Source of the DNA: Colwellia sp. RSH04 | GTDB taxonomy: Bacteria > Pseudomonadota > Gammaproteobacteria > Enterobacterales > Alteromonadaceae | Reading direction: 5' to 3' | NCBI RefSeq assembly: GCF_003545765.1 | Contig: NZ_QXIO01000001.1 | Coordinates: 558,001-622,000, forward strand | Length of the DNA: 64,000 nt | Shown here: positions 1 through 64,000 of the stretch, one piece after another | How the letters are laid out: each line of letters starts with the position of its first letter | Position numbering within the stretch: position 1 is the stretch's first letter | Notes under the pieces: model-generated | What the model saw: only the letters and a program-made list of their open reading frames with translations | Told to the model about the DNA's origin: nothing | Database searches by the model: none | Program-made: the position numbers and the translations under genes

Positions 1-34
1 AAACAGAATGCACAAATATCGCCGCAACATCAGA

Positions 35-102
35 ACATGTGCAAGCTCAAGCATAGTTAGACTCAACTACATGCGCAAGCTCAAGCATAGTTAGACTCAA
101 CT
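35..102. repeat. 34-bp tandem duplication
   Basis: Positions 35-68 and 69-102 are two head-to-tail copies of a 34-bp unit that differ at one base (t/c at the sixth position). The core TCAAGCATAGTT of each copy recurs inverted at 249-260 (AACTATGCTTGA). The rest of 1-342 shows no convincing gene. Frames ending at the TAGs near 52-60 could be the tail of a gene lying upstream of the window, but too little is visible to say which. Confidence 0.75.
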
Positions 103-342
103 TTGGGTGCCTCATTAATCAACATTATCACTCAGTTAAAATCAGTGTTAACAATTATTCACAACGAGGCAACCGCCTCTATTATTGGCCAGTTTACTTA
201 ATTATTGCCACTGACTTACACTTATTATTGATTTATCAATCTGAAATCAACTATGCTTGATAGTTATAGTCTTGATATTAAGTAACTACTTCTTAACGAT
301 TTTCTATATTTGGGTAACTTAAATGATCAGGTAATACGATTT

Positions 343-2862
343 ATGAGCAGTGTAATAAGTCCACACTTAAAGCGGTTTGAAATACAGATACTAAGTTTGG
401 TTCCTTATGCTACTAACGATAGATTAGAGTATTTAATTAAAAAACTACTCCCTGAAGAAAACCCAAGCCATCACCTTGCCGTTAAAAATGAGATAAAAAA
501 ACTCGCGCAACAATCCACAAAGTCGATAGATTTACGCAAGCTCTTTAGCGACTGCCAAAAAATAGAACATAACAAAGTAACTCATTACCTAGATAAAGAA
601 GGTAAAGCGTTATTCCAAGAAAAAATGGCTGAGTATAATAATATATATACTATAGCTGCATACCATGAAGTAAGTGAAGATGCCCACTTAAGAGCATCAA
701 AAAAAAATAATGACTATAAAATCATACAGGGTGAAAAAGATAACGAAACCAACAATAAAAGTAACCCAAGCAGTAGTTTTTCAGACTTTAAAATAGATAA
801 GACTCAACCAAAACCATTAGTTAATAAAAACCGAATAACACAAGAAATGAAAAAACTTAACTCTTCTTGCAAGGTTTTTATTAATCCTATTATGGGCATG
901 ACCTCACAAGGTAAAAAAGAAGTAGGTATATCGGCAAGTATAGAAAAAATGACTAACCTGAAAGTGGTTATTCGAACTGACAATGAATTAACCGGGGTTA
1001 AAGCAAATAAAGTATACCTATGGTTATATGATCACCATGAAGAAATAGCCTTCGATGAAGAGCTTGAGCTTGGTTTTGAAATTATTGATAGCCAAGAATC
1101 TTCATTAAACAACTCGTTTGACTACTTGCTAAAGTTTTCCAGTCCGCTAACCGATAAGCAAATGCGCATATTATTTAGCCATTACCTGCGCCAGAAAAAA
1201 CTCGCTATAATAGGCCCAACTGAACGATTTATTACACCATTATTTGATTCAGTCACTTCAAAAGGGTATGAGCAACTTTACCTGAACAAAACACACGACA
1301 TTCCGTTGTTATGTTATCAAGATACTAACAGTTGGCACGCTAAAGTGGCCATGAAGACTTCTGGCAATGATGAGCTATGGCACTTTTTTAGCGATGATGA
1401 AAAACAATTTCACTTGCCCGTGCTGTTAGGAAACAAAGAAATTGTCAACGCATTAAATAAAAAAGAAACAATTGATAAGTATGCTTTTATTTTAAAGTCG
1501 GTTTATAAAGGTAGTGATCAATATTCACTTATTTGGCATGAAGAGTTGATGAGTGACTCAAGTGTCCAAGCTATATTTCAGCGTTATTTTCAGCCAAACT
1601 GCTTTAGAGTCATTAAAATATCCTCTTCATTTATAAACTCAGCTGAAGATGCCTATGTTCCATCAGCATTACCCTGTCATGTTCACCCTAAAATGGCGGT
1701 GTTAAATAGAGCTACACCCAAAGCAGCCTTAGATAAAATAAGTAATTGCGACCACATGCTTACCGTGTCAAACATAACCAGTTTATATGAAACCATTAAT
1801 AACCCGATTAATGATGAAGTTATAGAACTAGAAAAGCCACTTCCTGAACGCTATCAGCTTAGTGCAGTTAATAGTCTCAGCGAAACTGAAATAGTAACCG
1901 CAGAGGATAATGAGTCAAGATGTGAGGACCGCTTTATTTTATCGTTTTCAATGGCCATAACTCGAAGCAATAATGTGGTAACTCATATACCAGGAAAAAC
2001 TAAAAATGTGTCAGTACAAGGTTTATTAGTTAACCTTGAAAAAGAGGCGAAATTTAGGGCTGGTGAAGAAATAGAAATAGAATTAACCGTACCTTTTGCA
2101 GAGCAAGAACGTACTTTAAAAAAACAAAAATATATTGTTTTAGGTTACGATCAAAGTGGTGCAGTAAGATTACTCATTAATACGATAGAAAGTAAACATT
2201 TAGCTTGTAGGGCTATTCGTAAATATCTTTTTCAGCATATTGATTATTTAGAAACCTGTGGGCAACGAGGTAGTCGTATTTATGGTTTACAAAAAGCCAT
2301 GAGAAACATTTACGCACACAACCATTTTTCTATCCCTTTTTATTTAAAAGCAACAAAGCATCAGCAATATATCAATGCAGCTAGTTTTAGTGGTAATTCA
2401 GCATTGAAGCATCTTGTGTATAAAAACGAAAATAGTGAAGAAATTATTTTGAATTTATTAAGTAATGATAAATTTAGAACATCTTGTTTATCTATTATCG
2501 CTGCTCTTGCCTATAAAAACCTACCGGCTAGGGCTTTTTATATTTTGGTACTACCTAAAGGTAAAGATGAGAATGAAGAATTTTCATTTTGGTATCGAGA
2601 TCTATTGGTATTAAAAAAAGCAGCTCAATTAAAAGAATACACCAACAAAGTTTCAAAGCATGGTCAACCCGCTATTTTAAAAATTGAACTCAAAAAAAGT
2701 GATAAAGTTAAAAATATGTATTATCGCGATGAGATTGGTTACTTAAAAAACCTAGACAAAGATCTTGCTGATGAACTCCAAAGCCAACTAGAAAACACGA
2801 TAGGTATCGGAGAAGTGACTGATTTAACTGATATTGCTATCCAGATGATTAAGAGCATATAA
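343..2862 (+). CDS. Large PilZ-domain c-di-GMP-binding protein
   Basis: This is a cytoplasmic protein of about 839 residues with no signal peptide or membrane segment. A PilZ domain is recognisable near residues 520-640: an RxxxR motif (RCEDR, about 526-530) is followed by N-V-S-V-Q-G (about 555-560), matching the (D/N)xSxxG signature that contacts cyclic-di-GMP. The long N-terminal part resembles the PilZ-like N-domains of large Alteromonadales PilZ proteins; residues about 120-180 are low-complexity and Asn/Lys/Ser-rich. The frame opens at a TTG at 310, but the ATG at 343 has an AGG about 12 bases upstream and gives a more typical N-terminus (MSSVISPHLKRFE), so I chose 343. It precedes an EAL-HDOD gene on the same strand by 194 bp, consistent with a c-di-GMP output role. 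The downstream process is not evident. Confidence 0.8.
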   Translation: MSSVISPHLKRFEIQILSLVPYATNDRLEYLIKKLLPEENPSHHLAVKNEIKKLAQQSTKSIDLRKLFSDCQKIEHNKVTHYLDKEGKALFQEKMAEYNNIYTIAAYHEVSEDAHLRASKKNNDYKIIQGEKDNETNNKSNPSSSFSDFKIDKTQPKPLVNKNRITQEMKKLNSSCKVFINPIMGMTSQGKKEVGISASIEKMTNLKVVIRTDNELTGVKANKVYLWLYDHHEEIAFDEELELGFEIIDSQESSLNNSFDYLLKFSSPLTDKQMRILFSHYLRQKKLAIIGPTERFITPLFDSVTSKGYEQLYLNKTHDIPLLCYQDTNSWHAKVAMKTSGNDELWHFFSDDEKQFHLPVLLGNKEIVNALNKKETIDKYAFILKSVYKGSDQYSLIWHEELMSDSSVQAIFQRYFQPNCFRVIKISSSFINSAEDAYVPSALPCHVHPKMAVLNRATPKAALDKISNCDHMLTVSNITSLYETINNPINDEVIELEKPLPERYQLSAVNSLSETEIVTAEDNESRCEDRFILSFSMAITRSNNVVTHIPGKTKNVSVQGLLVNLEKEAKFRAGEEIEIELTVPFAEQERTLKKQKYIVLGYDQSGAVRLLINTIESKHLACRAIRKYLFQHIDYLETCGQRGSRIYGLQKAMRNIYAHNHFSIPFYLKATKHQQYINAASFSGNSALKHLVYKNENSEEIILNLLSNDKFRTSCLSIIAALAYKNLPARAFYILVLPKGKDENEEFSFWYRDLLVLKKAAQLKEYTNKVSKHGQPAILKIELKKSDKVKNMYYRDEIGYLKNLDKDLADELQSQLENTIGIGEVTDLTDIAIQMIKSI

Positions 2863-3056
2863 AATAAAAGCAACGATACCTTCTTACTAATAACTTTTAC
2901 TAATAACTTTCATTAAGAATTTGCACTAAGAAAAGGCTTTCTACTTTACAACGGTGGCTTGCCCATTCAACGTTTCCTCAAAAATGATACTCAAAATAAT
3001 TTAAAAACTTCATCTATACTGATGTAATACATGATCAAAAATAAAAAGAAATTTAT

Positions 3057-4253
3057 ATGTCATCAGAAGTATTATTCGCACGCCAACCAATATTAGATAA
3101 GCATAACAATTTACAAGGTTTTGAGTTACTTTATCGTGGAAACTTATCGTTAGAGTCTAACGCTAAAGAAGCAACACTTGATGTTATAGTAAATTGCTGT
3201 ACTGGCTTATTATCAGCAAGCAGTGATTTGACTGCTCCTTTATGGATAAACTTAGATAAAACTTTTATTACTTCTGATTTAGACATTCCAATTGCCCCCG
3301 AATTTGTAGTTTTAGAAATTTTAGAATCAGTTAGACCAACGCCTGACGTATTAAAGGTTATTTCGTCTCTACATCGTAAAGGTTACATTATTGCGCTTGA
3401 TGACTTCACTTTTGAAGAATATAACCATGCTTTTATGCCTTATGCTTCTATTATTAAGGTTGATGTATTAGAGGAAAATATTGATTCTATAAAAGAAAAA
3501 ATGTCACATTTCGACTTTACAGGAAAAACGTTACTTGCTGAAAAAGTTGAATCGAAAGAAGTTTTTGATACATGTAAAGCTATCGGTTTCGACCTATTCC
3601 AAGGGTATTACCTTGAAAAGCCATCTAGCATAAAGGGAAACAAGCTTAATGCAGGCAAGCAAACAATGCTTCATGTTGTTAACGAATTAAGCCAAGAAGA
3701 TATTTCAGTACAAGAGGTAACAGATTTAATCACAACCGATCCCATTTTAATTTTTAAAATTTTAAAAATGGTTAACAGCCCTATCTACCCTTCTAAACGA
3801 GAAATCACATCACTGAAAGAAGCCGTAATCAAACTTGGCATTGTCATTGTTAAACGGTGGGCAATAATATTTTCATTACTATCTGTTTCAAGTAAACCGA
3901 GTGAGTTATTTAGAACATTGTTAATTAGAGCAAAAATATGCGAATTACAAGCGCAAACATTAAACTCAGAAAATAAAGAGAACTACTTTCTTATCGGATT
4001 ACTATCAGGGTTAGATGCAATACTCGATATAGATACAGAAACTTTTATAAATCAAATGGAGCTATCAGAGCACATCAAGCAAGAGTTATTAAACACTAAT
4101 AAAAACAGCATTCTAAAAAGAGTTATTCAGTTTGAAAAAGGTCAATATGTTGAATCTAAAGAGCCACCTATTCAAACATTACGTGAACTAAATGAAGCAT
4201 ATTGGCAATCGGCTGCTTGGGTTGATGAATTAATGCAGCTAGTTAAAAATTAA
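3057..4253 (+). CDS. EAL-HDOD signalling protein (YuxH type)
   Basis: 398 residues. The N-terminal half is an EAL-like domain (about 1-200) beginning with FARQPILD and the degenerate signature ELLYRG where active enzymes have EAL. The later DDFGTGYSS block is reduced to LDDFTFEEY. The C-terminal half is an HDOD domain (about 205-390) with TDPILIFKILKMVNSP. This architecture is the YuxH/CdgJ-type family, whose EAL half usually lacks phosphodiesterase activity and acts as a regulatory scaffold for motility or signalling. Loss of the EAL glutamate context and the metal-binding loop suggests the same here. It is probably monocistronic or loosely coupled to the PilZ gene and converges on the metal-efflux operon. 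Confidence 0.85.
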   Translation: MSSEVLFARQPILDKHNNLQGFELLYRGNLSLESNAKEATLDVIVNCCTGLLSASSDLTAPLWINLDKTFITSDLDIPIAPEFVVLEILESVRPTPDVLKVISSLHRKGYIIALDDFTFEEYNHAFMPYASIIKVDVLEENIDSIKEKMSHFDFTGKTLLAEKVESKEVFDTCKAIGFDLFQGYYLEKPSSIKGNKLNAGKQTMLHVVNELSQEDISVQEVTDLITTDPILIFKILKMVNSPIYPSKREITSLKEAVIKLGIVIVKRWAIIFSLLSVSSKPSELFRTLLIRAKICELQAQTLNSENKENYFLIGLLSGLDAILDIDTETFINQMELSEHIKQELLNTNKNSILKRVIQFEKGQYVESKEPPIQTLRELNEAYWQSAAWVDELMQLVKN

Positions 4254-4342
4254 CAAAGAACTCTAGAAAATTAAAACTAGCTACAAGCTGATAAGCTGAC
4301 TTACTACATACCGACCATATTACACTTGAGTAAAGATCGATT

Positions 4343-7300
4343 TTATTTCTTTCTTAACTCCTTAATTTTGAATGTAGAAAACCAACTAAATAAAATAGGT
4401 AAGACAAAAAGTGTTAGCAATGTTGAAGTCAATAGCCCCCCGACGATTACGCTGGCTAATGGTCTTTGAATTTCAGCACCTACACCATTAGACATCAACA
4501 TAGGTATTAGACCAAGTGCAGAAGTTAAAGCTGTCATGAGCACAGGGCGTAAACGAGAAGTAGCGCCTTCAAAAACAGCTTGTGAAGTTTCAAGTCCTAC
4601 TTTTATCCGTTGATTGATACTCTCCACCATGACAACACCATTCAATACAGCAACACCAAATAAGGTAATAAAGCCAACGGAGCTTGGCACTGACAAGTAC
4701 TGTCCAGAGAAATATAAGGAGAACACACCACCAATAACAGCAAGTGGAACATTGACTAAAATGAGCATTGCTTGACCGACAGAACCAAAAGCAAAATAAA
4801 GCAACAATGCGATTAAAGCTAGAGACAATGGGACTACCTTTGCCAACCTATTGTGTGCACGTTGTTGGCTTTCAAATTGACCGCCAATAGCAACCGAGTA
4901 ACCTGCGGGTAACTCAACTTTTTCTGCAATTAACTGTTTTATATCGGCAACCACACTTCCCATGTCACGACCTTGAACATTGGCTTGAATGACGACTCGT
5001 CTTTGGACATCATCTCTTCTTATTTGTGGAGGTCCCGACTCAAATGTTACCGTTGCCACATCACCAAGACGAACCCAAGCGCCAGTTGGTGACAAAATTC
5101 GAATATCAGCTATCGCTTCTTTGCTATTACGATATTCCTCTTTTATTCGAACATAAATATCATACCGCTCATTACCATTAATTATTTGTCCTGCTTCAAC
5201 ACCGCCAATACCGTCTCGAACAATTTTCATAATGTCATTAACAGAAAATCCAAAACGTGAAAGCTCTTGCCTTTTAGGTGCAATAACTAATTGTGCTTCT
5301 CCCTCTATTTGCTCAAGCGCTACATCCTTTGCTCCCTCTACGCCTTTAATGACCGACTCAATTTCTTGACCTTTAACAGCAAGCACTTTAAGCTCTGGTC
5401 CAAAAAGCTTTATTGCTAATTGCGCTTTTACTCCTGAGAGCAATTCGTCAACTCGTGTTGCAATTGGCTGAGAGAAATTAAGTAGAAGGCCAGGAAATTC
5501 CTCTAAAGAACGTTCCATTTTATCTTGCAACTCAACTCTATTATTAGCACTTGTCCACTGAGAAACTGGCTTTAAACCAATATATATTTCTATATTGTTT
5601 ACCGGCTCAGGATCACCTCCTATTTCTGCTCGCCCTATTCGACTTAATGCATAGGTAACCTCGGGAAATGCCATCAATTTTTTTTCTAATATTGGTGCGA
5701 CAGACAATGCCGTTTCCAAACTGGAAGATGGTGCTAGTGTAGCCCTCAAGTTTATAGTGCCTTCTTCTAATTCAGGAACAAACTCTGTGCCAATTTGCGG
5801 GATAATTACAAATATTGAAACAACCAATACCATAGATACTGACACCACAGTTTTCGTGTGTTTAAGTGCTATTTTAAGACTCTTTTTGTAGCGTTTATCT
5901 AATGGTTTTAGTACAAAACTTTCCCTTTCTTTCATCTCTTTTTTAAACATAAAAGTTGCCAAAGCAGGTACTATAAATAATGCGACAAAAATAGCGGAAA
6001 CAACTGCTATAATAATACTGATTGCCATAGGCTGAAATAGTTTGGCTTCAACCCCTTCGAAACTAAACAAAGGCATGAACACGACTAAAATAATAGCAGC
6101 AGCAAAAAATACAGGGCGAGCAACTTCTTTACCAGCTTCTTTCAAACGCAATTCAATTTCGTGATCGTATGATTCAATTCGATGTAAATCTGTATCAGAA
6201 GTTTGATCCTGCTTTTTAACACTTTTAAAATACGTAGGCTCAGGGCGGTTTAAATGCTTAAACATATTTTCAACCATCACTACCGAGCCATCAACAAGCA
6301 TTCCTATCGCAACCGCAATGCCACCTAAAGACATTAAATTGGCAGATATCCCCCACCAAGCCATAATCATCAAAGCAATGCCAATCGATATTGGTATTGA
6401 TATCAACACCAGAAACGTTGCTCGTAAATTCATTAAGAAAAGTACTAAGACAATGCAGATAAAAATAAATGCTAGGGTAAGGGCGTCTATAACAGTACTT
6501 ACCGCTTTTTTAATCAAATCTGCTTGATCATAAAAAGGCTCAAAACGTACGCCTTTTGGCAATGCTTGCTCAATCAGTGGAATTCTTGCATTGATGCCAT
6601 CAATGGTGGCTTTAGTGTTTGATCCCATTCTTTTTAAAACAATACCAGAGACAACTTCCCCTAAGTTTTCTATTTCACCACCCTTGGTTTTCTTAGTCAT
6701 GGTGACTGCGCCTTGGCGAATATCACTGCCCAATTCAACGTTAGCGACATCTGAAATAGTTACCACGGTACCATCAACTGTTTTAACAGGTACTTGCTTA
6801 ATGTTACTAATGCCAGCTTCACCACTTTTAAACCAACCTGTGCCTCTGATAACTAACTGCTCTTGCCCTCGGTTTATAAACCAACCTCCAACATTAGCAT
6901 TATTACGATTAAGCGCTTGAACCACATCCTGTTGCGTCAGTTCATAAGACAATAATTTAGAAGGCTCAACATTCACTTGATATTGTTTAACATTCCCACC
7001 AAAAGATAAAACATCCGTTACCCCATCAACAGGCATAATCAACAACTTCACTATCCAATCATTTAAACTTCTTAATGCCATTGAATCGTAATTAGCGTCT
7101 TCGTCTGATATCAGCAAGTATTGAAAAACTTGCCCTAGCCCAGAAGTATTCGGTCCCATTTCAGGTGTACCGACACCATCAGGTATCAGCTCTTTTGCTG
7201 CTTGCAGTCTTTCAAATACGAGCTGTCTTGCAAAGTAGATATCAATGCCTTCTTTAAAAACAACCGTCACACCTGATAATCCAGTCTTGGAAATAGATCT

Positions 7301-7558
7301 TACTTGCTCCACATCGGGTAATGCATACATGACCGCTTCAATTGGATAAGTAATGAGTTGCTCAACTTCTTCGGCTGCCAGCCCTGGCGCTTCAGTATTC
7401 ACAGCAACTTGCACGTTAGTTACATCGGGAAACGCGTCTAAATTCAGTTTTGGAGTTAACATAATGGAACCGACAAGGGTTGCCATTAGCGCTATTAAAA
7501 TGAGAAGTCGGTTATTGATCGACCAATCAATTATTCTATTAAACATACCGACTCCCAT
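4343..7558 (-). CDS. Heavy-metal RND efflux permease (CusA/CzcA family)
   Basis: An inner-membrane, proton-driven RND pump of 1071 residues, the normal HME-RND length. Visible landmarks are the N-terminal membrane helix, the porter-domain start LDAFPDVTNVQV, the TM4 segment GGIAVAIGMLVDGSVVMVEN with the conserved Asp of the proton relay, and a C-terminal repeat of the fold. VDG in TM4 is characteristic of heavy-metal RND pumps rather than multidrug ones. The start ATG overlaps the stop of the adaptor gene by one base (TAATG), implying translational coupling; an internal ATG four codons later (MFNRIIDW) is an alternative start. The exported metal (Cu/Ag or Zn/Co/Cd) cannot be read from the sequence. 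No outer-membrane factor is encoded beside it. Confidence 0.93.
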   Translation of the reverse strand: MGVGMFNRIIDWSINNRLLILIALMATLVGSIMLTPKLNLDAFPDVTNVQVAVNTEAPGLAAEEVEQLITYPIEAVMYALPDVEQVRSISKTGLSGVTVVFKEGIDIYFARQLVFERLQAAKELIPDGVGTPEMGPNTSGLGQVFQYLLISDEDANYDSMALRSLNDWIVKLLIMPVDGVTDVLSFGGNVKQYQVNVEPSKLLSYELTQQDVVQALNRNNANVGGWFINRGQEQLVIRGTGWFKSGEAGISNIKQVPVKTVDGTVVTISDVANVELGSDIRQGAVTMTKKTKGGEIENLGEVVSGIVLKRMGSNTKATIDGINARIPLIEQALPKGVRFEPFYDQADLIKKAVSTVIDALTLAFIFICIVLVLFLMNLRATFLVLISIPISIGIALMIMAWWGISANLMSLGGIAVAIGMLVDGSVVMVENMFKHLNRPEPTYFKSVKKQDQTSDTDLHRIESYDHEIELRLKEAGKEVARPVFFAAAIILVVFMPLFSFEGVEAKLFQPMAISIIIAVVSAIFVALFIVPALATFMFKKEMKERESFVLKPLDKRYKKSLKIALKHTKTVVSVSMVLVVSIFVIIPQIGTEFVPELEEGTINLRATLAPSSSLETALSVAPILEKKLMAFPEVTYALSRIGRAEIGGDPEPVNNIEIYIGLKPVSQWTSANNRVELQDKMERSLEEFPGLLLNFSQPIATRVDELLSGVKAQLAIKLFGPELKVLAVKGQEIESVIKGVEGAKDVALEQIEGEAQLVIAPKRQELSRFGFSVNDIMKIVRDGIGGVEAGQIINGNERYDIYVRIKEEYRNSKEAIADIRILSPTGAWVRLGDVATVTFESGPPQIRRDDVQRRVVIQANVQGRDMGSVVADIKQLIAEKVELPAGYSVAIGGQFESQQRAHNRLAKVVPLSLALIALLLYFAFGSVGQAMLILVNVPLAVIGGVFSLYFSGQYLSVPSSVGFITLFGVAVLNGVVMVESINQRIKVGLETSQAVFEGATSRLRPVLMTALTSALGLIPMLMSNGVGAEIQRPLASVIVGGLLTSTLLTLFVLPILFSWFSTFKIKELRKK

Positions 7559-8709
7559 TAATGGTTATGCGGATCAAATCCGCCTTTAGCGATTTCTGAT
7601 GCGACAAAGAAAGCACCTTGAGTTACGACTCGTGTACCACTTTCGATACCATGTATTTCACGAAGATCACCTAGCGCTCTACCTAATTCAACGTCAACTG
7701 CGCTAAATTCACCGGGGTGATCTTCAACAAAAACAGTCCAATCTCCATCTGAACTTCTGATTAATGCTTCTTCAGGCACTGCGATGACTTTCTTTTGTGT
7801 AGTAAACTGAAAATTAACTTTAACAAACATCCCTGAATGCAAATTATCATCAACGTTTTCAACTGATAACCTGATGATTCGAGTTCTCGTTATAGGGTTT
7901 ATCGTGTGTGCTTCTTGAATAACTTTGGCTGAATAGCTTTGTCCGTTGAACTCAACCAGTGCAGGAGAATTAATAGCTAAGTTTAACTTTTTATTGGGTG
8001 CTACTTTCGCTTCCACCCACAAGTCTTCTTCATCTGCCAACAACATGATGGTATCACCCGCATCGATACGTTGACCTTGTAAGAAGTCATCTTGCAATAC
8101 AACACCTGCTCGCTGTGCAATTAACGAATATTGACCAAACGATGCCCTATCTTTATTATAAATACTCTTAATTGCTTCATCAGCCAAACCTAAAGCCAAT
8201 AACCTCCCATAGGCAGCGTTGAATGTTGTTTTTGCTTGTAATAAACGGCTTTCGCTAACCGTTTTATTATCTAATTTTTTTACACGCTGCCATTCTGTTG
8301 AGGCAATAAGATAGTCTGCTTGTGCTTGCACCATAGACTCACTGAATAACGTGACAAGCTTTTGACCTTTCACAACATACTCTCCTAATGCAGCATGACG
8401 GCTAATAACGACAGAATCAGTTCTAGGTGACACTAAATAGCTTTTATAACCATTCGCTTTTACCTCGCCTGGTGCATAAATCGTATTAAAGTGAATTTTA
8501 GGTGTAACTGGTTCAACCGTAATGTTAGCGAGTGATATTTTCTCAGCACTTAACGTTATACCTTTCTCATGATCTTCTTCAGAACTCTTATTTTCTGAAT
8601 GAACATCTCCTTGATGCTTTGTAATGTTTTCTTTAGACGGAACATTTTGAGTAAAAAAAAGAGCAACACTCAAAGACAGGATTACACCTGCATTTTTTAA
8701 TATATACAT
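7558..8709 (-). CDS. Heavy-metal RND periplasmic adaptor (CusB/CzcB family)
   Basis: A membrane-fusion protein of 383 residues linking the RND permease to an outer-membrane channel. It has an N-terminal signal or anchor helix (residues 5-22), then a His/Glu/Ser-rich stretch (about 30-50) that could bind metal. The barrel-lipoyl-hairpin order of the family follows (VSPRTDSVVISRHAALGEYVVKGQ..., a helical hairpin around 130-200, and RTRIIRLSVENVDDNLHSGMFVKV). The C-terminus ends in the metal-ligand-like DPHNH. The gene is second in a minus-strand operon, about 80 bp after a small His/Cys-rich exported protein and overlapping the permease by one base. Confidence 0.92.
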   Translation of the reverse strand: MYILKNAGVILSLSVALFFTQNVPSKENITKHQGDVHSENKSSEEDHEKGITLSAEKISLANITVEPVTPKIHFNTIYAPGEVKANGYKSYLVSPRTDSVVISRHAALGEYVVKGQKLVTLFSESMVQAQADYLIASTEWQRVKKLDNKTVSESRLLQAKTTFNAAYGRLLALGLADEAIKSIYNKDRASFGQYSLIAQRAGVVLQDDFLQGQRIDAGDTIMLLADEEDLWVEAKVAPNKKLNLAINSPALVEFNGQSYSAKVIQEAHTINPITRTRIIRLSVENVDDNLHSGMFVKVNFQFTTQKKVIAVPEEALIRSSDGDWTVFVEDHPGEFSAVDVELGRALGDLREIHGIESGTRVVTQGAFFVASEIAKGGFDPHNH

Positions 8710-8790
8710 ATGACTTCTTAAATTTTTTAATTAATAGACAAACCTTTTCATTCCAGTTAACTGAAATAAAAAGAATATAATGATAAAAAC

Positions 8791-9141
8791 TTAAGAAATG
8801 GGAGGGCGTAGAATTGCTTCAAAAAACTCTTTATATTGAATAAAGTCGTATGGGAATTCGTTTGCTGTGGGTAATTCATGGAGGTTAGGTATATCTTTAA
8901 TGAGAATCCAAGTTAAGTGACTGCCACTGCAATGGCCACAATGATGGCAATCATTAACATCATGCCCTTGGGCATCAACTAACCTTCCTGCTTCTGAACG
9001 GTCTAAATTATGATCATGCTTTACTTGAATATGCTCAACATCTATTTGATGGTTTTCATTTATTGCAGATGCTACAGCAGTTAACGATTGCAAAACAATC
9101 GATACAACAAGTAAAACTATTAAAGCAACTTTAGAAAACAA
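8791..9141 (-). CDS. Small His/Cys-rich exported protein of the metal-efflux operon
   Basis: First gene of the metal-efflux operon. The frame opens with a GTG at 9150, but that codon overlaps the purine-rich AGGTGG. A TTG at 9141 sits five bases after AGGTGG and gives a clean signal peptide (MFSKVALIVLLVVSIVL...ASA), so I chose it: about 116 residues. The mature part is short and rich in His and Asp, with a compact cluster CHHCGHCSGSH around residues 65-75 that looks like a soft-metal binding site. Small proteins of this sort (DUF2946-like) are often encoded beside Cus/Czc pumps; I recognise the context rather than a specific family. A periplasmic metal-scavenging or sensing role is inference. 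Confidence 0.65.
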   Translation of the reverse strand: MFSKVALIVLLVVSIVLQSLTAVASAINENHQIDVEHIQVKHDHNLDRSEAGRLVDAQGHDVNDCHHCGHCSGSHLTWILIKDIPNLHELPTANEFPYDFIQYKEFFEAILRPPIS

Positions 9142-9757
9142 ACAAACCACCTAAAATAAATACAACATTTCAAATATAACAAAACACAGTATTACATTCT
9201 ACCAACTATTACCCCTAACTTATTAGGTAACTACCATATACACCAATATTTTGGCCTTTATGAGTTACGGTGACGAGTCTATTACAATATCATCAAGCTG
9301 TGCAGTTAAGGCAAAACACTTAAATGATAAAAAAGCCCGAACATTTCTATTCAGGCTTTCGTGTTATAAGAGATTAGGCTTATTTAGGCGCAGCATAAAT
9401 TACATCATGTAGCCCATATAGCACTTAACTAAATCCGTTGAACTTTAATGAAAGTACATCATTAAAGTCATGGTCAGCGTTGAAAAAGATTTAGAACTAG
9501 AACAAGGGAAAATTCAATAATTGTTTCATTCTATAATTTATAATTACTTGAAATTATATAATATTAATTAATACTATAGGCAGTGGGTTACTGAAAAATA
9601 TCCACTGCAAGTTATCTAGCTCTGATTGACTTTACATGATAGTCAATGAAAGCAGCTGTGTATTTCATGGCTATATCGACACAGCAATTTCATAATGAAG
9701 ATAGAATTATTCTTACTTTTTTATACCTAAATAATTCTGTTCATAAAAAGGCACCGA
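9142..9757. other. 616-bp intergenic region between divergent units
   Basis: This region separates the minus-strand metal-efflux operon from the plus-strand hemerythrin gene and must hold both promoters. I see no gene in it. It contains a 90-bp copy of the groL tail and terminator (listed separately) and a perfect 9-bp inverted repeat with a 7-base loop at 9443-9467 (CTTTAATGA...TCATTAAAG). The stretch 9535-9570 is extremely AT-rich. Confidence 0.6.
9327..9416 (-). repeat. Copy of the groL 3' end and terminator
   Basis: These 90 bp match 16841-16930 at 84 of 90 positions by eye. The matching stretch holds the groL terminator hairpin, the spacer to the stop codon, and the last few groL codons read on the minus strand (ending M-M-stop). 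Similarity stops abruptly on both sides. It is a remnant of a second groL locus or a small transposed segment. The hairpin is still intact (GCCTGAATAG...GGGCTTTTTT on the minus strand), so it could terminate minus-strand transcripts. Confidence 0.85.
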
Positions 9758-12391
9758 ATGAGTATTGACCATAACAATCAAGAGTTCTTTGAAATATTTC
9801 CCTGGAATGAAAATTTTAGTACAGGTATTGACTCAATTGATGACCAGCACAAACAGCTAGTACGAATACTTAATCGTCTTGCCGCTAATTTAGCAAACTT
9901 ATCTGCTCCCATTATTTTAAATGAAATTTTTGATGAATTAGCCGAATATGCAGATTATCACTTCAAGAGCGAAGAGCTTATTTGGGTTGACAATTTTAAA
10001 AATGATGAATGGGTTACTCAGCACTCACTCACTCATGGTTCATTTATTGACAAAGTGATAGAAATAAAAAACAACAAGGATAATAAATCTTTAGATGATG
10101 TCATTTATGACATCATCACCTTCTTGTCTAATTGGCTCGCATATCATATTTTGGATACCGATAAACGTATGGCGCTGGCTGTTATCGCTTTAAAATCGGG
10201 AAATACATTAGAAGAAGCAAAAGCAATATCTGCTGAAGGTATGAGTGGTTCGATGGAAACTGTGATCAGAACAGTTTTAACCATGTACAGTGGCATCTCA
10301 GCTCGAACTTTGGACCTTATGCGCGAGAAGAGTCGCCGTAAACAAGCAGAAGCGGCCCTGCATATTAGTGAAGAACGCTGGAAGTTTATACTTGATGCAG
10401 AAAAGGAAAATGTTTGGGATTTAAACCTAGAAAACAAAACCAAGTCCCTAACGGAAAATGACTCTTCGATTATAGATATTGTACAAAATAAAATTCAAGG
10501 AAATGATAAAAGCGCACAAATACATCCAGATGATATTGACTTATTTAAAAAAGATTTTTTACTCCATCTACAAGGAAAAACTAAGTTTTTCACAAATAAA
10601 CATCGAGAATTAAAAAGTAATGGCAGTTGGTCTTGGGTGCTGAGTCGAGGAAAAGTTGTTAGCAGAAATGAAAGTGGTCAACCGTTACGGATGGTTGGAA
10701 CCCACTCAGATATTACTGAAAGAGAGCTCGCCTCTATAATCTTTAATCATAGCTCACAAGCTATGATGGTAACCGATGAAAACAATAACATTATAAGTAT
10801 CAATAAAGCCTTTACTAAAATTACTGGCTATAAAGAAGATGAAATTTTAGGGAAACCGCCAAGCATTTTATCTTCGGGCATTCATGATAAACAGTTCTAT
10901 AAAATGATGTGGGAGGAAATTAACCGTTGTGGAAGTTGGAGTTCTGAAGTTTACAATAAACGTAAAAATGGCCAAATGTTTTGTGAATTCCTCAGCATAA
11001 ATACGGTTAAAAACCAAGAAGATGGTATCGACTATTTTGTAGCCCTGTTTAGCGATATCACTCAGCAGAAAAAAGCGGATGAAACTATTCAAAGACAGGC
11101 AAGTTTTGATTCATTAACAAACCTTCCAAATAAAGTCACTTTTCAAAATAGATTGGAAGAACAGATACTATGGTCAAAACGAAGTAAATTGCCCTTTGCC
11201 GTACTATTTGTAGATCTCGACCACTTTAAAGATGTTAATGATAGTTTGGGGCATGAAAGCGGAGACCAATTATTAATACAAGCATCAAATAGGCTTAAGG
11301 ATTGCGTACGGGAAAGTGACATAGTTGCTCGTTTTGGTGGAGATGAATTTACCATATTGTTACCTGATATAAAAGATACCGAAATTATAGAGAGAGTCGC
11401 AAAAAATATTATTTTAAGATTAATAGAGCCCTTTGACGTTGGTATCAATCGAGTTTATGTATCTGCAAGTATTGGAATAACACTTTATCCAAATGATGCT
11501 GACACTAGCTTAGGCTTACTTAGAAATGCTGATCAAGCGATGTATAAAGCCAAACAAACAGGTAGAAGTCGTTTTAATTATTTTACTCCAGCAATGCAAG
11601 AACGAGCACAAGAAAGACAAAGGCTTGTTACTGACCTACATAACGCTATAGAACTTAAACAGTTTGAACTTTACTACCAGCCTATCTTTGACATGAAAAC
11701 TAAAAAACTCATCAAAGCAGAAGCTCTTATCCGCTGGAATCACCCAATTAAAGGCCTAGTTTCTCCAGATGAATTTATTCCCTTATCAGAAAAGTCCGGA
11801 CTTATTAATAAGATAGGTGATTGGGTATTTAAAGAAGCCACAACTCAAACAAAGAAGTGGCAAAATAAATATCAAATGGATTTACAAATTAGTATTAATA
11901 AGTCCCCAATACAGTTTAAGTCTGAATCAAAAGTTAAACATTGGTTGGAATTTATAAAAGAAATAGGTTTATCTAGTGAAAGTATTATCATAGAGATCAC
12001 TGAAAATGTATTAATGGATAATGAAAATGATATTTTAGATAGACTATTAAAATTTAGAGAAGCTGGTTTTATGCTTGCTTTAGATGATTTTGGCACGGGC
12101 TATTCTTCACTATCCTATCTTAGAAAATTCCCCATCGATTACATGAAAATTGATCGTTCATTTGTAAGTAACCTATCTAATGACGCTCAAGATATGGTTT
12201 TATGTGAAGCGATGATTGGATTGGCGCAAAAACTAGGAATTAAAGTAATAGCAGAAGGAATTGAAACCCCACTTCAATCTAAACTAATAAGTGATATGGA
12301 TTGTGATTATGGACAAGGTTACCTTTTTTCAAAGCCGATACCAGCGAGTGAATTTGATGCCTTACTCAAAGATCAATGTAAACCAACTTAA
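9758..12391 (+). CDS. Bacteriohemerythrin-PAS-PAS-GGDEF-EAL protein
   Basis: 877 residues, cytoplasmic, with no membrane segment. Residues 10-140 form a bacteriohemerythrin domain with all seven di-iron ligands in the canonical pattern: H31, H68, E72, H89, H93, H130 and D135. A helical linker leads to two PAS domains (about 205-320 and 325-445), the second containing the ITGYKEDEILGKPPSIL block. A GGDEF domain with intact GGDEF (about 526-530) and an EAL domain with intact EAL (about 655-657) and DDFGTGYSSLSYL follow. Both catalytic signatures are intact, so it could make and degrade c-di-GMP. Hemerythrin fused to c-di-GMP enzymes is known to sense oxygen or redox state, which is the likely input here. 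The start ATG has AAAAGG upstream at good spacing. Confidence 0.92.
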   Translation: MSIDHNNQEFFEIFPWNENFSTGIDSIDDQHKQLVRILNRLAANLANLSAPIILNEIFDELAEYADYHFKSEELIWVDNFKNDEWVTQHSLTHGSFIDKVIEIKNNKDNKSLDDVIYDIITFLSNWLAYHILDTDKRMALAVIALKSGNTLEEAKAISAEGMSGSMETVIRTVLTMYSGISARTLDLMREKSRRKQAEAALHISEERWKFILDAEKENVWDLNLENKTKSLTENDSSIIDIVQNKIQGNDKSAQIHPDDIDLFKKDFLLHLQGKTKFFTNKHRELKSNGSWSWVLSRGKVVSRNESGQPLRMVGTHSDITERELASIIFNHSSQAMMVTDENNNIISINKAFTKITGYKEDEILGKPPSILSSGIHDKQFYKMMWEEINRCGSWSSEVYNKRKNGQMFCEFLSINTVKNQEDGIDYFVALFSDITQQKKADETIQRQASFDSLTNLPNKVTFQNRLEEQILWSKRSKLPFAVLFVDLDHFKDVNDSLGHESGDQLLIQASNRLKDCVRESDIVARFGGDEFTILLPDIKDTEIIERVAKNIILRLIEPFDVGINRVYVSASIGITLYPNDADTSLGLLRNADQAMYKAKQTGRSRFNYFTPAMQERAQERQRLVTDLHNAIELKQFELYYQPIFDMKTKKLIKAEALIRWNHPIKGLVSPDEFIPLSEKSGLINKIGDWVFKEATTQTKKWQNKYQMDLQISINKSPIQFKSESKVKHWLEFIKEIGLSSESIIIEITENVLMDNENDILDRLLKFREAGFMLALDDFGTGYSSLSYLRKFPIDYMKIDRSFVSNLSNDAQDMVLCEAMIGLAQKLGIKVIAEGIETPLQSKLISDMDCDYGQGYLFSKPIPASEFDALLKDQCKPT

Positions 12392-12516
12392 ATGTAACAG
12401 ACTTAAAATAGCCAAAAGATGTTGTGTTCATCAATGAAAACAAACTACACAAAAATTAATATTATAAATGATTTTTAACAACTTATTTTAACCCTTTTTA
12501 TTAAAGACTCGATAAA

Positions 12517-13848
12517 TTGACAATAAACGATAGTATTTCATTTAAACTGCCCATCAAAATAATAGCCCTAGCTTGCACGTATTTTCTAATGGGGATCGTG
12601 GGTCTCGAATTTGCTATTCCTCCGGGGAATGCAACCGTAATATTTCCAGCGTCAGGTATCGCAGTCGCCGCAATATTGTATGGGGGAATTCGATTACTGC
12701 CTGGTATTTGGTTAGGTCAATTTTGTTTCAACCTTTGGTTAACAGGAAACACAGACACTCTGCACTTTCAGCATGTTTTGGTTGCACTATTGATTGCCAT
12801 AGGTGCAAGCCTTCAAGCGGCTATAGCTTGGTATCTAGTAAAAATTTCAGGCGTAAAATGGAAAACGCTCACATTACTGCGGGAAATTACGCTATTTTTG
12901 GTATTAACTGCTGCTTTAGCGAGTCTAGTTTCAGCGACTTGGGCTAATATTACATTATATTTATTTGGTATCATCTCTACTGATAAAATTGCAGAAAACT
13001 GGTTCAGTTGGTGGATTGGTGATGCGACTGGTGTACTATTACTTGCCCCGTTAACACTGACCTTATTATTTCGTAAGCAGTCACTCGGAAGACATCGACT
13101 ACATACCGTAATGCTTCCGACTCTGCTCGCGCTAACAATGATCGTTCTGTTCTTTTTCTACGTCGCAAGCAACGAAAAGCGTCAAATCAACAATCAGTTA
13201 CATCACACAGGAGACGTGCTTGAACATCATATTAAAACCAAGCTAAATGGTTTTACCGAAACGGTGACATCGGTCAGTAACTTGATGAGTATTTATCCGG
13301 ATCTGAGTTACACGAAATTTGAACTCTTTACTCGTAATTTATATGCCATGCATCCAGACTTGCATGGATTGAGTTGGAACCCCTCTATTTCTGATTCAAA
13401 CAGAGAGAACTTCGAAGCAAAGATGGCGAAACAACTTGCCATGCCTGCATTTGAAATCACTCAAAAGAACATGCAAGGTACAGCAGTTCGAGCTGGAAAT
13501 CGAGATCACTATGTGCCCGCCACCTACATCACGCCATTGAATTCCAATAAACAAGTACAAGGTTACGATATTGCTTCAGATTCAGTCCGATTCGAAGCCA
13601 TAACTAAAGCACGTCAAACTGGGAAAGTTGCTATAACAGCGCCTATTAATCTTGTTCAAGAAACAGCGTCAAGCGCTGCCATATTATTAATATCCCCGAT
13701 AAACACAATGGAAAATCATACTCAAGATAATTACACTCAAGATAATGGCACTCAGAGCAATAGTACTAAGAACATTGAAATATCCGGTTTTGCTGTGGCA
13801 GCGGTGCGTATCGAAAACATGATGAAGTCTTTGTTTTCTCAGGGGTGA
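12517..13848 (+). CDS. MASE1-CHASE N-terminal part of a split GGDEF/EAL protein
   Basis: 443 residues from a TTG start (MTINDSISFKLPIK). Residues about 10-230 are a MASE1 integral-membrane sensor with the family block IPPGNATVIFPASGIAVAAI and roughly eight hydrophobic helices. From about 230 an extracytoplasmic CHASE domain begins. The frame ends in the middle of CHASE at TGA 13846-13848, and the missing part continues in the next frame. Inserting one G in the GGGG run at 13842-13845 would join the two frames without a gap (SLFSQG-VMEDVEVLIED). The original product is therefore one sensor protein of about 1350 residues covering 12517-16577. Whether the frameshift is real, a sequencing error or tolerated by slippage cannot be decided here. 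Confidence 0.85.
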   Translation: MTINDSISFKLPIKIIALACTYFLMGIVGLEFAIPPGNATVIFPASGIAVAAILYGGIRLLPGIWLGQFCFNLWLTGNTDTLHFQHVLVALLIAIGASLQAAIAWYLVKISGVKWKTLTLLREITLFLVLTAALASLVSATWANITLYLFGIISTDKIAENWFSWWIGDATGVLLLAPLTLTLLFRKQSLGRHRLHTVMLPTLLALTMIVLFFFYVASNEKRQINNQLHHTGDVLEHHIKTKLNGFTETVTSVSNLMSIYPDLSYTKFELFTRNLYAMHPDLHGLSWNPSISDSNRENFEAKMAKQLAMPAFEITQKNMQGTAVRAGNRDHYVPATYITPLNSNKQVQGYDIASDSVRFEAITKARQTGKVAITAPINLVQETASSAAILLISPINTMENHTQDNYTQDNGTQSNSTKNIEISGFAVAAVRIENMMKSLFSQG

Positions 13849-16577
13849 TGGAAGACGTAGAGGTACTAATTGAAGACAAACACGCGCTAAGTACGGAAAA
13901 TACATTATTTAGATCTTATTTAACATTGAGCTCAACTAACAAAGAATACCTATGGCAAAGCGATATTGATTTTGGTGGTCGAACATGGCAATTAACCATT
14001 ACGCCAACAACCAGTTATATCGAAACTCACCTAGCGCTTTTAGCGTGGCAAATATTGCTTCTTGGGTTAATTTTTACCGGTTTATTACAGGGATTATTAC
14101 TCTCCATTACCGGACAGCATTACCTTGCTAAATCAGAGTTACAACAAAGCGAAACTAAATTAAAATCACTTATTCTGAATATGAGCGAAGGGTTAGCACT
14201 GCATGAACTCATTTATGATGAGCATAATCAGGCTATAGATTACCGTATACTGGATGTCAACCCTGCTTTTGAAGCCCAGACCGGAATAACAATAAAAACC
14301 GCTAAAGGTAATTTGGCAACCGAGGTATATGGTGTTAATCCCCCACCTTATATAGATGATTACGCTCAGGTTGTAAAATCGAGTGCGCCGTATAGTTTTG
14401 ACGTCTATTTTGAACCACTACAGCGCCATTTTAATATTTCTACTTTCTCTCCCATGGCAAATCAATTTGCCACCGTGTTTACTGATATTACGGAACGTAA
14501 AAAAGCCCTTCAGCAGTTAGTAGAAAGTGAATCGCGCTTTAGAGAGTTATTTGAGCAAACTCCAATTGCTTATCAATCTTTAGATGTAGAAGGACGATAT
14601 ATTGATGTCAATGAACACCTTTGTAACATGCTCGGTTATTCTCGAGAAGAGATTTTAGGAACAGCATTTGGCGAAATTTGGATGGATGAGATTCAGGACC
14701 AATTTCCTTGCCAATTTAAAGCGTTTAAAAAAGAAGGGCATGTTAGCACTCAGATAACACTCGAAAAGAGAGATGGTCAGCTTATTAGCGTGATCTTAAA
14801 CGGTCGTATTCAAAGAGATTCAAAAGGAAACTTTGTAAAGACGCATTGTGTCCTTGTCGACATTACTGAGCGTGAAAAAATAGCGCAAGAAATGCATATT
14901 GCGTCCATTGCATTTGAGTCTCAAGAAGGCATGTTTGTAACCGATGCTGAAGGTACTATTCTCCGTGTTAATCAGTCATTTACTGTAATCACGGGATACA
15001 GCATTGAGGACGTTATTGGTAAAACGCCTAATATATTAAGTTCAGGAAGGCATGATAATAAGTTCTATTCAAGTATGTGGGAGAGCATTAACACAACCGG
15101 GGGCTGGCAAGGCGAAATATGGAATAAACGCAAAAACGGTCAAATTTATCCAGAACACCTTACAATCACGGCTGTCATGAATGATCAAAATCAGGTCACA
15201 CACTATGTTGCAACTTTAACTGATATTACCGCCAACAAAAAGGCCGAAAAAGAAATCCATTTATTGGCATTTTATGATCCATTGACACGATTGCCCAACC
15301 GACGTTTATTCATGGATCGCTTAGCACAAGCTATGGCTTCGAGCGCGAGATCAGAACAAAGCGGTGCTGTGCTTTTTCTTGATCTTGATCATTTTAAAAC
15401 ACTCAACGATACCCTCGGACATGAGCTTAGTGATGTTTTATTACAGCAGGTTGCGAGTCGTTTACAAGATACAGTAAGAGAGCATGACACCGTTGCTCGC
15501 CTTGGCGGTGATGAATTTGTTGTTTTATTAGAAATGCTAAATAAAGACGTTAAAAAAGCCACTGCAGACTCGTTCCATGTGGCAAACAAAATTTTGTCGA
15601 GTCTTAATCAAACCTATCAACTTGAAGAACATGAATACAATAGTAGTAGTAGTATAGGTGTTATCATTTTTAACGGCCATGACGCTTCACCAGATACCTT
15701 AGTCAAACATGCTGATATTGCTATGTATCAGGCTAAAAATGATGGTCGCAATGCGATATGTATTTTTGACCCTAAAATGCAGGAGGAGATCAATGCTCGT
15801 TCAACGCTTGAGCGTGACCTTCGTCATGCCATTATCGACCAGCAGTTCCAATTGTATTACCAGATTCAAGTCGACAACTCGCATCGGCCTTTAGGCGCTG
15901 AAGCTTTGATCCGCTGGAATCACCCAGAGCGTGGTTTAGTTTCGCCTATTGAATTTATCCCGCTTGCTGAAGAAACTGGGCTCATTTTACCGATAGGTGA
16001 ATGGGTACTTAATACAGCCTGTGCTCAACTAAAAGTATGGCAGCAACAAGAACGCATGCGTAATTTTGTTTTGTCTGTCAATGTCAGTGCTAAACAGTTT
16101 CACCAAGCTGATTTTGTAAAAAATGTTCAGTCAACTATTGAGCAGTTTGGCATCAAGCCAGAGTTACTAAAACTCGAAATTACAGAAAGTATGTTGCTAG
16201 AAAATCTTGATGCAACGATTGCTAATATGTTAACTCTAAAGGAACTTGACGTAAAATTTTCGCTGGATGATTTTGGAACGGGATATTCTTCACTGCAATA
16301 TTTAAAACGCCTCCCGCTTGATCAGCTAAAAATAGACCAATCGTTTGTTCGTGACGTGGTTGTCGACGAGAATGATCGGACTATTGTTCGAACTATCATC
16401 GCTATGGCTGATAATTTGAGTTTAGATATCATTGCTGAAGGCGTAGAAACGGAAGAACAACGCGATATTTTGTTAACGGAAGGCTGTTTTCATTATCAGG
16501 GGTACCTGTTTAGTAAGCCTATTCCTATTGATGAGTTTGAAGAGTGGTTAAATAATACTATTCTGTATAAGGAATAA
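13845..16577 (+). CDS. CHASE end-PAS-PAS-PAS-GGDEF-EAL part of the split gene
   Basis: 910 residues in the frame -1 relative to the preceding fragment. It begins with the end of the CHASE domain and a transmembrane helix (about 65-90, HLALLAWQILLLGLIFTGLL). Three PAS-like domains follow (about 105-215, 225-340, 350-465), then GGDEF (intact, about 554-558) and EAL (intact, about 686-688, with DDFGTGYSSLQYL). All c-di-GMP catalytic motifs are preserved. GTG (13845) and ATG (13848) sit exactly over the upstream TGA (GGGGTGATGG), so termination-reinitiation could yield a stand-alone protein with one membrane helix. The simplest reading is a recent one-base deletion in a MASE1-CHASE diguanylate cyclase/phosphodiesterase. 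Confidence 0.85.
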   Translation: MMEDVEVLIEDKHALSTENTLFRSYLTLSSTNKEYLWQSDIDFGGRTWQLTITPTTSYIETHLALLAWQILLLGLIFTGLLQGLLLSITGQHYLAKSELQQSETKLKSLILNMSEGLALHELIYDEHNQAIDYRILDVNPAFEAQTGITIKTAKGNLATEVYGVNPPPYIDDYAQVVKSSAPYSFDVYFEPLQRHFNISTFSPMANQFATVFTDITERKKALQQLVESESRFRELFEQTPIAYQSLDVEGRYIDVNEHLCNMLGYSREEILGTAFGEIWMDEIQDQFPCQFKAFKKEGHVSTQITLEKRDGQLISVILNGRIQRDSKGNFVKTHCVLVDITEREKIAQEMHIASIAFESQEGMFVTDAEGTILRVNQSFTVITGYSIEDVIGKTPNILSSGRHDNKFYSSMWESINTTGGWQGEIWNKRKNGQIYPEHLTITAVMNDQNQVTHYVATLTDITANKKAEKEIHLLAFYDPLTRLPNRRLFMDRLAQAMASSARSEQSGAVLFLDLDHFKTLNDTLGHELSDVLLQQVASRLQDTVREHDTVARLGGDEFVVLLEMLNKDVKKATADSFHVANKILSSLNQTYQLEEHEYNSSSSIGVIIFNGHDASPDTLVKHADIAMYQAKNDGRNAICIFDPKMQEEINARSTLERDLRHAIIDQQFQLYYQIQVDNSHRPLGAEALIRWNHPERGLVSPIEFIPLAEETGLILPIGEWVLNTACAQLKVWQQQERMRNFVLSVNVSAKQFHQADFVKNVQSTIEQFGIKPELLKLEITESMLLENLDATIANMLTLKELDVKFSLDDFGTGYSSLQYLKRLPLDQLKIDQSFVRDVVVDENDRTIVRTIIAMADNLSLDIIAEGVETEEQRDILLTEGCFHYQGYLFSKPIPIDEFEEWLNNTILYKE

Positions 16578-16723
16578 GCACATAGAACGACGTGGGAAAC
16601 ATTAGAACAAATAAAATTTGTTTAGATATAATGATATCAAACAAATTTTGTGTAGTTATCGTTGCGCCCATGCGTTCCATGAGTTTGAAAAAATTTAAGC
16701 AAATTATTAGTAGTAGACTCCCT

Positions 16724-16833
16724 CGCGCATGCACGGGGTACTTACTGTTATGCTTCTGCGAAGCAGTAGCGACAGCATACTGCCGCTGCTAATTCATCCC
16801 CGCATAAATACGGGATATTCTTCTGCTTCGCAG
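16724..16833. repeat. Compact element of nested hairpins before groL terminator
   Basis: Between the GGDEF/EAL gene and groL lies a GC-richer, palindrome-dense stretch. TGCTTC-tgc-GAAGCA is at 16751-16765, GCAGTA...TACTGC at 16763-16783, CCCG...CGGG around 16798-16814, and CTGCTTCGCAG at 16823-16833, which is the reverse complement of CTGCGAAGCAG at 16756-16766. The base composition differs from the surrounding AT-rich DNA. It has the look of a REP-like or small MITE-type intergenic element. No gene is supported between 16578 and 16913. Confidence 0.6.
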
Positions 16834-16843
16834 ACGCCTAATA

Positions 16844-16876
16844 AAAAAGCCCAAATATTCCTATTCAGGCTTTCGT
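16844..16876 (-). terminator. groL rho-independent terminator
   Basis: On the minus strand, AAAGCCTGAATAGG...GGGCTTTTTTAT forms a stem (AAAGCC with GGGCTTT) followed by a T run, about 40 bases after the groL stop codon. The same hairpin is duplicated near 9330-9360. Confidence 0.85.
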
Positions 16877-16913
16877 GTTATAAGAGATTAGGCTTATTTA
16901 GGCGCAGAATAAA

Positions 16914-18590
<1,677 letters not shown>

Positions 18591-18640
18591 TCAATAATAA
18601 TTAATTTAAAAGCTCTACGCTCAAACATAAATTTTTACGA

Positions 18641-18931
18641 CTATTCTACGATTGCTAAAATGTCAGATTCACTTAAAATTAACACTTCTTCGCCGTCAAT
18701 TTTTTCAGCTTTCATGCCATAGCCTTCACTGAAAATAATTTGATCGCCAACCTGTACATCAAGAGCGCGTACTTCACCATTTTCTAGAATACGGCCTTTA
18801 CCAACCGCAACGACTTCACCACGCGTTGATTTTTCAGCTGCACTACCAGTTAGTACAATACCACCAGCAGATTTTGACTCTACTTCTTTACGTTTAATAA
18901 TTACACGATCATGTAGTGGACGAATGCTCAT
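18641..18931 (-). CDS. groS: Co-chaperonin GroES
   Basis: 96 residues, full length. This 10-kDa heptameric lid of the GroEL chamber shows the conserved start [14 protein letters not shown], the mobile-loop segment [20 protein letters not shown] and the C-terminal [12 protein letters not shown]. An AGGAGAG ribosome-binding site precedes the ATG at ideal spacing. It is the first gene of groSL, transcribed with groL and preceded by a sigma-32-type promoter. Confidence 0.99.
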
Positions 18932-19007
18932 TTATTCTCTCCTGAGATTTTTCAATTATTGATTAAATACACTACCAATAAGGTAGAGCAAAACTTGTTG
19001 CTATTAG

Positions 19008-19035
19008 AAATGGGGATAAAAAAAGCCGACACAAG
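19008..19035 (-). promoter_or_regulatory. Sigma-32 heat-shock promoter of groSL
   Basis: Read on the minus strand, CTTGTGT (19035-19029) is followed after 13 bases by CCCCATTT (19015-19008). This matches the heat-shock consensus CTTGAAA-N(11-16)-CCCCATnT perfectly in the -10 and at CTTG of the -35. It lies about 77 bp upstream of the groS ATG. The -35 half is inside the hairpin of the fxsA terminator. Confidence 0.8.
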
Positions 19036-19043
19036 GTCAGCTT
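19018..19043 (-). terminator. fxsA terminator overlapping the groSL promoter
   Basis: Minus-strand AAGCTGAC-cttgt-GTCGGCTT followed by a run of seven T. It is an 8-bp stem with one G-U pair and a 5-base loop, about 30 bases past the fxsA stop codon. Confidence 0.85.
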
Positions 19044-19073
19044 CGATTTTTTTTTCGCTTTAGCTTATTATGA

Positions 19074-19580
19074 CTAGTCTTTTCGCTGAAATTCACCCTC
19101 TAACGTGTCACCTTGATGATGCGATATCGGTTTACTGTCGTTTGAAAAAGGCGGTTGATGCTCTTCGTGTTCAAACACATTACCCTGACTAGTATGATGA
19201 AAAGAAGCTCCAGCATTAAACTGGTTTACGTTAATATTCTTTTGCACTTGTGCTGCAATAGCACGTCGAACACTTGGAATAAGTAAAGACAAGCCAAAAA
19301 TATCGGTTACAAACCCAGGAGTAACCAGCAACACACCTGCAACAAGTAACATCAACCCTGTCACTATTTCATTTGAAGGCATCTCACCTTGTGCCATTTT
19401 TCCTTGTACAGATTGGAGCGTTTCAATGCCTTGCTGACGGACATATTTAGCGCCAAGCCATGCACTTAGAATGACAATAGCAACAGTAGGCCATACACCG
19501 AGCAATTCACCGACTTGCATTATCACCGTAATTTCAATAATCGGGACAATAATAAATAACACAAATAACAATCGAAACAT
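19074..19580 (-). CDS. fxsA: FxsA family membrane protein
   Basis: 168 residues. A small inner-membrane protein of the FxsA (phage T7 exclusion suppressor) family, with hydrophobic segments at about 3-22, 25-43 and 75-98, the motifs PIIEITVIMQVGELLG and VAGVLLVTPGFVTDIFGL, and a polar cytoplasmic tail rich in His. In E. coli it modulates sensitivity to F-plasmid exclusion of T7; its normal role is unclear. It is located immediately upstream of groSL in many gammaproteobacteria, as here, with its own terminator between them, and is divergent from cutA. Confidence 0.93.
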   Translation of the reverse strand: MFRLLFVLFIIVPIIEITVIMQVGELLGVWPTVAIVILSAWLGAKYVRQQGIETLQSVQGKMAQGEMPSNEIVTGLMLLVAGVLLVTPGFVTDIFGLSLLIPSVRRAIAAQVQKNINVNQFNAGASFHHTSQGNVFEHEEHQPPFSNDSKPISHHQGDTLEGEFQRKD

Positions 19581-19791
19581 TTTCAGTCCTTATGTCCAGT
19601 AATTAACACTATAGCTCGCATAAAATTCTTTACTGAACTACTGATGAAACTTATATTGGGGTTATCGGGTCTTATTCAAGTCAACACAGCAAGCTTAGGG
19701 ATAACAATCAACAATACCCACATAGTCTTAAGTCTTTTTTAAGCTATTGAGCGTATAATAACAGTAATTGAATTTAATCTAGGAAATAAAA

Positions 19792-20103
19792 TTGTATCAA
19801 TTAATTTTGACAACATGCCCTGACAAGGCTGTAGCAACTATGATTGCTGAACACTTAGTTAATGAAAAGTTAGCTGCTTGTGTTAATTTAATCCCTGGTT
19901 TAACTTCAATATATAGCTGGGAAGGTGAACTACGAAAAGGAACAGAAATTCAATTATTAATCAAAACCGAAGAACGATTATTTACGCAATTAAATAATGA
20001 AATTAATCGACTACACCCATACGAAGTGGTAGAAATTATTGCCTTGAACATCCAGCAAGGTGATGAAAACTACTTAAACTGGATATCTAACACACTGAAG
20101 TAA
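19792..20103 (+). CDS. cutA: Divalent-cation tolerance protein CutA
   Basis: 103 residues. A trimeric cytoplasmic protein of the PII-like fold, linked to copper and divalent metal tolerance. The conserved blocks CPDKAVATMIAEHLVNEKLAACVN, YSWEGEL and LHPYEVVEII are present. The start is TTG at 19792: an AGGA lies eight bases upstream, and the protein begins exactly where the family does (MYQLILTTCPD). The stop is followed after five bases by the dsbD start, so the two are co-transcribed, a common gammaproteobacterial arrangement. Confidence 0.97.
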   Translation: MYQLILTTCPDKAVATMIAEHLVNEKLAACVNLIPGLTSIYSWEGELRKGTEIQLLIKTEERLFTQLNNEINRLHPYEVVEIIALNIQQGDENYLNWISNTLK

Positions 20104-20108
20104 CCTTA

Positions 20109-21935
20109 ATGAAAAAAATCATTTCCTTTTATTTTTTAATACTTACTTTGCTAATGCTCTTACCTAGCAATGTACACGCGCAAAACTCTATTTTTGATAC
20201 GTCTAGTAGCTCATTATTTAGTAATGACGATGAGTTTTTAAAAGTTGATGAAGCGTTTATTTTTAACTTTCATCAACAAGGCAAAGAAGTCACTATTACT
20301 TTTGATATTGCTGAAGGTTACTATCTTTACCGCCATCAGTTTAAAGTGAAAGGCCAAGACGTAAGTGTTGAACCATTAGCCCTGCCACAAGGCATTGAAC
20401 ATGAAGATGAGTTCTTTGGTATTCAACAAATATATACCGAACCTCTCTCATTTATTATCAACATTAAAGAAGCAAAAGAAAATGCCACCTTAACGTTAAG
20501 TTATCAAGGTTGTGCAAAAAAAGGCCTTTGTTACCCACCTGAGCGCAAAACAATTCAGTTATCTAAAGTTGATGTTAACAGTGCAAGTAACGCTAATGTT
20601 TTATCAGCTATAGCGAGCGAACAGTCCACCACTGAGCCAGCACAAACAACAGCAACTAAAAGTGAGCAGCATCAGTTAGTTGATATGTTAATGCAAGACA
20701 GTGTTTTATTAACATTAATAGCATTTTTTGCTGGCGGGTTATTGTTATCTTTTACACCATGTGTTTTCCCAATGTACCCTATTTTAACCGGTATTATTGT
20801 TGGACAAGGAAAACAATTAACCAACAAAAAAGCATTTAGTTTATCCTTTGTTTATGTTCAAGGTATGGCGGTAACCTATACCTTATTAGGGATTGTTGTT
20901 GCATTAGCCGGAGCAAAATTTCAAGCCGTTTTTCAACATCCAGCCGTGTTAATTAGTTTAAGTGCTTTATTTATCTTTTTGGCTTTATCAATGTTTGGTG
21001 TGTTTAATCTGGCACTTCCTGCAAGCTGGCAAGAAAAGCTTAACAATTTAAGTAACAAGCAAAAAGGTGGCTCTTATACTGGTGTATTAGTCATGGGGGT
21101 TATTTCTGGTTTAGTTGCCTCGCCCTGTACTACTGCACCCTTAACTGGTGCCTTGCTTTACATTTCTCAAACAGGTGACGTTGTTTTAGGCGCATCAGCC
21201 CTTTACGCCTTAAGTTTAGGTATGGGTTTACCGCTACTCATTCTTGGTAGCTCTGGTGGAAAATTACTACCTAAAGCAGGTGCTTGGATGGATATTATTA
21301 AGAATATCTTTGGCTTACTATTGTTAGCAGTACCTATTTTTTTACTCGACAGGTTAATTCCAACACTTGCCAGTGATATTTTATGGTCACTACTAATATT
21401 AGCCACGGGTGGTTATTTTTATGTTACCAACCAAGCCTCTAACAGCACAAATAACTTCGGTTATGGTTTGCGTTCAATCGTTATATTTATGCTTATTTTC
21501 TTTGGTGCAAATAAGTTATACCAAACGGTTTTCCCTACTCACAATGCAGTTTCACAGGTAGAGCAAGTACACGCGAGCTTCACCAAAGTAGCTTCTTTGG
21601 CTGAACTAGAACAAACAGTGGTTGAGGCAAATAATCAAGGCAAAACAGTAATGGTTGATTTATATGCTGACTGGTGTATTGCGTGTAAAGAGTTTGAAAA
21701 GTACACCTTTGTTGCACCTCAAGTACAGCAAGCACTAAGAAATACCTTATGGGTACAAATAGATATGACAGCCTTTGATTCTGCTGCTAATAGTGAAATA
21801 GCCAAGCACTATAATATTTTAGGCTTACCTTCTATTTTATTTTTTGACTTAAGCGGTAAAGAATTAACCCAGCAGAGAACTACAGGGTTTATGGGCTCAG
21901 ATGAATTTGCTGCTCACATCAATGGTTTCTTCTAA
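20109..21935 (+). CDS. dsbD: Thiol:disulfide interchange protein DsbD
   Basis: 608 residues. An inner-membrane protein that carries electrons from cytoplasmic thioredoxin to periplasmic DsbC/DsbG and cytochrome c maturation. It has a signal peptide (1-24, ending VHA), a periplasmic alpha domain with the cysteine pair GCAKKGLCYPP, and eight transmembrane helices with the redox cysteines in TPCVFPMYPI and ASPCTTAPLTGA. The C-terminal thioredoxin-like gamma domain carries the CxxC motif WCIAC (C523, C526). All six catalytic cysteines are present. It is second in the cutA-dsbD operon and ends at a strong hairpin shared with the convergent gene. Confidence 0.97.
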   Translation: MKKIISFYFLILTLLMLLPSNVHAQNSIFDTSSSSLFSNDDEFLKVDEAFIFNFHQQGKEVTITFDIAEGYYLYRHQFKVKGQDVSVEPLALPQGIEHEDEFFGIQQIYTEPLSFIINIKEAKENATLTLSYQGCAKKGLCYPPERKTIQLSKVDVNSASNANVLSAIASEQSTTEPAQTTATKSEQHQLVDMLMQDSVLLTLIAFFAGGLLLSFTPCVFPMYPILTGIIVGQGKQLTNKKAFSLSFVYVQGMAVTYTLLGIVVALAGAKFQAVFQHPAVLISLSALFIFLALSMFGVFNLALPASWQEKLNNLSNKQKGGSYTGVLVMGVISGLVASPCTTAPLTGALLYISQTGDVVLGASALYALSLGMGLPLLILGSSGGKLLPKAGAWMDIIKNIFGLLLLAVPIFLLDRLIPTLASDILWSLLILATGGYFYVTNQASNSTNNFGYGLRSIVIFMLIFFGANKLYQTVFPTHNAVSQVEQVHASFTKVASLAELEQTVVEANNQGKTVMVDLYADWCIACKEFEKYTFVAPQVQQALRNTLWVQIDMTAFDSAANSEIAKHYNILGLPSILFFDLSGKELTQQRTTGFMGSDEFAAHINGFF

Positions 21936-21960
21936 ATAACAAGTGTTATAATTAAATAGC

Positions 21961-21997
21961 CTGCATGAGCATAGGATAAACAACTATGCTCATGCAG
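21961..21997. terminator. Bidirectional terminator between dsbD and a GGDEF/EAL gene
   Basis: A perfect 14-bp inverted repeat (CTGCATGAGCATAG / CTATGCTCATGCAG) with a 9-base loop, followed by ATTTTAT on the plus strand and a T-rich stretch on the minus strand. The stop codon of the minus-strand gene (21990-21992) lies inside the right arm. Confidence 0.85.
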
Positions 21998-24449
21998 ATT
22001 TTATCACACTTGGGTCAACCTTTAGCTTCCAATACCCTGCAGAGATATGCTTATCTATAAAGGTAAACAATTCTGCCTCAGGTACGGGCTTAGAGTAGTA
22101 GTAACCTTGTATTAAATCACAATCATTTTCTGATAAACTTATTAATTGTGCTTTAGTTTCAACACCTTCAGCGATTACGATTAACCCTAAGTTTTTCACC
22201 ATCGCAATGGTTGATTTAATAATTTGATAGTCTGAATGATTCTCTAACATACCAAATATAAAGCTCTTATCAATTTTTATAACGTCTACCGGTAGCTTTT
22301 TCAAATATGCGAGTGATGAATAACCTGTGCCAAAATCATCAATAGCAAAGCTAAATCCAATATCTTTCAGTGCTTCCATCATCGCAATGGTATGATCTAT
22401 ATCTTTAACTAAAGTTTGCTCTGTCAGCTCTAACTCAAAATTTCGAGCTGATAATGAGAACTCTTGTAACAGTGCTTTTAAAAATATAGGTAAATTAGTA
22501 TCAATAAATTGTCCCGCAGATAAGTTAATGGCAATACGAATATCATTTAATCCATAATGCTTAATTTCAACCGCAAGCTCAAAGCACCGACGTATGATCC
22601 AATACCCCAACTCAATCATATACTGGGAATTTTCAAGTATAGGAATAAAGTCTTCTGGCGAAATCATCCCTCTTTCAGGGTGCTTCCAACGCAGTAGTGC
22701 TTCAAAACCATATAATCTCTTGGTTTTTGCACACAATTGAGGCTGAAGACTTAAACTAAACTGCTCTCTTGCTAATGCTTGTCTTACTTCCCCTTCTAGC
22801 ATCACTCGATGTGCAACACGCTGAAACATCTCTTGATGATACACATGATACTGGCCGCCACCACTATCTTTGGCTTCATACATCGCAATGTCAGCATGAC
22901 TAACTAAGTCATCAGCCTTTTCATTCGCTGATTCTGTATAAGCGATACCAATACTGGTAGAAATGTAGAAAATACTTGAGTCAAGCTTGATTGGCTCTTT
23001 AAATTGTATCAGCACTTTTTCAGCAACATTAATTGCATCTTCTATATTAGTTAAGTGACTTAACACCAGAACAAATTCATCACCACCAAACCGACTAGCT
23101 AAATCTATTTCACCCACGCTTAATCTGACACGTTCAGCCGCCTGAATAAGTAACTTGTCACCTATATTATGCCCATTACTGTCATTAACTTTTTTAAAGT
23201 CATCTAAATCTAAAAATAAAACAGCTACTCCGCCTTTGTAACGGCCAATATTCGCGATAGATTTTCTTAATTGATAATTTAGCATATTACGATTTGGCAA
23301 ACCGGTGAGTAAATCGAACATTGCAATATTTTCAAGTTCATTAGTTTTCTGTTCAATTTCAAGGTTAAGCTGTTCTAATTCAAAGCTTAACTCCACCGCA
23401 GAATCCGACAAAATATCCAGTTCATCAGCAAATATCTTTTGCCCTTTGAATTTAATCTCTCTGAATTGATCAAACTTTTTATGTGCCAATAAAGGTAAAG
23501 CGTTAGAAAGCTGCAATAAACGTTTAGTAAAAGGGCTGGCAATAACATAAACCCATATTGCTAGCGCTATAAAAATACCTGTTAACGATAATAAAAAGTT
23601 CCATCGGTAGCTTTCATGTTTTTGCTTATAATCGGTAACATCGTCAATCAATGTTAAGTAGAACTCTTGCTTTTTATTTTTAGCTAATAGCAACATATTA
23701 GTGAGGTAACTTGCATTAGTAATGTCTGACGATAAACCTTGTTCAAGTACAGATTCTAACACTGTCGCATTACCTTTTGAGGTTAGTAAAGTTTGAGTTA
23801 ATTCCATGTCAGATGCAGAAATGATTTTACCATTGCCAAATTGAAAGCTGTCATGCTGAGCTGACGAAAAACTTAATACAGCAACTTCTCGATTAAGCGA
23901 AGTTTTAATAGCAAATAACATATCAACTAAAGAAGCGCTCATTGTTACAACTACCATTTCACCCTGTTTATTCAATAACGGTAAACTTAATAACAACTGA
24001 CAATTGTTAGGGCAATATATTTGGTTTTTCGGCTCTTGCAGTCTAAATACTTGTGCGATATTGGTTTGCACTTCTAAAGGAAAGTTGTCCGTTGCAAATA
24101 GAATTTCATGATTACTATCAACTAACCAAATATCTTCAACATTTAGATGCATTTGCAATGCATCATATTGTTGATTCAGCTGCTCACTTAATAAGGAGAA
24201 ATCCTCTTGTTGAGAGAGTTGAATAAGATCAGTGAATGACTCTATCCAAAGCGTTAATTTCGTTCTCAATATATTGTTATGCAAAATAACTTGCGTTTGA
24301 CCTTGTTCTAACGTCGTAGCTCTAAATTGACGATAATCTTCTTGCAGGCGCATTAACGACAATGCAGAAAAACCTATTGCTAATAACAACAATGTAGAAA
24401 TGATCAGGGTAAGTAATTGAGTCGGTACGCCAACAAATTTTTTAGTCAT
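21990..24449 (-). CDS. Membrane-anchored GGDEF-EAL protein with periplasmic sensor
   Basis: About 819 residues from the ATG at 24449 (MTKKFVGVPTQL). The longer frame to 24515 overlaps the porin gene and lacks a membrane-type N-terminus. Helices at about 8-30 and 280-305 bracket a periplasmic sensor domain of about 250 residues containing a Cys pair (IYCPNNCQ). Then come a HAMP-like linker and coiled coil, a GGDEF domain with intact RFGGDEF, and an EAL domain with intact FEALLRW and DDFGTGYSSLAYL. It is therefore potentially bifunctional in c-di-GMP turnover. It is the last gene of a three-gene unit with a substrate-binding-like protein and an outer-membrane barrel, suggesting that these feed a periplasmic signal to it. 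Confidence 0.9.
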   Translation of the reverse strand: MTKKFVGVPTQLLTLIISTLLLLAIGFSALSLMRLQEDYRQFRATTLEQGQTQVILHNNILRTKLTLWIESFTDLIQLSQQEDFSLLSEQLNQQYDALQMHLNVEDIWLVDSNHEILFATDNFPLEVQTNIAQVFRLQEPKNQIYCPNNCQLLLSLPLLNKQGEMVVVTMSASLVDMLFAIKTSLNREVAVLSFSSAQHDSFQFGNGKIISASDMELTQTLLTSKGNATVLESVLEQGLSSDITNASYLTNMLLLAKNKKQEFYLTLIDDVTDYKQKHESYRWNFLLSLTGIFIALAIWVYVIASPFTKRLLQLSNALPLLAHKKFDQFREIKFKGQKIFADELDILSDSAVELSFELEQLNLEIEQKTNELENIAMFDLLTGLPNRNMLNYQLRKSIANIGRYKGGVAVLFLDLDDFKKVNDSNGHNIGDKLLIQAAERVRLSVGEIDLASRFGGDEFVLVLSHLTNIEDAINVAEKVLIQFKEPIKLDSSIFYISTSIGIAYTESANEKADDLVSHADIAMYEAKDSGGGQYHVYHQEMFQRVAHRVMLEGEVRQALAREQFSLSLQPQLCAKTKRLYGFEALLRWKHPERGMISPEDFIPILENSQYMIELGYWIIRRCFELAVEIKHYGLNDIRIAINLSAGQFIDTNLPIFLKALLQEFSLSARNFELELTEQTLVKDIDHTIAMMEALKDIGFSFAIDDFGTGYSSLAYLKKLPVDVIKIDKSFIFGMLENHSDYQIIKSTIAMVKNLGLIVIAEGVETKAQLISLSENDCDLIQGYYYSKPVPEAELFTFIDKHISAGYWKLKVDPSVIKSA

Positions 24450-24462
24450 AATACTGCGTCTC

Positions 24463-25752
24463 TTAGAACCAATACATAAGTTGTGCAGCCCATAACTGCC
24501 AATCTTCAGAATCATTTTTTCTCGGGTTAGGTACTACTACAGGCGTTAATCGTCCTGCTCCCTGAACCCAGTGATACTCTAGCCTCAAACTTAAATTACT
24601 TGTAAAGTCATATGATAATCCAAGTACAGTATCTTTGTGATAACCGAAATAGGCAGGAATTAGCCCCATACTATCTTCTTCTAATTTTTTACCGTCTTTA
24701 TCCTCTTTATTAAGGTAAAAATCTTCATACCTTGCTAATAACGTTAAATCAGGCGTTAATTTGTATCGAGTTTGTAAGTAATAACCCTGAGCAATATTGT
24801 CGGTATGATGCTGAGGAAAATAGAAGCCAGTCGTTTCGAATCTTGATTGATATATTTCCCCACTAAACTCCCAGAACTCACCTTCGTAAAGTGCATTAAA
24901 TGTATAAAATTGAAACGAAAACTCGGCATCAAAGAAAGCATCTGGTTTTTCAGGCCTAGCACTCTCATAAGAGAAATCAGAGTCTAATAGAGATAAACCA
25001 AAACGCCATTGAGAAAAAGCCGGTTGCCAATAAAAACTAGACTGAAGATCAAACTCCTGCTTTGCCTTACCCGTAGCAAGCTGGCTTAGAAGTATTTCTT
25101 CTTGCTCATCAGAGATTGGAGAGCGCCCATAGGTTAAATTAAAATCAAAATTACCATAATCATCGTTACTATGACTTAGCTTCAGTCCTGCTCCATCATG
25201 ACCTACAGCGATATCTCTAAAGCCATCAAAATAGACTGACTGGGGAAGAATGATACTTGGGCGGGCAAATGGTACTGTTCGCGTACTAGAATAAAGCCAA
25301 TGATTATTTTTAGAGCGACCCGCATAAACATTAAGTTGCCAATTCTCTGTCGCAATGGCAGACCAGTCAATTAGCGCATAGTCAACCCTAACACCTTTTT
25401 CATAACGATTACCGCCATCTAAATAAACAACTTGTCCAGCTAATCTAAACTGTGAGTCCAATTGCCAAGAAGCGTTAAAACCTATTTCCGTAAGCTCCGT
25501 TGATAATGAACCATCGTCATTAACAAAATCACTACCATTTACATCAATAACACCTAAAGCAACAAAGCCATGTAATTTCAGATCACCCGCATTAAATAAA
25601 CCATTATTCGATGTATTTTCTTGATAAGCATTATATTCAGTCGACGCTATAGCTTCTTGAGCTGATACAGGAATTGAGAATATAACCAGTGCCACAATAG
25701 ACAATATGATGCATTGGGTTGTAGCTGTATTAGTCTTCAATATTGATAACAT
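24463..25752 (-). CDS. Porin-like outer-membrane beta-barrel protein
   Basis: About 429 residues from the ATG at 25752 (MLSILKTNTATTQ). The frame extends to 25770, and either start overlaps the previous gene. A signal peptide ends at VSAQEA. The mature protein has alternating amphipathic strands rich in Tyr, Trp and Phe and ends in MYWF, a typical outer-membrane C-terminal aromatic. It resembles phosphate-selective porin-like or DcaP-like barrels in general form, but I do not recognise a specific family. It lies between a phosphate-binding-like protein and a GGDEF-EAL sensor, overlapping the first and 13 bp from the second, so the three are one operon. Confidence 0.75.
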   Translation of the reverse strand: MLSILKTNTATTQCIILSIVALVIFSIPVSAQEAIASTEYNAYQENTSNNGLFNAGDLKLHGFVALGVIDVNGSDFVNDDGSLSTELTEIGFNASWQLDSQFRLAGQVVYLDGGNRYEKGVRVDYALIDWSAIATENWQLNVYAGRSKNNHWLYSSTRTVPFARPSIILPQSVYFDGFRDIAVGHDGAGLKLSHSNDDYGNFDFNLTYGRSPISDEQEEILLSQLATGKAKQEFDLQSSFYWQPAFSQWRFGLSLLDSDFSYESARPEKPDAFFDAEFSFQFYTFNALYEGEFWEFSGEIYQSRFETTGFYFPQHHTDNIAQGYYLQTRYKLTPDLTLLARYEDFYLNKEDKDGKKLEEDSMGLIPAYFGYHKDTVLGLSYDFTSNLSLRLEYHWVQGAGRLTPVVVPNPRKNDSEDWQLWAAQLMYWF

Positions 25753-26161
25753 TAACCGCTCCTTCGTCAAGATTGCTATCTGGCATATCTATATATCCTA
25801 TAGACCCTGGTGTTAACGATACTGCTGTGAATAATTCTTCTGGGGAGTTCACTATGGTTGGTGCAACACCAAGTCCTGAGTATGTTAATTTATGCCAAAT
25901 TCGATTGAGTTGATATGGAAAGATTTGCAGTCGCTCTTTTGTGAAGCGTCGGTGTAATTCATGTTGGCTAGGCAACACGAATACCTTTATTACACTTTGA
26001 TCAGACCAGCGTAATTGTCGCATCGTATAGATACGCTTTAACTGCGAGGTAGTGAGAGTGGTATCTTTAACTGAAACATTCACTATTACTTCAACAGCAT
26101 ACACTGTAGAAGTGATAAACATTCCAATCATTAAGAAACTTAATAAAAACAGTTTTTTGAT
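25730..26161 (-). CDS. PstS-like periplasmic substrate-binding domain protein
   Basis: A short (about 144-residue) exported protein similar to the C-terminal lobe of phosphate ABC-transporter binding proteins. Visible features are TLTTSQLKRIYTMRQLRW, the SQHELHRRFTKERLQ block, and the family-typical ending TPGSIGYID. The start is unusual: a strong AGGGA is followed after seven bases by ATC AAA AAA CTG, which would give an ideal signal peptide (MKKLFLLSFLMIGMF...TVYA) if ATC at 26161 is used. Other options are a TTG at 26224 (no ribosome-binding site) or the ATG at 26131, which truncates the signal. Stand-alone proteins of this kind beside a porin and a GGDEF/EAL protein suggest a sensory input module. 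Confidence 0.7.
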   Translation of the reverse strand: MKKLFLLSFLMIGMFITSTVYAVEVIVNVSVKDTTLTTSQLKRIYTMRQLRWSDQSVIKVFVLPSQHELHRRFTKERLQIFPYQLNRIWHKLTYSGLGVAPTIVNSPEELFTAVSLTPGSIGYIDMPDSNLDEGAVNVINIED

Positions 26162-26455
26162 AGTACGATCCCTGTAAGAAAGCAAAACAACTTGATATGC
26201 AGACAAAATAATCTTAAAAATCAATCAAATAACAAATTTAGAGCCTAAACTTAATTGTAGACAATAAATTCTGTTATTGCCACAAATCTTCTCCACTAAG
26301 AGATTAGACCAGTATTTTGCTGCTAAATTCTTCGAAAACACTATAATAATCGCCAATATTAAAAAAACTGAGAAAAAAACAGTTTATTGTTCACAGCCAA
26401 CTATTTTTATGTGAATATTGGCGTTACAACAATTTTAGACGTGTTTTTACGACAA

Positions 26456-26914
26456 ATGACAGCAAAATTTAAAGTTTTAGTGCTAAATGGACCGAATATA
26501 AATATGCTAGGTAAGCGTGAGCCTGCTATTTATGGCACAGAATCATTGAGTGATATTGTTAACTTATTAACAATAAAAGCAGAAAAATTTGAAATGAAGC
26601 TTGAGCATTTACAATCTAATGCTGAACACCAGCTTATCGATCGTATTCATCAAGCACATGAAAATATCGACTTTATCATTATTAATCCGGCTGCATTTAC
26701 TCATACAAGTATCGCCTTAAGAGATGCATTACTTTCAGTTTCAATTCCCTTTATTGAAGTGCATTTTTCAAATGTGCATGCTAGAGAAGAATTTAGAAAA
26801 CACTCATTTTTATCAGATATCGCTAAAGGAGTTATCTGTGGCTTAGGATCTCAAGGATATTTTTATGCTCTTGAAGCAGCTCATAAATATTTACAGGCTA
26901 AAACAGTCGATTAA
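26456..26914 (+). CDS. aroQ: 3-dehydroquinate dehydratase type II
   Basis: 152 residues from the ATG at 26456; the open frame runs back to a TTG at 26387, but the family begins just before KVLVLNGPN, fitting 26456. It catalyses dehydration of 3-dehydroquinate to 3-dehydroshikimate in the shikimate pathway, as a cytoplasmic dodecamer. Active-site blocks are visible: [18 protein letters not shown] with the catalytic Arg and Tyr, [18 protein letters not shown], and [17 protein letters not shown] with the catalytic His. It is followed by accB and accC, the widespread aroQ-accBC arrangement. Confidence 0.97.
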
Positions 26915-27030
26915 CCCCAAAAATAACATGGCTAGTTCTATTGATAGCCAAGCTAAACAAATTATTACAGTTAGTTTTTAAAGGCTAACTTACTATTAAA
27001 TCAACATATTATTGAAACAAAGGTGTTCAA

Positions 27031-27471
27031 ATGGATATTCGTAAAATAAAGAAACTTATTGAGTTAGTTGAAGAGTCAGGCATCAACGAATTAGAAATTG
27101 CTGAAGGTGAAGAATCTGTACGCATTAGCCGTGGCGGCACAGTGGTAGCCGCGGCACCTGTAGCTCAAGCAGCGCCAGTAGCAGCACCCATAGCAGCACC
27201 TGCACCAACAGCAGAAGCTTCAGCACCTGTTTTATCAGGGCACATTGTACGTTCACCGATGGTTGGCACTTTCTACGCATCAGCTTCACCAGATGCACCT
27301 GCTTTTGTTGAAGTAGGTCAGCACGTAAACGCTGGTGATACACTTTGTATCGTTGAAGCAATGAAAATGATGAACCAAATTGAAGCTGACAAATCTGGCG
27401 TTATCAAAGAAATTCTTGTGCAAAACGAAGATGCTCTTGAATTTGACCAACCGCTATTCATCATTGAATAA
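27031..27471 (+). CDS. accB: Biotin carboxyl carrier protein of acetyl-CoA carboxylase
   Basis: 146 residues. It carries the biotin that shuttles CO2 between AccC and AccAD in the first step of fatty-acid synthesis. It has an N-terminal domain ([20 protein letters not shown]), a flexible Ala/Pro-rich linker (about 40-75), and a C-terminal biotinyl domain with [12 protein letters not shown], where K112 is biotinylated. An AAAGGTG ribosome-binding site precedes the ATG. The gene is 23 bp upstream of accC. Confidence 0.99.
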
Positions 27472-27494
27472 GCCCAACCGAAAAGGGTCATTCC

Positions 27495-28841
27495 ATGTTA
27501 GATAAAGTTGTTATCGCCAATCGTGGCGAAATTGCCTTAAGAATATTAAGAGCTTGTAAAGAGCTTGGTATTAAAACTGTTGCTGTTCATTCAACAGCAG
27601 ACAAAACCTTAAAGCATGTTTTATTAGCTGATGAAACGATTTGTATTGGTAAGCCATCAGCTTTAGATAGTTATTTAAATGCGCCTGCCATAATCACGGC
27701 AGCTGAAGTGACTAATGCTGTCGCTATACATCCAGGGTATGGCTTTTTAGCTGAAAATGCCGACTTTGCTGAACAGGTTGAGAAATCTGGTTTTGCTTTT
27801 ATTGGTCCTAAAGCTGAAAGCATTAGAATTATGGGTGATAAAGTTGCAGCAATTCAAGCAATGAAATCAGCTGGTGTACCTTGTGTACCAGGTTCTGATG
27901 GTCCATTGACTGATGATGAAGAACTAAATAAAGCTCATGCAAAACGCATTGGTTACCCTGTTATTGTTAAAGCAGCAGGTGGCGGCGGTGGTCGTGGTAT
28001 GCGTGTTGTTCGTTCTGAAGAAGAATTAATTGATTCAATCAATTTAACTAAACGAGAAGCGGGCACTATATTCAAAAATGATATGGTTTACATGGAGAAA
28101 TTCCTTGAAAACCCACGTCATGTTGAAATTCAAATTGTTGCCGATGGTCAAGGCGCAGCAATCCATTTAGGTGAGCGTGATTGTTCAATGCAACGTCGTC
28201 ACCAAAAAGTGGTTGAAGAAGCACCTGCACCAGGTATTACACCTGAAATGCGAGCTAAAATTGGTGAGCGTTGTTGTAATGCTTGTATTGAGATCAATTA
28301 TCGTGGCGCTGGTACTTTCGAGTTTTTATATGAAAATGGCGAATTCTACTTCATTGAAATGAATACGCGTATCCAAGTTGAACATCCCGTTACGGAGATG
28401 ATCACTGGCGTTGATTTAATTAAAGAACAATTACGTGTTGCTGCTGGATTACCCTTATCTTGTACTCAAGATGATATTAAAATTGCAGGACATTCAATTG
28501 AGTGTCGTATCAATGCTGAAGATCCACGTACGTTTATTCCTTCACCGGGTAAAATTACACGTTTTCACCCTCCTGGAGGGTTAGGTGTTCGTTGGGATTC
28601 TCATATTTATGCAGATTATTCTGTACCGCCTCATTATGACTCTATGATTGGTAAATTAATTACTTGGGGTGATAACAGAGATGTGGCAATTGCAAGAATG
28701 CGTAATGCTTTGTCTGAACTAGTCATTGATGGTATTAAAACCAATATCACTTTGCATCAAGATATTTTAAATGATCAAGGTTTTGTCAATGGTGGAGCAA
28801 ATATTCACTACCTAGAGCACAAACTTGCTGAACTTGAATAG
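27495..28841 (+). CDS. accC: Acetyl-CoA carboxylase biotin carboxylase subunit
   Basis: 448 residues, full length. It carboxylates biotin on AccB using ATP and bicarbonate. The ATP-grasp fold is evident: N-terminal [22 protein letters not shown], the glycine-rich [14 protein letters not shown] loop, the metal-binding block [26 protein letters not shown], and ECRINAEDP. Translationally adjacent to accB; a strong terminator follows. Confidence 0.99.
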
Positions 28842-28873
28842 TCATGAGTAAGTGATTATTATTATTGCTATCT

Positions 28874-28902
28874 AAAAAGCTCTGCCTTGGCAGAGCTTTT
28901 TT
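28874..28902 (+). terminator. accBC terminator
   Basis: AAAAAGCTCTGCC-TT-GGCAGAGCTTTTTT: a 12-13 bp perfect stem, 2-base turn and T run, about 30 bases after the accC stop. Confidence 0.95.
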
Positions 28903-28937
28903 ATTATCGTTAAAGCAATATGAATAGAAGAGCGAAT

Positions 28938-29105
28938 ATGTCGAACGTACGAGAAAAACCAACTCAACCAGCGGATGATGACTGCTGTGGCGGTGGTGCT
29001 TGTAATCCTTGTGTATGGGATCATTATTACGCCGAACTGCAAAAATGGCGTATTGAACAAGCAAAGATTAAAGAAGAACAAGCAAAAAACAATACAGAGT
29101 CATAA
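28938..29105 (+). CDS. Small oxidoreductase-like domain protein
   Basis: About 55 residues from the ATG at 28938 (MSNVREKPTQPADDD), chosen because GAAGAG precedes it; an ATG six codons earlier at 28920 is possible. The cysteine pattern DDCCGGGACNPCVWDHYYAEL matches the short 'oxidoreductase-like' N-terminal domain family, in which the Cys cluster probably binds a metal or Fe-S centre. The C-terminal half is a charged helix. Function unknown. A hairpin terminator follows. Confidence 0.8.
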   Translation: MSNVREKPTQPADDDCCGGGACNPCVWDHYYAELQKWRIEQAKIKEEQAKNNTES

Positions 29106-29143
29106 AGTTTATAAACAGCAACATCGCGACTTAGTATTCACTT

Positions 29144-29177
29144 AAGAGTCAGTTTATTTTACGATAACTGGCTCTTT
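29144..29177 (+). terminator. Probable terminator after the small Cys protein
   Basis: AAGAGTCAGTT...AACTGGCTCTT, an 11-bp stem with one G-T pair and an 11-base loop, followed by TCTATTTT. The T tract is weak. Confidence 0.6.
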
Positions 29178-29285
29178 CTATTTTGGTTACCACTACAATT
29201 AATTACATCGAGTCTACAATTCAAAACAGTAAAAGACCTGGCTGGCTGTATCATTACCTTACCGATAAATATAAAGGTGGTGCTT

Positions 29286-29555
29286 ATGAATACTCAAAAA
29301 ATTTCAACGCTACGTCTTACCAATATCCTCGAACAAAGAGTGAATAATTACAGTCAAGATTCATTATGGGAGAAGCTTAATTTAAGTCAAAAGTTTTCGA
29401 CCTGTAGTCTTGGTCAATTCGGTTACACCTTATCTTTTGTACGTAATTTCAATAACAAAATGCTCGCAATACTTACGTTAGAAAATAAAATAGCAACCAT
29501 TAACGAAGAAGGGATAATTAATATCAGTCCTGCTGTATCAATAAGAGCAGCTTAA
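29286..29555 (+). CDS. Hypothetical protein
   Basis: About 89 residues from the ATG at 29286 (MNTQKISTLRLTNILEQ), preceded by AAAGGTGG; an ATG three codons earlier is less well placed. I do not recognise a family. It is soluble and non-repetitive, with an amphipathic N-terminal helix and a beta-rich centre (YTLSFVRNFNNKMLAILTLENKIATINEEG). It stands alone between a terminator and the convergent RND operon. The ribosome-binding site and ordinary codon use support it as real. Confidence 0.6.
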   Translation: MNTQKISTLRLTNILEQRVNNYSQDSLWEKLNLSQKFSTCSLGQFGYTLSFVRNFNNKMLAILTLENKIATINEEGIINISPAVSIRAA

Positions 29556-29605
29556 TTAAAAATGATTAAAAAACAGCCCCTAATAAGTTAACGATATAAT
29601 TTCAA

Positions 29606-32600
29606 TTACACCTTAGCTATTCGCTTAGCGAAAGCGTTTGCTTTAACAAAACCATTGCTTGAGCGATGTGCTAATCGAGTAAACATTAGATAACACCAAG
29701 GCACTAAAAATAAACTGGTGATGGTTGAAAAGGTTAACCCTCCAATAATCGCAATAGCAAGAGGTGAGTATGATGGCCCATCACCACCTATTTGAGTTGA
29801 CCCGAGAGCTAGGGGTACCATACCCAATACAGTGGTTGCTACTGTCATTAATACGGGTCGTAAACGTGTGACACAGATATCAGCAATAACAGATTGTAAC
29901 TCATCAAGTTTAGGCGACATTTGGTTAATTTGATCAATCAATACAATACCATTATTTACCACTATCCCCATCAGTATTAAAATTCCAATCATCCCCATTA
30001 CTGACATACTAGTACCGGTGATAAGAAAGAACCAAAACACACCAACAATAGAGTAAATAATTGAACTAATAATCGCAGCAGGAAGCAGTAACGATTCGAA
30101 TAATGCTGCCATCACAATGTATATCATCGCCAACGCTAACAGCATATTCACTAACATAATATTCTGCTCTTGTTGTTGACGATTAAAACCTCGCCCTAAC
30201 TTCCATGAATAACCCGATGGTAAAGTTAAAGTCGACATAGCTTGTTCAATGCGCTCTTTTGCTTGCTCCATGGTTATTTCATTTAAGTTAGCACCAATGG
30301 TAAGCGCTGTGTGGCGCTCTTCTCGATAAATTGTCGCTAATCTTGGTTGAGTTTTAAAACTTGCAACGCTTTCTAAACTAATATCTTGGCCGTCTATCTG
30401 CGTAATAGGCAGTTTCTTCAATTGGTTTAAGGAGTACTTCAATCGCTCATCATAAAGTAAGCGAATATTCACTTCGCCATTGGGATCATGCCTAAAACTT
30501 CGCAGCTCAATTCCTCTTAATGCCGTACCGACAATTTGCGCTACCTGACGTGAATCTAAACCCAGCTGATTCGCTTTAAAGCGATCAATCACAATGACCA
30601 TTTCTTTTTGATGTTGTGAAATATCACTCTTAACATCTGCTAAGCCCTCAACATGTGATAACACTGGCACAATTTGCTCAGACAATGTCATCAACATTTC
30701 TGTTGATGGTCCTAACAAGGTTAAACTAACACCACCCGATTTAGCACTTTGCCAGCCAAAGTCAGGCTTTGCTTCAGCAAATACGGGCATATTTTCGCGA
30801 ATACGTTCCTTTAAGGTGTTCATGGAGATATCGCGGTTTTCTTTTAACAATAAAGTAGATGAGGCGCGTTCACCGTTGTAATAACTATATACAGACTCAA
30901 TATAGAATTCTTCTTTGTTGGCATACAAATATTCCTCCATACGATCAACCATTGCTTCAACATGCTCAAGTGGATATTGTCCCTCAACATGGTAGCGCAT
31001 AAATAATCGAGTACCATCTTGGTTGTCGTTATTATCTGAGGTAATTACGCTCATCGGTATTGCTGTACTTGCCAAGATTAATAAAGCAACAAAGCCTGTG
31101 GTTCTTGGATGAGCTAAAACCCACGTTAAACTACGCTTATATTTTTCACTGGCTTTCGACGGTTTATTATTAACATGTTTTGCCCCAATATGATCTAATG
31201 ATATTTTACTTAACAGTAAAGGAAGCAAGGTTTTAGCAATCAATAACGATGCAGCTAATGAAATGCATATAGCAATAGCAACATGTTCTAAAAACACTGT
31301 TAACTGCACTTTTTCACCAATTATATTTGGCATAAAGACAATCATGGTTGTTAATGTGCCTGTCATAACCGCGAGTGATACTTTGTCTACTCCAAGTAAA
31401 ATATTACTAACTTTACCGGCTTTATCTTTAGCAGGTGTTGCTTTATGTTGTGCCGCAATTGATTCAGTAATGACAACAGAATTATCCACTAACATACCTA
31501 CGGCAAGTAATAAGCCCATCATAGATAAAATATTTAATGAATAATCTAAAAAGAACATTACTGCTAACGTAATACAAATAGAAAAAGGTACTGATGCAAC
31601 TACTAATACCGTCGCTGTGGTATTACGAACAAAAAGATATAACACAATAAAGGATAACGCTGCCCCTATCGCGCCAGCCATTAATAAGTCCGATAAAGAA
31701 TCTGTAACTCCTTTGGCTTGATCTTCCATCATAAAAATATTGATGCCGTTGAACTGTGGGCTCTCAGATATCTCATTCACTAATTCAACTACTCGACCAG
31801 CAACTTCAACTAAGTTAGCACTCGACTCTTTAAATACATTCACGCCAATCGCATAACTTCTATCTAAATGTCTACCATCTTGTCTTTCTGGTTGCTCAAA
31901 CTGAACGCTGGCAACATCGCCTAAATAAACATTATCTTTTACTATTAAGGCGTTAATATCATTTAGGTTAGTAAACTCACCTTTTGGGCTAATACGTATA
32001 GTATTTGTTGCAGACTTTAATGCTCCTGCATTAATGGTAAAGTTATGCGCCTGTAATGTTTGAGTTAACAAACGCACATCAACACCATGGCTCGCCATAC
32101 GATCACTCAATAAGCGAATAGAAATCTGTCTTTGATCAACTCCATATAACTCAACTTTTGACACGCCAGTTAAGCGTTCAAGTGGCTTTTTCAAGTAGTT
32201 ATTCAATAACTGAAAGCTATTCTTTAATTCACGCTCACTTGAAATACGTAATGTCAATATCGGCATGTCTGCCGTCGAAAATTGATATACAAAAACCCGT
32301 TGTAAATCTTCAGGTAGTAAATGACGCACAGCATCTATTTTTTCACGTGCTTCAATCGCTTTACCAGTCAGGCTACTTTCCCACTCAACTTCGATGCCTA
32401 TTTCAGTACCATGTTCCGTAGAACGAGAATTCAATCGCTGAATTCCCCCCATGGTTGCTAATGCTTCTTCTAAAGGCTTGGTAACTAAGCGTTCAACCTC
32501 TGCTGGTGTTGACGCTTGATAAGGTGCACTAATCATCATTTCAGGAATATCAATACCTGGCCACTTTTCTAGTGGTAATAATTGGCTTGCTGCAACGCCC

Positions 32601-32686
32601 ATCAACAACATGGTTAAGCAAAGCATCAGCGTAGTCACTGGCTTTCGAATAGCCAGTGCAGTTAAGTTCAATCGGCTTTTAGACAT
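29606..32686 (-). CDS. RND efflux permease (second of the operon)
   Basis: 1026 residues, full-length RND inner-membrane transporter. N-terminal helix, porter start LPLEKWPGIDIPEMMISAPY, helices around 335-475 and 855-1000, and TM4 block MMGLLLAVGMLVDNSVVITES. The Asp-Asp pair of AcrB TM4 is Asp-Asn here, as in several non-AcrB subfamilies. Its start overlaps the stop of the neighbouring permease gene by eight bases. Two different permeases served by one adaptor recall MdtABC, in which both permeases form one mixed trimer; that is inference for this pair. Substrate unknown; no outer-membrane factor in the operon. Confidence 0.92.
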   Translation of the reverse strand: MSKSRLNLTALAIRKPVTTLMLCLTMLLMGVAASQLLPLEKWPGIDIPEMMISAPYQASTPAEVERLVTKPLEEALATMGGIQRLNSRSTEHGTEIGIEVEWESSLTGKAIEAREKIDAVRHLLPEDLQRVFVYQFSTADMPILTLRISSERELKNSFQLLNNYLKKPLERLTGVSKVELYGVDQRQISIRLLSDRMASHGVDVRLLTQTLQAHNFTINAGALKSATNTIRISPKGEFTNLNDINALIVKDNVYLGDVASVQFEQPERQDGRHLDRSYAIGVNVFKESSANLVEVAGRVVELVNEISESPQFNGINIFMMEDQAKGVTDSLSDLLMAGAIGAALSFIVLYLFVRNTTATVLVVASVPFSICITLAVMFFLDYSLNILSMMGLLLAVGMLVDNSVVITESIAAQHKATPAKDKAGKVSNILLGVDKVSLAVMTGTLTTMIVFMPNIIGEKVQLTVFLEHVAIAICISLAASLLIAKTLLPLLLSKISLDHIGAKHVNNKPSKASEKYKRSLTWVLAHPRTTGFVALLILASTAIPMSVITSDNNDNQDGTRLFMRYHVEGQYPLEHVEAMVDRMEEYLYANKEEFYIESVYSYYNGERASSTLLLKENRDISMNTLKERIRENMPVFAEAKPDFGWQSAKSGGVSLTLLGPSTEMLMTLSEQIVPVLSHVEGLADVKSDISQHQKEMVIVIDRFKANQLGLDSRQVAQIVGTALRGIELRSFRHDPNGEVNIRLLYDERLKYSLNQLKKLPITQIDGQDISLESVASFKTQPRLATIYREERHTALTIGANLNEITMEQAKERIEQAMSTLTLPSGYSWKLGRGFNRQQQEQNIMLVNMLLALAMIYIVMAALFESLLLPAAIISSIIYSIVGVFWFFLITGTSMSVMGMIGILILMGIVVNNGIVLIDQINQMSPKLDELQSVIADICVTRLRPVLMTVATTVLGMVPLALGSTQIGGDGPSYSPLAIAIIGGLTFSTITSLFLVPWCYLMFTRLAHRSSNGFVKANAFAKRIAKV

Positions 32687-35600
32687 TTTGCGGCTCCACT
32701 GACGTCATGACTTTAGGAGATACAGCTTTATGTGTTGCTGACTCTTCAGTAAAACGCTTATGATCAAAAAGTTGATACAACACAGGTAACACAATCAAAG
32801 TTAAGAAGGTTGAACACAACAGGCCACTAATTACAGTTATCGCCATAGGCGTTCTTAGTTCAGCACCTTCACCAACACCTATAGCCATAGGTAGTAAACC
32901 TAATGCAGTCGTGAGCGTTGTCATTATGATTGGTCTTAAGCGTGATTGAGCAGCTTGTTTGATAGCGTCTACTTTCTCTATACCTTGCATTCTTAATTGA
33001 TTGATTCTATCAACCAATACAATGGCATTATTAACGACAATACCTGCTAGCATAATTAAACCTATAAAGACTATTACACTAATATTGCTACCAAAAAGAT
33101 ATAAGCCGTAAATTGAACCAACACCAGCAAGTGGCACACTAAATAAAATTAAAAAGGGCTGTAGTAACGACTCAAATTGTGAAGCCATTACCAAGTAAAC
33201 TAAAAATACCGCTAACGTTAATGCCATAATCATTGAATTAAACGATTGTTGCATTTCTTCACTTTGACCACCAAAAGAAGGCACTACAGTTAAAGGGAGT
33301 TTTAATTGCGCGATTAATTGATTCGCTTCAGCTAAAGCACTGTTCTGATCGCCTACTGCAATATTGGCATTTATTACTGCAACTCGTTGCTGGTTAATTC
33401 GATTAATTTGCGCGGGACCAACAGTTTCAATTATTTCACTGATACTTTCTAACGTTATAGGAAAATCACTATTCGGGTTAACCACAAGCTCTCGTAAATC
33501 CTCAACAGAATCACGCTGCGTTTCATCACTACGAACTAGAATATCGATTTTTCTATCAAGTAAGGTATATTTACTGGCAATATTTCCGCCGACCTTAACT
33601 GCTAACAAACGGGCAATATCAGGGGCATTTAAACCAAGCTGAGCAATTTTTTGTTGATTAAAATGAATGGCTAATTCAGGCTGACCTTCACGCTGGCTAT
33701 TAGCCACATCAACAAACACAGGTGACTTTTCCATTTTTTGTGTTAATTGCTTGCTGTATTTTGCTAGTAAATCAAGATCATAACTCGCTAACTCAATGCT
33801 CATAGGCTTACTAAAAGTAAATAGTTCAGGTTGATTTAACTGCGTAGTAGCACCAACAAGCTTACGAGTAAATTGTCGAATATCATCCATTACTTGTTGT
33901 TCATCAGCACTGTTATGAAGCATTACTTGCAAACGTGCTTGATGCTCGCCACCTTTATCTGCACTACTGGTCATTAAACTACCTCGACCCGTTAATGAAT
34001 AACTGCTTTTTACTCTTTCATCTTTTTGTAGGTATGTTGCAACTTGGTTTATGGTGCGATCGGTAACAGCTAACGGTGTACCTGGTGCTAATTCTAATTC
34101 AACATAAAACTCACCTTGGGCAAGTTCAGGTAATAACTCAACACCAATTCGCGGAAGTATCAACAATGCAGAGCCCGCAAAGGTAAGACTAATAAACAAT
34201 GTTATAAAGCTATGCTTAAGCGAAAGTGATAATGACTTAGCATAAACCTTAGCTAGTTGCTCAAATACATAATTAAAACCTGTCGTGATTGGTTTAAAAA
34301 TAATAGAAGCGACTTTATTAATGGCATGAAATACTAATAAAACAAAACGGCTTACTAGCATAGGCAACCATGTAAACAATAATTTAAATGGTAAGCCTAA
34401 TATAAAGGTTATTTTTTTATGCCATGCTAGCTGTTTAAATGATGTTGCTTTTGGGGCTTTTTCTAACAATGCACTTTCTTCTGTCGACTTCATTTGTCTT
34501 GATGCCAACATAGGGATTAACGTTAATGCAACAAAGAGTGATGCAATTAATGCAAACGCAACAGTCATGGCTTGATCAGCAAATAACTGCCCAGCAACCC
34601 CTTCAACAAATATAAGCGGTACAAATACAGCCAATGTCGTTAAGGTTGAAGCAATAATAGCGCCACTGACTTCTTTTGTACCTTTTCGAGCAGCTTCAAT
34701 AACACTTAAGCCCTGCTCTTTATAACGGGCAATGTTTTCAAGCACTACAATAGCATTATCAACTAACAGACCTGTTGCTAAAGCAATTCCTCCTAGCGAC
34801 ATAATATTTAAACTAATACCATTGCCATACATCATGTTGAATGTCGCAATAACTGACACAGGAATAGATAACGAAATAATTAAGGTTGGTGTGATTGAAC
34901 GTAAAAATAAATACAAAATAACCATGGCCAGTAAGCCACCAATAATTGCGGCTGATTTGACTTCACTTATTGCATTACTAATAAAAGTTGATTGATCATA
35001 AACAATGGTCAACTCGTATTTATCACCAAGTAGCTTATTTATATTTTTCAATTTACGCTTTATTAACTGAGCAACTTGAACCGTATTCGCATCACCCTCT
35101 TTATAAATTGCAAGTTCAACCGCTTCACTTGCATTAATACGTGTAACATCAGTGCGCTCTTTATAACCATCTACAATGGTGGCAATGTCGTTTAAGGTAA
35201 TGATTTGATCATTTTCACGATACACCACTAACTCACCAATTTGGTTAATATTAGTAAATTGATTCAATGTTCGTACAAGATATTGCGTATTACCTTCGAT
35301 TAACTTACCTGCAGAAACATTAATGTTTTCCGCATTAATACGATTAATAATTTCCTGACTGCTAAGATTTAATTGCGCTAATTTATGTTGATCAATAATG
35401 ACTTGATATTCTTGCTCTAAACCACCACCAAGTTTCACTGAAGCCACACCTAACAGTGACTCTAATTGTCGTTTCACATCATATTCAGCAAAGGTTCTTA
35501 GCTTGGTTAAGCCTGATACCGAGTTGTCTGTTGTTTGTAGCCCTAAACGAACAATAGGATCTAACGACGGATTAAACTTAAGAATGAGTGGTTTTTGAAC

Positions 35601-35960
35601 ATCAAGCGGTAAGCGTATTAAATCTAACTTCTCTCTAACTTCTAAACTGGTGATATCCATGGCAACGTCCCACTCAAACTCAAGTAGTACATCTGATTGA
35701 CCCGCTTTAGATACCGAACTTATTTTTCTTAATCCTTTTACCACGCCTACGGCTTCTTCAACTGGCTTCGTAATTAACTGCTCAACTTCTGCAGGTGCTG
35801 CCCCCGTGTAATTGGTTCTTACTGTTAACGTTGGGTAAGACAATTCTGGTAATAAATTAACAGCCAAACGAGATAAGCCAACCAAGCCAAAAAGCATAAC
35901 AGCAAAGGTAAACATCCACACAGTCACAGGACGTTTTATAGCGACATCAACAATGCTCAT
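32679..35960 (-). CDS. RND efflux permease (first of the operon)
   Basis: 1093 residues. An RND transporter with N-terminal MSIVDVAIKRPVTVWMFTFAVMLFG, porter start LLPELSYPTLTVRTNY and TM4 block GGIALATGLLVDNAIVVLENIARYKEQG (Asp-Asn). It is longer than usual because of an insertion of about 60 residues with extra hydrophobic segments in the central cytoplasmic region (about 495-560). It starts with ATG inside the overlap ATGA with the stop of a 39-codon membrane-protein gene, so it is translationally coupled to it. It probably works with the adaptor upstream and the second permease downstream. Confidence 0.92.
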   Translation of the reverse strand: MSIVDVAIKRPVTVWMFTFAVMLFGLVGLSRLAVNLLPELSYPTLTVRTNYTGAAPAEVEQLITKPVEEAVGVVKGLRKISSVSKAGQSDVLLEFEWDVAMDITSLEVREKLDLIRLPLDVQKPLILKFNPSLDPIVRLGLQTTDNSVSGLTKLRTFAEYDVKRQLESLLGVASVKLGGGLEQEYQVIIDQHKLAQLNLSSQEIINRINAENINVSAGKLIEGNTQYLVRTLNQFTNINQIGELVVYRENDQIITLNDIATIVDGYKERTDVTRINASEAVELAIYKEGDANTVQVAQLIKRKLKNINKLLGDKYELTIVYDQSTFISNAISEVKSAAIIGGLLAMVILYLFLRSITPTLIISLSIPVSVIATFNMMYGNGISLNIMSLGGIALATGLLVDNAIVVLENIARYKEQGLSVIEAARKGTKEVSGAIIASTLTTLAVFVPLIFVEGVAGQLFADQAMTVAFALIASLFVALTLIPMLASRQMKSTEESALLEKAPKATSFKQLAWHKKITFILGLPFKLLFTWLPMLVSRFVLLVFHAINKVASIIFKPITTGFNYVFEQLAKVYAKSLSLSLKHSFITLFISLTFAGSALLILPRIGVELLPELAQGEFYVELELAPGTPLAVTDRTINQVATYLQKDERVKSSYSLTGRGSLMTSSADKGGEHQARLQVMLHNSADEQQVMDDIRQFTRKLVGATTQLNQPELFTFSKPMSIELASYDLDLLAKYSKQLTQKMEKSPVFVDVANSQREGQPELAIHFNQQKIAQLGLNAPDIARLLAVKVGGNIASKYTLLDRKIDILVRSDETQRDSVEDLRELVVNPNSDFPITLESISEIIETVGPAQINRINQQRVAVINANIAVGDQNSALAEANQLIAQLKLPLTVVPSFGGQSEEMQQSFNSMIMALTLAVFLVYLVMASQFESLLQPFLILFSVPLAGVGSIYGLYLFGSNISVIVFIGLIMLAGIVVNNAIVLVDRINQLRMQGIEKVDAIKQAAQSRLRPIIMTTLTTALGLLPMAIGVGEGAELRTPMAITVISGLLCSTFLTLIVLPVLYQLFDHKRFTEESATHKAVSPKVMTSVEPQNV

Positions 35961-36076
35961 GACAGTGCTCCAATGGTATTAAGGCTTGCTATTAACAATA
36001 GAAAAAACGTCATCGCAATAGCAAGTACTGGATGCTTTGCCACAAAAAAATATAAGGCATCAAATAAATTAATCAT
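35957..36076 (-). CDS. 39-residue single-pass membrane protein in RND operon
   Basis: A short frame between adaptor and permease: MINLFDALYFFVAKHPVLAI... followed by a hydrophobic helix (AMTFFLLLIASL) and ending NTIGALS. An AAGGA that overlaps the adaptor stop codon lies seven bases before its ATG, and its TGA overlaps the permease ATG (ATGA). The spacing leaves no other function for these 120 bases. By size and topology it resembles small membrane accessory proteins such as AcrZ that bind RND pumps, but there is no visible sequence similarity. A pump accessory role is inference. Confidence 0.7.
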   Translation of the reverse strand: MINLFDALYFFVAKHPVLAIAMTFFLLLIASLNTIGALS

Positions 36077-36085
36077 GCTATGTCC

Positions 36086-37213
36086 TTACTTAGCTGTCTT
36101 AGCGATAGCGGTATCACTTTCCTTGATGACCTCATCAGTAATTGTGCTTTCTACCGCTGGCTTAGTGTTTAGCACTTCAACTAACGCATCTGCTTTTAAA
36201 TTGTGATGGCCATTAACGACAACGATATCCCCTTCTTGTAATTCGCCACTTATTTCAGTTAACTGCTCTTGCACAAAACCTTTTTCAATAACAACTTCAA
36301 CCGCTTTATTATCTTTCACTAAATACACTTTACTTTGGTTATCTAACGTAATAATGGCATCACTTGGAATCGTTAAGGTATCTTCGTGGGTATCAAAAGT
36401 TAATGCAATTTGTGCAAACATACCGGGCTTTAATGCTAAATCAGTATTATCTAGTGACAAAATCACTTTAAAGGTACCGCTTCTACTATCGATTACCGGC
36501 GAAATAGAGCGTACTTTCGCTAAAAACTGTTTTCCCTGACGCGCACTAAAACTTAACAATGCTCGTTGTTGCAACTTAACAAAACTCAACTGATGCTCAG
36601 GTAAATGAACAACCGCTTGTAAGCTTGATTGGTCAACTATATGAAATAGTTTTTGATAGCCTTGAGTGAAATGGCCAGCCTTGACAAATCGTTGAGAAAT
36701 AAAACCTGAAATGGGCGCTACTATTTGACTATCTTTTAAATCTAACGCTGCTAATTCTCTTGCTGCAACCGCAGCTTGATGTTGATATTTTAATTTATCA
36801 GAAGCTTGAGCACTGACAAGTTGTTTTTCTGCCATTAAAGATAAACGTTGAAGTTCTTGGTTGATGCCAGCAAGTTCAGCATCTGCTTTTGCTAACGCAA
36901 GTTCATAGCGTCGAGGATCGACGCGTGCTAACACTTGGCCTTTCTCAACAAAGTCACCTTCTTCAATAGTTAACTCTTCAATAATCCCAGTAACACGGGT
37001 GATTATGTCGGCTTCGTTACGCGACTCTAACGTTGCCGTTGTATGAAAATTTGATGAGATATCATTGCGCTCAATATTTGCCACCATCACCGGTATGGCA
37101 AATTCAGCCGTTTTAGTTTCATCTTCTTTTGCTTTTGGCTCCGAGCAAGCTGATAACAAAACCGAGGTACTCATTGCAGTCGCAAGTAATAATTTTTTTG
37201 ATAAAGTAAGCAT
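36086..37213 (-). CDS. RND efflux periplasmic adaptor lipoprotein
   Basis: 375 residues. A membrane-fusion protein anchored by lipid: the signal peptide ends in the lipobox LLSACSEP (Cys about 23). Family landmarks are TATLESRNEADIITRVTGIIEEL, EEGDFVEKGQVLARVDPRRYELAL, a short hairpin (about 100-150), APISGFISQRFVKAGHF, and SRSGTFKVILSLDN. The tail (about 350-375) is Lys/Thr/Glu-rich. First gene of a four-gene operon: adaptor, 39-residue membrane protein and two RND permeases. No regulator gene lies next to it. Confidence 0.92.
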   Translation of the reverse strand: MLTLSKKLLLATAMSTSVLLSACSEPKAKEDETKTAEFAIPVMVANIERNDISSNFHTTATLESRNEADIITRVTGIIEELTIEEGDFVEKGQVLARVDPRRYELALAKADAELAGINQELQRLSLMAEKQLVSAQASDKLKYQHQAAVAARELAALDLKDSQIVAPISGFISQRFVKAGHFTQGYQKLFHIVDQSSLQAVVHLPEHQLSFVKLQQRALLSFSARQGKQFLAKVRSISPVIDSRSGTFKVILSLDNTDLALKPGMFAQIALTFDTHEDTLTIPSDAIITLDNQSKVYLVKDNKAVEVVIEKGFVQEQLTEISGELQEGDIVVVNGHHNLKADALVEVLNTKPAVESTITDEVIKESDTAIAKTAK

Positions 37214-37938
37214 TAGTTATTTCCATATTTATTCTGATGCTTTCAAAATAGCACAGGGTATGCCAATAGATGTTTTTACTTGTGTAACAATAAGTTACAA
37301 GATGTTTACACGTTACTACAAATTACTATTGGTGATATTGACTAAGTTGTTGGTTAATTTGATTAATCCTTTATGTAAAATTGACCAACAACACATTCAG
37401 AGAACACACTATTTTTGTATAAAAAGCGACCACTTGTATTTTCATCATCTGACACAGCCATCACACGCTCAAACTCTAAGCCTTTCACACCATACATCTA
37501 GGTGAAGTTAAATAATAGAAAAGTAAAAACCAAAAAATTTACAGGATTTATTATCGTTTAGGTAATAAAAAACCCAGCAAAAATGCTGGGTTCGTCATAA
37601 TAATTCGTAAAATATGTGCTTAATTTAACACTTTTACATTTAACAAATAATACCCTTTAGTAAGGGCTAGAACGGGTATACATACCTAAAACAAAAAAAA
37701 ACAATAAAATAAAACTTAAAATCAAACAGTTAAATTAACAAAAGTTAAATTTGTAACGTTTTACGTAAAGAATAATAACTTTTTACGAATAAAACATTAC
37801 AAGACAATTTAAATGGCACTTGTATTTAAATAACTACTGAATTATATCATATTAGGACGAAACAGATTTATTAAAATGAAAACAAAATATTCCTTTAAAA
37901 TACATCACAACATAATACAACTTTGGCTAAGCTAAGTA
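37214..37938. other. 725-bp AT-rich gene-poor region
   Basis: No supported gene. Apart from a terminator at 37571-37592, it is highly AT-rich with long A runs. The promoter of the adaptor operon must lie at its left end. The frame 37065-37505 on the plus strand runs out of the adaptor gene and has no coding features. Confidence 0.6.
37571..37592 (-). terminator. Minus-strand terminator
   Basis: AACCCAGCA-aaaa-TGCTGGGTT, a perfect 9-bp stem. On the minus strand it is followed by TTTTTATTA, so it would stop transcripts from the 38-kb fragment gene; the plus-strand side lacks a T run. Confidence 0.75.
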
Positions 37939-38271
37939 CTAATTTGTAAGTAACACAGGCAAACAATCTTTATGCTTATTCTGAATTTGCGAAACATCTT
38001 TAGCTATTACCTTATTTCCAGTAAGAATTGCCGCCATCATTGCTGTCATACTTAATAGAGCATTTGATGACTTAACAATATCAATAACTAATTGCTCAGG
38101 GTATCCAGCACTATGGTGCTGTAAAGCATGAATACCGCCATGAACATATGAATTCAACCCTTTCCACTGCACGTCTTTAAACTCATTAAACATTAATACA
38201 GCTTGCTCAGGTGCTTTACCTTTCATCTTAGCAATCATTTCACTGTTACTAGGTTTTTGATCTGTAATCAT
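37939..38271 (-). pseudogene. C-terminal fragment of a hypothetical protein (DUF6988-like)
   Basis: 110 residues in frame, with WKGLNSYVHGGIHALQHHSAGYP and an alanine/methionine-rich helix (SNALLSMTAMMAAILTG). This resembles the C-terminal half of a family of small proteins of unknown function that I associate, tentatively, with DUF6988. The family N-terminus (about 90 residues) is missing, and the ATG at 38271 has no ribosome-binding site. Upstream DNA is full of broken frames, so I read it as a truncated gene rather than an intact one. Confidence 0.5.
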
Positions 38272-38282
38272 CGATTGTTTAG

Positions 38283-38594
38283 GCTAGGCTTTAATTAAGA
38301 ATACTTTTATTCGATGTTTCCAATATTCATCAAAGATTCTTTCTACCAAAGTATCTGGATAAATATGTTCGTATGCTGATATTCAAATATCATTTCTAAT
38401 TGGCCAATAAGCCATTCATTATCAAAGTTTTCAACCTCTTAATCCTCTATTAGGCTGGTAAACTCTGTTGTTAATCGTTCTGTATCAAGTAGCACATACT
38501 TCATTAGATCTAAATTTTCATTGGTAAATTTTTTACCATTCAACAGAGCACTAAAACTTTCATAACCATCTCACTTACGCCCCAAAAACGCCTC
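38283..38594 (-). pseudogene. Decayed gene remnants beside the IS
   Basis: Two broken coding stretches are readable on the minus strand. The first reads RK-stop-DGYESFSALLNGKKFTN... and ends IED-stop near 38440. The second starts with ENFDNEWLIGQLEMIFEYQHTNI and continues, after a frameshift, as YPDTLVERIFDEYWKHRI...KA-stop. Both keep protein-like codon order but have internal stops or shifts. I do not recognise either family. They lie between the IS3 element and the DUF6988-like fragment, marking a degraded accessory patch. Confidence 0.5.
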
Positions 38595-38648
38595 AGATTG
38601 GCATCCACTTAGCTGCTCTATGTTTAGTTATGATAAGTCCCCTGTTCT

Positions 38649-39540
38649 CTAGACAGTTTTTAAGTTCTCAAAGTACACTTTTTCAAAGTCATGAGGACTA
38701 ACACCATTATTAGTACCATGCCTTCGTTTTGAATTATAGAAAAATTCAATATAGTTAAAAACATCAGCTTTAGCTTCATCCCTTGTTTTATAGATCTTTC
38801 GCTTGATACGCTCCTTTTTAAGGTTAGAGAAGAAACTTTCTGCCACTGAGTTATCATGACAGTTTCCACGACGACTCATACTTACTTCTAAATTATTAGC
38901 GTTTGTGAAAGTATGCCAATCATTACAGGTATATTGTACACCTTGATCAGAATGAATTAAGACTTTATCTTCGGGTTTTCGCCTCCAAATGGCCATCAGC
39001 AACGCATCAATAACCAAGTCAACTCTGGGATCTTTTTTCATAGACCAACCAACAACTTTCCGTGAGAACAAATCAATAACAACGGTTAAGTACAGCCAAC
39101 CTTTATGTGTTCGGATGTATGTGAAATCAGTTACCCAATATTTGTTCGGCTCAACGACATCAAACGGACGTTGTAGTGTATTTTCAGCTATATGGTGAAG
39201 TTTCCACCAGTAAAACCTCTATGGCGTTTATAACCCCGTATAGCCTTAATTCCTGCTTGCCTCATGATTTTGTAAACACGATTTTTACCACACGTTTCAC
39301 CCTCGTCTTTCAAATCGAGTGTGATGTTGCGATGGCCGAAAAAATCCGCTCCTAGCCAGTATTGCTTGATCTTACCAAGCAAGCGTTCATCATCAATAGC
39401 TAGCTTACTTTTGGCCTCTTTAAGCCAGGCATAAAAGCCATTACGATTGACTGCTAATATTTTGCATAATACGGTGACTGGGTATTTATTGAGTCTAGAT
39501 TTTATGAACGTGTATTTTTCTTTGACTCGCCAGCGAAAAA
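38649..39540 (-). pseudogene. IS3 transposase OrfB, frameshifted
   Basis: OrfB is normally made by -1 frameshifting from orfA; here the shift site is the A-rich TCAAAGAAAAAT near 39530. The N-terminal part reads KYTFIKSRLNKYPVTVLCKI... to GFTGGNFTI-stop at 39188. The catalytic part resumes in another frame from AENTLQRPFDVVEPNKYWVTDFTY. Adding one A to the AAA near 39203 would restore GGKLHHIAENTL. The DDE triad is otherwise visible: D in WVTDFTY, D in IHSDQGVQYT and E in SVAESFFSNLKKE, followed by the family ending YIEFFYNSKRRH. Confidence 0.85.
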
Positions 39541-39795
39541 TACGGCTGCTTCCTTTAAGATATTACGCTCTTCCGTCACTCTACGGTTTTCAGCTTTAAG
39601 ACGTTTAATCTCAGCTTCTAACTCTGCTAATTTTTGCTGTTCATTTGAGTCAGCACCAAATTGTTTCATCCAATTTTGAATACTCTTTGTTGTCACGCCT
39701 AAGCGCTCAGCAACATCTTTTGGTTTGTAACCTCGATCTGTCACTTGTCTTACTGCTTCAATTTTAAATTCGTCTGGATAGCTTCTAGTTGCCAT
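39502..39795 (-). CDS. IS3-family OrfA (helix-turn-helix)
   Basis: 97 residues. N-terminal HTH_Tnp_1-type domain (YPDEFKIEAVRQVTDRGYKPKDVAERLGVTTKSIQNWMKQF) followed by a leucine-zipper coiled coil (ELEAEIKRLKAENRRVTEERNILKEAA). It binds the IS ends and provides the N-terminus of the OrfAB transposase. The frame ends in SKKNTRS at the A-rich slippage site into OrfB. Confidence 0.93.
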   Translation of the reverse strand: MATRSYPDEFKIEAVRQVTDRGYKPKDVAERLGVTTKSIQNWMKQFGADSNEQQKLAELEAEIKRLKAENRRVTEERNILKEAAVFFAGESKKNTRS

Positions 39796-39862
39796 TATTC
39801 ACACCTATTAATTTTGGTTCATTATAACTAAATTAGGTGTCTAGGAAATTGGGGACTTATCA

Positions 39863-40137
39863 ATGATTAAAAAATCCAATGGTTTAACTAATTTTGCTTT
39901 TAGACCGTGCGACGATTCAACCGTCTCGCCTCGGGCAAAACGATAGGCAGATTCCACGCCTAAGTTATTACCAAAAGCCCCCGCATCCAGTGAAACATTT
40001 GTATGTACGTGAGTATCACCAAAAAATACAGCCTTAGGAAAGTCACTATCTGCATGTGGGGAATAGTTCTTTTGCACTGATGAATCAGCACTAAATGCAC
40101 TATTCGCTGGTATAAGTGCTGTGATAGCTGAGAACAA
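39863..40137 (-). pseudogene. Truncated DUF3604 protein (N-terminal remnant)
   Basis: About 90 residues of a DUF3604 protein: DFPKAVFFGDTHVHTNVSLDAGAFGNNLG is the typical metal-binding N-terminus (GDTHVHT), and PLDFLII is the last family sequence before the IS end at 39862. The remaining several hundred residues are absent from the window. The 5' end is also damaged. The frame has only a TTG at 40137, while AAGG-ATAAAAAATAAT upstream looks like a former ATG start in another frame. The gene belonged to the sulfatase/DUF1254 operon. Confidence 0.8.
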
Positions 40138-40353
40138 TATTATTTTTTATCCTTAAAAATTTAGGCCGTCAATAATATTTACAATAATCAACATTATTCT
40201 TCGCAAAGTACTCCTAAACTAGAAAAATATACTCATCAATAGATTTAACGTCGATGATAAATGATATAAAACGAATAACTCGACAGCTTTTTCTCAACAA
40301 CCTGCCAAGTTATTCGTCGCACTTTATTTTAAAAACAAAGCTACGCTATTTAT

Positions 40354-42797
40354 TTAGTCGATATATTTAATATCCACTTTTTCTATTTTCCCATTGAATT
40401 TAAACGGTGCGCGGTCAAGGTAATCCAGTGCAACTGGCGAAGCTAGGTCCATACCAATATCAAACGTTTCTGAAGCAGTAAATATTGCAGGAACTGAACG
40501 TTCTACACGTCCTTGCCCAACTTCTTTACCATTAACTTTCAACGTGATCGTTGCAGGCGCTAAACGCTCTTTCGCATCGTATTTTGTTTCTATTTCTATT
40601 TTAACTTTCCCTGTATCAATAGCTGACTTAGAGGTGATTTTGTATCGGTTCATTGTCATCGCATTGTATTCTGCTTTTAAGAAGCCTTTGTCCATGTAAA
40701 CAGTGAAGCCCGCTGAAATTCCACCTACAGCAAAGAGCACGCCTTCTGCACCTTTATCGATTTCAGCATCAATCACGGCAATAGTTGAACGTCCACTGAC
40801 AAACTTAGGTGCTAACCCCTCAGGAATACGTGTTTGACCTTGAAAAAACTCCCACTGCGTTAACGTTGACGTTGGCATTTGACTCGCATTATAAAACGCC
40901 GTATAAAGCCCAGCACCAATAGGAAGTACAAGATTGTCAGCCGCTTCTTTAGTAAATAGTGCTTTTAATTCAGCCAGTTTTTCAGGATTCTGTTTCGCGA
41001 GATCATTTGATTGTGAATAATCTTCTTCTAAGTTATAGAGTTCCCACACATCAGTCTCTGGTTGCCAATTGATAACGCCAGTGACATCTGTTGACCAAGG
41101 GGCTTTGGGACCAAATGTTCCTGCAAACCATCCCTCATGATAAACACCTCGACTGCCCATCACTTCAAAATACTGAGTAGTCTTCGTTGATTTAGCATCA
41201 GGTTTATCAAAGGTATAAGCCATTGATGTTCCGTCAAGCTGTTGCTGCTCTACTCCATTAACCACTTTAGGCGGTGTAATATCTAAAATATCATAGAGAG
41301 TTGCCGCTATATCATTCACATGATGAAATTGGTTACGCACTTTACCGTCATGTTTAATTTTGTCAGGCCATGAGATAACCAATGGCGTACGTGTTCCGCC
41401 TAAGTGAGCTGCAATAAGTTTGGTACTCTGAAACGGTGATGCTCCAGCATACGCCCAGCCGTGATGATACATCACATCGAGTGTTGGTCCACCCAATGCT
41501 TCTATACCACCATATTCGTTATTAAGCACATCAATCTGTTCTTCAATCGTTGTTGGCATCGCATTTTGTGATAGCAATTCAGATATAGACCCTTCCTGTC
41601 CTTCAGATGATGGACCATTGTCTGAGTTAATATAAATGATTAGGGTGTTTTCTAACTGCCCTTGACGCTCAATTTCATCAACAATTTTCCCGTACTGTAC
41701 ATCGGTATGCTCTAAGAATCCGGCATATATTTCCATTAATCGAGTTTGAAACTCATGCTGAGACTTTGGAATGTCTTCCCATTTTTGTTGGGTTTCAGCG
41801 ATAGGGTTAAGCGTGGCGTTCTGAGGGATCCAACCTAGTGCTTTTTGCTTCTCAAAGGTCATTGTTCTTAATGCTTCCCAACCTTGATCAAACTTTCCGT
41901 CATACTTGTCAGCCCATTCTTTAAAAACATGAAATGGCCCATGAACAGCGCCAGGAGCGAAGTAAACAAGGAAAGGTTTTTCAGGAGCCAGTGTTTTACT
42001 GGTTCTCATCCACTGAATCGCTTTTTCAGCTAAGTCTTCGGTCAGGTGATACGTAGGGTCGTGTGGTACTTGAATGGGGTTAGTATTTTCAAACAATACT
42101 GGTTCGTATTGCGAGGTCTCTCCAGCTAAAAATCCGTAATAGTAATCAAAACCCAATCCCGTTGGATAACGATCGAATGGACCTAATTTGGTAATATCGG
42201 TAACGGGTGTGTTGTGCCATTTACCAAAGGCAGAGGTATTGTATCCGTACTCATTCAGAACTGTCGCGAAAGTTGCGGTAGATTTGGGAATTTTGCCTAC
42301 ATAACCGTCCCAATCTGAAGCAAATTCAGCAATTTGTCCTGCGCCAACGCGATGATGGTTACGTCCAGTTAATAAAGATGCTCTGGTAGGTGAACACATT
42401 GCTGTGGTGTGAAAAGAGTTATAGGTAATACCTGTGTTGGCTAAACGATCCAATGTCGGCATATGAACTGGACCACCAAAGGTCTCAGGATTTGAAAATC
42501 CCGCATCATCCGTCATGAAGATGATTATATTTGGGGCATCTTTTGGCAGGTGCTTGGTATCGCTGCGCCATTGATGTTTTGAATCAGCAAGGGTATTACC
42601 AACAGTACTTGCTGACTTTGGCTCAGGGAACGGTAACGTTTGGCCAACTACATTACTGTGTATTGTTTGAGCTTCTTGTTGAGTTACTTTTTTGTAACTT
42701 GTTCAGTTTTTGGTGCTTTTGCAGGTTCACAAGCAGAAACTAAAACACTTATTAATGGTATGCCAATCAAGGTGCTAATATTCTTAAATTTTTTCAT
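40354..42797 (-). pseudogene. Arylsulfatase lipoprotein with N-terminal frameshift
   Basis: Sulfatase-family hydrolase. The catalytic signature CSPTR (in AMCSPTRASLLTGRN) carries the Cys that is converted to formylglycine, and TDDAG near the start binds the metal; total about 810 residues. The open frame covers only 42516-40354. The true N-terminus is at ATG 42797: MKKFKNISTLIGIPLISVLVSAC, a lipoprotein signal. It runs into a stop right after a six-A tract (42688-42693). One extra A would read KKVTQQEAQT... straight into FMTDDAGFSNP. The gene is therefore either recently inactivated, phase-variable by slippage, or mis-sequenced. It would hydrolyse sulfate esters and needs a formylglycine-generating maturase. 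Its C-terminal domain is duplicated in the fragment at 44933-45347. Confidence 0.85.
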
Positions 42798-42934
42798 TAG
42801 TATAATTCCATGTATTTAATATATTTGATTAATTTTTCTAAGCTTTAACTTTATGCTATTAACATTTTAACAAGAGATCGATATTTCAAACCTCTAACGC
42901 CTATCTAAACTTTTATTGTTCAGTGTTTGCGTTA

Positions 42935-43339
42935 CTAAAAACGATAGCGAACACCAATAGCAAGATCAGCACTCAACTTAACATCACTCCTTGAACCATG
43001 ATCAAAATCTAATTCAGGTTGAACTTGAAAGTAGCCATCCCATTTATCATCAAAGTTCAGGTTTATACCTAATGGAAGACGAATACCAGCGCCATGATCC
43101 CAACCAAGAAAAGCTCCTCCGGCTACATACCAATTAAAAGGAGTTTCTTCACTAAACGAGCCTCTTTTAAAAATGTAATCGCCAGAGATACCATCATTAC
43201 CGATAAAAGCGTTAATATTGTCAAACTGGGCAGTTACACCGAACCCTTGATCAAAACCAAGACCTACTTTTACTGCAGCACCGGCCGTATTTGATACAAA
43301 TAAACTAAATGTCATTATTAATAATATATATTTTTTCAT
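42935..43339 (-). CDS. Small outer-membrane beta-barrel protein
   Basis: 134 residues with a clear signal peptide (MKKYILLIMTFSLFVSNTAGA). The mature part has alternating hydrophobic strands rich in Gly and aromatics and ends in GVRYRF, the usual C-terminal Phe of barrels. The family is not recognised. It is encoded between the frameshifted sulfatase and a DUF1254 lipoprotein on the same strand. Role unknown; an eight-stranded barrel is plausible from the length. Confidence 0.65.
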   Translation of the reverse strand: MKKYILLIMTFSLFVSNTAGAAVKVGLGFDQGFGVTAQFDNINAFIGNDGISGDYIFKRGSFSEETPFNWYVAGGAFLGWDHGAGIRLPLGINLNFDDKWDGYFQVQPELDFDHGSRSDVKLSADLAIGVRYRF

Positions 43340-43382
43340 GTGTTTTATCTTCCAAATTATTGTTTATATTAATTGATCTATC

Positions 43383-44819
43383 TTATTGAACTTTAATTAT
43401 TTTCGGTGCCACCCATTCTCCTTGAAGTGCTTCTTGTGTAGGTCCATACAGTCTCATCACTGCGTAAAAAGGTCCATCTGGTGCTGGTAACCAGTTTGCT
43501 TCGAGCTCCTTACCCGGTGAATCTTTTTGAACGTAAATAGTTAATGAGCCGTCGTCATTAACAATGAACTGTTCCATCATGGTTGAATTTAACAAATACT
43601 TATTTAAAGGATTATCAATCAACAGCTGTGTTTTTCCGTCGTACATAGTGAGCGACCAGAAAGCGTTTACAGGAGGTAGCTCACCTTTTTTGAATGTTAA
43701 GGTGTATTCACTTTTAGATGCATCTAAAGGTTTACCTTCAGAGTCAACCAAATAGGTCGGATAAGTCGCTTCTGCACCTGAATTACCATAGATACCTAAT
43801 TGGGCGCCAGCTGCTCTCATGATATAAAAATCACTCAAGTTGTAGTTTTCTTTGGCACTATTCATTAAAAATGTTCGGGTCCCAAAAACCTTTGTACTCG
43901 ATAATGGATCTAACGATGCTTTTTGGCCAAACTCTTTTATAGCTAAAAGCCCTGCTTGCGCTCCTTCTTCTAAAGCTTTCTGAATTTCAGGACTAAATGT
44001 TGATAGATCAAACTTGCCCTCTCCACCCAAGCCTATTTTTGCAAATCGCTGAAGAAGCGGTTGTTCTACATCAGGAGTTTTCACTAACGTTAGCATAAAA
44101 TCTAAATATTTAAACGACTGTGCGGTAAACTCTGTGCCATTTTCCCACACAGGCGCATCAAGATTGCTAGCTAACGATGGAGCTTCAGCTCCTAAAAATG
44201 CACTTAACGGCTCTACTTCATAACCATCTTGAATTTCTTTAAGCTTGTCTATATCACTGGTATTGAAAAGTTGTGTGCGATGAATGGCAAAAATCAAGCT
44301 AGTTTCAAATGATATAACTTCGGTTATGCCTTCAGGTAGATCACCTTGCCAATTAGGCCCAGTTAACAAGTAATTGCCTGGAGGATTCTTTTCTACTGAA
44401 CTGATATAGTCGGCATTATGGGTATATAAATCTATCAATTGAACACTATAGTAACGCTCTTCTTCAATTTCAGGAATGGTGAAAACGACGGGTTCAGCTC
44501 TTAAGTCGACCCAAGTCATACAATAAGGCGTATCAGAGTTCGGTGTAATAATAGCCCTATCCTCTGGCGTGTATACACGAGCTTCACACATTAATTGATT
44601 AAAATCACCTTTGTACTCAACGGCTTTTTTATTCAGTGCGTATTCATACATTGTTTTATAGTTAAGTACTAAAGGGAAGCCATAAACATAGGCGTCTTTA
44701 GCTATCTGTTTGGCTTCTTGTGGGGTTAGGGTTGCCTGTTTAGGGGCGTAAGCGTTTTCATTTGAGCAGCCTGATACTGCTATCAAACCTGCTAACACTA
44801 TTACACTTAATTTTTTCAT
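43383..44819 (-). CDS. DUF1254/DUF1214 lipoprotein
   Basis: 478 residues. Lipoprotein signal (MKKLSVIVLAGLIAVSGCSNE, lipid Cys about 18). DUF1254 domain at about 50-190 (VYGFPLVLNYKTMYEYALN; ITPNSDTPYCMTWVDLRAEPVVFTIP; YYSVQLIDLYTHN). DUF1214 domain at about 370-478 (PPVNAFWSLTMYDGKTQLLIDNPLNKY; WLPAPDGPFYAVMRLYGP). Function unknown; such proteins are envelope-located and often occur with sulfatases and DUF3604 proteins in marine bacteria. Good AAGGAG ribosome-binding site. One of three paralogues in this cluster. Confidence 0.9.
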   Translation of the reverse strand: MKKLSVIVLAGLIAVSGCSNENAYAPKQATLTPQEAKQIAKDAYVYGFPLVLNYKTMYEYALNKKAVEYKGDFNQLMCEARVYTPEDRAIITPNSDTPYCMTWVDLRAEPVVFTIPEIEEERYYSVQLIDLYTHNADYISSVEKNPPGNYLLTGPNWQGDLPEGITEVISFETSLIFAIHRTQLFNTSDIDKLKEIQDGYEVEPLSAFLGAEAPSLASNLDAPVWENGTEFTAQSFKYLDFMLTLVKTPDVEQPLLQRFAKIGLGGEGKFDLSTFSPEIQKALEEGAQAGLLAIKEFGQKASLDPLSSTKVFGTRTFLMNSAKENYNLSDFYIMRAAGAQLGIYGNSGAEATYPTYLVDSEGKPLDASKSEYTLTFKKGELPPVNAFWSLTMYDGKTQLLIDNPLNKYLLNSTMMEQFIVNDDGSLTIYVQKDSPGKELEANWLPAPDGPFYAVMRLYGPTQEALQGEWVAPKIIKVQ

Positions 44820-44932
44820 TATATCTCCTTTTACTGTTCAATAAAGTTGTTTTCGATAAACCTCGACAAGTGGCTAAAAATGTCATTGTCAGCCACTTAG
44901 TCAACCGTTTATCTGGTGTTTATAAGCCACGG

Positions 44933-45347
44933 CTAATCAATATACTTAATATGTACCTTTTCGATTTTTCCGCTAAATTCAAAGGGGACTCTATCCCAGT
45001 AATCCAGTGAAACCGGTGAGTTTAAATCCATACCTATATCAAAAGTTTCAGACGCAGTGAAGATTGAAGGCACCGATCGTTCTACCCGTCCCTGACCAAC
45101 TTCTTTACCATTTGCTTTTAAAGTAATGGTCGCAGGTGCCATACGTTCCTTGGCATCATATTTTGTGACTATTTCTATTTTTACCTTACCGGTTGGAATG
45201 GCTGATTTAGAGCTAATCTTATAACGATTCAAGGTCATGGCATTATATTCAGCTTTAAAGAAGCCTTTATCCCTTTGAATTACAAGCAACAAATACTAGA
45301 ACTGATAACCCTTTAGCAGTAATTGTACCTATTGCTTGTTTCAGCAT
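44933..45347 (-). pseudogene. Internally deleted second sulfatase
   Basis: The last 110 residues are nearly identical to the C-terminus of the sulfatase at 40354 (DKGFFKAEYNAMT..., TASETFDIGMDL, KIEKVHIKYID). Directly upstream, a lipoprotein signal with a good AAAAGGAAAG site starts at ATG 45347 (MLKQAIGTITAKGLSVLVFVAC) and runs out of frame at the join (about 45265-45272). The gene therefore kept its first 25 codons and its C-terminal domain and lost the whole catalytic middle, roughly 2 kb, in one deletion. Confidence 0.85.
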
Positions 45348-45356
45348 ACTTTCCTT

Positions 45357-46796
45357 TTATTTATGCACAGCTGGTGGAACCCAACGACCATTCAGTGCCT
45401 GAGGTTTGGGAGCATAAAGTCTCATAGTAACGCCAAGCTCCCCTTTGTCTGGAGAGGGTAGCCAATTAGATTCTTTATCTTTACCTGGTGATTTTGCCTG
45501 GATGTATATATCCAGTGAACCATCCTTGTTGTAAACGAGCTCATCTCGGTCTCCAATAGCAAAGCGGTTAAGTTCGTTGGCAACTTGAAAGCCTTCGTGG
45601 TCGTACATTGTAATCGACCAGAATGCATCTACCGGTGGAATTTCATCTTTCTTAAAGTGTATTTTATAGTTGTTTGTTCCTACCAACTTTTCCCCGTCTG
45701 CATCAGCTAAAAGAAGAGGGTAAATTCCATCTTCTGGCGGGATAGCCCCCAGACCAACTAGCGTTACAATGGCTCTCTTCATGTATTCATTACCGTATAC
45801 ACCCATTGTGGAGGTATTCATCTGCCAACCATTAGCAATATTTGCCATTGAAGGTAGAGTTTCTTTCATCAATTGCAACCCATCAGTGATAGAGTTCTCA
45901 AGAGCTGCTTTAACGACAGGAGATGCGTTGTCGTAATCAAAACTCTTTCCCGCTTCGATGCCGATACGCTTCATTCTGGCAAGAATGGAGAAGTCTGTAG
46001 AGTGCGGTGAGTATTTTTTCATTAACTCAGCACCGTAATTAAAGTAGTTTTTGGCGTCCATAGCCATCATTTGATCAAATGGAGTTGTTTTCATATCGAC
46101 AGTTGGATCAACTTTGAATGCTTTAGGTGCTACTTTTTTACCCCATTGGGAAAGAGGCGTGATTTTGAACCCTTCTTGAAGACCATTCACAAATGAATAA
46201 TCTTTTGGACCATTTGTTTGAATACGATTGATGATCCACATCATGGAAGTAGGTGCTTCGATAGCCTCGATGCCCTTAGGTAATTTTCCTTTGAAGCCTT
46301 TAGGTACTAGAGCAATATTTTTTGCTTTTGTACCCGAGGTTCTTTTTCCAGCCGCTACAAACACATCTGTCCACATATCCATGATAGGCAGTATATAATG
46401 ACGACCTTGGGTATCCGGCATTGAGATAATCATAGACTCTTTAGAAATATCAACCCATGCACCGGAGTAAAGCGTATCAAAGTTTGGACGAACGACCTCA
46501 CGATATTCCGCTTCAGGGAATGCTCTATTGTGATCAAATTGGTTTATTCTACCCTCTGGTGTATTTGTAAGGCTGCGGCGGGTAATATCCATTGTAAGCA
46601 AGGGGTGTAAATAAACATAAGCTTCTATGGCGATTTTGTTTGCTTCTTCTTGGTTGATCTCTGCAGCAGGTTGTGCAACTTCTGTTGCAACTTTAGCATT
46701 GACAGTTACTTTTTGAGTAGTTGTTTTATGTTCTTCTCCGCACCCTGATAAAATGACCATCAAAGTGGTTAATACCATTAAATATAATTTTTTCAT
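45357..46796 (-). CDS. DUF1254/DUF1214 lipoprotein
   Basis: About 479 residues from the ATG at 46796, which starts a proper lipoprotein signal (MKKLYLMVLTTLMVILSGCGEE); the frame extends nine codons further. DUF1254 features: AYVYLHPLLTMDITRRSLTN, VRPNFDTLYSGAWVDISKESMIISMPDTQGRHYILPIMDMWTDV. DUF1214 features: PPVDAFWSITMYDHEGFQVANELNRFAIGDRD and NWLPSPDKGELGVTMRLYAP. It ends 9 bp before the remnant sulfatase gene, in the same operon. Function unknown. Confidence 0.9.
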   Translation of the reverse strand: MKKLYLMVLTTLMVILSGCGEEHKTTTQKVTVNAKVATEVAQPAAEINQEEANKIAIEAYVYLHPLLTMDITRRSLTNTPEGRINQFDHNRAFPEAEYREVVRPNFDTLYSGAWVDISKESMIISMPDTQGRHYILPIMDMWTDVFVAAGKRTSGTKAKNIALVPKGFKGKLPKGIEAIEAPTSMMWIINRIQTNGPKDYSFVNGLQEGFKITPLSQWGKKVAPKAFKVDPTVDMKTTPFDQMMAMDAKNYFNYGAELMKKYSPHSTDFSILARMKRIGIEAGKSFDYDNASPVVKAALENSITDGLQLMKETLPSMANIANGWQMNTSTMGVYGNEYMKRAIVTLVGLGAIPPEDGIYPLLLADADGEKLVGTNNYKIHFKKDEIPPVDAFWSITMYDHEGFQVANELNRFAIGDRDELVYNKDGSLDIYIQAKSPGKDKESNWLPSPDKGELGVTMRLYAPKPQALNGRWVPPAVHK

Positions 46797-46986
46797 TTGA
46801 TTGTTATCTTGTTTTAACAACAAAATTTTCCTTTTTTGTTAATTTGTATCATTTATTTAACTCTCGTTATCTTCTGTTATGCCCATAAAAGGTAAAGGCT
46901 TTCTGATTTTCACTTGTAGAATCTGGCTTATCGAGAAAACCTTCCATCGTGTATTCCGACAATTAATCTATAACAAAAAATGGGCT

Positions 46987-48045
46987 TTATTTTACCTTGA
47001 TTGGTGTTGGCAGCTTGAATGAATCTAATTGGTCGAGTTTAGGTTCATAGACACGCATGATAAAGTTCCAACCTTTAGTAATAGGTAGGTTATTCTTAGC
47101 ATCTTTACCACATTCACCAAAGTTAACATCAAAGCTGCCGTCTTTATTAAAGCTGATATTGTTTTTGTTCAAAATGGCCCTTTTATCAAACATCCAGCCC
47201 TCAGAGTCATACATAGTAAGTGAGAAAAACCCAGGCTCATTAAATGGTGGTACTTTATAATTTGCCTTATAACAGCCTTTGCCATCACTACCTTCAGGCA
47301 CGTACCCGATGTATCTAGCATTAGTATCAGGTAGTAACCCCCACCCTACAGCTGTACCTAGTAAGTGCAAATGGTCATCAACAGTACCACGATTTCCTTG
47401 CATATTATTAAGCGAACCTAAGGCTAAAGCTTCATTTGCAAGCTTAACTCTCAGCTTCTCCAATTGCTCCATGTCATAATGAGGTTGTTTAAAGACTTTA
47501 TCGCCTTTAACGTCTAGCTTGATTTTTTCTTGTAAGGCTACGACTTTCTTTATGTCCTCGGGATCATTCATGTTAATCTCGGTGCGAATACTGACACTCA
47601 CAAAATCACTATCTGTATCACTTTTTAGCTCGTACGTACCAGCGCCAATAAACACATCATTAACATAATGATCGTTTTGTGTGATCTGTGCTGACATGTA
47701 TCGGCCATCTGTTTCAGGCAAAGTGATCGTTGCACCTTTTGATACATCGACAATAGCACCACTATAAACAGTATCTTGATTCATCCGGACAACTACTTGT
47801 TTGTTCAAATCAAATTCTTTTACAGGTAGGTGGATTAACTTATTTGCCCCACCTAGTTTAACGGTACCACCAAAAGCAAAATCTGATTCTGCTACTTTAT
47901 AGTTTTGAAGTGTTACAGGGGTTTTATCCGTTGTATTAGCCACAGAAGATTCCTTTTCTACTGAAGCGCAACCATAGGTAAGTATACTACTAGCGATTAA
48001 TCCACTTATGATAGTTAAGTTTTTTCTCTTATTCTGAGTATTCAT
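46987..48045 (-). CDS. Short DUF1254/DUF1214 lipoprotein
   Basis: 352 residues. The lipoprotein signal ends in LTYGCAS. It carries a compact DUF1254 part (VVVRMNQDTVYSGAIVDVSKGATITLPETDGRYMSAQITQNDHYVNDV) and a C-terminal DUF1214 part (PPFNEPGFFSLTMYDSEGWMFDKRAILN; WNFIMRVYEP). It is shorter than its two paralogues because the N-terminal segment before the domain and the mid-region are reduced. AAGGATTT ribosome-binding site. Function unknown. Confidence 0.85.
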   Translation of the reverse strand: MNTQNKRKNLTIISGLIASSILTYGCASVEKESSVANTTDKTPVTLQNYKVAESDFAFGGTVKLGGANKLIHLPVKEFDLNKQVVVRMNQDTVYSGAIVDVSKGATITLPETDGRYMSAQITQNDHYVNDVFIGAGTYELKSDTDSDFVSVSIRTEINMNDPEDIKKVVALQEKIKLDVKGDKVFKQPHYDMEQLEKLRVKLANEALALGSLNNMQGNRGTVDDHLHLLGTAVGWGLLPDTNARYIGYVPEGSDGKGCYKANYKVPPFNEPGFFSLTMYDSEGWMFDKRAILNKNNISFNKDGSFDVNFGECGKDAKNNLPITKGWNFIMRVYEPKLDQLDSFKLPTPIKVK

Positions 48046-48135
48046 ATCTAAATCCTTATTTTCTTATTTTTACAATCGTTTTTTACTAATATTATGTTTA
48101 TTGACCTTCTCTTTATTACTGTCTTGGCTCAAGCA

Positions 48136-48927
48136 TCAAAATTGGTAATTGTATTCTATACGTTGGTCACCATCGCTAAAGTCAGTGTGTTGTGACCAGT
48201 TAGCAAAATAACGAATATTTGAGCGAGGGTTTATTTGATATGACACAATAAATTCATGCATAAGTACACTGCTGTGATTTTCAAAACCGTGATCTTTAAA
48301 AAGAGTAGAGCCTGATAAAGAGGTATTCCAAATTGGATTATAGTTCAACCATATTTGGTCTGTAACAGTGAATTTACCATACAAGCCAACTGTGGCAAAT
48401 GTTCCAGGAAATGAATAACCACTGGCTATCGAACCATCATCTTGAAGTGTATTATTAGCCACAGCAACACCGATACCCGCAAGTGGGTATAAATTAAATC
48501 GTCCCATTTGGGGAAGAGCTTGAAGTAAGCTATAACTTAACGTGCCTGATTCACTATTAAAATCATAGCTTAGATCTATTTGTGCACCAAGTCCCGTGTT
48601 TGGATTAACAGTAAGATTACGTACTCTAATCGAATCAATAGAATTATTGGCATTATCTTCCCATCCTAAGGTATCTCCATAAATACCTTTAAGCTCAAAA
48701 AGATTCATGCCAAGTTTGTCATCAACTCCTGTGTCATAGCTTTTTGCAACTTTGAGATTAATGCCTTTATTGGTGATACCAGCACCTGCCATGGTAAATA
48801 CGGCAAGTGGATCGGACATATCGGCTAATCCATCCTCTGAAGTAGTTGCATCTTCAGCAATCGCTGATGCACTTATAAGTAGTGTTAATGAAGCGATTTT
48901 AGTGACTAAGCTTGTTGTTCTATTCAT
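48136..48927 (-). CDS. Outer-membrane barrel-like exported protein
   Basis: 263 residues with a signal peptide (1-24, ending AIA). The remainder is a series of amphipathic beta strands with Gly/Asn turns ending in RIEYNYQF, which fits an outer-membrane barrel. The family is not recognised with certainty. It lies in the same-strand run with DUF1254 lipoproteins and other barrels, about 90 bp before the short DUF1254 gene. Confidence 0.7.
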   Translation of the reverse strand: MNRTTSLVTKIASLTLLISASAIAEDATTSEDGLADMSDPLAVFTMAGAGITNKGINLKVAKSYDTGVDDKLGMNLFELKGIYGDTLGWEDNANNSIDSIRVRNLTVNPNTGLGAQIDLSYDFNSESGTLSYSLLQALPQMGRFNLYPLAGIGVAVANNTLQDDGSIASGYSFPGTFATVGLYGKFTVTDQIWLNYNPIWNTSLSGSTLFKDHGFENHSSVLMHEFIVSYQINPRSNIRYFANWSQHTDFSDGDQRIEYNYQF

Positions 48928-48987
48928 TGCTTTATATCCTTGTATTTATAATTTGACTAAAAGTTAGCCGTTTTACATAGTTTAAAA

Positions 48988-49884
48988 TTAAGTACCGTAA
49001 TATGTTATTAAACTCAATGCGATACCGTATTCTCTTCTAAAATCTTGAAACTGATTAAACTCAACAAATGGTTCGACTTCCAAATATAACCATGATTTAT
49101 ATATTAAATTTCGATACCTCAGCGAAAAGTAATAGGTTTCATTAGAAATATTTTCTTTGTTATTGCTTTTATTATATTGAGCACCACTGACCAATAATTG
49201 ATCTTTATCTGGCTTGAAAACATGAAATAAACCTACCTTTCTTCTCGATCTCGCCTCACTCTCAAGTTTTTGCCAACTTGCGGAGAATGAAATCGTGCTG
49301 CCTTCTAAATAATAGGCAAGAGCGCCCTTTAAACCAGGTCCCCAACCATCTTTATAGAAGTAATCAATGCGCGGAAGAAACTCAAACTTAAGCTTTTCAT
49401 ATCTCCAATTAAGATTCGCTTCAGTTCTTACGTATAACTGTTTACGACTAACACCTATTCTGGTTTTTATATTGTAATTATTATTAAATTCTTTTATATA
49501 TTGTGCGGCTAAATTCACACTCTCTTTGCTTTCTTTAAAAGGGTCTGACTCATAATCAAGTAGAAGTTCATCTTCATTATAGTTATCAATAATTAAAGCA
49601 AGTTTGTCATTTACATTAGGTAAATTAAAAGCAATTTTAAGTTTTGCATCCACCTCACTTAAATCTGCTGTGCGTGGTAGCCAACCTAATTGTAAATATC
49701 CTTTGGCAGAAGCTCCGCCATTAGTAGTGCCTTCAATATCGTCTAACCAAGAAGCTGTATCTTGCATCATGTTATTCAGTTTACTTTGAAACAGATCAGC
49801 TCTTGGTCGTTCAATTTCTACTTGCTCATTTGCTTGAGTATGCAGAGAGTAAAATAATATAAAGAAGTAACCTTTCAACCTCAT
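48988..49884 (-). CDS. Exported barrel-like hypothetical protein
   Basis: About 298 residues from the ATG at 49884 (MRLKGYFFILFYSLHTQA, a signal peptide); the open frame to 49902 begins with TTG and lacks a ribosome site. After a helical segment (ADLFQSKLNNMMQDTASWLDDI) come many amphipathic strands rich in Tyr, Phe and Trp. This suggests an outer-membrane protein, though it ends in YYGT rather than a terminal Phe. Unassigned family. Forty bp downstream of the MipA-like gene on the same strand. Confidence 0.65.
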   Translation of the reverse strand: MRLKGYFFILFYSLHTQANEQVEIERPRADLFQSKLNNMMQDTASWLDDIEGTTNGGASAKGYLQLGWLPRTADLSEVDAKLKIAFNLPNVNDKLALIIDNYNEDELLLDYESDPFKESKESVNLAAQYIKEFNNNYNIKTRIGVSRKQLYVRTEANLNWRYEKLKFEFLPRIDYFYKDGWGPGLKGALAYYLEGSTISFSASWQKLESEARSRRKVGLFHVFKPDKDQLLVSGAQYNKSNNKENISNETYYFSLRYRNLIYKSWLYLEVEPFVEFNQFQDFRREYGIALSLITYYGT

Positions 49885-49924
49885 AAGTAAATTGCTAGCC
49901 AATTGATTAAAATGTTAATTAACT

Positions 49925-51331
49925 TCACATCACATTATTATGGCATTGCACATAAAGGGTATTCACATTACTACCGCCATTCACATTTCCAAAGAAGTCA
50001 GAACTTGCAAAGATGCCTGAGCGGTGATGTACCGACCACCCCATATAACAGTCTTTTAATTTTGGTACTTTGAAAACATCACCAATGCTGACATCAATAC
50101 TCCAGTCTAAGTAATTAAGGAATTTAGACGCAGAACGATTTTTCTCTTCAACATGCTCTCTCTCAACAAAAGGCACTTTGGCCGCGTAAGAAACACCTTC
50201 AGCAAGACCTATTCGAGTTTTTACATAGTCTGACCAAGGAAATTTAGAAAAATAGGCTTTAAACCCTAGTACATATTCATTAAAATCATTTTGCAGTCCC
50301 TTTTCAAAGCGCCTAACGTAACCACCTGTTACATAAGCTTCAAGCGGTAACCACATAAAATTATCTGCTATTTTTTTACCTACAAAGATACTGGCTAAAC
50401 CGGTGCCTCTTTCTTCAGGTTTAAACATCTCTTGAAAACGTAATAACTTATTAAAGGTGGTTTCAGTGTGACGACCAGCAGCTACACGCCAATACCATTC
50501 TCCCATAGTTAAGTCTTTAGTTATGCTGCCATTAACATAGGGATTGTCTTTATAATCATTAAATTCATATCGGTAACTAGCAAAGCTACTGAACTCGCCA
50601 TTATCTATTACAATTGGGCTATTGATTTTAGTTGCATCTAATTCAGAATATTGTATGTTTAGAGCAACAAAATGGTGCTGAGCAATACGATAGCTCATAT
50701 CAATACCATAACGCATTTCAAATGAACTATTGGTTGTATATGCGGGTCTATTGGAAGTGGCTTCATCCGCATTAACACCAAAATAATAATTGCTTAGTTT
50801 TTGGTCTTCATAGGTTATACCTATCCAAGGTCTGATACGGTAGTTTCCGTTAGTAAAAAGTTTTCCCCAACGTAAATCAATATCCCAGCCGTTAGAAGCA
50901 CCACTAATATCATGACCATAATCCAAGGTGATATTTCCATAATTGGTTAGGCGTGTAAGAGCGAAACGACCATCCATACCATCATTTCGGTCCATACCAT
51001 CCAATTCAATACCATCTTCTTCATTAAAACCAGCAAAACGATATGAAGTATAAGCACCGATTAGCCAATCAGAGGATTGATAAAGGTGAAATCCAGCTCG
51101 AGTACCATCAATAAAAAATGTTTCACCGTTATAGATAATAAGGGGTAATAAATCGTCTACTTTATCTTTACCAACATAGGGAAATGTGCCATTTCTAAGG
51201 CCCATACCAATTGACCATAAACCAGAACCAGGCTCTAGATGAATTTGTGTTACATCCCTTGCAGCAAGAGCAGGAAACGTTTTTATCATTGTGAATACCA
51301 TAAAAACAATTAAAATTATACGAAAAATCAT
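49925..51331 (-). CDS. MipA/OmpV-like outer-membrane protein
   Basis: 468 residues. Signal peptide (1-23, ending ALAA). The N-terminal part has the MipA/OmpV-type arrangement GLWSIGMGLRNGTFPYVG..., LLPLIIYNGETFFIDGTRAGFHLYQ, then many barrel strands. It is nearly twice the length of E. coli MipA, so it is a long variant. The plus-strand gene at 51633 is a clear paralogue with the same order of blocks (GETFF, HLYQ.SDW, and a shared C-terminal SIHHRS-type segment). It heads the minus-strand operon, divergent from that paralogue across a 300-bp control region. Confidence 0.78.
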   Translation of the reverse strand: MIFRIILIVFMVFTMIKTFPALAARDVTQIHLEPGSGLWSIGMGLRNGTFPYVGKDKVDDLLPLIIYNGETFFIDGTRAGFHLYQSSDWLIGAYTSYRFAGFNEEDGIELDGMDRNDGMDGRFALTRLTNYGNITLDYGHDISGASNGWDIDLRWGKLFTNGNYRIRPWIGITYEDQKLSNYYFGVNADEATSNRPAYTTNSSFEMRYGIDMSYRIAQHHFVALNIQYSELDATKINSPIVIDNGEFSSFASYRYEFNDYKDNPYVNGSITKDLTMGEWYWRVAAGRHTETTFNKLLRFQEMFKPEERGTGLASIFVGKKIADNFMWLPLEAYVTGGYVRRFEKGLQNDFNEYVLGFKAYFSKFPWSDYVKTRIGLAEGVSYAAKVPFVEREHVEEKNRSASKFLNYLDWSIDVSIGDVFKVPKLKDCYMGWSVHHRSGIFASSDFFGNVNGGSNVNTLYVQCHNNVM

Positions 51332-51465
51332 TAGTTGCTCTTTAGTTATGGATTTATGTTTGATTTAAGTTATTCATTGTGACAGTCATATTTGTCTTCC
51401 GTGTCAAATCGTGAGTTTGAAGTAAGTTTTACTTCGATTGTAAATAATATAATACTGCCAGAATA

Positions 51466-51504
51466 ATAAATACGACAATACCGTCCAACAAATACATCAA
51501 AAAT
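51466..51504 (+). promoter_or_regulatory. Candidate operator, copy 1 of a 39-bp repeat
   Basis: ATAAATACGACAATACCGTC followed by CAACAAATACATCAAAAAT. The same sequence, 34 of 39 bases identical, occurs at 54032-54070. Both copies are intergenic and in the same orientation, about 130-170 bp upstream of plus-strand genes of the envelope cluster; this copy is in the control region shared by the two divergent MipA-like genes. It may be a binding site for the AraC-type regulator encoded at 54589. Confidence 0.55.
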
Positions 51505-51632
51505 CAATTTGTTGTTTTAAAACAATAAATTAAATATAATGCTTTTTTGAGTGATGTTGTAGTTTGAATATAATAATCAGTAAAATCAATGTGAACATTA
51601 AACCAATTTTGACAAGGGATGGAAGTCATCTA

Positions 51633-52949
51633 ATGCGCTTAAGTAATATTTTATTAGTTTTTACAATAATACTATTCTCAACAGAAACTTTTTGCTTTGA
51701 GGCGAATACTAAAAAGCAAGTGTTTTCAGAGCAAACGTGGGGAATCGGTGTGTTAATGCGTAATGCAGAGATCCCATTTAATACTATATCTGATAATGTA
51801 ACGAGTTTTGTTCCTATGATGTTTTATCAGGGAGAAACCTTTTTTATGCGTGGAATAGAAGGTGGTGCTCACTTATATCAACAAAGTGATTGGCGAGTTA
51901 ATGCTATAGCAAGAATGCGATTTTTTGATATTCCTGCTGAATTTCAGAACCAAGTACAAGGTGACACTATAGACTTGGGTGTTCAGTGGCGTAAAACAAC
52001 AGGACAAAATAGTTTTTGGGATGTTGAGTTATTTACTGATCTTGAAGGTAACCCTTATGGTAATGTGAGCAGAAGTTGGTATTTTCAGTATAATAACTGG
52101 GAGTTTATGCCTAAACTAAGTGCTCGATATAAAAGCGCGAGTTTTAATAGTCGTTATTTTGCATTAGAAGAAATATCTGATCAAAGTATAGGTGCAGGTA
52201 TTGAGTTTAATGCAAATATTGAAGCGCGTTATCATGTAGCAAGCAATTTATATTTATTAGGCTCTATCGGTGCTACAGCATTAGATAATAATGCGTATCA
52301 TGCAGATGCGATTGAACAACGTTGGCAAAGTGAAGCTTATCTCGGATTTGCTTTCTTCAATGATATATCAAAAGAAAAAAAAACAACCCTCGACAATCAT
52401 GGTTATTTACGATTCGCTCATGGTTGGGCTACACCATCTAATATTGGCGATATTCTTTCTGGTGACACTGTAAAAGATGAGTATAATAATCAGCTAACAT
52501 CGATATTTTATGGTTTGCCATTAACCGATGAATTATTTTCAATTCCCCTTAATATGTATTTAACAACAGGTTTTGTTTGGCATTGGAATTCAGAAGTTCA
52601 AAGCTCAGAGCAAGAATATGTACTTGCAATAAAGGCATATTACACTATTCCTTGGCCTGTACGTTGGCGTATAGGTTTGGCAGAAGGCTTATCTTATGTA
52701 TCGGATGTAACTTATATCGAAAGAGTTGAAATGGAAGAAAAAGGTTACCGTCCTAGTGAATTGATGAATTTTATTGATTTTTCTTTAGATATTAATTTAG
52801 GTGATATATTTAATGTTAGTGCTTTAAAAGAAACTTGGCTTGGGTACAGCATCCATCATCGTTCATCAATTTTTGAGTCAGCTTCTCAGTTTGGACGTAT
52901 AAAGGGTGGTAGTAATTATAATTCGGTGTATTTACAGTTTGATTTTTAA
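51633..52949 (+). CDS. MipA/OmpV-like outer-membrane protein, paralogue
   Basis: About 438 residues from the ATG at 51633, which has GGAAG upstream and starts a signal peptide (MRLSNILLVFTIILFSTETFCF); the frame extends 23 codons further but without signal character. Blocks shared with the divergent paralogue: WGIGVLMRNAEIPF, FVPMMFYQGETFFMRGIEGGAHLYQQSDW, and a C-terminal YSIHHRSSIFESASQFGRIKGGSNYN. Ends in LQFDF, a barrel-type C-terminus. Ninety bp upstream of an LpxR-family gene. Confidence 0.78.
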   Translation: MRLSNILLVFTIILFSTETFCFEANTKKQVFSEQTWGIGVLMRNAEIPFNTISDNVTSFVPMMFYQGETFFMRGIEGGAHLYQQSDWRVNAIARMRFFDIPAEFQNQVQGDTIDLGVQWRKTTGQNSFWDVELFTDLEGNPYGNVSRSWYFQYNNWEFMPKLSARYKSASFNSRYFALEEISDQSIGAGIEFNANIEARYHVASNLYLLGSIGATALDNNAYHADAIEQRWQSEAYLGFAFFNDISKEKKTTLDNHGYLRFAHGWATPSNIGDILSGDTVKDEYNNQLTSIFYGLPLTDELFSIPLNMYLTTGFVWHWNSEVQSSEQEYVLAIKAYYTIPWPVRWRIGLAEGLSYVSDVTYIERVEMEEKGYRPSELMNFIDFSLDINLGDIFNVSALKETWLGYSIHHRSSIFESASQFGRIKGGSNYNSVYLQFDF

Positions 52950-53041
52950 TGTGATATTCACATCAACAAAATTAAATTTTAAGTAGGCGCTAATTGAGCG
53001 TTCTGAAATAAAACAAATCAAGGTTAATATCAGGAATATCT

Positions 53042-54013
53042 ATGAACCTACTTTTATGCTTTATTTGTAGCTGGTTCTTGGTAGCGACCGTCAACGCTTC
53101 ACAGATGTATTTTCAGTTAGAAAATGATGTAACTTTTGGTGAGGATGGTAACTACAGTAATGGAATGATTTTAGGCTGGGAAAATACGGCTATTTCTAGT
53201 GAAATAAAAACGAATAACGCTATAGTTAACTGGCAACAATCACTGCTTTTTTCCCAAAAAAACACATTGAAAACATGGGGGTTAAAAGTGTGTCAACGTA
53301 TGTGGACGCCAAATGAAATTAAGCTTGAAGAAGCTCAGCCTCATGATCGCCCTTATGCAGGTTTTTTAGCCTTTGAGCAACATGCCGCTTTATATAGTAC
53401 TGAAATTGCCCAAAAAAATTGGTTAGCTCTTGGTATTATTGGTCCCGCTTCTGGTACTGAGCAACTTCAAGGATCTATACATAAGTTATTAGGGGCAAGC
53501 ACACCTTTGGGGTGGCAATATCAAGTTGAAAATATAATGACCCTTCAGTTAGGTTATGAAGTTGATTATCTTTTGTTTAGAGATTTAGCTCCTTTTAATA
53601 GTCAATGGGAAATTAGTACTTTTAATCATAATACGTTAGGTAATTTTCGTAGTGACATTAATGTTGGAATGACTTTCCGCTGGGGAGCTAATCTTGAGCA
53701 GTCATTTGGCCGTTTAAGTAACCATTTTGGTCATGTTGGCGATCTAGTCTCTGTGGCAGAACAGTACTCATTACTCTTTTTTTCACGACTTCAAGCAGGT
53801 TATCGTTTTAATGATTTAACCTTTGATGGCAAGCTTCCCTATAGCTCTAAAGTAGAGTTCAATCCTTTTCGTGTAAGTGCTGAAATAGGGAGTTCATATT
53901 ATTTCGCTGGAGGTTCTGTTACTTGGAGCTTTAATTTTTATAATAAAGAATACCATACAGACAACAAAAATTGGCATGGTTATGGTTTATTGCAATTTAC
54001 ATGGAAGATATAG
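53042..54013 (+). CDS. Lipid A deacylase LpxR family protein
   Basis: 323 residues. Signal peptide (1-19). Family landmarks of the LpxR/DUF2219 outer-membrane deacylase: FQLENDVTFGEDGNYSNGMILGW (the Asn-Asp of the active site) and AQPHDRPYAGFLAFEQHAALY. The strands end in LLQFTWKI. LpxR removes the 3'-acyloxyacyl chain from lipid A, remodelling the outer-membrane surface. It sits between a MipA-like barrel and a DUF4156 lipoprotein in a plus-strand envelope group. Assignment is by motif; activity is not proven. Confidence 0.85.
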   Translation: MNLLLCFICSWFLVATVNASQMYFQLENDVTFGEDGNYSNGMILGWENTAISSEIKTNNAIVNWQQSLLFSQKNTLKTWGLKVCQRMWTPNEIKLEEAQPHDRPYAGFLAFEQHAALYSTEIAQKNWLALGIIGPASGTEQLQGSIHKLLGASTPLGWQYQVENIMTLQLGYEVDYLLFRDLAPFNSQWEISTFNHNTLGNFRSDINVGMTFRWGANLEQSFGRLSNHFGHVGDLVSVAEQYSLLFFSRLQAGYRFNDLTFDGKLPYSSKVEFNPFRVSAEIGSSYYFAGGSVTWSFNFYNKEYHTDNKNWHGYGLLQFTWKI

Positions 54014-54031
54014 AAAAAGCTGAATTTTATG

Positions 54032-54070
54032 ATAAATATGACAATACCGTTCAAGAAATATATCAAATAA
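54032..54070 (+). promoter_or_regulatory. Candidate operator, copy 2 of a 39-bp repeat
   Basis: ATAAATATGACAATACCGTT followed by CAAGAAATATATCAAATAA, nearly identical to 51466-51504, with four of the five differences being C to T or G changes. It lies just after the LpxR stop codon, about 125 bp before the DUF4156 lipoprotein gene, in DNA with no gene. Confidence 0.55.
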
Positions 54071-54194
54071 TACTTTATTGATTACTAATGGTAAAATATC
54101 ATTAAAAGAGTTGTTTGCGCTATTTTTATTGGATATATTTCTTAAAAGCACTCACGATCTACTTATTTATACAAACGAATATTGAAGGGAAAAT

Positions 54195-54524
54195 ATGATA
54201 AAAACTTTATCCTTATTTTTAGTCTTGCTTCTATCTTCTTGTAGCTTACTAGAAATAAAGAAAATAAAACCTGGTGATGAAATTGTTAGGTTATATTCAG
54301 ATGAAGAAAAGGTAAGAGACTGTATTTTTATTAATGAAGTAATCGGTACTCAAGGTCATTGGTATGATTTTTTATTTATTTCTAATAAAAGCTTAACTCA
54401 AGGCGCCATCAATGACTTAAAGTCTCAAGCAAGAGACCTTGGTGCAAATAGCGTTCACATTCATACAAATATGGCTTTTCAAACATCAGTCACCCTTTTA
54501 GGTCAAGCTTATAAATGCTCATAG
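54195..54524 (+). CDS. DUF4156 family lipoprotein
   Basis: 109 residues. Lipoprotein signal MIKTLSLFLVLLLSSCSLL (lipid Cys 16). The rest matches the small DUF4156 envelope lipoproteins: DCIFINEVIGTQGHWYDFLF, INDLKSQARDLGANSVHIHTNM, and a C-terminal AYKCS with a likely disulfide to the first Cys. GAAGGGAAAA ribosome-binding site. Function unknown. A candidate operator lies upstream, and the AraC-type regulator follows 64 bp downstream. Confidence 0.85.
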   Translation: MIKTLSLFLVLLLSSCSLLEIKKIKPGDEIVRLYSDEEKVRDCIFINEVIGTQGHWYDFLFISNKSLTQGAINDLKSQARDLGANSVHIHTNMAFQTSVTLLGQAYKCS

Positions 54525-54588
54525 CTTTTAAAGTAATAAACCTTTAATTGAGTTTTATTGTTTGGAAACCTAAGGATTATTCCTTCTG

Positions 54589-55626
54589 ATGGAAGAAAAT
54601 ATAGATAATTATCAACAACACTTGCAAAAAGGTTGGAAAAGTTATTTAGAAATATTTGTTGACAACCTGACTGAAAAAAAAATACCCAAAAAACAGCAGT
54701 TACTTATAGATAAATGTTTTGATGATATTGCGTCAAACCGGATGAATTCAGTTTCTTTTGAATTGATTATCCATCAATTGGTTGTTGACCTTAAAGAACA
54801 AATGATTGTTTGGCGAATGATTAAAAATCTAAGAATTAATCAGTTATTTACTCAGGGGCCGTTGTATCTCTATCTAATCTCTTTACCTGATGTTAAAAGT
54901 TGTCTTCTAGAAATAAGTCGGCTTATCGGCGTATTTTTAGAAGCGAGTTACTCTTTAAAAGTTTATCGATTAAGGAAAGATTTTGTTATTGAGCCGCAAG
55001 AACTTGTAGAGGAATGTGCAGTTTCTTTCTTAAAAAAAGATACAGCAATGTGTTTAACTTTATATATATTAAAAGAGCTTGTTGGCCCTGATTTTGATTT
55101 TGAGACGATTTATATACCTAATAATCGAAAGCCTTTTGACTGTAATGGCACTAAAGTATTAACCAACGCAAACATCGTATTTCACAACGGCCCTATGAAA
55201 GCATCTTTTTCTATTGAACAGGCTAATATGATGAATAAATCATTTGATTTGAGCTACAGCATTTCACTTAAACATCAAGTAAACGATTTATTGTTAAGGT
55301 TAGGTCAAACTTTATCGCTATCAGAAAGGGTTAAAAAATTCATATTAAGTGTAGAAAAACCGGCGATGCAAACAAATGAAACTGCAGCAGAAACTTTTGG
55401 TATGAGTCAAACTACGTTTAGACGAAAACTAAAAGAAGAGGGACAAAGCTTTAAAGAAATTCAAAATGAAATACTTGAAGGAATATCCATTAAGTTACTT
55501 TCAAGCACGACCATGAAAATATCGGACATTGCACACTATATTGGATATGCTGAACGTTCTTCATTTGAACGTGCATTTAGAAAAAGGTTAGGTTTAAGTC
55601 CTTCTAAATACAAAAAATCACATTAA
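54589..55626 (+). CDS. AraC-family transcriptional regulator
   Basis: 345 residues. The C-terminal 100 residues form the double helix-turn-helix of the AraC family: NETAAETFGMSQTTFRRKLKEEGQSFKEIQNEI and MKISDIAHYIGYAERSSFERAFRKRLGLSPSKYK. The N-terminal 240 residues have the length and character of the OruR-type ligand or effector domain, but I see no diagnostic ligand motif. It is the last gene of the plus-strand envelope group and converges on the island operon; the likely local regulator of the LpxR/MipA/DUF1254 cluster. Confidence 0.88.
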   Translation: MEENIDNYQQHLQKGWKSYLEIFVDNLTEKKIPKKQQLLIDKCFDDIASNRMNSVSFELIIHQLVVDLKEQMIVWRMIKNLRINQLFTQGPLYLYLISLPDVKSCLLEISRLIGVFLEASYSLKVYRLRKDFVIEPQELVEECAVSFLKKDTAMCLTLYILKELVGPDFDFETIYIPNNRKPFDCNGTKVLTNANIVFHNGPMKASFSIEQANMMNKSFDLSYSISLKHQVNDLLLRLGQTLSLSERVKKFILSVEKPAMQTNETAAETFGMSQTTFRRKLKEEGQSFKEIQNEILEGISIKLLSSTTMKISDIAHYIGYAERSSFERAFRKRLGLSPSKYKKSH

Positions 55627-55880
55627 CATGAGTCAAAAAGTAGTACTTTGAGATAGCATTAATATTTTTCACTCACTCTAAGATGCAATAAGTTATCCGA
55701 AAATTCTATGGCGCAATGTGCCCCATTGCGAGTTAGAAACAGAATATAAACGTTGGATTATTTTACATCAAAACTTTACAGGTATATTTACTTCTTAACG
55801 ATTTGTTTTATGTTTTATCTTTGTAACAAATAACGCGTAAACCAAATGGTCGTTTTGTTTACGTACTTTGGACTTGTGGC
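55627..55880. other. Intergenic junction between envelope cluster and island
   Basis: There is no gene between the convergent AraC gene and the unassigned operon. Two features stand out. At 55769-55788, CAAAACTTTACAGGTATATT matches 63733-63752 beside ssb at 17 of 20 bases in the same orientation. At 55837-55862, GTAAAC...GTTTAC is a hairpin with similar inner bases. Either could mark the end of the recombinase-bearing island. Confidence 0.45.
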
Positions 55881-56942
55881 TTAATGTTCATAAGTCGCAG
55901 TAACGCTTCTTATGCGTTGAGAAATTTTTGGGTTAGAAAAAATAAAACCTATCGCCAAGTTTACCAATGATTTTAAAGGAATACTGTAATGACCGATTTT
56001 CCCTTGGTCTGGATGCAAGTCAAAACACTTTAAGTATTCGCGAACCTTTGTTTCTACGTCATACGCAAAATTATCACATGCTCTGGTCTCTAAGCAAATA
56101 ACTATGCCGATATCTTTTGGACCGAAACGGTTCGAGTTATCAGCAGATCCAATTTTTGATCTTTCCTTTGATAACTTCATATAAAAATATGGCGATGTTC
56201 TTTTCACAGCTGGGATAGATTTGGCATAATCAATATCTACATTAGTCATCGATGAGTCTATCCAAGGCTTGGGCTTACTACTAACTTTCTTCATTGTTGA
56301 AAATTTGCGAATCTCTTCATTTATATAATCGTGCAACTTGTGTCTTGGTAGACATGACAGTTCGGGCTTTTCAATTAGAGTTGTTAAAAAGTTAAATATT
56401 CTTTTTAATTGCACAGGCTTTGAATGAGATATAGGGAATGCTAACGCCAACTGTCGCTCAATTAAAAAATTTACTAGATCAAGACTAGGCCAATAACGCT
56501 TATCTCCAACCGACACCCCTTTACTATGCCAAATTTCATAACATTCACGCACCATTTGATCAATAGCACCATTTCTTATCAGCATTTGAAAGCAAGAAAT
56601 TGCGCCATACTTTTCGGGTTCCAGAACCCATTTTCCATTTACTTGGGATAAACAACAGCCAGAAGAGATGACTTCAACAATATTTAAATACTCAGCAATA
56701 TCTCTAATAAGATCGCAGCCATTTCTTTTATAAACACTTAAATTACTGGGAGTTATTTGAACACGGGTAATAGAGAATATTAGCTTACATACAATAATTG
56801 ATGATATGGAATTTAACTGAATCCCCTCTTTTTTTGAGTGTTTTAAGATATTACCTAAGTACTTAACTACTCCTTGATAATCACACGGCTGGAGACCTAA
56901 CGTAACAGCAATAATTTCAAGCTTCGATGGGACTGTTTTCAT
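55881..56942 (-). CDS. Unassigned protein C of the three-gene island cassette
   Basis: 353 residues, soluble, no signal peptide. I do not recognise a family. It is largely helical in its first 220 residues (KLEIIAVTLGLQPCDYQGVVKYLGNI; YWPSLDLVNFLIERQLALAF), has a polar linker with two SK/PKP stretches (about 215-240), and a mixed C-terminal domain containing GPKDIGIVICLETRACDNFAYDVETKV. Its ATG overlaps the stop of gene B by four bases (ATGA). This is the last gene of a tightly coupled operon downstream of the recombinase module, so it is probably a subunit acting with genes A and B; a defence or cargo function is conjecture. Confidence 0.8.
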   Translation of the reverse strand: MKTVPSKLEIIAVTLGLQPCDYQGVVKYLGNILKHSKKEGIQLNSISSIIVCKLIFSITRVQITPSNLSVYKRNGCDLIRDIAEYLNIVEVISSGCCLSQVNGKWVLEPEKYGAISCFQMLIRNGAIDQMVRECYEIWHSKGVSVGDKRYWPSLDLVNFLIERQLALAFPISHSKPVQLKRIFNFLTTLIEKPELSCLPRHKLHDYINEEIRKFSTMKKVSSKPKPWIDSSMTNVDIDYAKSIPAVKRTSPYFYMKLSKERSKIGSADNSNRFGPKDIGIVICLETRACDNFAYDVETKVREYLKCFDLHPDQGKIGHYSIPLKSLVNLAIGFIFSNPKISQRIRSVTATYEH

Positions 56943-57445
56943 TGCACTGTCCTACCTGTTATAGCCATAGAGAGGTCGATGTTACCTAGTATAAACTCAT
57001 ACACCTCAGGACATATATGCTCAGGTACAGCAATTCTATCGACAATTTCATGGGCAATTAGCATTATTTCTTTGAATTCTCGCGAAGATTGAAAATCTGC
57101 GACCATCTCTCTAGCTATTTTGTCGAAATGCAAATTTATAGCTACTTCTATAGCTTCCAGCATATATATTTGGGAGAGCTCAAAGGAACTTATTGGCCAT
57201 TTTTTTGAATGATAAGGAAACAAAGACGAAGCAAACCTCATCATACTGATTGGGCATGATAAATTAGCGAAAAAACAAAGAATTTGTTGAGATTGCAGCG
57301 ATGGTTTAGTTAGCATTATTCCACTGAATTGCGATGCGTCTAACATACATCGCGTACCATCCGACGCTTCCATTTTCTCTTGAAAAGTTGACTCGCACTC
57401 ATTATGTAACTGCTCATTTAGCGATGATAAGTCGAGATAAATCAT
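56939..57445 (-). CDS. Unassigned protein B of the three-gene island cassette
   Basis: 168 residues, soluble, mostly helical, with several Met and Cys residues (CFFANLSCPISMMRFASSLFPYHSKKW). No recognised family. The sequence MLEAIEVAINLHFDKIAREMVADFQSSREFKEIMLIAHEIVDRIAVPEHICPEVYEFILG looks like a compact helical bundle. The start ATG overlaps the stop of gene A by one base (TAATG) and its own stop overlaps gene C by four, so A, B and C are translated as a unit in fixed order. This suggests a complex. Confidence 0.78.
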   Translation of the reverse strand: MIYLDLSSLNEQLHNECESTFQEKMEASDGTRCMLDASQFSGIMLTKPSLQSQQILCFFANLSCPISMMRFASSLFPYHSKKWPISSFELSQIYMLEAIEVAINLHFDKIAREMVADFQSSREFKEIMLIAHEIVDRIAVPEHICPEVYEFILGNIDLSMAITGRTVQ

Positions 57446-57978
57446 TATAAATCACCATTGAAACGCGCTTTTATTTTAATGGGTGAATTAATTCTAATAG
57501 AGCCGCTGATTCTAAGACACAATACCGACTGTCGAAGAAGTATAATTGAAGAAAAAACTAGGCACTCATCATTATCCACTTTGAGTTCGGCTTCACCTGT
57601 TTTAGGGTTTGTTATTTTTACGTACTTACTAAGATCGAGCCGTCCTAGTATTTCATCATTAAAACAATCGATAAGTACTAGCTCTATCTGATAGTTTTGA
57701 CCTACCGAAATAAAAGCCTCGATTATTTCGATTAAACATTCGCGCGGACCGTGCAGCAACGGTGTATCAGACGAAAACTGTTTGAGTTGCGTGGTAAGCT
57801 TTGAAAAATGAAAATAACTATCTTTTTCCGCAAGCTCGACAATGTCTGAATGATCGAGCCCAGCAGTATAAATTTTATTGAAATAAGACAAATAGAATCT
57901 TTGAAATACTTCGAAGATATTAACATATGTATTTTCAGACGATTCTATCGCATCAATATATAAAAAACGATTTGCCAT
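57445..57978 (-). CDS. Unassigned protein A of the three-gene island cassette
   Basis: 177 residues from the ATG at 57978 (MANRFLYIDAIESSENTYVNIFEVF); the open frame goes 22 codons further but with hydrophobic, unlikely sequence. No known family. The first half is helical; the second half alternates short strands (YQIELVLIDCFNDEILGRLDL, TGEAELKVDNDECLVFSSIILL, SIRINSPIKIKARF), suggesting a small beta domain. First gene of the cassette, separated by about 230 bp from the GmtX-like gene, so it may have its own promoter. Role unknown. Confidence 0.75.
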   Translation of the reverse strand: MANRFLYIDAIESSENTYVNIFEVFQRFYLSYFNKIYTAGLDHSDIVELAEKDSYFHFSKLTTQLKQFSSDTPLLHGPRECLIEIIEAFISVGQNYQIELVLIDCFNDEILGRLDLSKYVKITNPKTGEAELKVDNDECLVFSSIILLRQSVLCLRISGSIRINSPIKIKARFNGDL

Positions 57979-58207
57979 AATTTTCAGTCTCGAATGAGTA
58001 CCATAAGTTAACAAATAGCTTATATTTAAAAATATGCAAGTCATTGATATAACAAAAATTATTATTAGACATTTTTGAATTGAAAGAGTTTTAAAAGCTT
58101 TATTATGTTATTACATATAATGTGACTTTTTATATAGACACTATTCAGAGAGAGGCAAAGAAACTTCTAACACTCATAGTAGCAATATCTGGACGTTGGG
58201 AGAGATA

Positions 58208-58606
58208 TCAACTTCTGGAAATTGGTTCAGATAACTGCTCAATAGTAATTTCATGCTTATTAGCATTGTATAACCAAACTTGAAACTGCTCCAACAAAGC
58301 TTGGTTCTCACTTTTTAATCTAGCAATTTCACGTTCTTTTTTTTCTAACCTATCCGCAGCAATTTTCAAGCTCGGTGGTACACTTTTCTTCTTATTGGAT
58401 AGATTTCCAGACAACAATTTTTTAACTTCATCAAAAGCCTTTTTTATCCTGACTTGCTTTTGTAGCGTTTGGCGGGTTGTGCTATATCTATACTCACTAG
58501 CGACAGCATCAACAAGTCTATCCCAGCTTAATTTAGATTCCGTTGGCCAAGAGTCTAAAATCTCAACAATATTATTAATATCATTATCAGTTAAATGTCG
58601 AGCCAT
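58208..58606 (-). CDS. gmtX: GmtX-like small coiled-coil protein of recombinase module
   Basis: 132 residues. The N-terminal half is a helix-turn-helix-like region (LTDNDINNIVEILDSWPTE..., TTRQTLQKQVRIKKAFDEVKKLL); the C-terminal half is a coiled coil (LEKKEREIARLKSENQALLEQFQ). It is the fourth gene of a recombinase operon, 14 bp after the large integrase. By position, size and N-terminal pattern I match it to GmtX of Gamma-Mobile-Trio islands, and by analogy to TnpC of Tn554, an accessory DNA-binding protein. The name is from memory of published descriptions, not a search. Confidence 0.68.
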   Translation of the reverse strand: MARHLTDNDINNIVEILDSWPTESKLSWDRLVDAVASEYRYSTTRQTLQKQVRIKKAFDEVKKLLSGNLSNKKKSVPPSLKIAADRLEKKEREIARLKSENQALLEQFQVWLYNANKHEITIEQLSEPISRS

Positions 58607-58620
58607 TAGTATTTCACCTT

Positions 58621-60831
58621 TTATAAGTCATCGAAATCATCAAGTTCTTCTAATACGCTTAGTGATTCTTCATTAATTTTTTTTCCAATAAGCTCATCTA
58701 CATTGCTAGCTTTAATGCGCTTATAATTAATAATATCCGGTAATCTTTTTTTGCCATTGGCATCCATAGCCCTATCTAACTGTGTAACATCCTCAACATT
58801 AGATAACTTAATTAATGCGCCTTTTTCAATGTTAGGATCTTCCATCATTTTTAATATCTGGGCACACCTTTCAGTTGTAATTTTTCTACGTTGATACCAC
58901 TGCTCAGCCCCAGGAACATTATTATCTACTGCTTGTTTGTCTTGCTTTAATAGCTTGAGTTCTTTAGCTAAGCGATCTCTGATCCGATCACACTTCCCGT
59001 CATCACCTTTAACGCAGACTTGCTCATTGCAGTTTATGCAATCCCTGTATTTTGTACATGGTTCACTCAAGTATGATGTTATACACATGCCAAATTCTGT
59101 TGTATGAGCTGTTAATGATGCTTTTGTATTTAGCTCTTGAATTGATCGGGGATTAGCTACCTGGACTATAATTTGGTTCTTTGCTGATGAATCAGAAATA
59201 GCGAGTTCCTTTTCTCTCTCTTCTATAAAGTCAGCACCATATTCTTCGTAGGTTGTGTGGTTATAATATTGATTGTGTCGGGGGTCTGAACGTTGAGCCC
59301 ACTTTGCTCTTGTTTTATTCTCCATGCCATTAACCGCAGCCATAGTATCAAGCATATGACGTAGTTGATGAGATGTAAGTGATAACTCTTTATACCCCCA
59401 ACGTTGAAAAATAGAAAGGTTTCCTGACGCTAACTCGCCTGTCGATCTATTCCTTTTTTTTGTCGGTGACAGGTCTTCATTTAAGGTATTTATTGTAGGG
59501 ATAGATAATTGTGTAAAGATTGTAGCTTTCTTCACATCCAGATTGTTTTTAAAACCTGCATATAACGAATCAGACCATTTAACCCGAACCCTTCCTTCTC
59601 CATTTTTAAAAGGGATATAAGGGAAGCCTTCTGGCAAGTTAGCTCTGACAATGTTGTTTAAGTCATTCAAACTTACTTGATAATCTTTTCTTTCAATTCC
59701 ATTGAGTTTTAATAATTGATTTCGCCCCGTATTCTTTTGTTGCTTAGTTTTATATACAGAAATATCAAGACCTAGCGATAGTGCAACTTCATCCATTGTC
59801 AAAAGTTCATCACACTCAACTTTAGGGCATAATCTATGGCGAGGAAAATCAGTTGAATCTTCTAACATTTTAGCAAAGTTTCTTGCTTCCCTGGACTGCT
59901 TTTTTAATCGTTCAATTGCAACTTTAACAGTCTCAACCATAACCGTTGGCAGCCATTTATTCTCATATCCATAACTTTTTCCTGAATACCACTTAAGCCC
60001 TGTTAACGTTATTTCATCTTCAAAAGTTATAGGTGTATCACCTTTTCTATTACCGAGCAGCACCTCTACGTCTTCTTTACCTAATCCCATATTCATTGCT
60101 TTATTTGCTTTCATTTTTTCATAATGTAAACAATCAACTTTTAAGTACAAAGGCTCTGAGCCACGTGCAGGAGCGCTCAACATTAAAGCCATTGTAGATA
60201 CTGTAAAAATATCTCTTGGGGACATCTCTACTGATTTTGAGCTACTTATCTGTGCTAATGCTTGAATTGCATTTTCGTCGGGCATTTTCTCTTGTCGACG
60301 TTTATCCGCTTCATCACCTACGGCAACATCTCTTGGTTTTTTATTAGGGTTTTTCCAATTAAACCCCGTTATCATTTTTTTATTTTCTAAAAATAATAAT
60401 AACTTTTTAAGACCTGAGCCTGCCTGATATGCTGCACCTTGCCCAATGGATTCACGCGCTATTTGTGCGGCTAGGTCAAAATCTCGACTTGATAAGTTTA
60501 CCACCTCAACAATGCCATATTGCTGCATACAAGCAGCATTAATCGCTTTTAGAGCATAAAACTTAGCTGTTGTTCCTGCTTTGCTAGATTTTTCATATGT
60601 AATATATGCTTTGGCAAAAGGGAGTAATGACTCATTTAAGAGGTTTTCAGGGTTTCTGTCTTGATTTGAAACACCGAAATTAGTGAAATTCCCTACGCCT
60701 GGCCAATAGTTACTTTCATAGTCATATTTATCATTTAACGGTTCTAATTCTTTGCAAAAAGTCATGAACTCCTTAAGGTTTTTTCTATGTTCTAATTCAT
60801 GCTTAGGTGTAAAAATAACAACACTAGTCAT
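58621..60831 (-). CDS. gmtZ: Large tyrosine recombinase, probable GmtZ
   Basis: 736 residues. A phage-integrase-type domain lies in the middle (about 190-560): Arg I in LSAPARGSEPLYLKVDC, the HxLRH motif in LTSHQLRHMLDTMAA, and the region WAQRSDPRHNQYYNHTTY holding the likely nucleophilic Tyr. It is followed by a cysteine cluster (CITSYLSEPCTKYRDCINCNEQVC...C, about 605-640) typical of zinc-binding tails in multi-recombinase transposons, and a charged C-terminus. The start overlaps the preceding integrase gene by eight bases. It is probably the GmtZ component of a Gamma-Mobile-Trio system; the neighbouring 520-residue integrase is the alternative. Confidence 0.72.
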   Translation of the reverse strand: MTSVVIFTPKHELEHRKNLKEFMTFCKELEPLNDKYDYESNYWPGVGNFTNFGVSNQDRNPENLLNESLLPFAKAYITYEKSSKAGTTAKFYALKAINAACMQQYGIVEVVNLSSRDFDLAAQIARESIGQGAAYQAGSGLKKLLLFLENKKMITGFNWKNPNKKPRDVAVGDEADKRRQEKMPDENAIQALAQISSSKSVEMSPRDIFTVSTMALMLSAPARGSEPLYLKVDCLHYEKMKANKAMNMGLGKEDVEVLLGNRKGDTPITFEDEITLTGLKWYSGKSYGYENKWLPTVMVETVKVAIERLKKQSREARNFAKMLEDSTDFPRHRLCPKVECDELLTMDEVALSLGLDISVYKTKQQKNTGRNQLLKLNGIERKDYQVSLNDLNNIVRANLPEGFPYIPFKNGEGRVRVKWSDSLYAGFKNNLDVKKATIFTQLSIPTINTLNEDLSPTKKRNRSTGELASGNLSIFQRWGYKELSLTSHQLRHMLDTMAAVNGMENKTRAKWAQRSDPRHNQYYNHTTYEEYGADFIEEREKELAISDSSAKNQIIVQVANPRSIQELNTKASLTAHTTEFGMCITSYLSEPCTKYRDCINCNEQVCVKGDDGKCDRIRDRLAKELKLLKQDKQAVDNNVPGAEQWYQRRKITTERCAQILKMMEDPNIEKGALIKLSNVEDVTQLDRAMDANGKKRLPDIINYKRIKASNVDELIGKKINEESLSVLEELDDFDDL

Positions 60832-62383
60832 TTAAGTACTCCTCGCAAAGTTTGATCACTTGGCAAACAGCAATGATGGCTCGATCATTTATTACAACTA
60901 TTTGCATATCACTATCAGTATCCGATTTTAAACGCTCTCTTTCATCCATTAACCACTGTAAAACCAAGTAATGGGGCGCATGTACCCATGGTCGATATTT
61001 ATCACAAAGATAACAAGCTATTGGAGCGTAATCCTGACAGAATGAATTGGTTCCACATGAGCCTACTTCACAGTTTTTTTCTCTTAATGCAATGCGTGTA
61101 GCGCCAGGGTTTTCTTTATTTGCCTCGTTTTCGTTTTCTACCAGTTTTCCCTCAAAAGCTGCTGCATATCGTGCGAGCGGTTGATTCATAATTTTAGAGA
61201 TCTCTACTGCATGCTCTGGCACATTCGCAACATATACTGACGTATTTTGCATAGTAGAATGATCTAACAATGTTGCGATTGTTATCTCTCCTGCACCTTC
61301 CCTAGCAGCCCGTGTACCCAAGGTGTAACGAAACCGGTAAGGATTAACATGAATAAATTTACCTGTTCTTTCAGATACAACTTCTAGTTTCTGAACAGCA
61401 CTTATTAACTGCCTTCTTAAATCCACATTTACCATGTGGGGCAATTCTGACTTTAAAAAATCAAAAAACTCATCCTTTGAATTAAAATAACTCTGACAAT
61501 AGCCTCCATTCAGGAACAATGGCAGCTCACCATACTCTTGTGTAGTTAGTTTTCGGTTAATTGCTTTTTCGACAATTTTTTTAGACTCTTCAATGTGCAA
61601 CTCTATAACCTGCGCGACAGCCTTTATCAAACCAAACGGTTTGAATGAAGTACGAAATTTCTCATTTCGTTGTTTTGCCCTGGGAATATTAACAATATAA
61701 GTAGGGGTGCTGGTATATGTACTGGTATACATAAAGTCTTTGACTTTAAGTGATGATATTTGCTCTGTTCGTCTTCCTGTTGCCTTGTAAATTAAAATAG
61801 TGGCGTAATCTTTTGTCGATAATTTACCTCTAGCGTACAGTTGAGCTGCTTTATGACCTATGCCTTCAAACTCAGTATCACTAAATGGACCGGTTTCAGG
61901 ATCAAGCGATAAAACCGCTGCTCCTTTTTCATTTCCTGATAAGCGCCATCTATCGGTCAATTCATAAACTTCGTCACTTATATGATCATTTAACCCCAAG
62001 TAACGCATTTGCCTGATAAAACCACGCACAACAGAAAGCTTATATTCTTGCTTTTTAAGTAAACTATTTTTAAAGTTGATGAAACCCTGTTCGGAAAACA
62101 CATCGACTTTTGATGTCCTCAAATATAACTTTAAATTATCGGATATATTACGAACATGTGTAGCAGAGTTACTTTCAGCAAAATAAGTTAACGTTTCTCG
62201 AATGTCATTTGCAAGTGAGTTTTCAAATGTATCAATGAAGGCAGCATTAACGGTGATATTTCTGTTTAATTTCCAATCATCACTCAAATAATCAAATTCA
62301 AAACCATTATAAGAAACGGTAACAGTTATCCTACTCTGTTGATTTGTTTCTGAGTCGCTAGTATCAGTAGTTAACGTCTTCAT
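60824..62383 (-). CDS. Tyrosine recombinase, middle gene of the module
   Basis: 519 residues from the second ATG (62383), six bases after GGAGG; an ATG one codon earlier is too close to that site. The catalytic region (about 170-400) has Arg I in YKATGRRTEQISSLKV, NPYRFRYTLGTRAA where the usual His of HxxR is Tyr, and LLDHSTMQNTSVYVANV with the second His and nucleophilic Tyr. A C-terminal Cys cluster (SCGTNSFCQDYAPIACYLC) and the ending are like those of Tn554-type recombinases. It overlaps both neighbours. It is not part of the minimal three-protein GMT set as I remember it, so it may be an extra integrase. Confidence 0.85.
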   Translation of the reverse strand: MKTLTTDTSDSETNQQSRITVTVSYNGFEFDYLSDDWKLNRNITVNAAFIDTFENSLANDIRETLTYFAESNSATHVRNISDNLKLYLRTSKVDVFSEQGFINFKNSLLKKQEYKLSVVRGFIRQMRYLGLNDHISDEVYELTDRWRLSGNEKGAAVLSLDPETGPFSDTEFEGIGHKAAQLYARGKLSTKDYATILIYKATGRRTEQISSLKVKDFMYTSTYTSTPTYIVNIPRAKQRNEKFRTSFKPFGLIKAVAQVIELHIEESKKIVEKAINRKLTTQEYGELPLFLNGGYCQSYFNSKDEFFDFLKSELPHMVNVDLRRQLISAVQKLEVVSERTGKFIHVNPYRFRYTLGTRAAREGAGEITIATLLDHSTMQNTSVYVANVPEHAVEISKIMNQPLARYAAAFEGKLVENENEANKENPGATRIALREKNCEVGSCGTNSFCQDYAPIACYLCDKYRPWVHAPHYLVLQWLMDERERLKSDTDSDMQIVVINDRAIIAVCQVIKLCEEYLND

Positions 62384-63662
62384 CATGAGCCTCCGTAGCT
62401 TTGTTTATTTTTGCACTTCCTTTTTCTTGTAGCTCTAACCCGACCTCAAAGGCTCTTCTTCTTTCGTATCTCTGGCTGTACCACTTGGCCATTTCCGACG
62501 TTTCACTCCAACCCATTAATTTCTGTCGATCACTTTCCGCTTTGTTATGTGTAGTTCGACCTTCTGCAATTTTTCTATCTGCATACTCGCTATATTTATC
62601 ATTCCATGAATGTCTTAAAGCATGAGCGTGTACGTTAAAGTTTACCGATTGGGATATTTCTCTCATGATTTTATCAACAGAGGATATCGACAAGCCATTT
62701 TTCTTTAAGCTATATCCATGCGGTACAAATAAATAAGGTACTTTCTCCACACCTTTTACGTTACTTCGATGATAAATAACAAAATCATCAAACATGTCGC
62801 TTAGCCTTTTATCCATAGGTATGTTTCGACCTAATGTTTTCGCTTCTGGCCTGTCAGCACGATTGTCTTCAAGATCCGTTTCTGACCGAACGGTAACATA
62901 ACGTCTTCCATTTCTAGGATGTGTTTTTACATCATCTATTCGAATTTTTAGAAGCTCACCTCTCCTTATACCAAGTGCTTCATACATATGAATAATCAGA
63001 TGATTACGATATTGAATAGACTCACGCTTCCATGGGTTTCGGGGTGAATCAGGCCTAACTATATCTAAAACTACCGACATTTCTGCGGAAGAAAGCGATT
63101 TATATTTCTCTTCATCGTAGGTGTCTTTTTTACGCCCTATCTTCCTTGAACGATGTGATTTAAATAGTATTTCGGTTTCTGATTCTTTAGACGGGAATAA
63201 CGTTTTATCTAACCAAGAGACATATTGGGAAAAAGTCGTGATCCTATTGTAAGTAGTATCAATATCGCACCATCCATCTTTATCGACAACGATAGATACC
63301 CTAGCGGCTTCAAGGTTACTTTTTTTAGTAATTTTTACTACTTTCGTTTGCTTAAGCTTTTCTCTTTTTTCCCTAAAAGAGTCAACCTTATAACTAGCCC
63401 AATGTACAATTTCTGAAACTTCTGCTTTTGTTAAGAACTCACCTCGAAGAGAGCGGTGGACCAAGTCTATTTCTAAAAAGTTACAAATTTCATATAAATA
63501 TTTAAGGCGATCGAATACCGCTTTGCAGGTGTTACTTGCTTCTGATGTTTTAAAGTAGTGCTCCGTCACGAACAAATTAGGATAAGGCATCGGCATTCCA
63601 GTATTATCAACTAATACTGCATACTTAAAGCCACTGCTCATTTGAATTTTTCTTACTTTCAT
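62364..63662 (-). CDS. gmtY: Tyrosine recombinase, probable GmtY
   Basis: 432 residues from the ATG at 63662, which has AGGG nine bases upstream (a TTG one codon earlier is not needed). N-terminal core-binding region (about 1-190), catalytic domain from about 200: EALGIRRGELLKIRIDDV (Arg I), VHAHALRHSWND (HxLRH), and MGWSETSEMAKWYSQRYERR with the Tyr nucleophile. The complete R-H-R-Y set is visible. First gene of the overlapping recombinase operon and adjacent to ssb. It matches my recollection of GmtY, the tyrosine recombinase that leads Gamma-Mobile-Trio islands. Confidence 0.75.
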   Translation of the reverse strand: MKVRKIQMSSGFKYAVLVDNTGMPMPYPNLFVTEHYFKTSEASNTCKAVFDRLKYLYEICNFLEIDLVHRSLRGEFLTKAEVSEIVHWASYKVDSFREKREKLKQTKVVKITKKSNLEAARVSIVVDKDGWCDIDTTYNRITTFSQYVSWLDKTLFPSKESETEILFKSHRSRKIGRKKDTYDEEKYKSLSSAEMSVVLDIVRPDSPRNPWKRESIQYRNHLIIHMYEALGIRRGELLKIRIDDVKTHPRNGRRYVTVRSETDLEDNRADRPEAKTLGRNIPMDKRLSDMFDDFVIYHRSNVKGVEKVPYLFVPHGYSLKKNGLSISSVDKIMREISQSVNFNVHAHALRHSWNDKYSEYADRKIAEGRTTHNKAESDRQKLMGWSETSEMAKWYSQRYERRRAFEVGLELQEKGSAKINKATEAHDEDVNY

Positions 63663-63724
63663 CAAACACCCTAAAACTTAACAAAAACTATAGGTACATG
63701 ATAACCATAAATTTAAGTATAAAA

Positions 63725-63761
63725 AAAGTTTACAAAACTTTCCAGTTAAATTGTAAACTTT
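63725..63761 (-). terminator. ssb terminator at the island edge
   Basis: A perfect 11-bp inverted repeat (AAAGTTTACAA / TTGTAAACTTT) with a 15-base loop. On the minus strand it is followed by a run of seven T, about 70 bases after the ssb stop. It also contains one copy of the candidate 20-bp island repeat (63733-63752). Confidence 0.75.
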
Positions 63762-63827
63762 AATATAACTATTTATTTTTAATGATTTTATTGCTAACAT
63801 TTAACAAAATCATGTCTCTGGTATGTG

Positions 63828-64000
63828 TCAGAACGGAATATCATCATCAAAATCAATTGATGGCTCTTGCGGGTTTACTTTAGGTGCTTGTTGCGGCTGT
63901 TGTGGGGCAAAACCACCTTGCTGCTGACCTTGGTTAAATCCACCGCCTTGCTGTGGCTTGTTATAACTTTGCTGAGGTGCTGCTTGTTGCTGGCCTTGAT
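63828..64000 (-). CDS. ssb: Single-stranded DNA-binding protein, C-terminal part
   Basis: The 3' end of ssb, cut by the window edge. The minus strand encodes a Gln/Gly/Pro-rich linker (QGQQQ..., YNKPQQGGGF) and ends in SIDFDDDIPF, the acidic tip through which SSB recruits replication and repair proteins. The OB-fold is outside the window. It probably represents the chromosomal flank of the island. Confidence 0.96.
   Translation of the reverse strand, partial: QGQQQAAPQQSYNKPQQGGGFNQGQQQGGFAPQQPQQAPKVNPQEPSIDFDDDIPF

Follow-up and report, generated by a model that had tools for sequence, protein, structure and literature searches.

What does a three-gene operon of no recognised family contribute when it sits directly behind a set of recombinase genes? 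This question is raised by the window analysed here, a stretch of 64,000 nucleotides from Colwellia sp. RSH04, in which such an operon (genes A, B and C) follows a recombinase module. It could be defence cargo of a mobile element, part of the machinery that moves the element, a device by which the element maintains itself, or an ordinary passenger.

Organization of the operon

The operon is encoded on the minus strand and consists of a variable first gene, A (57445–57978, 177 residues), a conserved partner, B (56939–57445, 168 residues), both as called from open reading frames, and C (55881–56942, 353 residues), which encodes a predicted DNA-binding, nuclease-like protein. An alternative upstream ATG at 58044 would extend A to 199 residues. 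A and B overlap by 1 nt and B and C by 4 nt, as the original prediction had described, and its placement of the operon directly downstream of a four-gene recombinase module on the same strand was also correct. Tight spacing is found elsewhere as well, with 1 and 4 nt in locus L066 of genome G814, 4 and 1 nt in L067, and 4 nt between B and C in L004, a Rheinheimera contig; given this recurrence, the order and spacing of the three genes is, as far as sequence comparison can tell, more than chance. A promoter and terminator scan was close to chance (16 vs 14.2 and 3 vs 1.7 in shuffled sequence).

That no family can be recognised for any of the three proteins, as had been claimed from the letters alone, agrees with searches of Pfam, NCBIfam, PADLOC and PHROGs, in which the best matches of A, B and C all have E > 0.02. 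A reaches E 0.023 in PADLOC and 0.083 in PHROGs, C reaches 0.034 in PADLOC and 0.092 in Pfam, and B has zero matches in the four libraries. None of the three satisfies a profile of the known anti-phage systems in PADLOC 2.0, and this lack of a PADLOC family (best E 0.023) speaks against a defence reading. Toxin and antitoxin families in the same four libraries are likewise unmatched by A, B and C. A sequence search of the PDB returned nothing for C and chance-level matches for A and B (E 0.56 or worse). The three proteins had also been described as cytoplasmic. With 1.6 as the usual mark for a 19-residue Kyte-Doolittle mean, this description fits B and C, whose maxima are 1.34 and 1.56, and is less secure for A, which peaks slightly above the mark (1.78 at residue 139).

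The recombinase module

Upstream of A, and also on the minus strand, lie R1 (62364–63665, 433 aa), R2 (60824–62386, 520 aa), R3 (58621–60831, 736 aa) and a small gene of 132 aa (58208–58606). R1 matches Pfam Phage_integrase above its cut-off (35.7 bits, cut-off 27.1), R2 is a site-specific integrase of NCBIfam NF041502 (578 bits, cut-off 350), and R3 is recombinase-like, with a weak match to Phage_integrase (E 0.0098). The small gene is TnpC-like by its position and matches DUF6262 weakly (13.9 bits, cut-off 29). Elements of the Tn554 type encode TnpA, TnpB and TnpC, two neighbouring tyrosine recombinases with a short gene behind them. The window's module can be likened to these by layout, since it has the same gene arrangement and the weak DUF6262 match; unlike them, it contains three recombinases instead of two and is inserted at ssb.

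Gamma-Mobile-Trio islands, attributed to Mahata et al. 2024, are said to join recombinase genes to defence cargo, and the original prediction had drawn on them as a precedent. That the module belongs to such an island is not supported: with the GmtY model of NCBIfam (NF040693), R1 scores 16.6 bits (E 0.0036) against a cut-off of 340, on which membership was rejected, and R2, R3 and the 132-aa gene are absent from the matches of this model. No GmtX or GmtZ model appears among the module's NCBIfam matches up to E 1, a library that may hold none. What the window and these islands, which are named in PMC12715929 and PMC12259885, have in common is the pairing of recombinase-type genes with defence cargo, in the window a proposed one, in Gammaproteobacteria; they differ in GmtY.

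The ssb 3' end and the limits of the island

The right end of the inserted DNA coincides with the last codons of ssb (63828–63836, minus strand, CCGTTCTGA), and same-genus homology restarts at this ssb 3' end, at window position 63830. The sequence immediately past ssb varies between same-genus genomes. A second copy of the ssb end (37667–37675, minus strand, CCGTTCTAG) is the probable left end; beyond window position 28000, the pattern CCGTTCT[AG][AG] occurs only at 63836 and 37675. Close to it, at 37564–37644 on the minus strand, is an ssb-downstream, terminator-like stretch that is 97.5% identical to the post-ssb sequence of G770. The match of G762 and G765 to the window, which runs up to 37.3 kb, stops 3.1 and 4.9 kb from ssb, respectively, and for G759, G792 and G773 the main match closest to ssb reaches no further than about 29.1 kb. 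We take the island to extend from about 37.7 to 63.8 kb. It may have been built by nested or successive insertions, because in G770 the terminator-like stretch sits between ssb and that genome's own R1.

The ssb 3' end is used repeatedly within the genus. When 39 genomes were searched and the best 30 loci compared, with flanks of 1.5 kb or less, an R1-like gene adjoined ssb in 5 of the 30, namely in the window's own locus (L016) and those of G771 (L018), G788 (L030), G770 (L042) and G791 (L043). As named by eye, the cargo at ssb is a resolvase and a RecD-like gene in G771, and a RecD-like gene, a WYL regulator and a type I restriction system in G770. In the profile search of the family genomes, no C was detected in G770, G771 and G788.

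Distribution of the operon

With the window's C as a single-sequence query, the gene was found in 1 of 394 genomes of the order, the window's own. A second copy is present on a plasmid of Shewanella putrefaciens (L003), and therefore profiles could be built. The C profile detects the gene in 7 of 395 genomes of the family: G000, G1030, G1042, G814, G853, G979, where it occurs in two places, and G872, where a weak remnant is left. From these frequencies in order and family it follows that A-B-C is no conserved housekeeping locus, an explanation that the original prediction had itself raised and that we rule out. Draws from the class (1/369) and the phylum (1/398) returned the window itself. The loci being few and mostly from one family (7/395, one of them weak, and 1/398 in the phylum draw) is a further observation that speaks against a defence reading. 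A profile search of the order (profile A6) gave 2 matches in 335 genomes, the window and an 18.6-bit match in G231, which contains a stop and was dismissed.

Of two pattern scans of genome contigs for C, the first came up empty and the second returned the Rheinheimera contig L004, which together with G1030 is counted as one locus. The C loci are then the window, L003, L004, L065, L066, L067, L068 and L069, to which a decayed stretch in L070 can be added. The phages searched contain no match to C or to its L069 form, and a pattern scan of viral contigs found neither C nor B; on these searches a phage origin of the operon was rejected. No further plasmid copies were returned with the C of the Shewanella piece, with A, or with the L069 and L068 forms of C, and the B protein of L004 matched only the same Shewanella plasmid.

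B lies directly before C in all six loci that have upstream sequence (the window, L003, L004 in part, L065, L066 and L067); contig ends truncate L068 and L069, which fall outside this count. The window's A, B and C proteins are 36, 48 and 40% identical to those of L066, and 32, 31 and 28% identical to those of L067. Judged by these alignments, A-B-C is a rare unit that recurs, in loci that are few and come mostly from one family.

The first gene is less constant than its two partners. Homologues of A are found at L066:10976–11515 and L067:8984–9529, with about 36–37% and 32% identity to the window's A. L065 and L003 instead have another first gene in its place, A', and the two A' proteins are 38% identical. 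An hhalign comparison of A with A' detects no relation (P 0.27, with 3 and 2 sequences only), so that a single family comprising both is unsupported with so few sequences. As to whether the three genes travel together, B and C do so in 6/6 loci, and A is swapped for A' in two. The AF2 model of B is helical and of low confidence (pLDDT 54).

Recombinase vehicles of the operon

Of the 8 loci, 7 have a recombinase-like gene no more than 6.5 kb from C, and the eighth, L069, is on a contig that starts inside C. As a raw count this is 7/7 judgeable loci, which speaks against a defence reading in that it fits a helper of mobility too. The recombinases fall into four groups that have no blastp similarity to one another (E 0.01): an ssb type (the window, L067 and, in pieces, L003), that of G814, that of Rheinheimera and G979, and a single recombinase in G1042. 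Blastp at E 0.01 pairs the modules of the window, G771, G770 and G853 gene for gene, and those of Rheinheimera and G979 show weak mutual similarity by blastp. The recombinase genes of the Shewanella plasmid are broken, and their pieces match R1, R2 and R3 of the window. Pfam does not recognise every gene of these modules: in G814, only the 407-aa protein matches Phage_integrase, at E 0.0016 and below the cut-off, and the 758- and 926-aa proteins have no match at E 0.01; the Rheinheimera proteins of 698 and 844 aa have matches at E 0.002 and 0.073.

The similarities of the operon and of the recombinases disagree, which rules out that A-B-C is bound to one recombinase type. In L067, the recombinases match those of the window, and the A-B-C proteins are 28–32% identical to the window's. 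Because the window's operon is closest to that of G814, yet the recombinases of the two have no blastp match, A-B-C has probably moved between vehicles. In the window and L066, the operon starts immediately behind the recombinase genes; L067 has a RecD-like gene in between, and L003 both a RecD-like gene and a WYL regulator.

Predicted domains of protein C

The AF2 model of C, built with 7 sequences, has a mean pLDDT of 86.6 and a pTM of 0.58. Residues ~44–108 (56619–56813, minus strand) are modelled as three helices (48–59, 65–73 and 78–86) followed by a beta hairpin (strands 97–101 and 104–108), from which we infer a winged helix-turn-helix-like N-terminus. The middle part of the model is helical, and residues 252–350 form three strands, helices and a final strand. 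The latter region belongs to a T5orf172/MUG113-like (GIY-YIG superfamily-like) domain, predicted for residues ~240–353 (55884–56225, minus strand).

T5orf172 (PF10544) and MUG113 (PF13455) belong to the GIY-YIG superfamily, in which the core residues have catalytic roles. Six full-length C proteins share 17 invariant columns, nine of them beyond residue 250 (P251, Y254, K263, G265, R272, E297, L304, P311 and L326), and the C-terminal domain has the pattern Y-KIG-R-E, as in T5orf172/MUG113. The full ordered pattern Tyr..(Y/K)-I-G..Arg..Glu, which was drawn up after the alignment was inspected, occurs in 8/8 C homologues, 2/5 T5orf172/MUG113 controls and 2/432 other ORFs; a shorter pattern occurs in 8/8, 4/5 and 0/432, respectively. 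The C protein of L067 has KFG as its YIG-like motif and a changed GK.DHY stretch.

The family-profile and fold matches of this domain do not reach significance. The C domains stay below the Pfam curated cut-off for T5orf172/MUG113, with T5orf172 appearing in 1/6 members at E 0.084. Aligned with hhalign to five T5orf172/MUG113 domains, the C domain gives a probability of 11.6% and a P of 0.0026, below significance; whole C gives a P of 0.0087 and B, as a control, 0.18. Scans of 445 ORFs with hmmsearch and hhalign did not separate T5orf172/MUG113 proteins from the background, which counts against the domain assignment. When 437 non-member ORFs were scanned, the five T5orf172/MUG113 proteins ranked 1, 128, 271, 408 and 424, and the alignment of the first-ranked one falls outside its T5orf172/MUG113 domain. 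A Foldseek search of a viral library with C places a MUG113 protein at rank 4 (probability 0.72) and T5orf172 proteins at ranks 19 and 26 (0.80 and 0.75); these named matches have E 0.17–0.5, none at or below 0.001, and the top three rows are uncharacterised proteins. Against the PDB, the best Foldseek match has E 0.6 and VIA gives no clear match (best Z 4.1), and none of the listed matches places a GIY-YIG fold over the C-terminal domain; a chain of the Slx1-Slx4 entry 7cq2 (VIA Z 3.6) aligns to residues 4–94 and not to the GIY-YIG-like domain. A single PHROGs match of the C domains to endonuclease VII (E 0.22) was ignored.

C and T5orf172/MUG113 proteins thus have in common a pattern of beta hairpin, K-I-G, arginine and helix glutamate, together with viral-library fold matches bearing these names. 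Unlike them, C is below every family cut-off, has a long DNA-binding-like N-terminus and is encoded in a three-gene operon. We consider it likely that C is a nuclease, with a predicted domain that resembles the GIY-YIG superfamily of T5orf172/MUG113 type.

Defence-type neighbours

The expectation that the operon would be found beside recombinases and, in other genomes, near defence-type genes is supported. Such genes are present in 5 of 6 scanned loci, the window being the exception, a raw count of neighbours chosen by eye that has no base rate; the six are L003, L004, L065, L067, L068 and the window, where the scan covered the recombinase module and two genes beyond C. Pieces of Shango SngA, SngB and SngC lie behind C in L003. 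In L004, C adjoins a TrlF-family ATPase that is split into two ORFs and is related to anti-phage Ppl, and L067 encodes the R and S subunits of a type I system along with a Ppl-like protein. L065 has AbiH and a set of CARF6, ORC-CDC6-like and phosphoesterase genes, and L068 has AbiD and PD-Lambda-2_B. WYL regulators adjoin the A'-B-C operons of L065 and L003 and are 43% identical to each other; the WYL regulator of G770, which by eye precedes the type I restriction system, is 34% identical to that of L065 and 31% to that of L003. No defence gene was found in the window's recombinase module (PADLOC) or in the two genes beyond C (Pfam, NCBIfam), and the module's lack of one speaks against a defence reading.

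Discussion

We propose that A-B-C is a mobile cassette that acts against invaders, has a nuclease at its centre and travels as cargo of integrative tyrosine-recombinase elements, a reading that we give a probability of about 45% from the comparisons above. C would bind DNA through its winged helix-turn-helix-like N-terminus and cut it with the T5orf172/GIY-YIG-like C-terminal domain. B would be its fixed partner, possibly in a complex, and A would be an exchangeable component, a sensor or an inhibitor, that determines the timing or the target of C. We favour defence because of the apparent change of vehicle, the exchange of A and the defence-type neighbours. Other tyrosine-integrase islands with phage-defence genes, located at tmRNA, are described in PMC12595487. 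No description of the A-B-C operon was recognised in the titles and abstract starts of the open-licence PMC literature, and it may be published elsewhere.

A less likely, still credible alternative is that A-B-C helps the element to move, with C nicking or cutting DNA in a way that favours excision, integration or target capture. Its attraction lies in the constant presence of recombinases, with recombinase-like genes within 6.5 kb of C in 7/8 loci and A-B-C directly behind them in the window and L066, and it has a model in Tsy transposons. According to PMC10293859, these combine YRec, HTH and TnsF with a GIY-YIG nuclease, whose gene lies downstream of the recombinases and whose removal impairs transposition without abolishing it. 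The window's element resembles Tsy, by architecture, in having several tyrosine recombinases and a small gene in one operon; both are site-specific at a conserved gene, comM for Tsy and the ssb 3' end here, and both have nearby an optional GIY-YIG-type nuclease gene, which in the window is predicted. However, the nuclease-like C comes with A and B, unlike the Tsy nuclease, and A-B-C is found with recombinase groups that lack mutual blastp similarity, which argues against the helper reading. The operon is also optional, since related ssb modules in G770, G771 and G788 were found without C, and it is separated from the recombinases by the RecD-like gene in L003 and L067, with the WYL regulator in addition in L003. 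Defence cargo remains the more likely of these two readings.

It is improbable, in our view, that the operon serves rivalry or maintenance, either by eliminating elements that compete for the same site or as a toxin–antitoxin system, with C as toxin and A or B as antitoxin, that stabilises the element. The replacement of A by an A' without detectable similarity, with B and C kept, would fit swapped inhibitors, and related modules do share the ssb site within the genus (5 of the best 30 loci); against this, A, B and C match no toxin or antitoxin family, and three fixed genes with a multidomain C of 353 aa would be unusual for such pairs. The least probable of the alternatives is ordinary cargo outside any conflict, such as a regulator that binds DNA and whose T5orf172-like domain is degenerate. 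The weak family matches and the altered KFG and GK.DHY residues of the L067 protein would suit it, but Y254, K263, G265, R272 and E297 are invariant in the six full-length C proteins. A bolder version of the anti-invader cassette that we prefer, which we regard as speculative and rather unlikely to hold in full, makes B-C a vehicle-independent module, a new DNA-binding GIY-YIG-like nuclease with an exchangeable control gene, A or A', that was taken up by several types of tyrosine-recombinase element and would both defend the host and bar rivals from shared sites such as the ssb 3' end.

With its nuclease-like C and the anti-virus genes that are often nearby, A-B-C may represent a defence system, or a helper of its element, that has yet to be described. 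It is a testable candidate, a rare, recurring operon of no known family that is associated with several distinct recombinase platforms. The ssb 3' end, in turn, is where recombinase modules with differing cargo insert in this genus, and a place to seek further systems.

The ssb 3′ end as an insertion site

The 3′ end of ssb (63828-63836 in the window; same-genus loci L016-L045) is an insertion site at which related recombinase modules are found with varying cargo. A gene resembling R1, the tyrosine recombinase of the window's own module (62364-63665, minus strand), occupies this position at 5 of 30 same-genus ssb loci, a count that includes the window's own, the 30 being the best loci kept from 39 genus genomes searched. 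The module of L067, from genome G853 of another genus in the same family, likewise sits at the ssb 3′ end.

In the ssb-type modules of L049, L055, L067, and the Shewanella plasmid locus L003, a RecD-like helicase gene lies behind the small gene, and in two same-genus genomes (G770 and G771) as well as in G853 it is preceded by an extra gene of ~145 aa. The helicase may be an ancillary component of the ssb-type element.

The window's island is mixed, as its remaining part, at 37939-48927, carries genes that read by eye as sulfatase-like and, in repeated copies, lipoprotein-like, along with a fragment resembling a transposase. A short dispersed repeat lies between gene C and an AraC-type regulator (55699-55741), with matches of ~30-40 bp at 85-94% identity in at least 7 of the 39 genus genomes.

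Surroundings of the operon in other genomes

On the Shewanella plasmid (CP078040), many genes of the recombinase-ABC-Shango stretch (L003:3964-22743) are split by frameshifts, which reflect either decay or sequencing error. Two resistance genes, QnrVC1 and dfrA15, are located downstream of it.

Three-gene sets of similar look, judged by eye, occur near the C gene in L065 (genome G1042; L065:11483-15463) and near the decayed C remnant in L070 (L070:2245-7276), with products of 324/327, 594/595, and 410/427 aa; in L065 they are CARF6, ORC-CDC6-like, and phosphoesterase-like. Also in L065, a short HD/dGTPase-like ORF (116 aa) is found close to A′BC (L065:5141-9305), where A′ is an alternative first gene. 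This ORF may be a truncated gene into which the G1042 element inserted.
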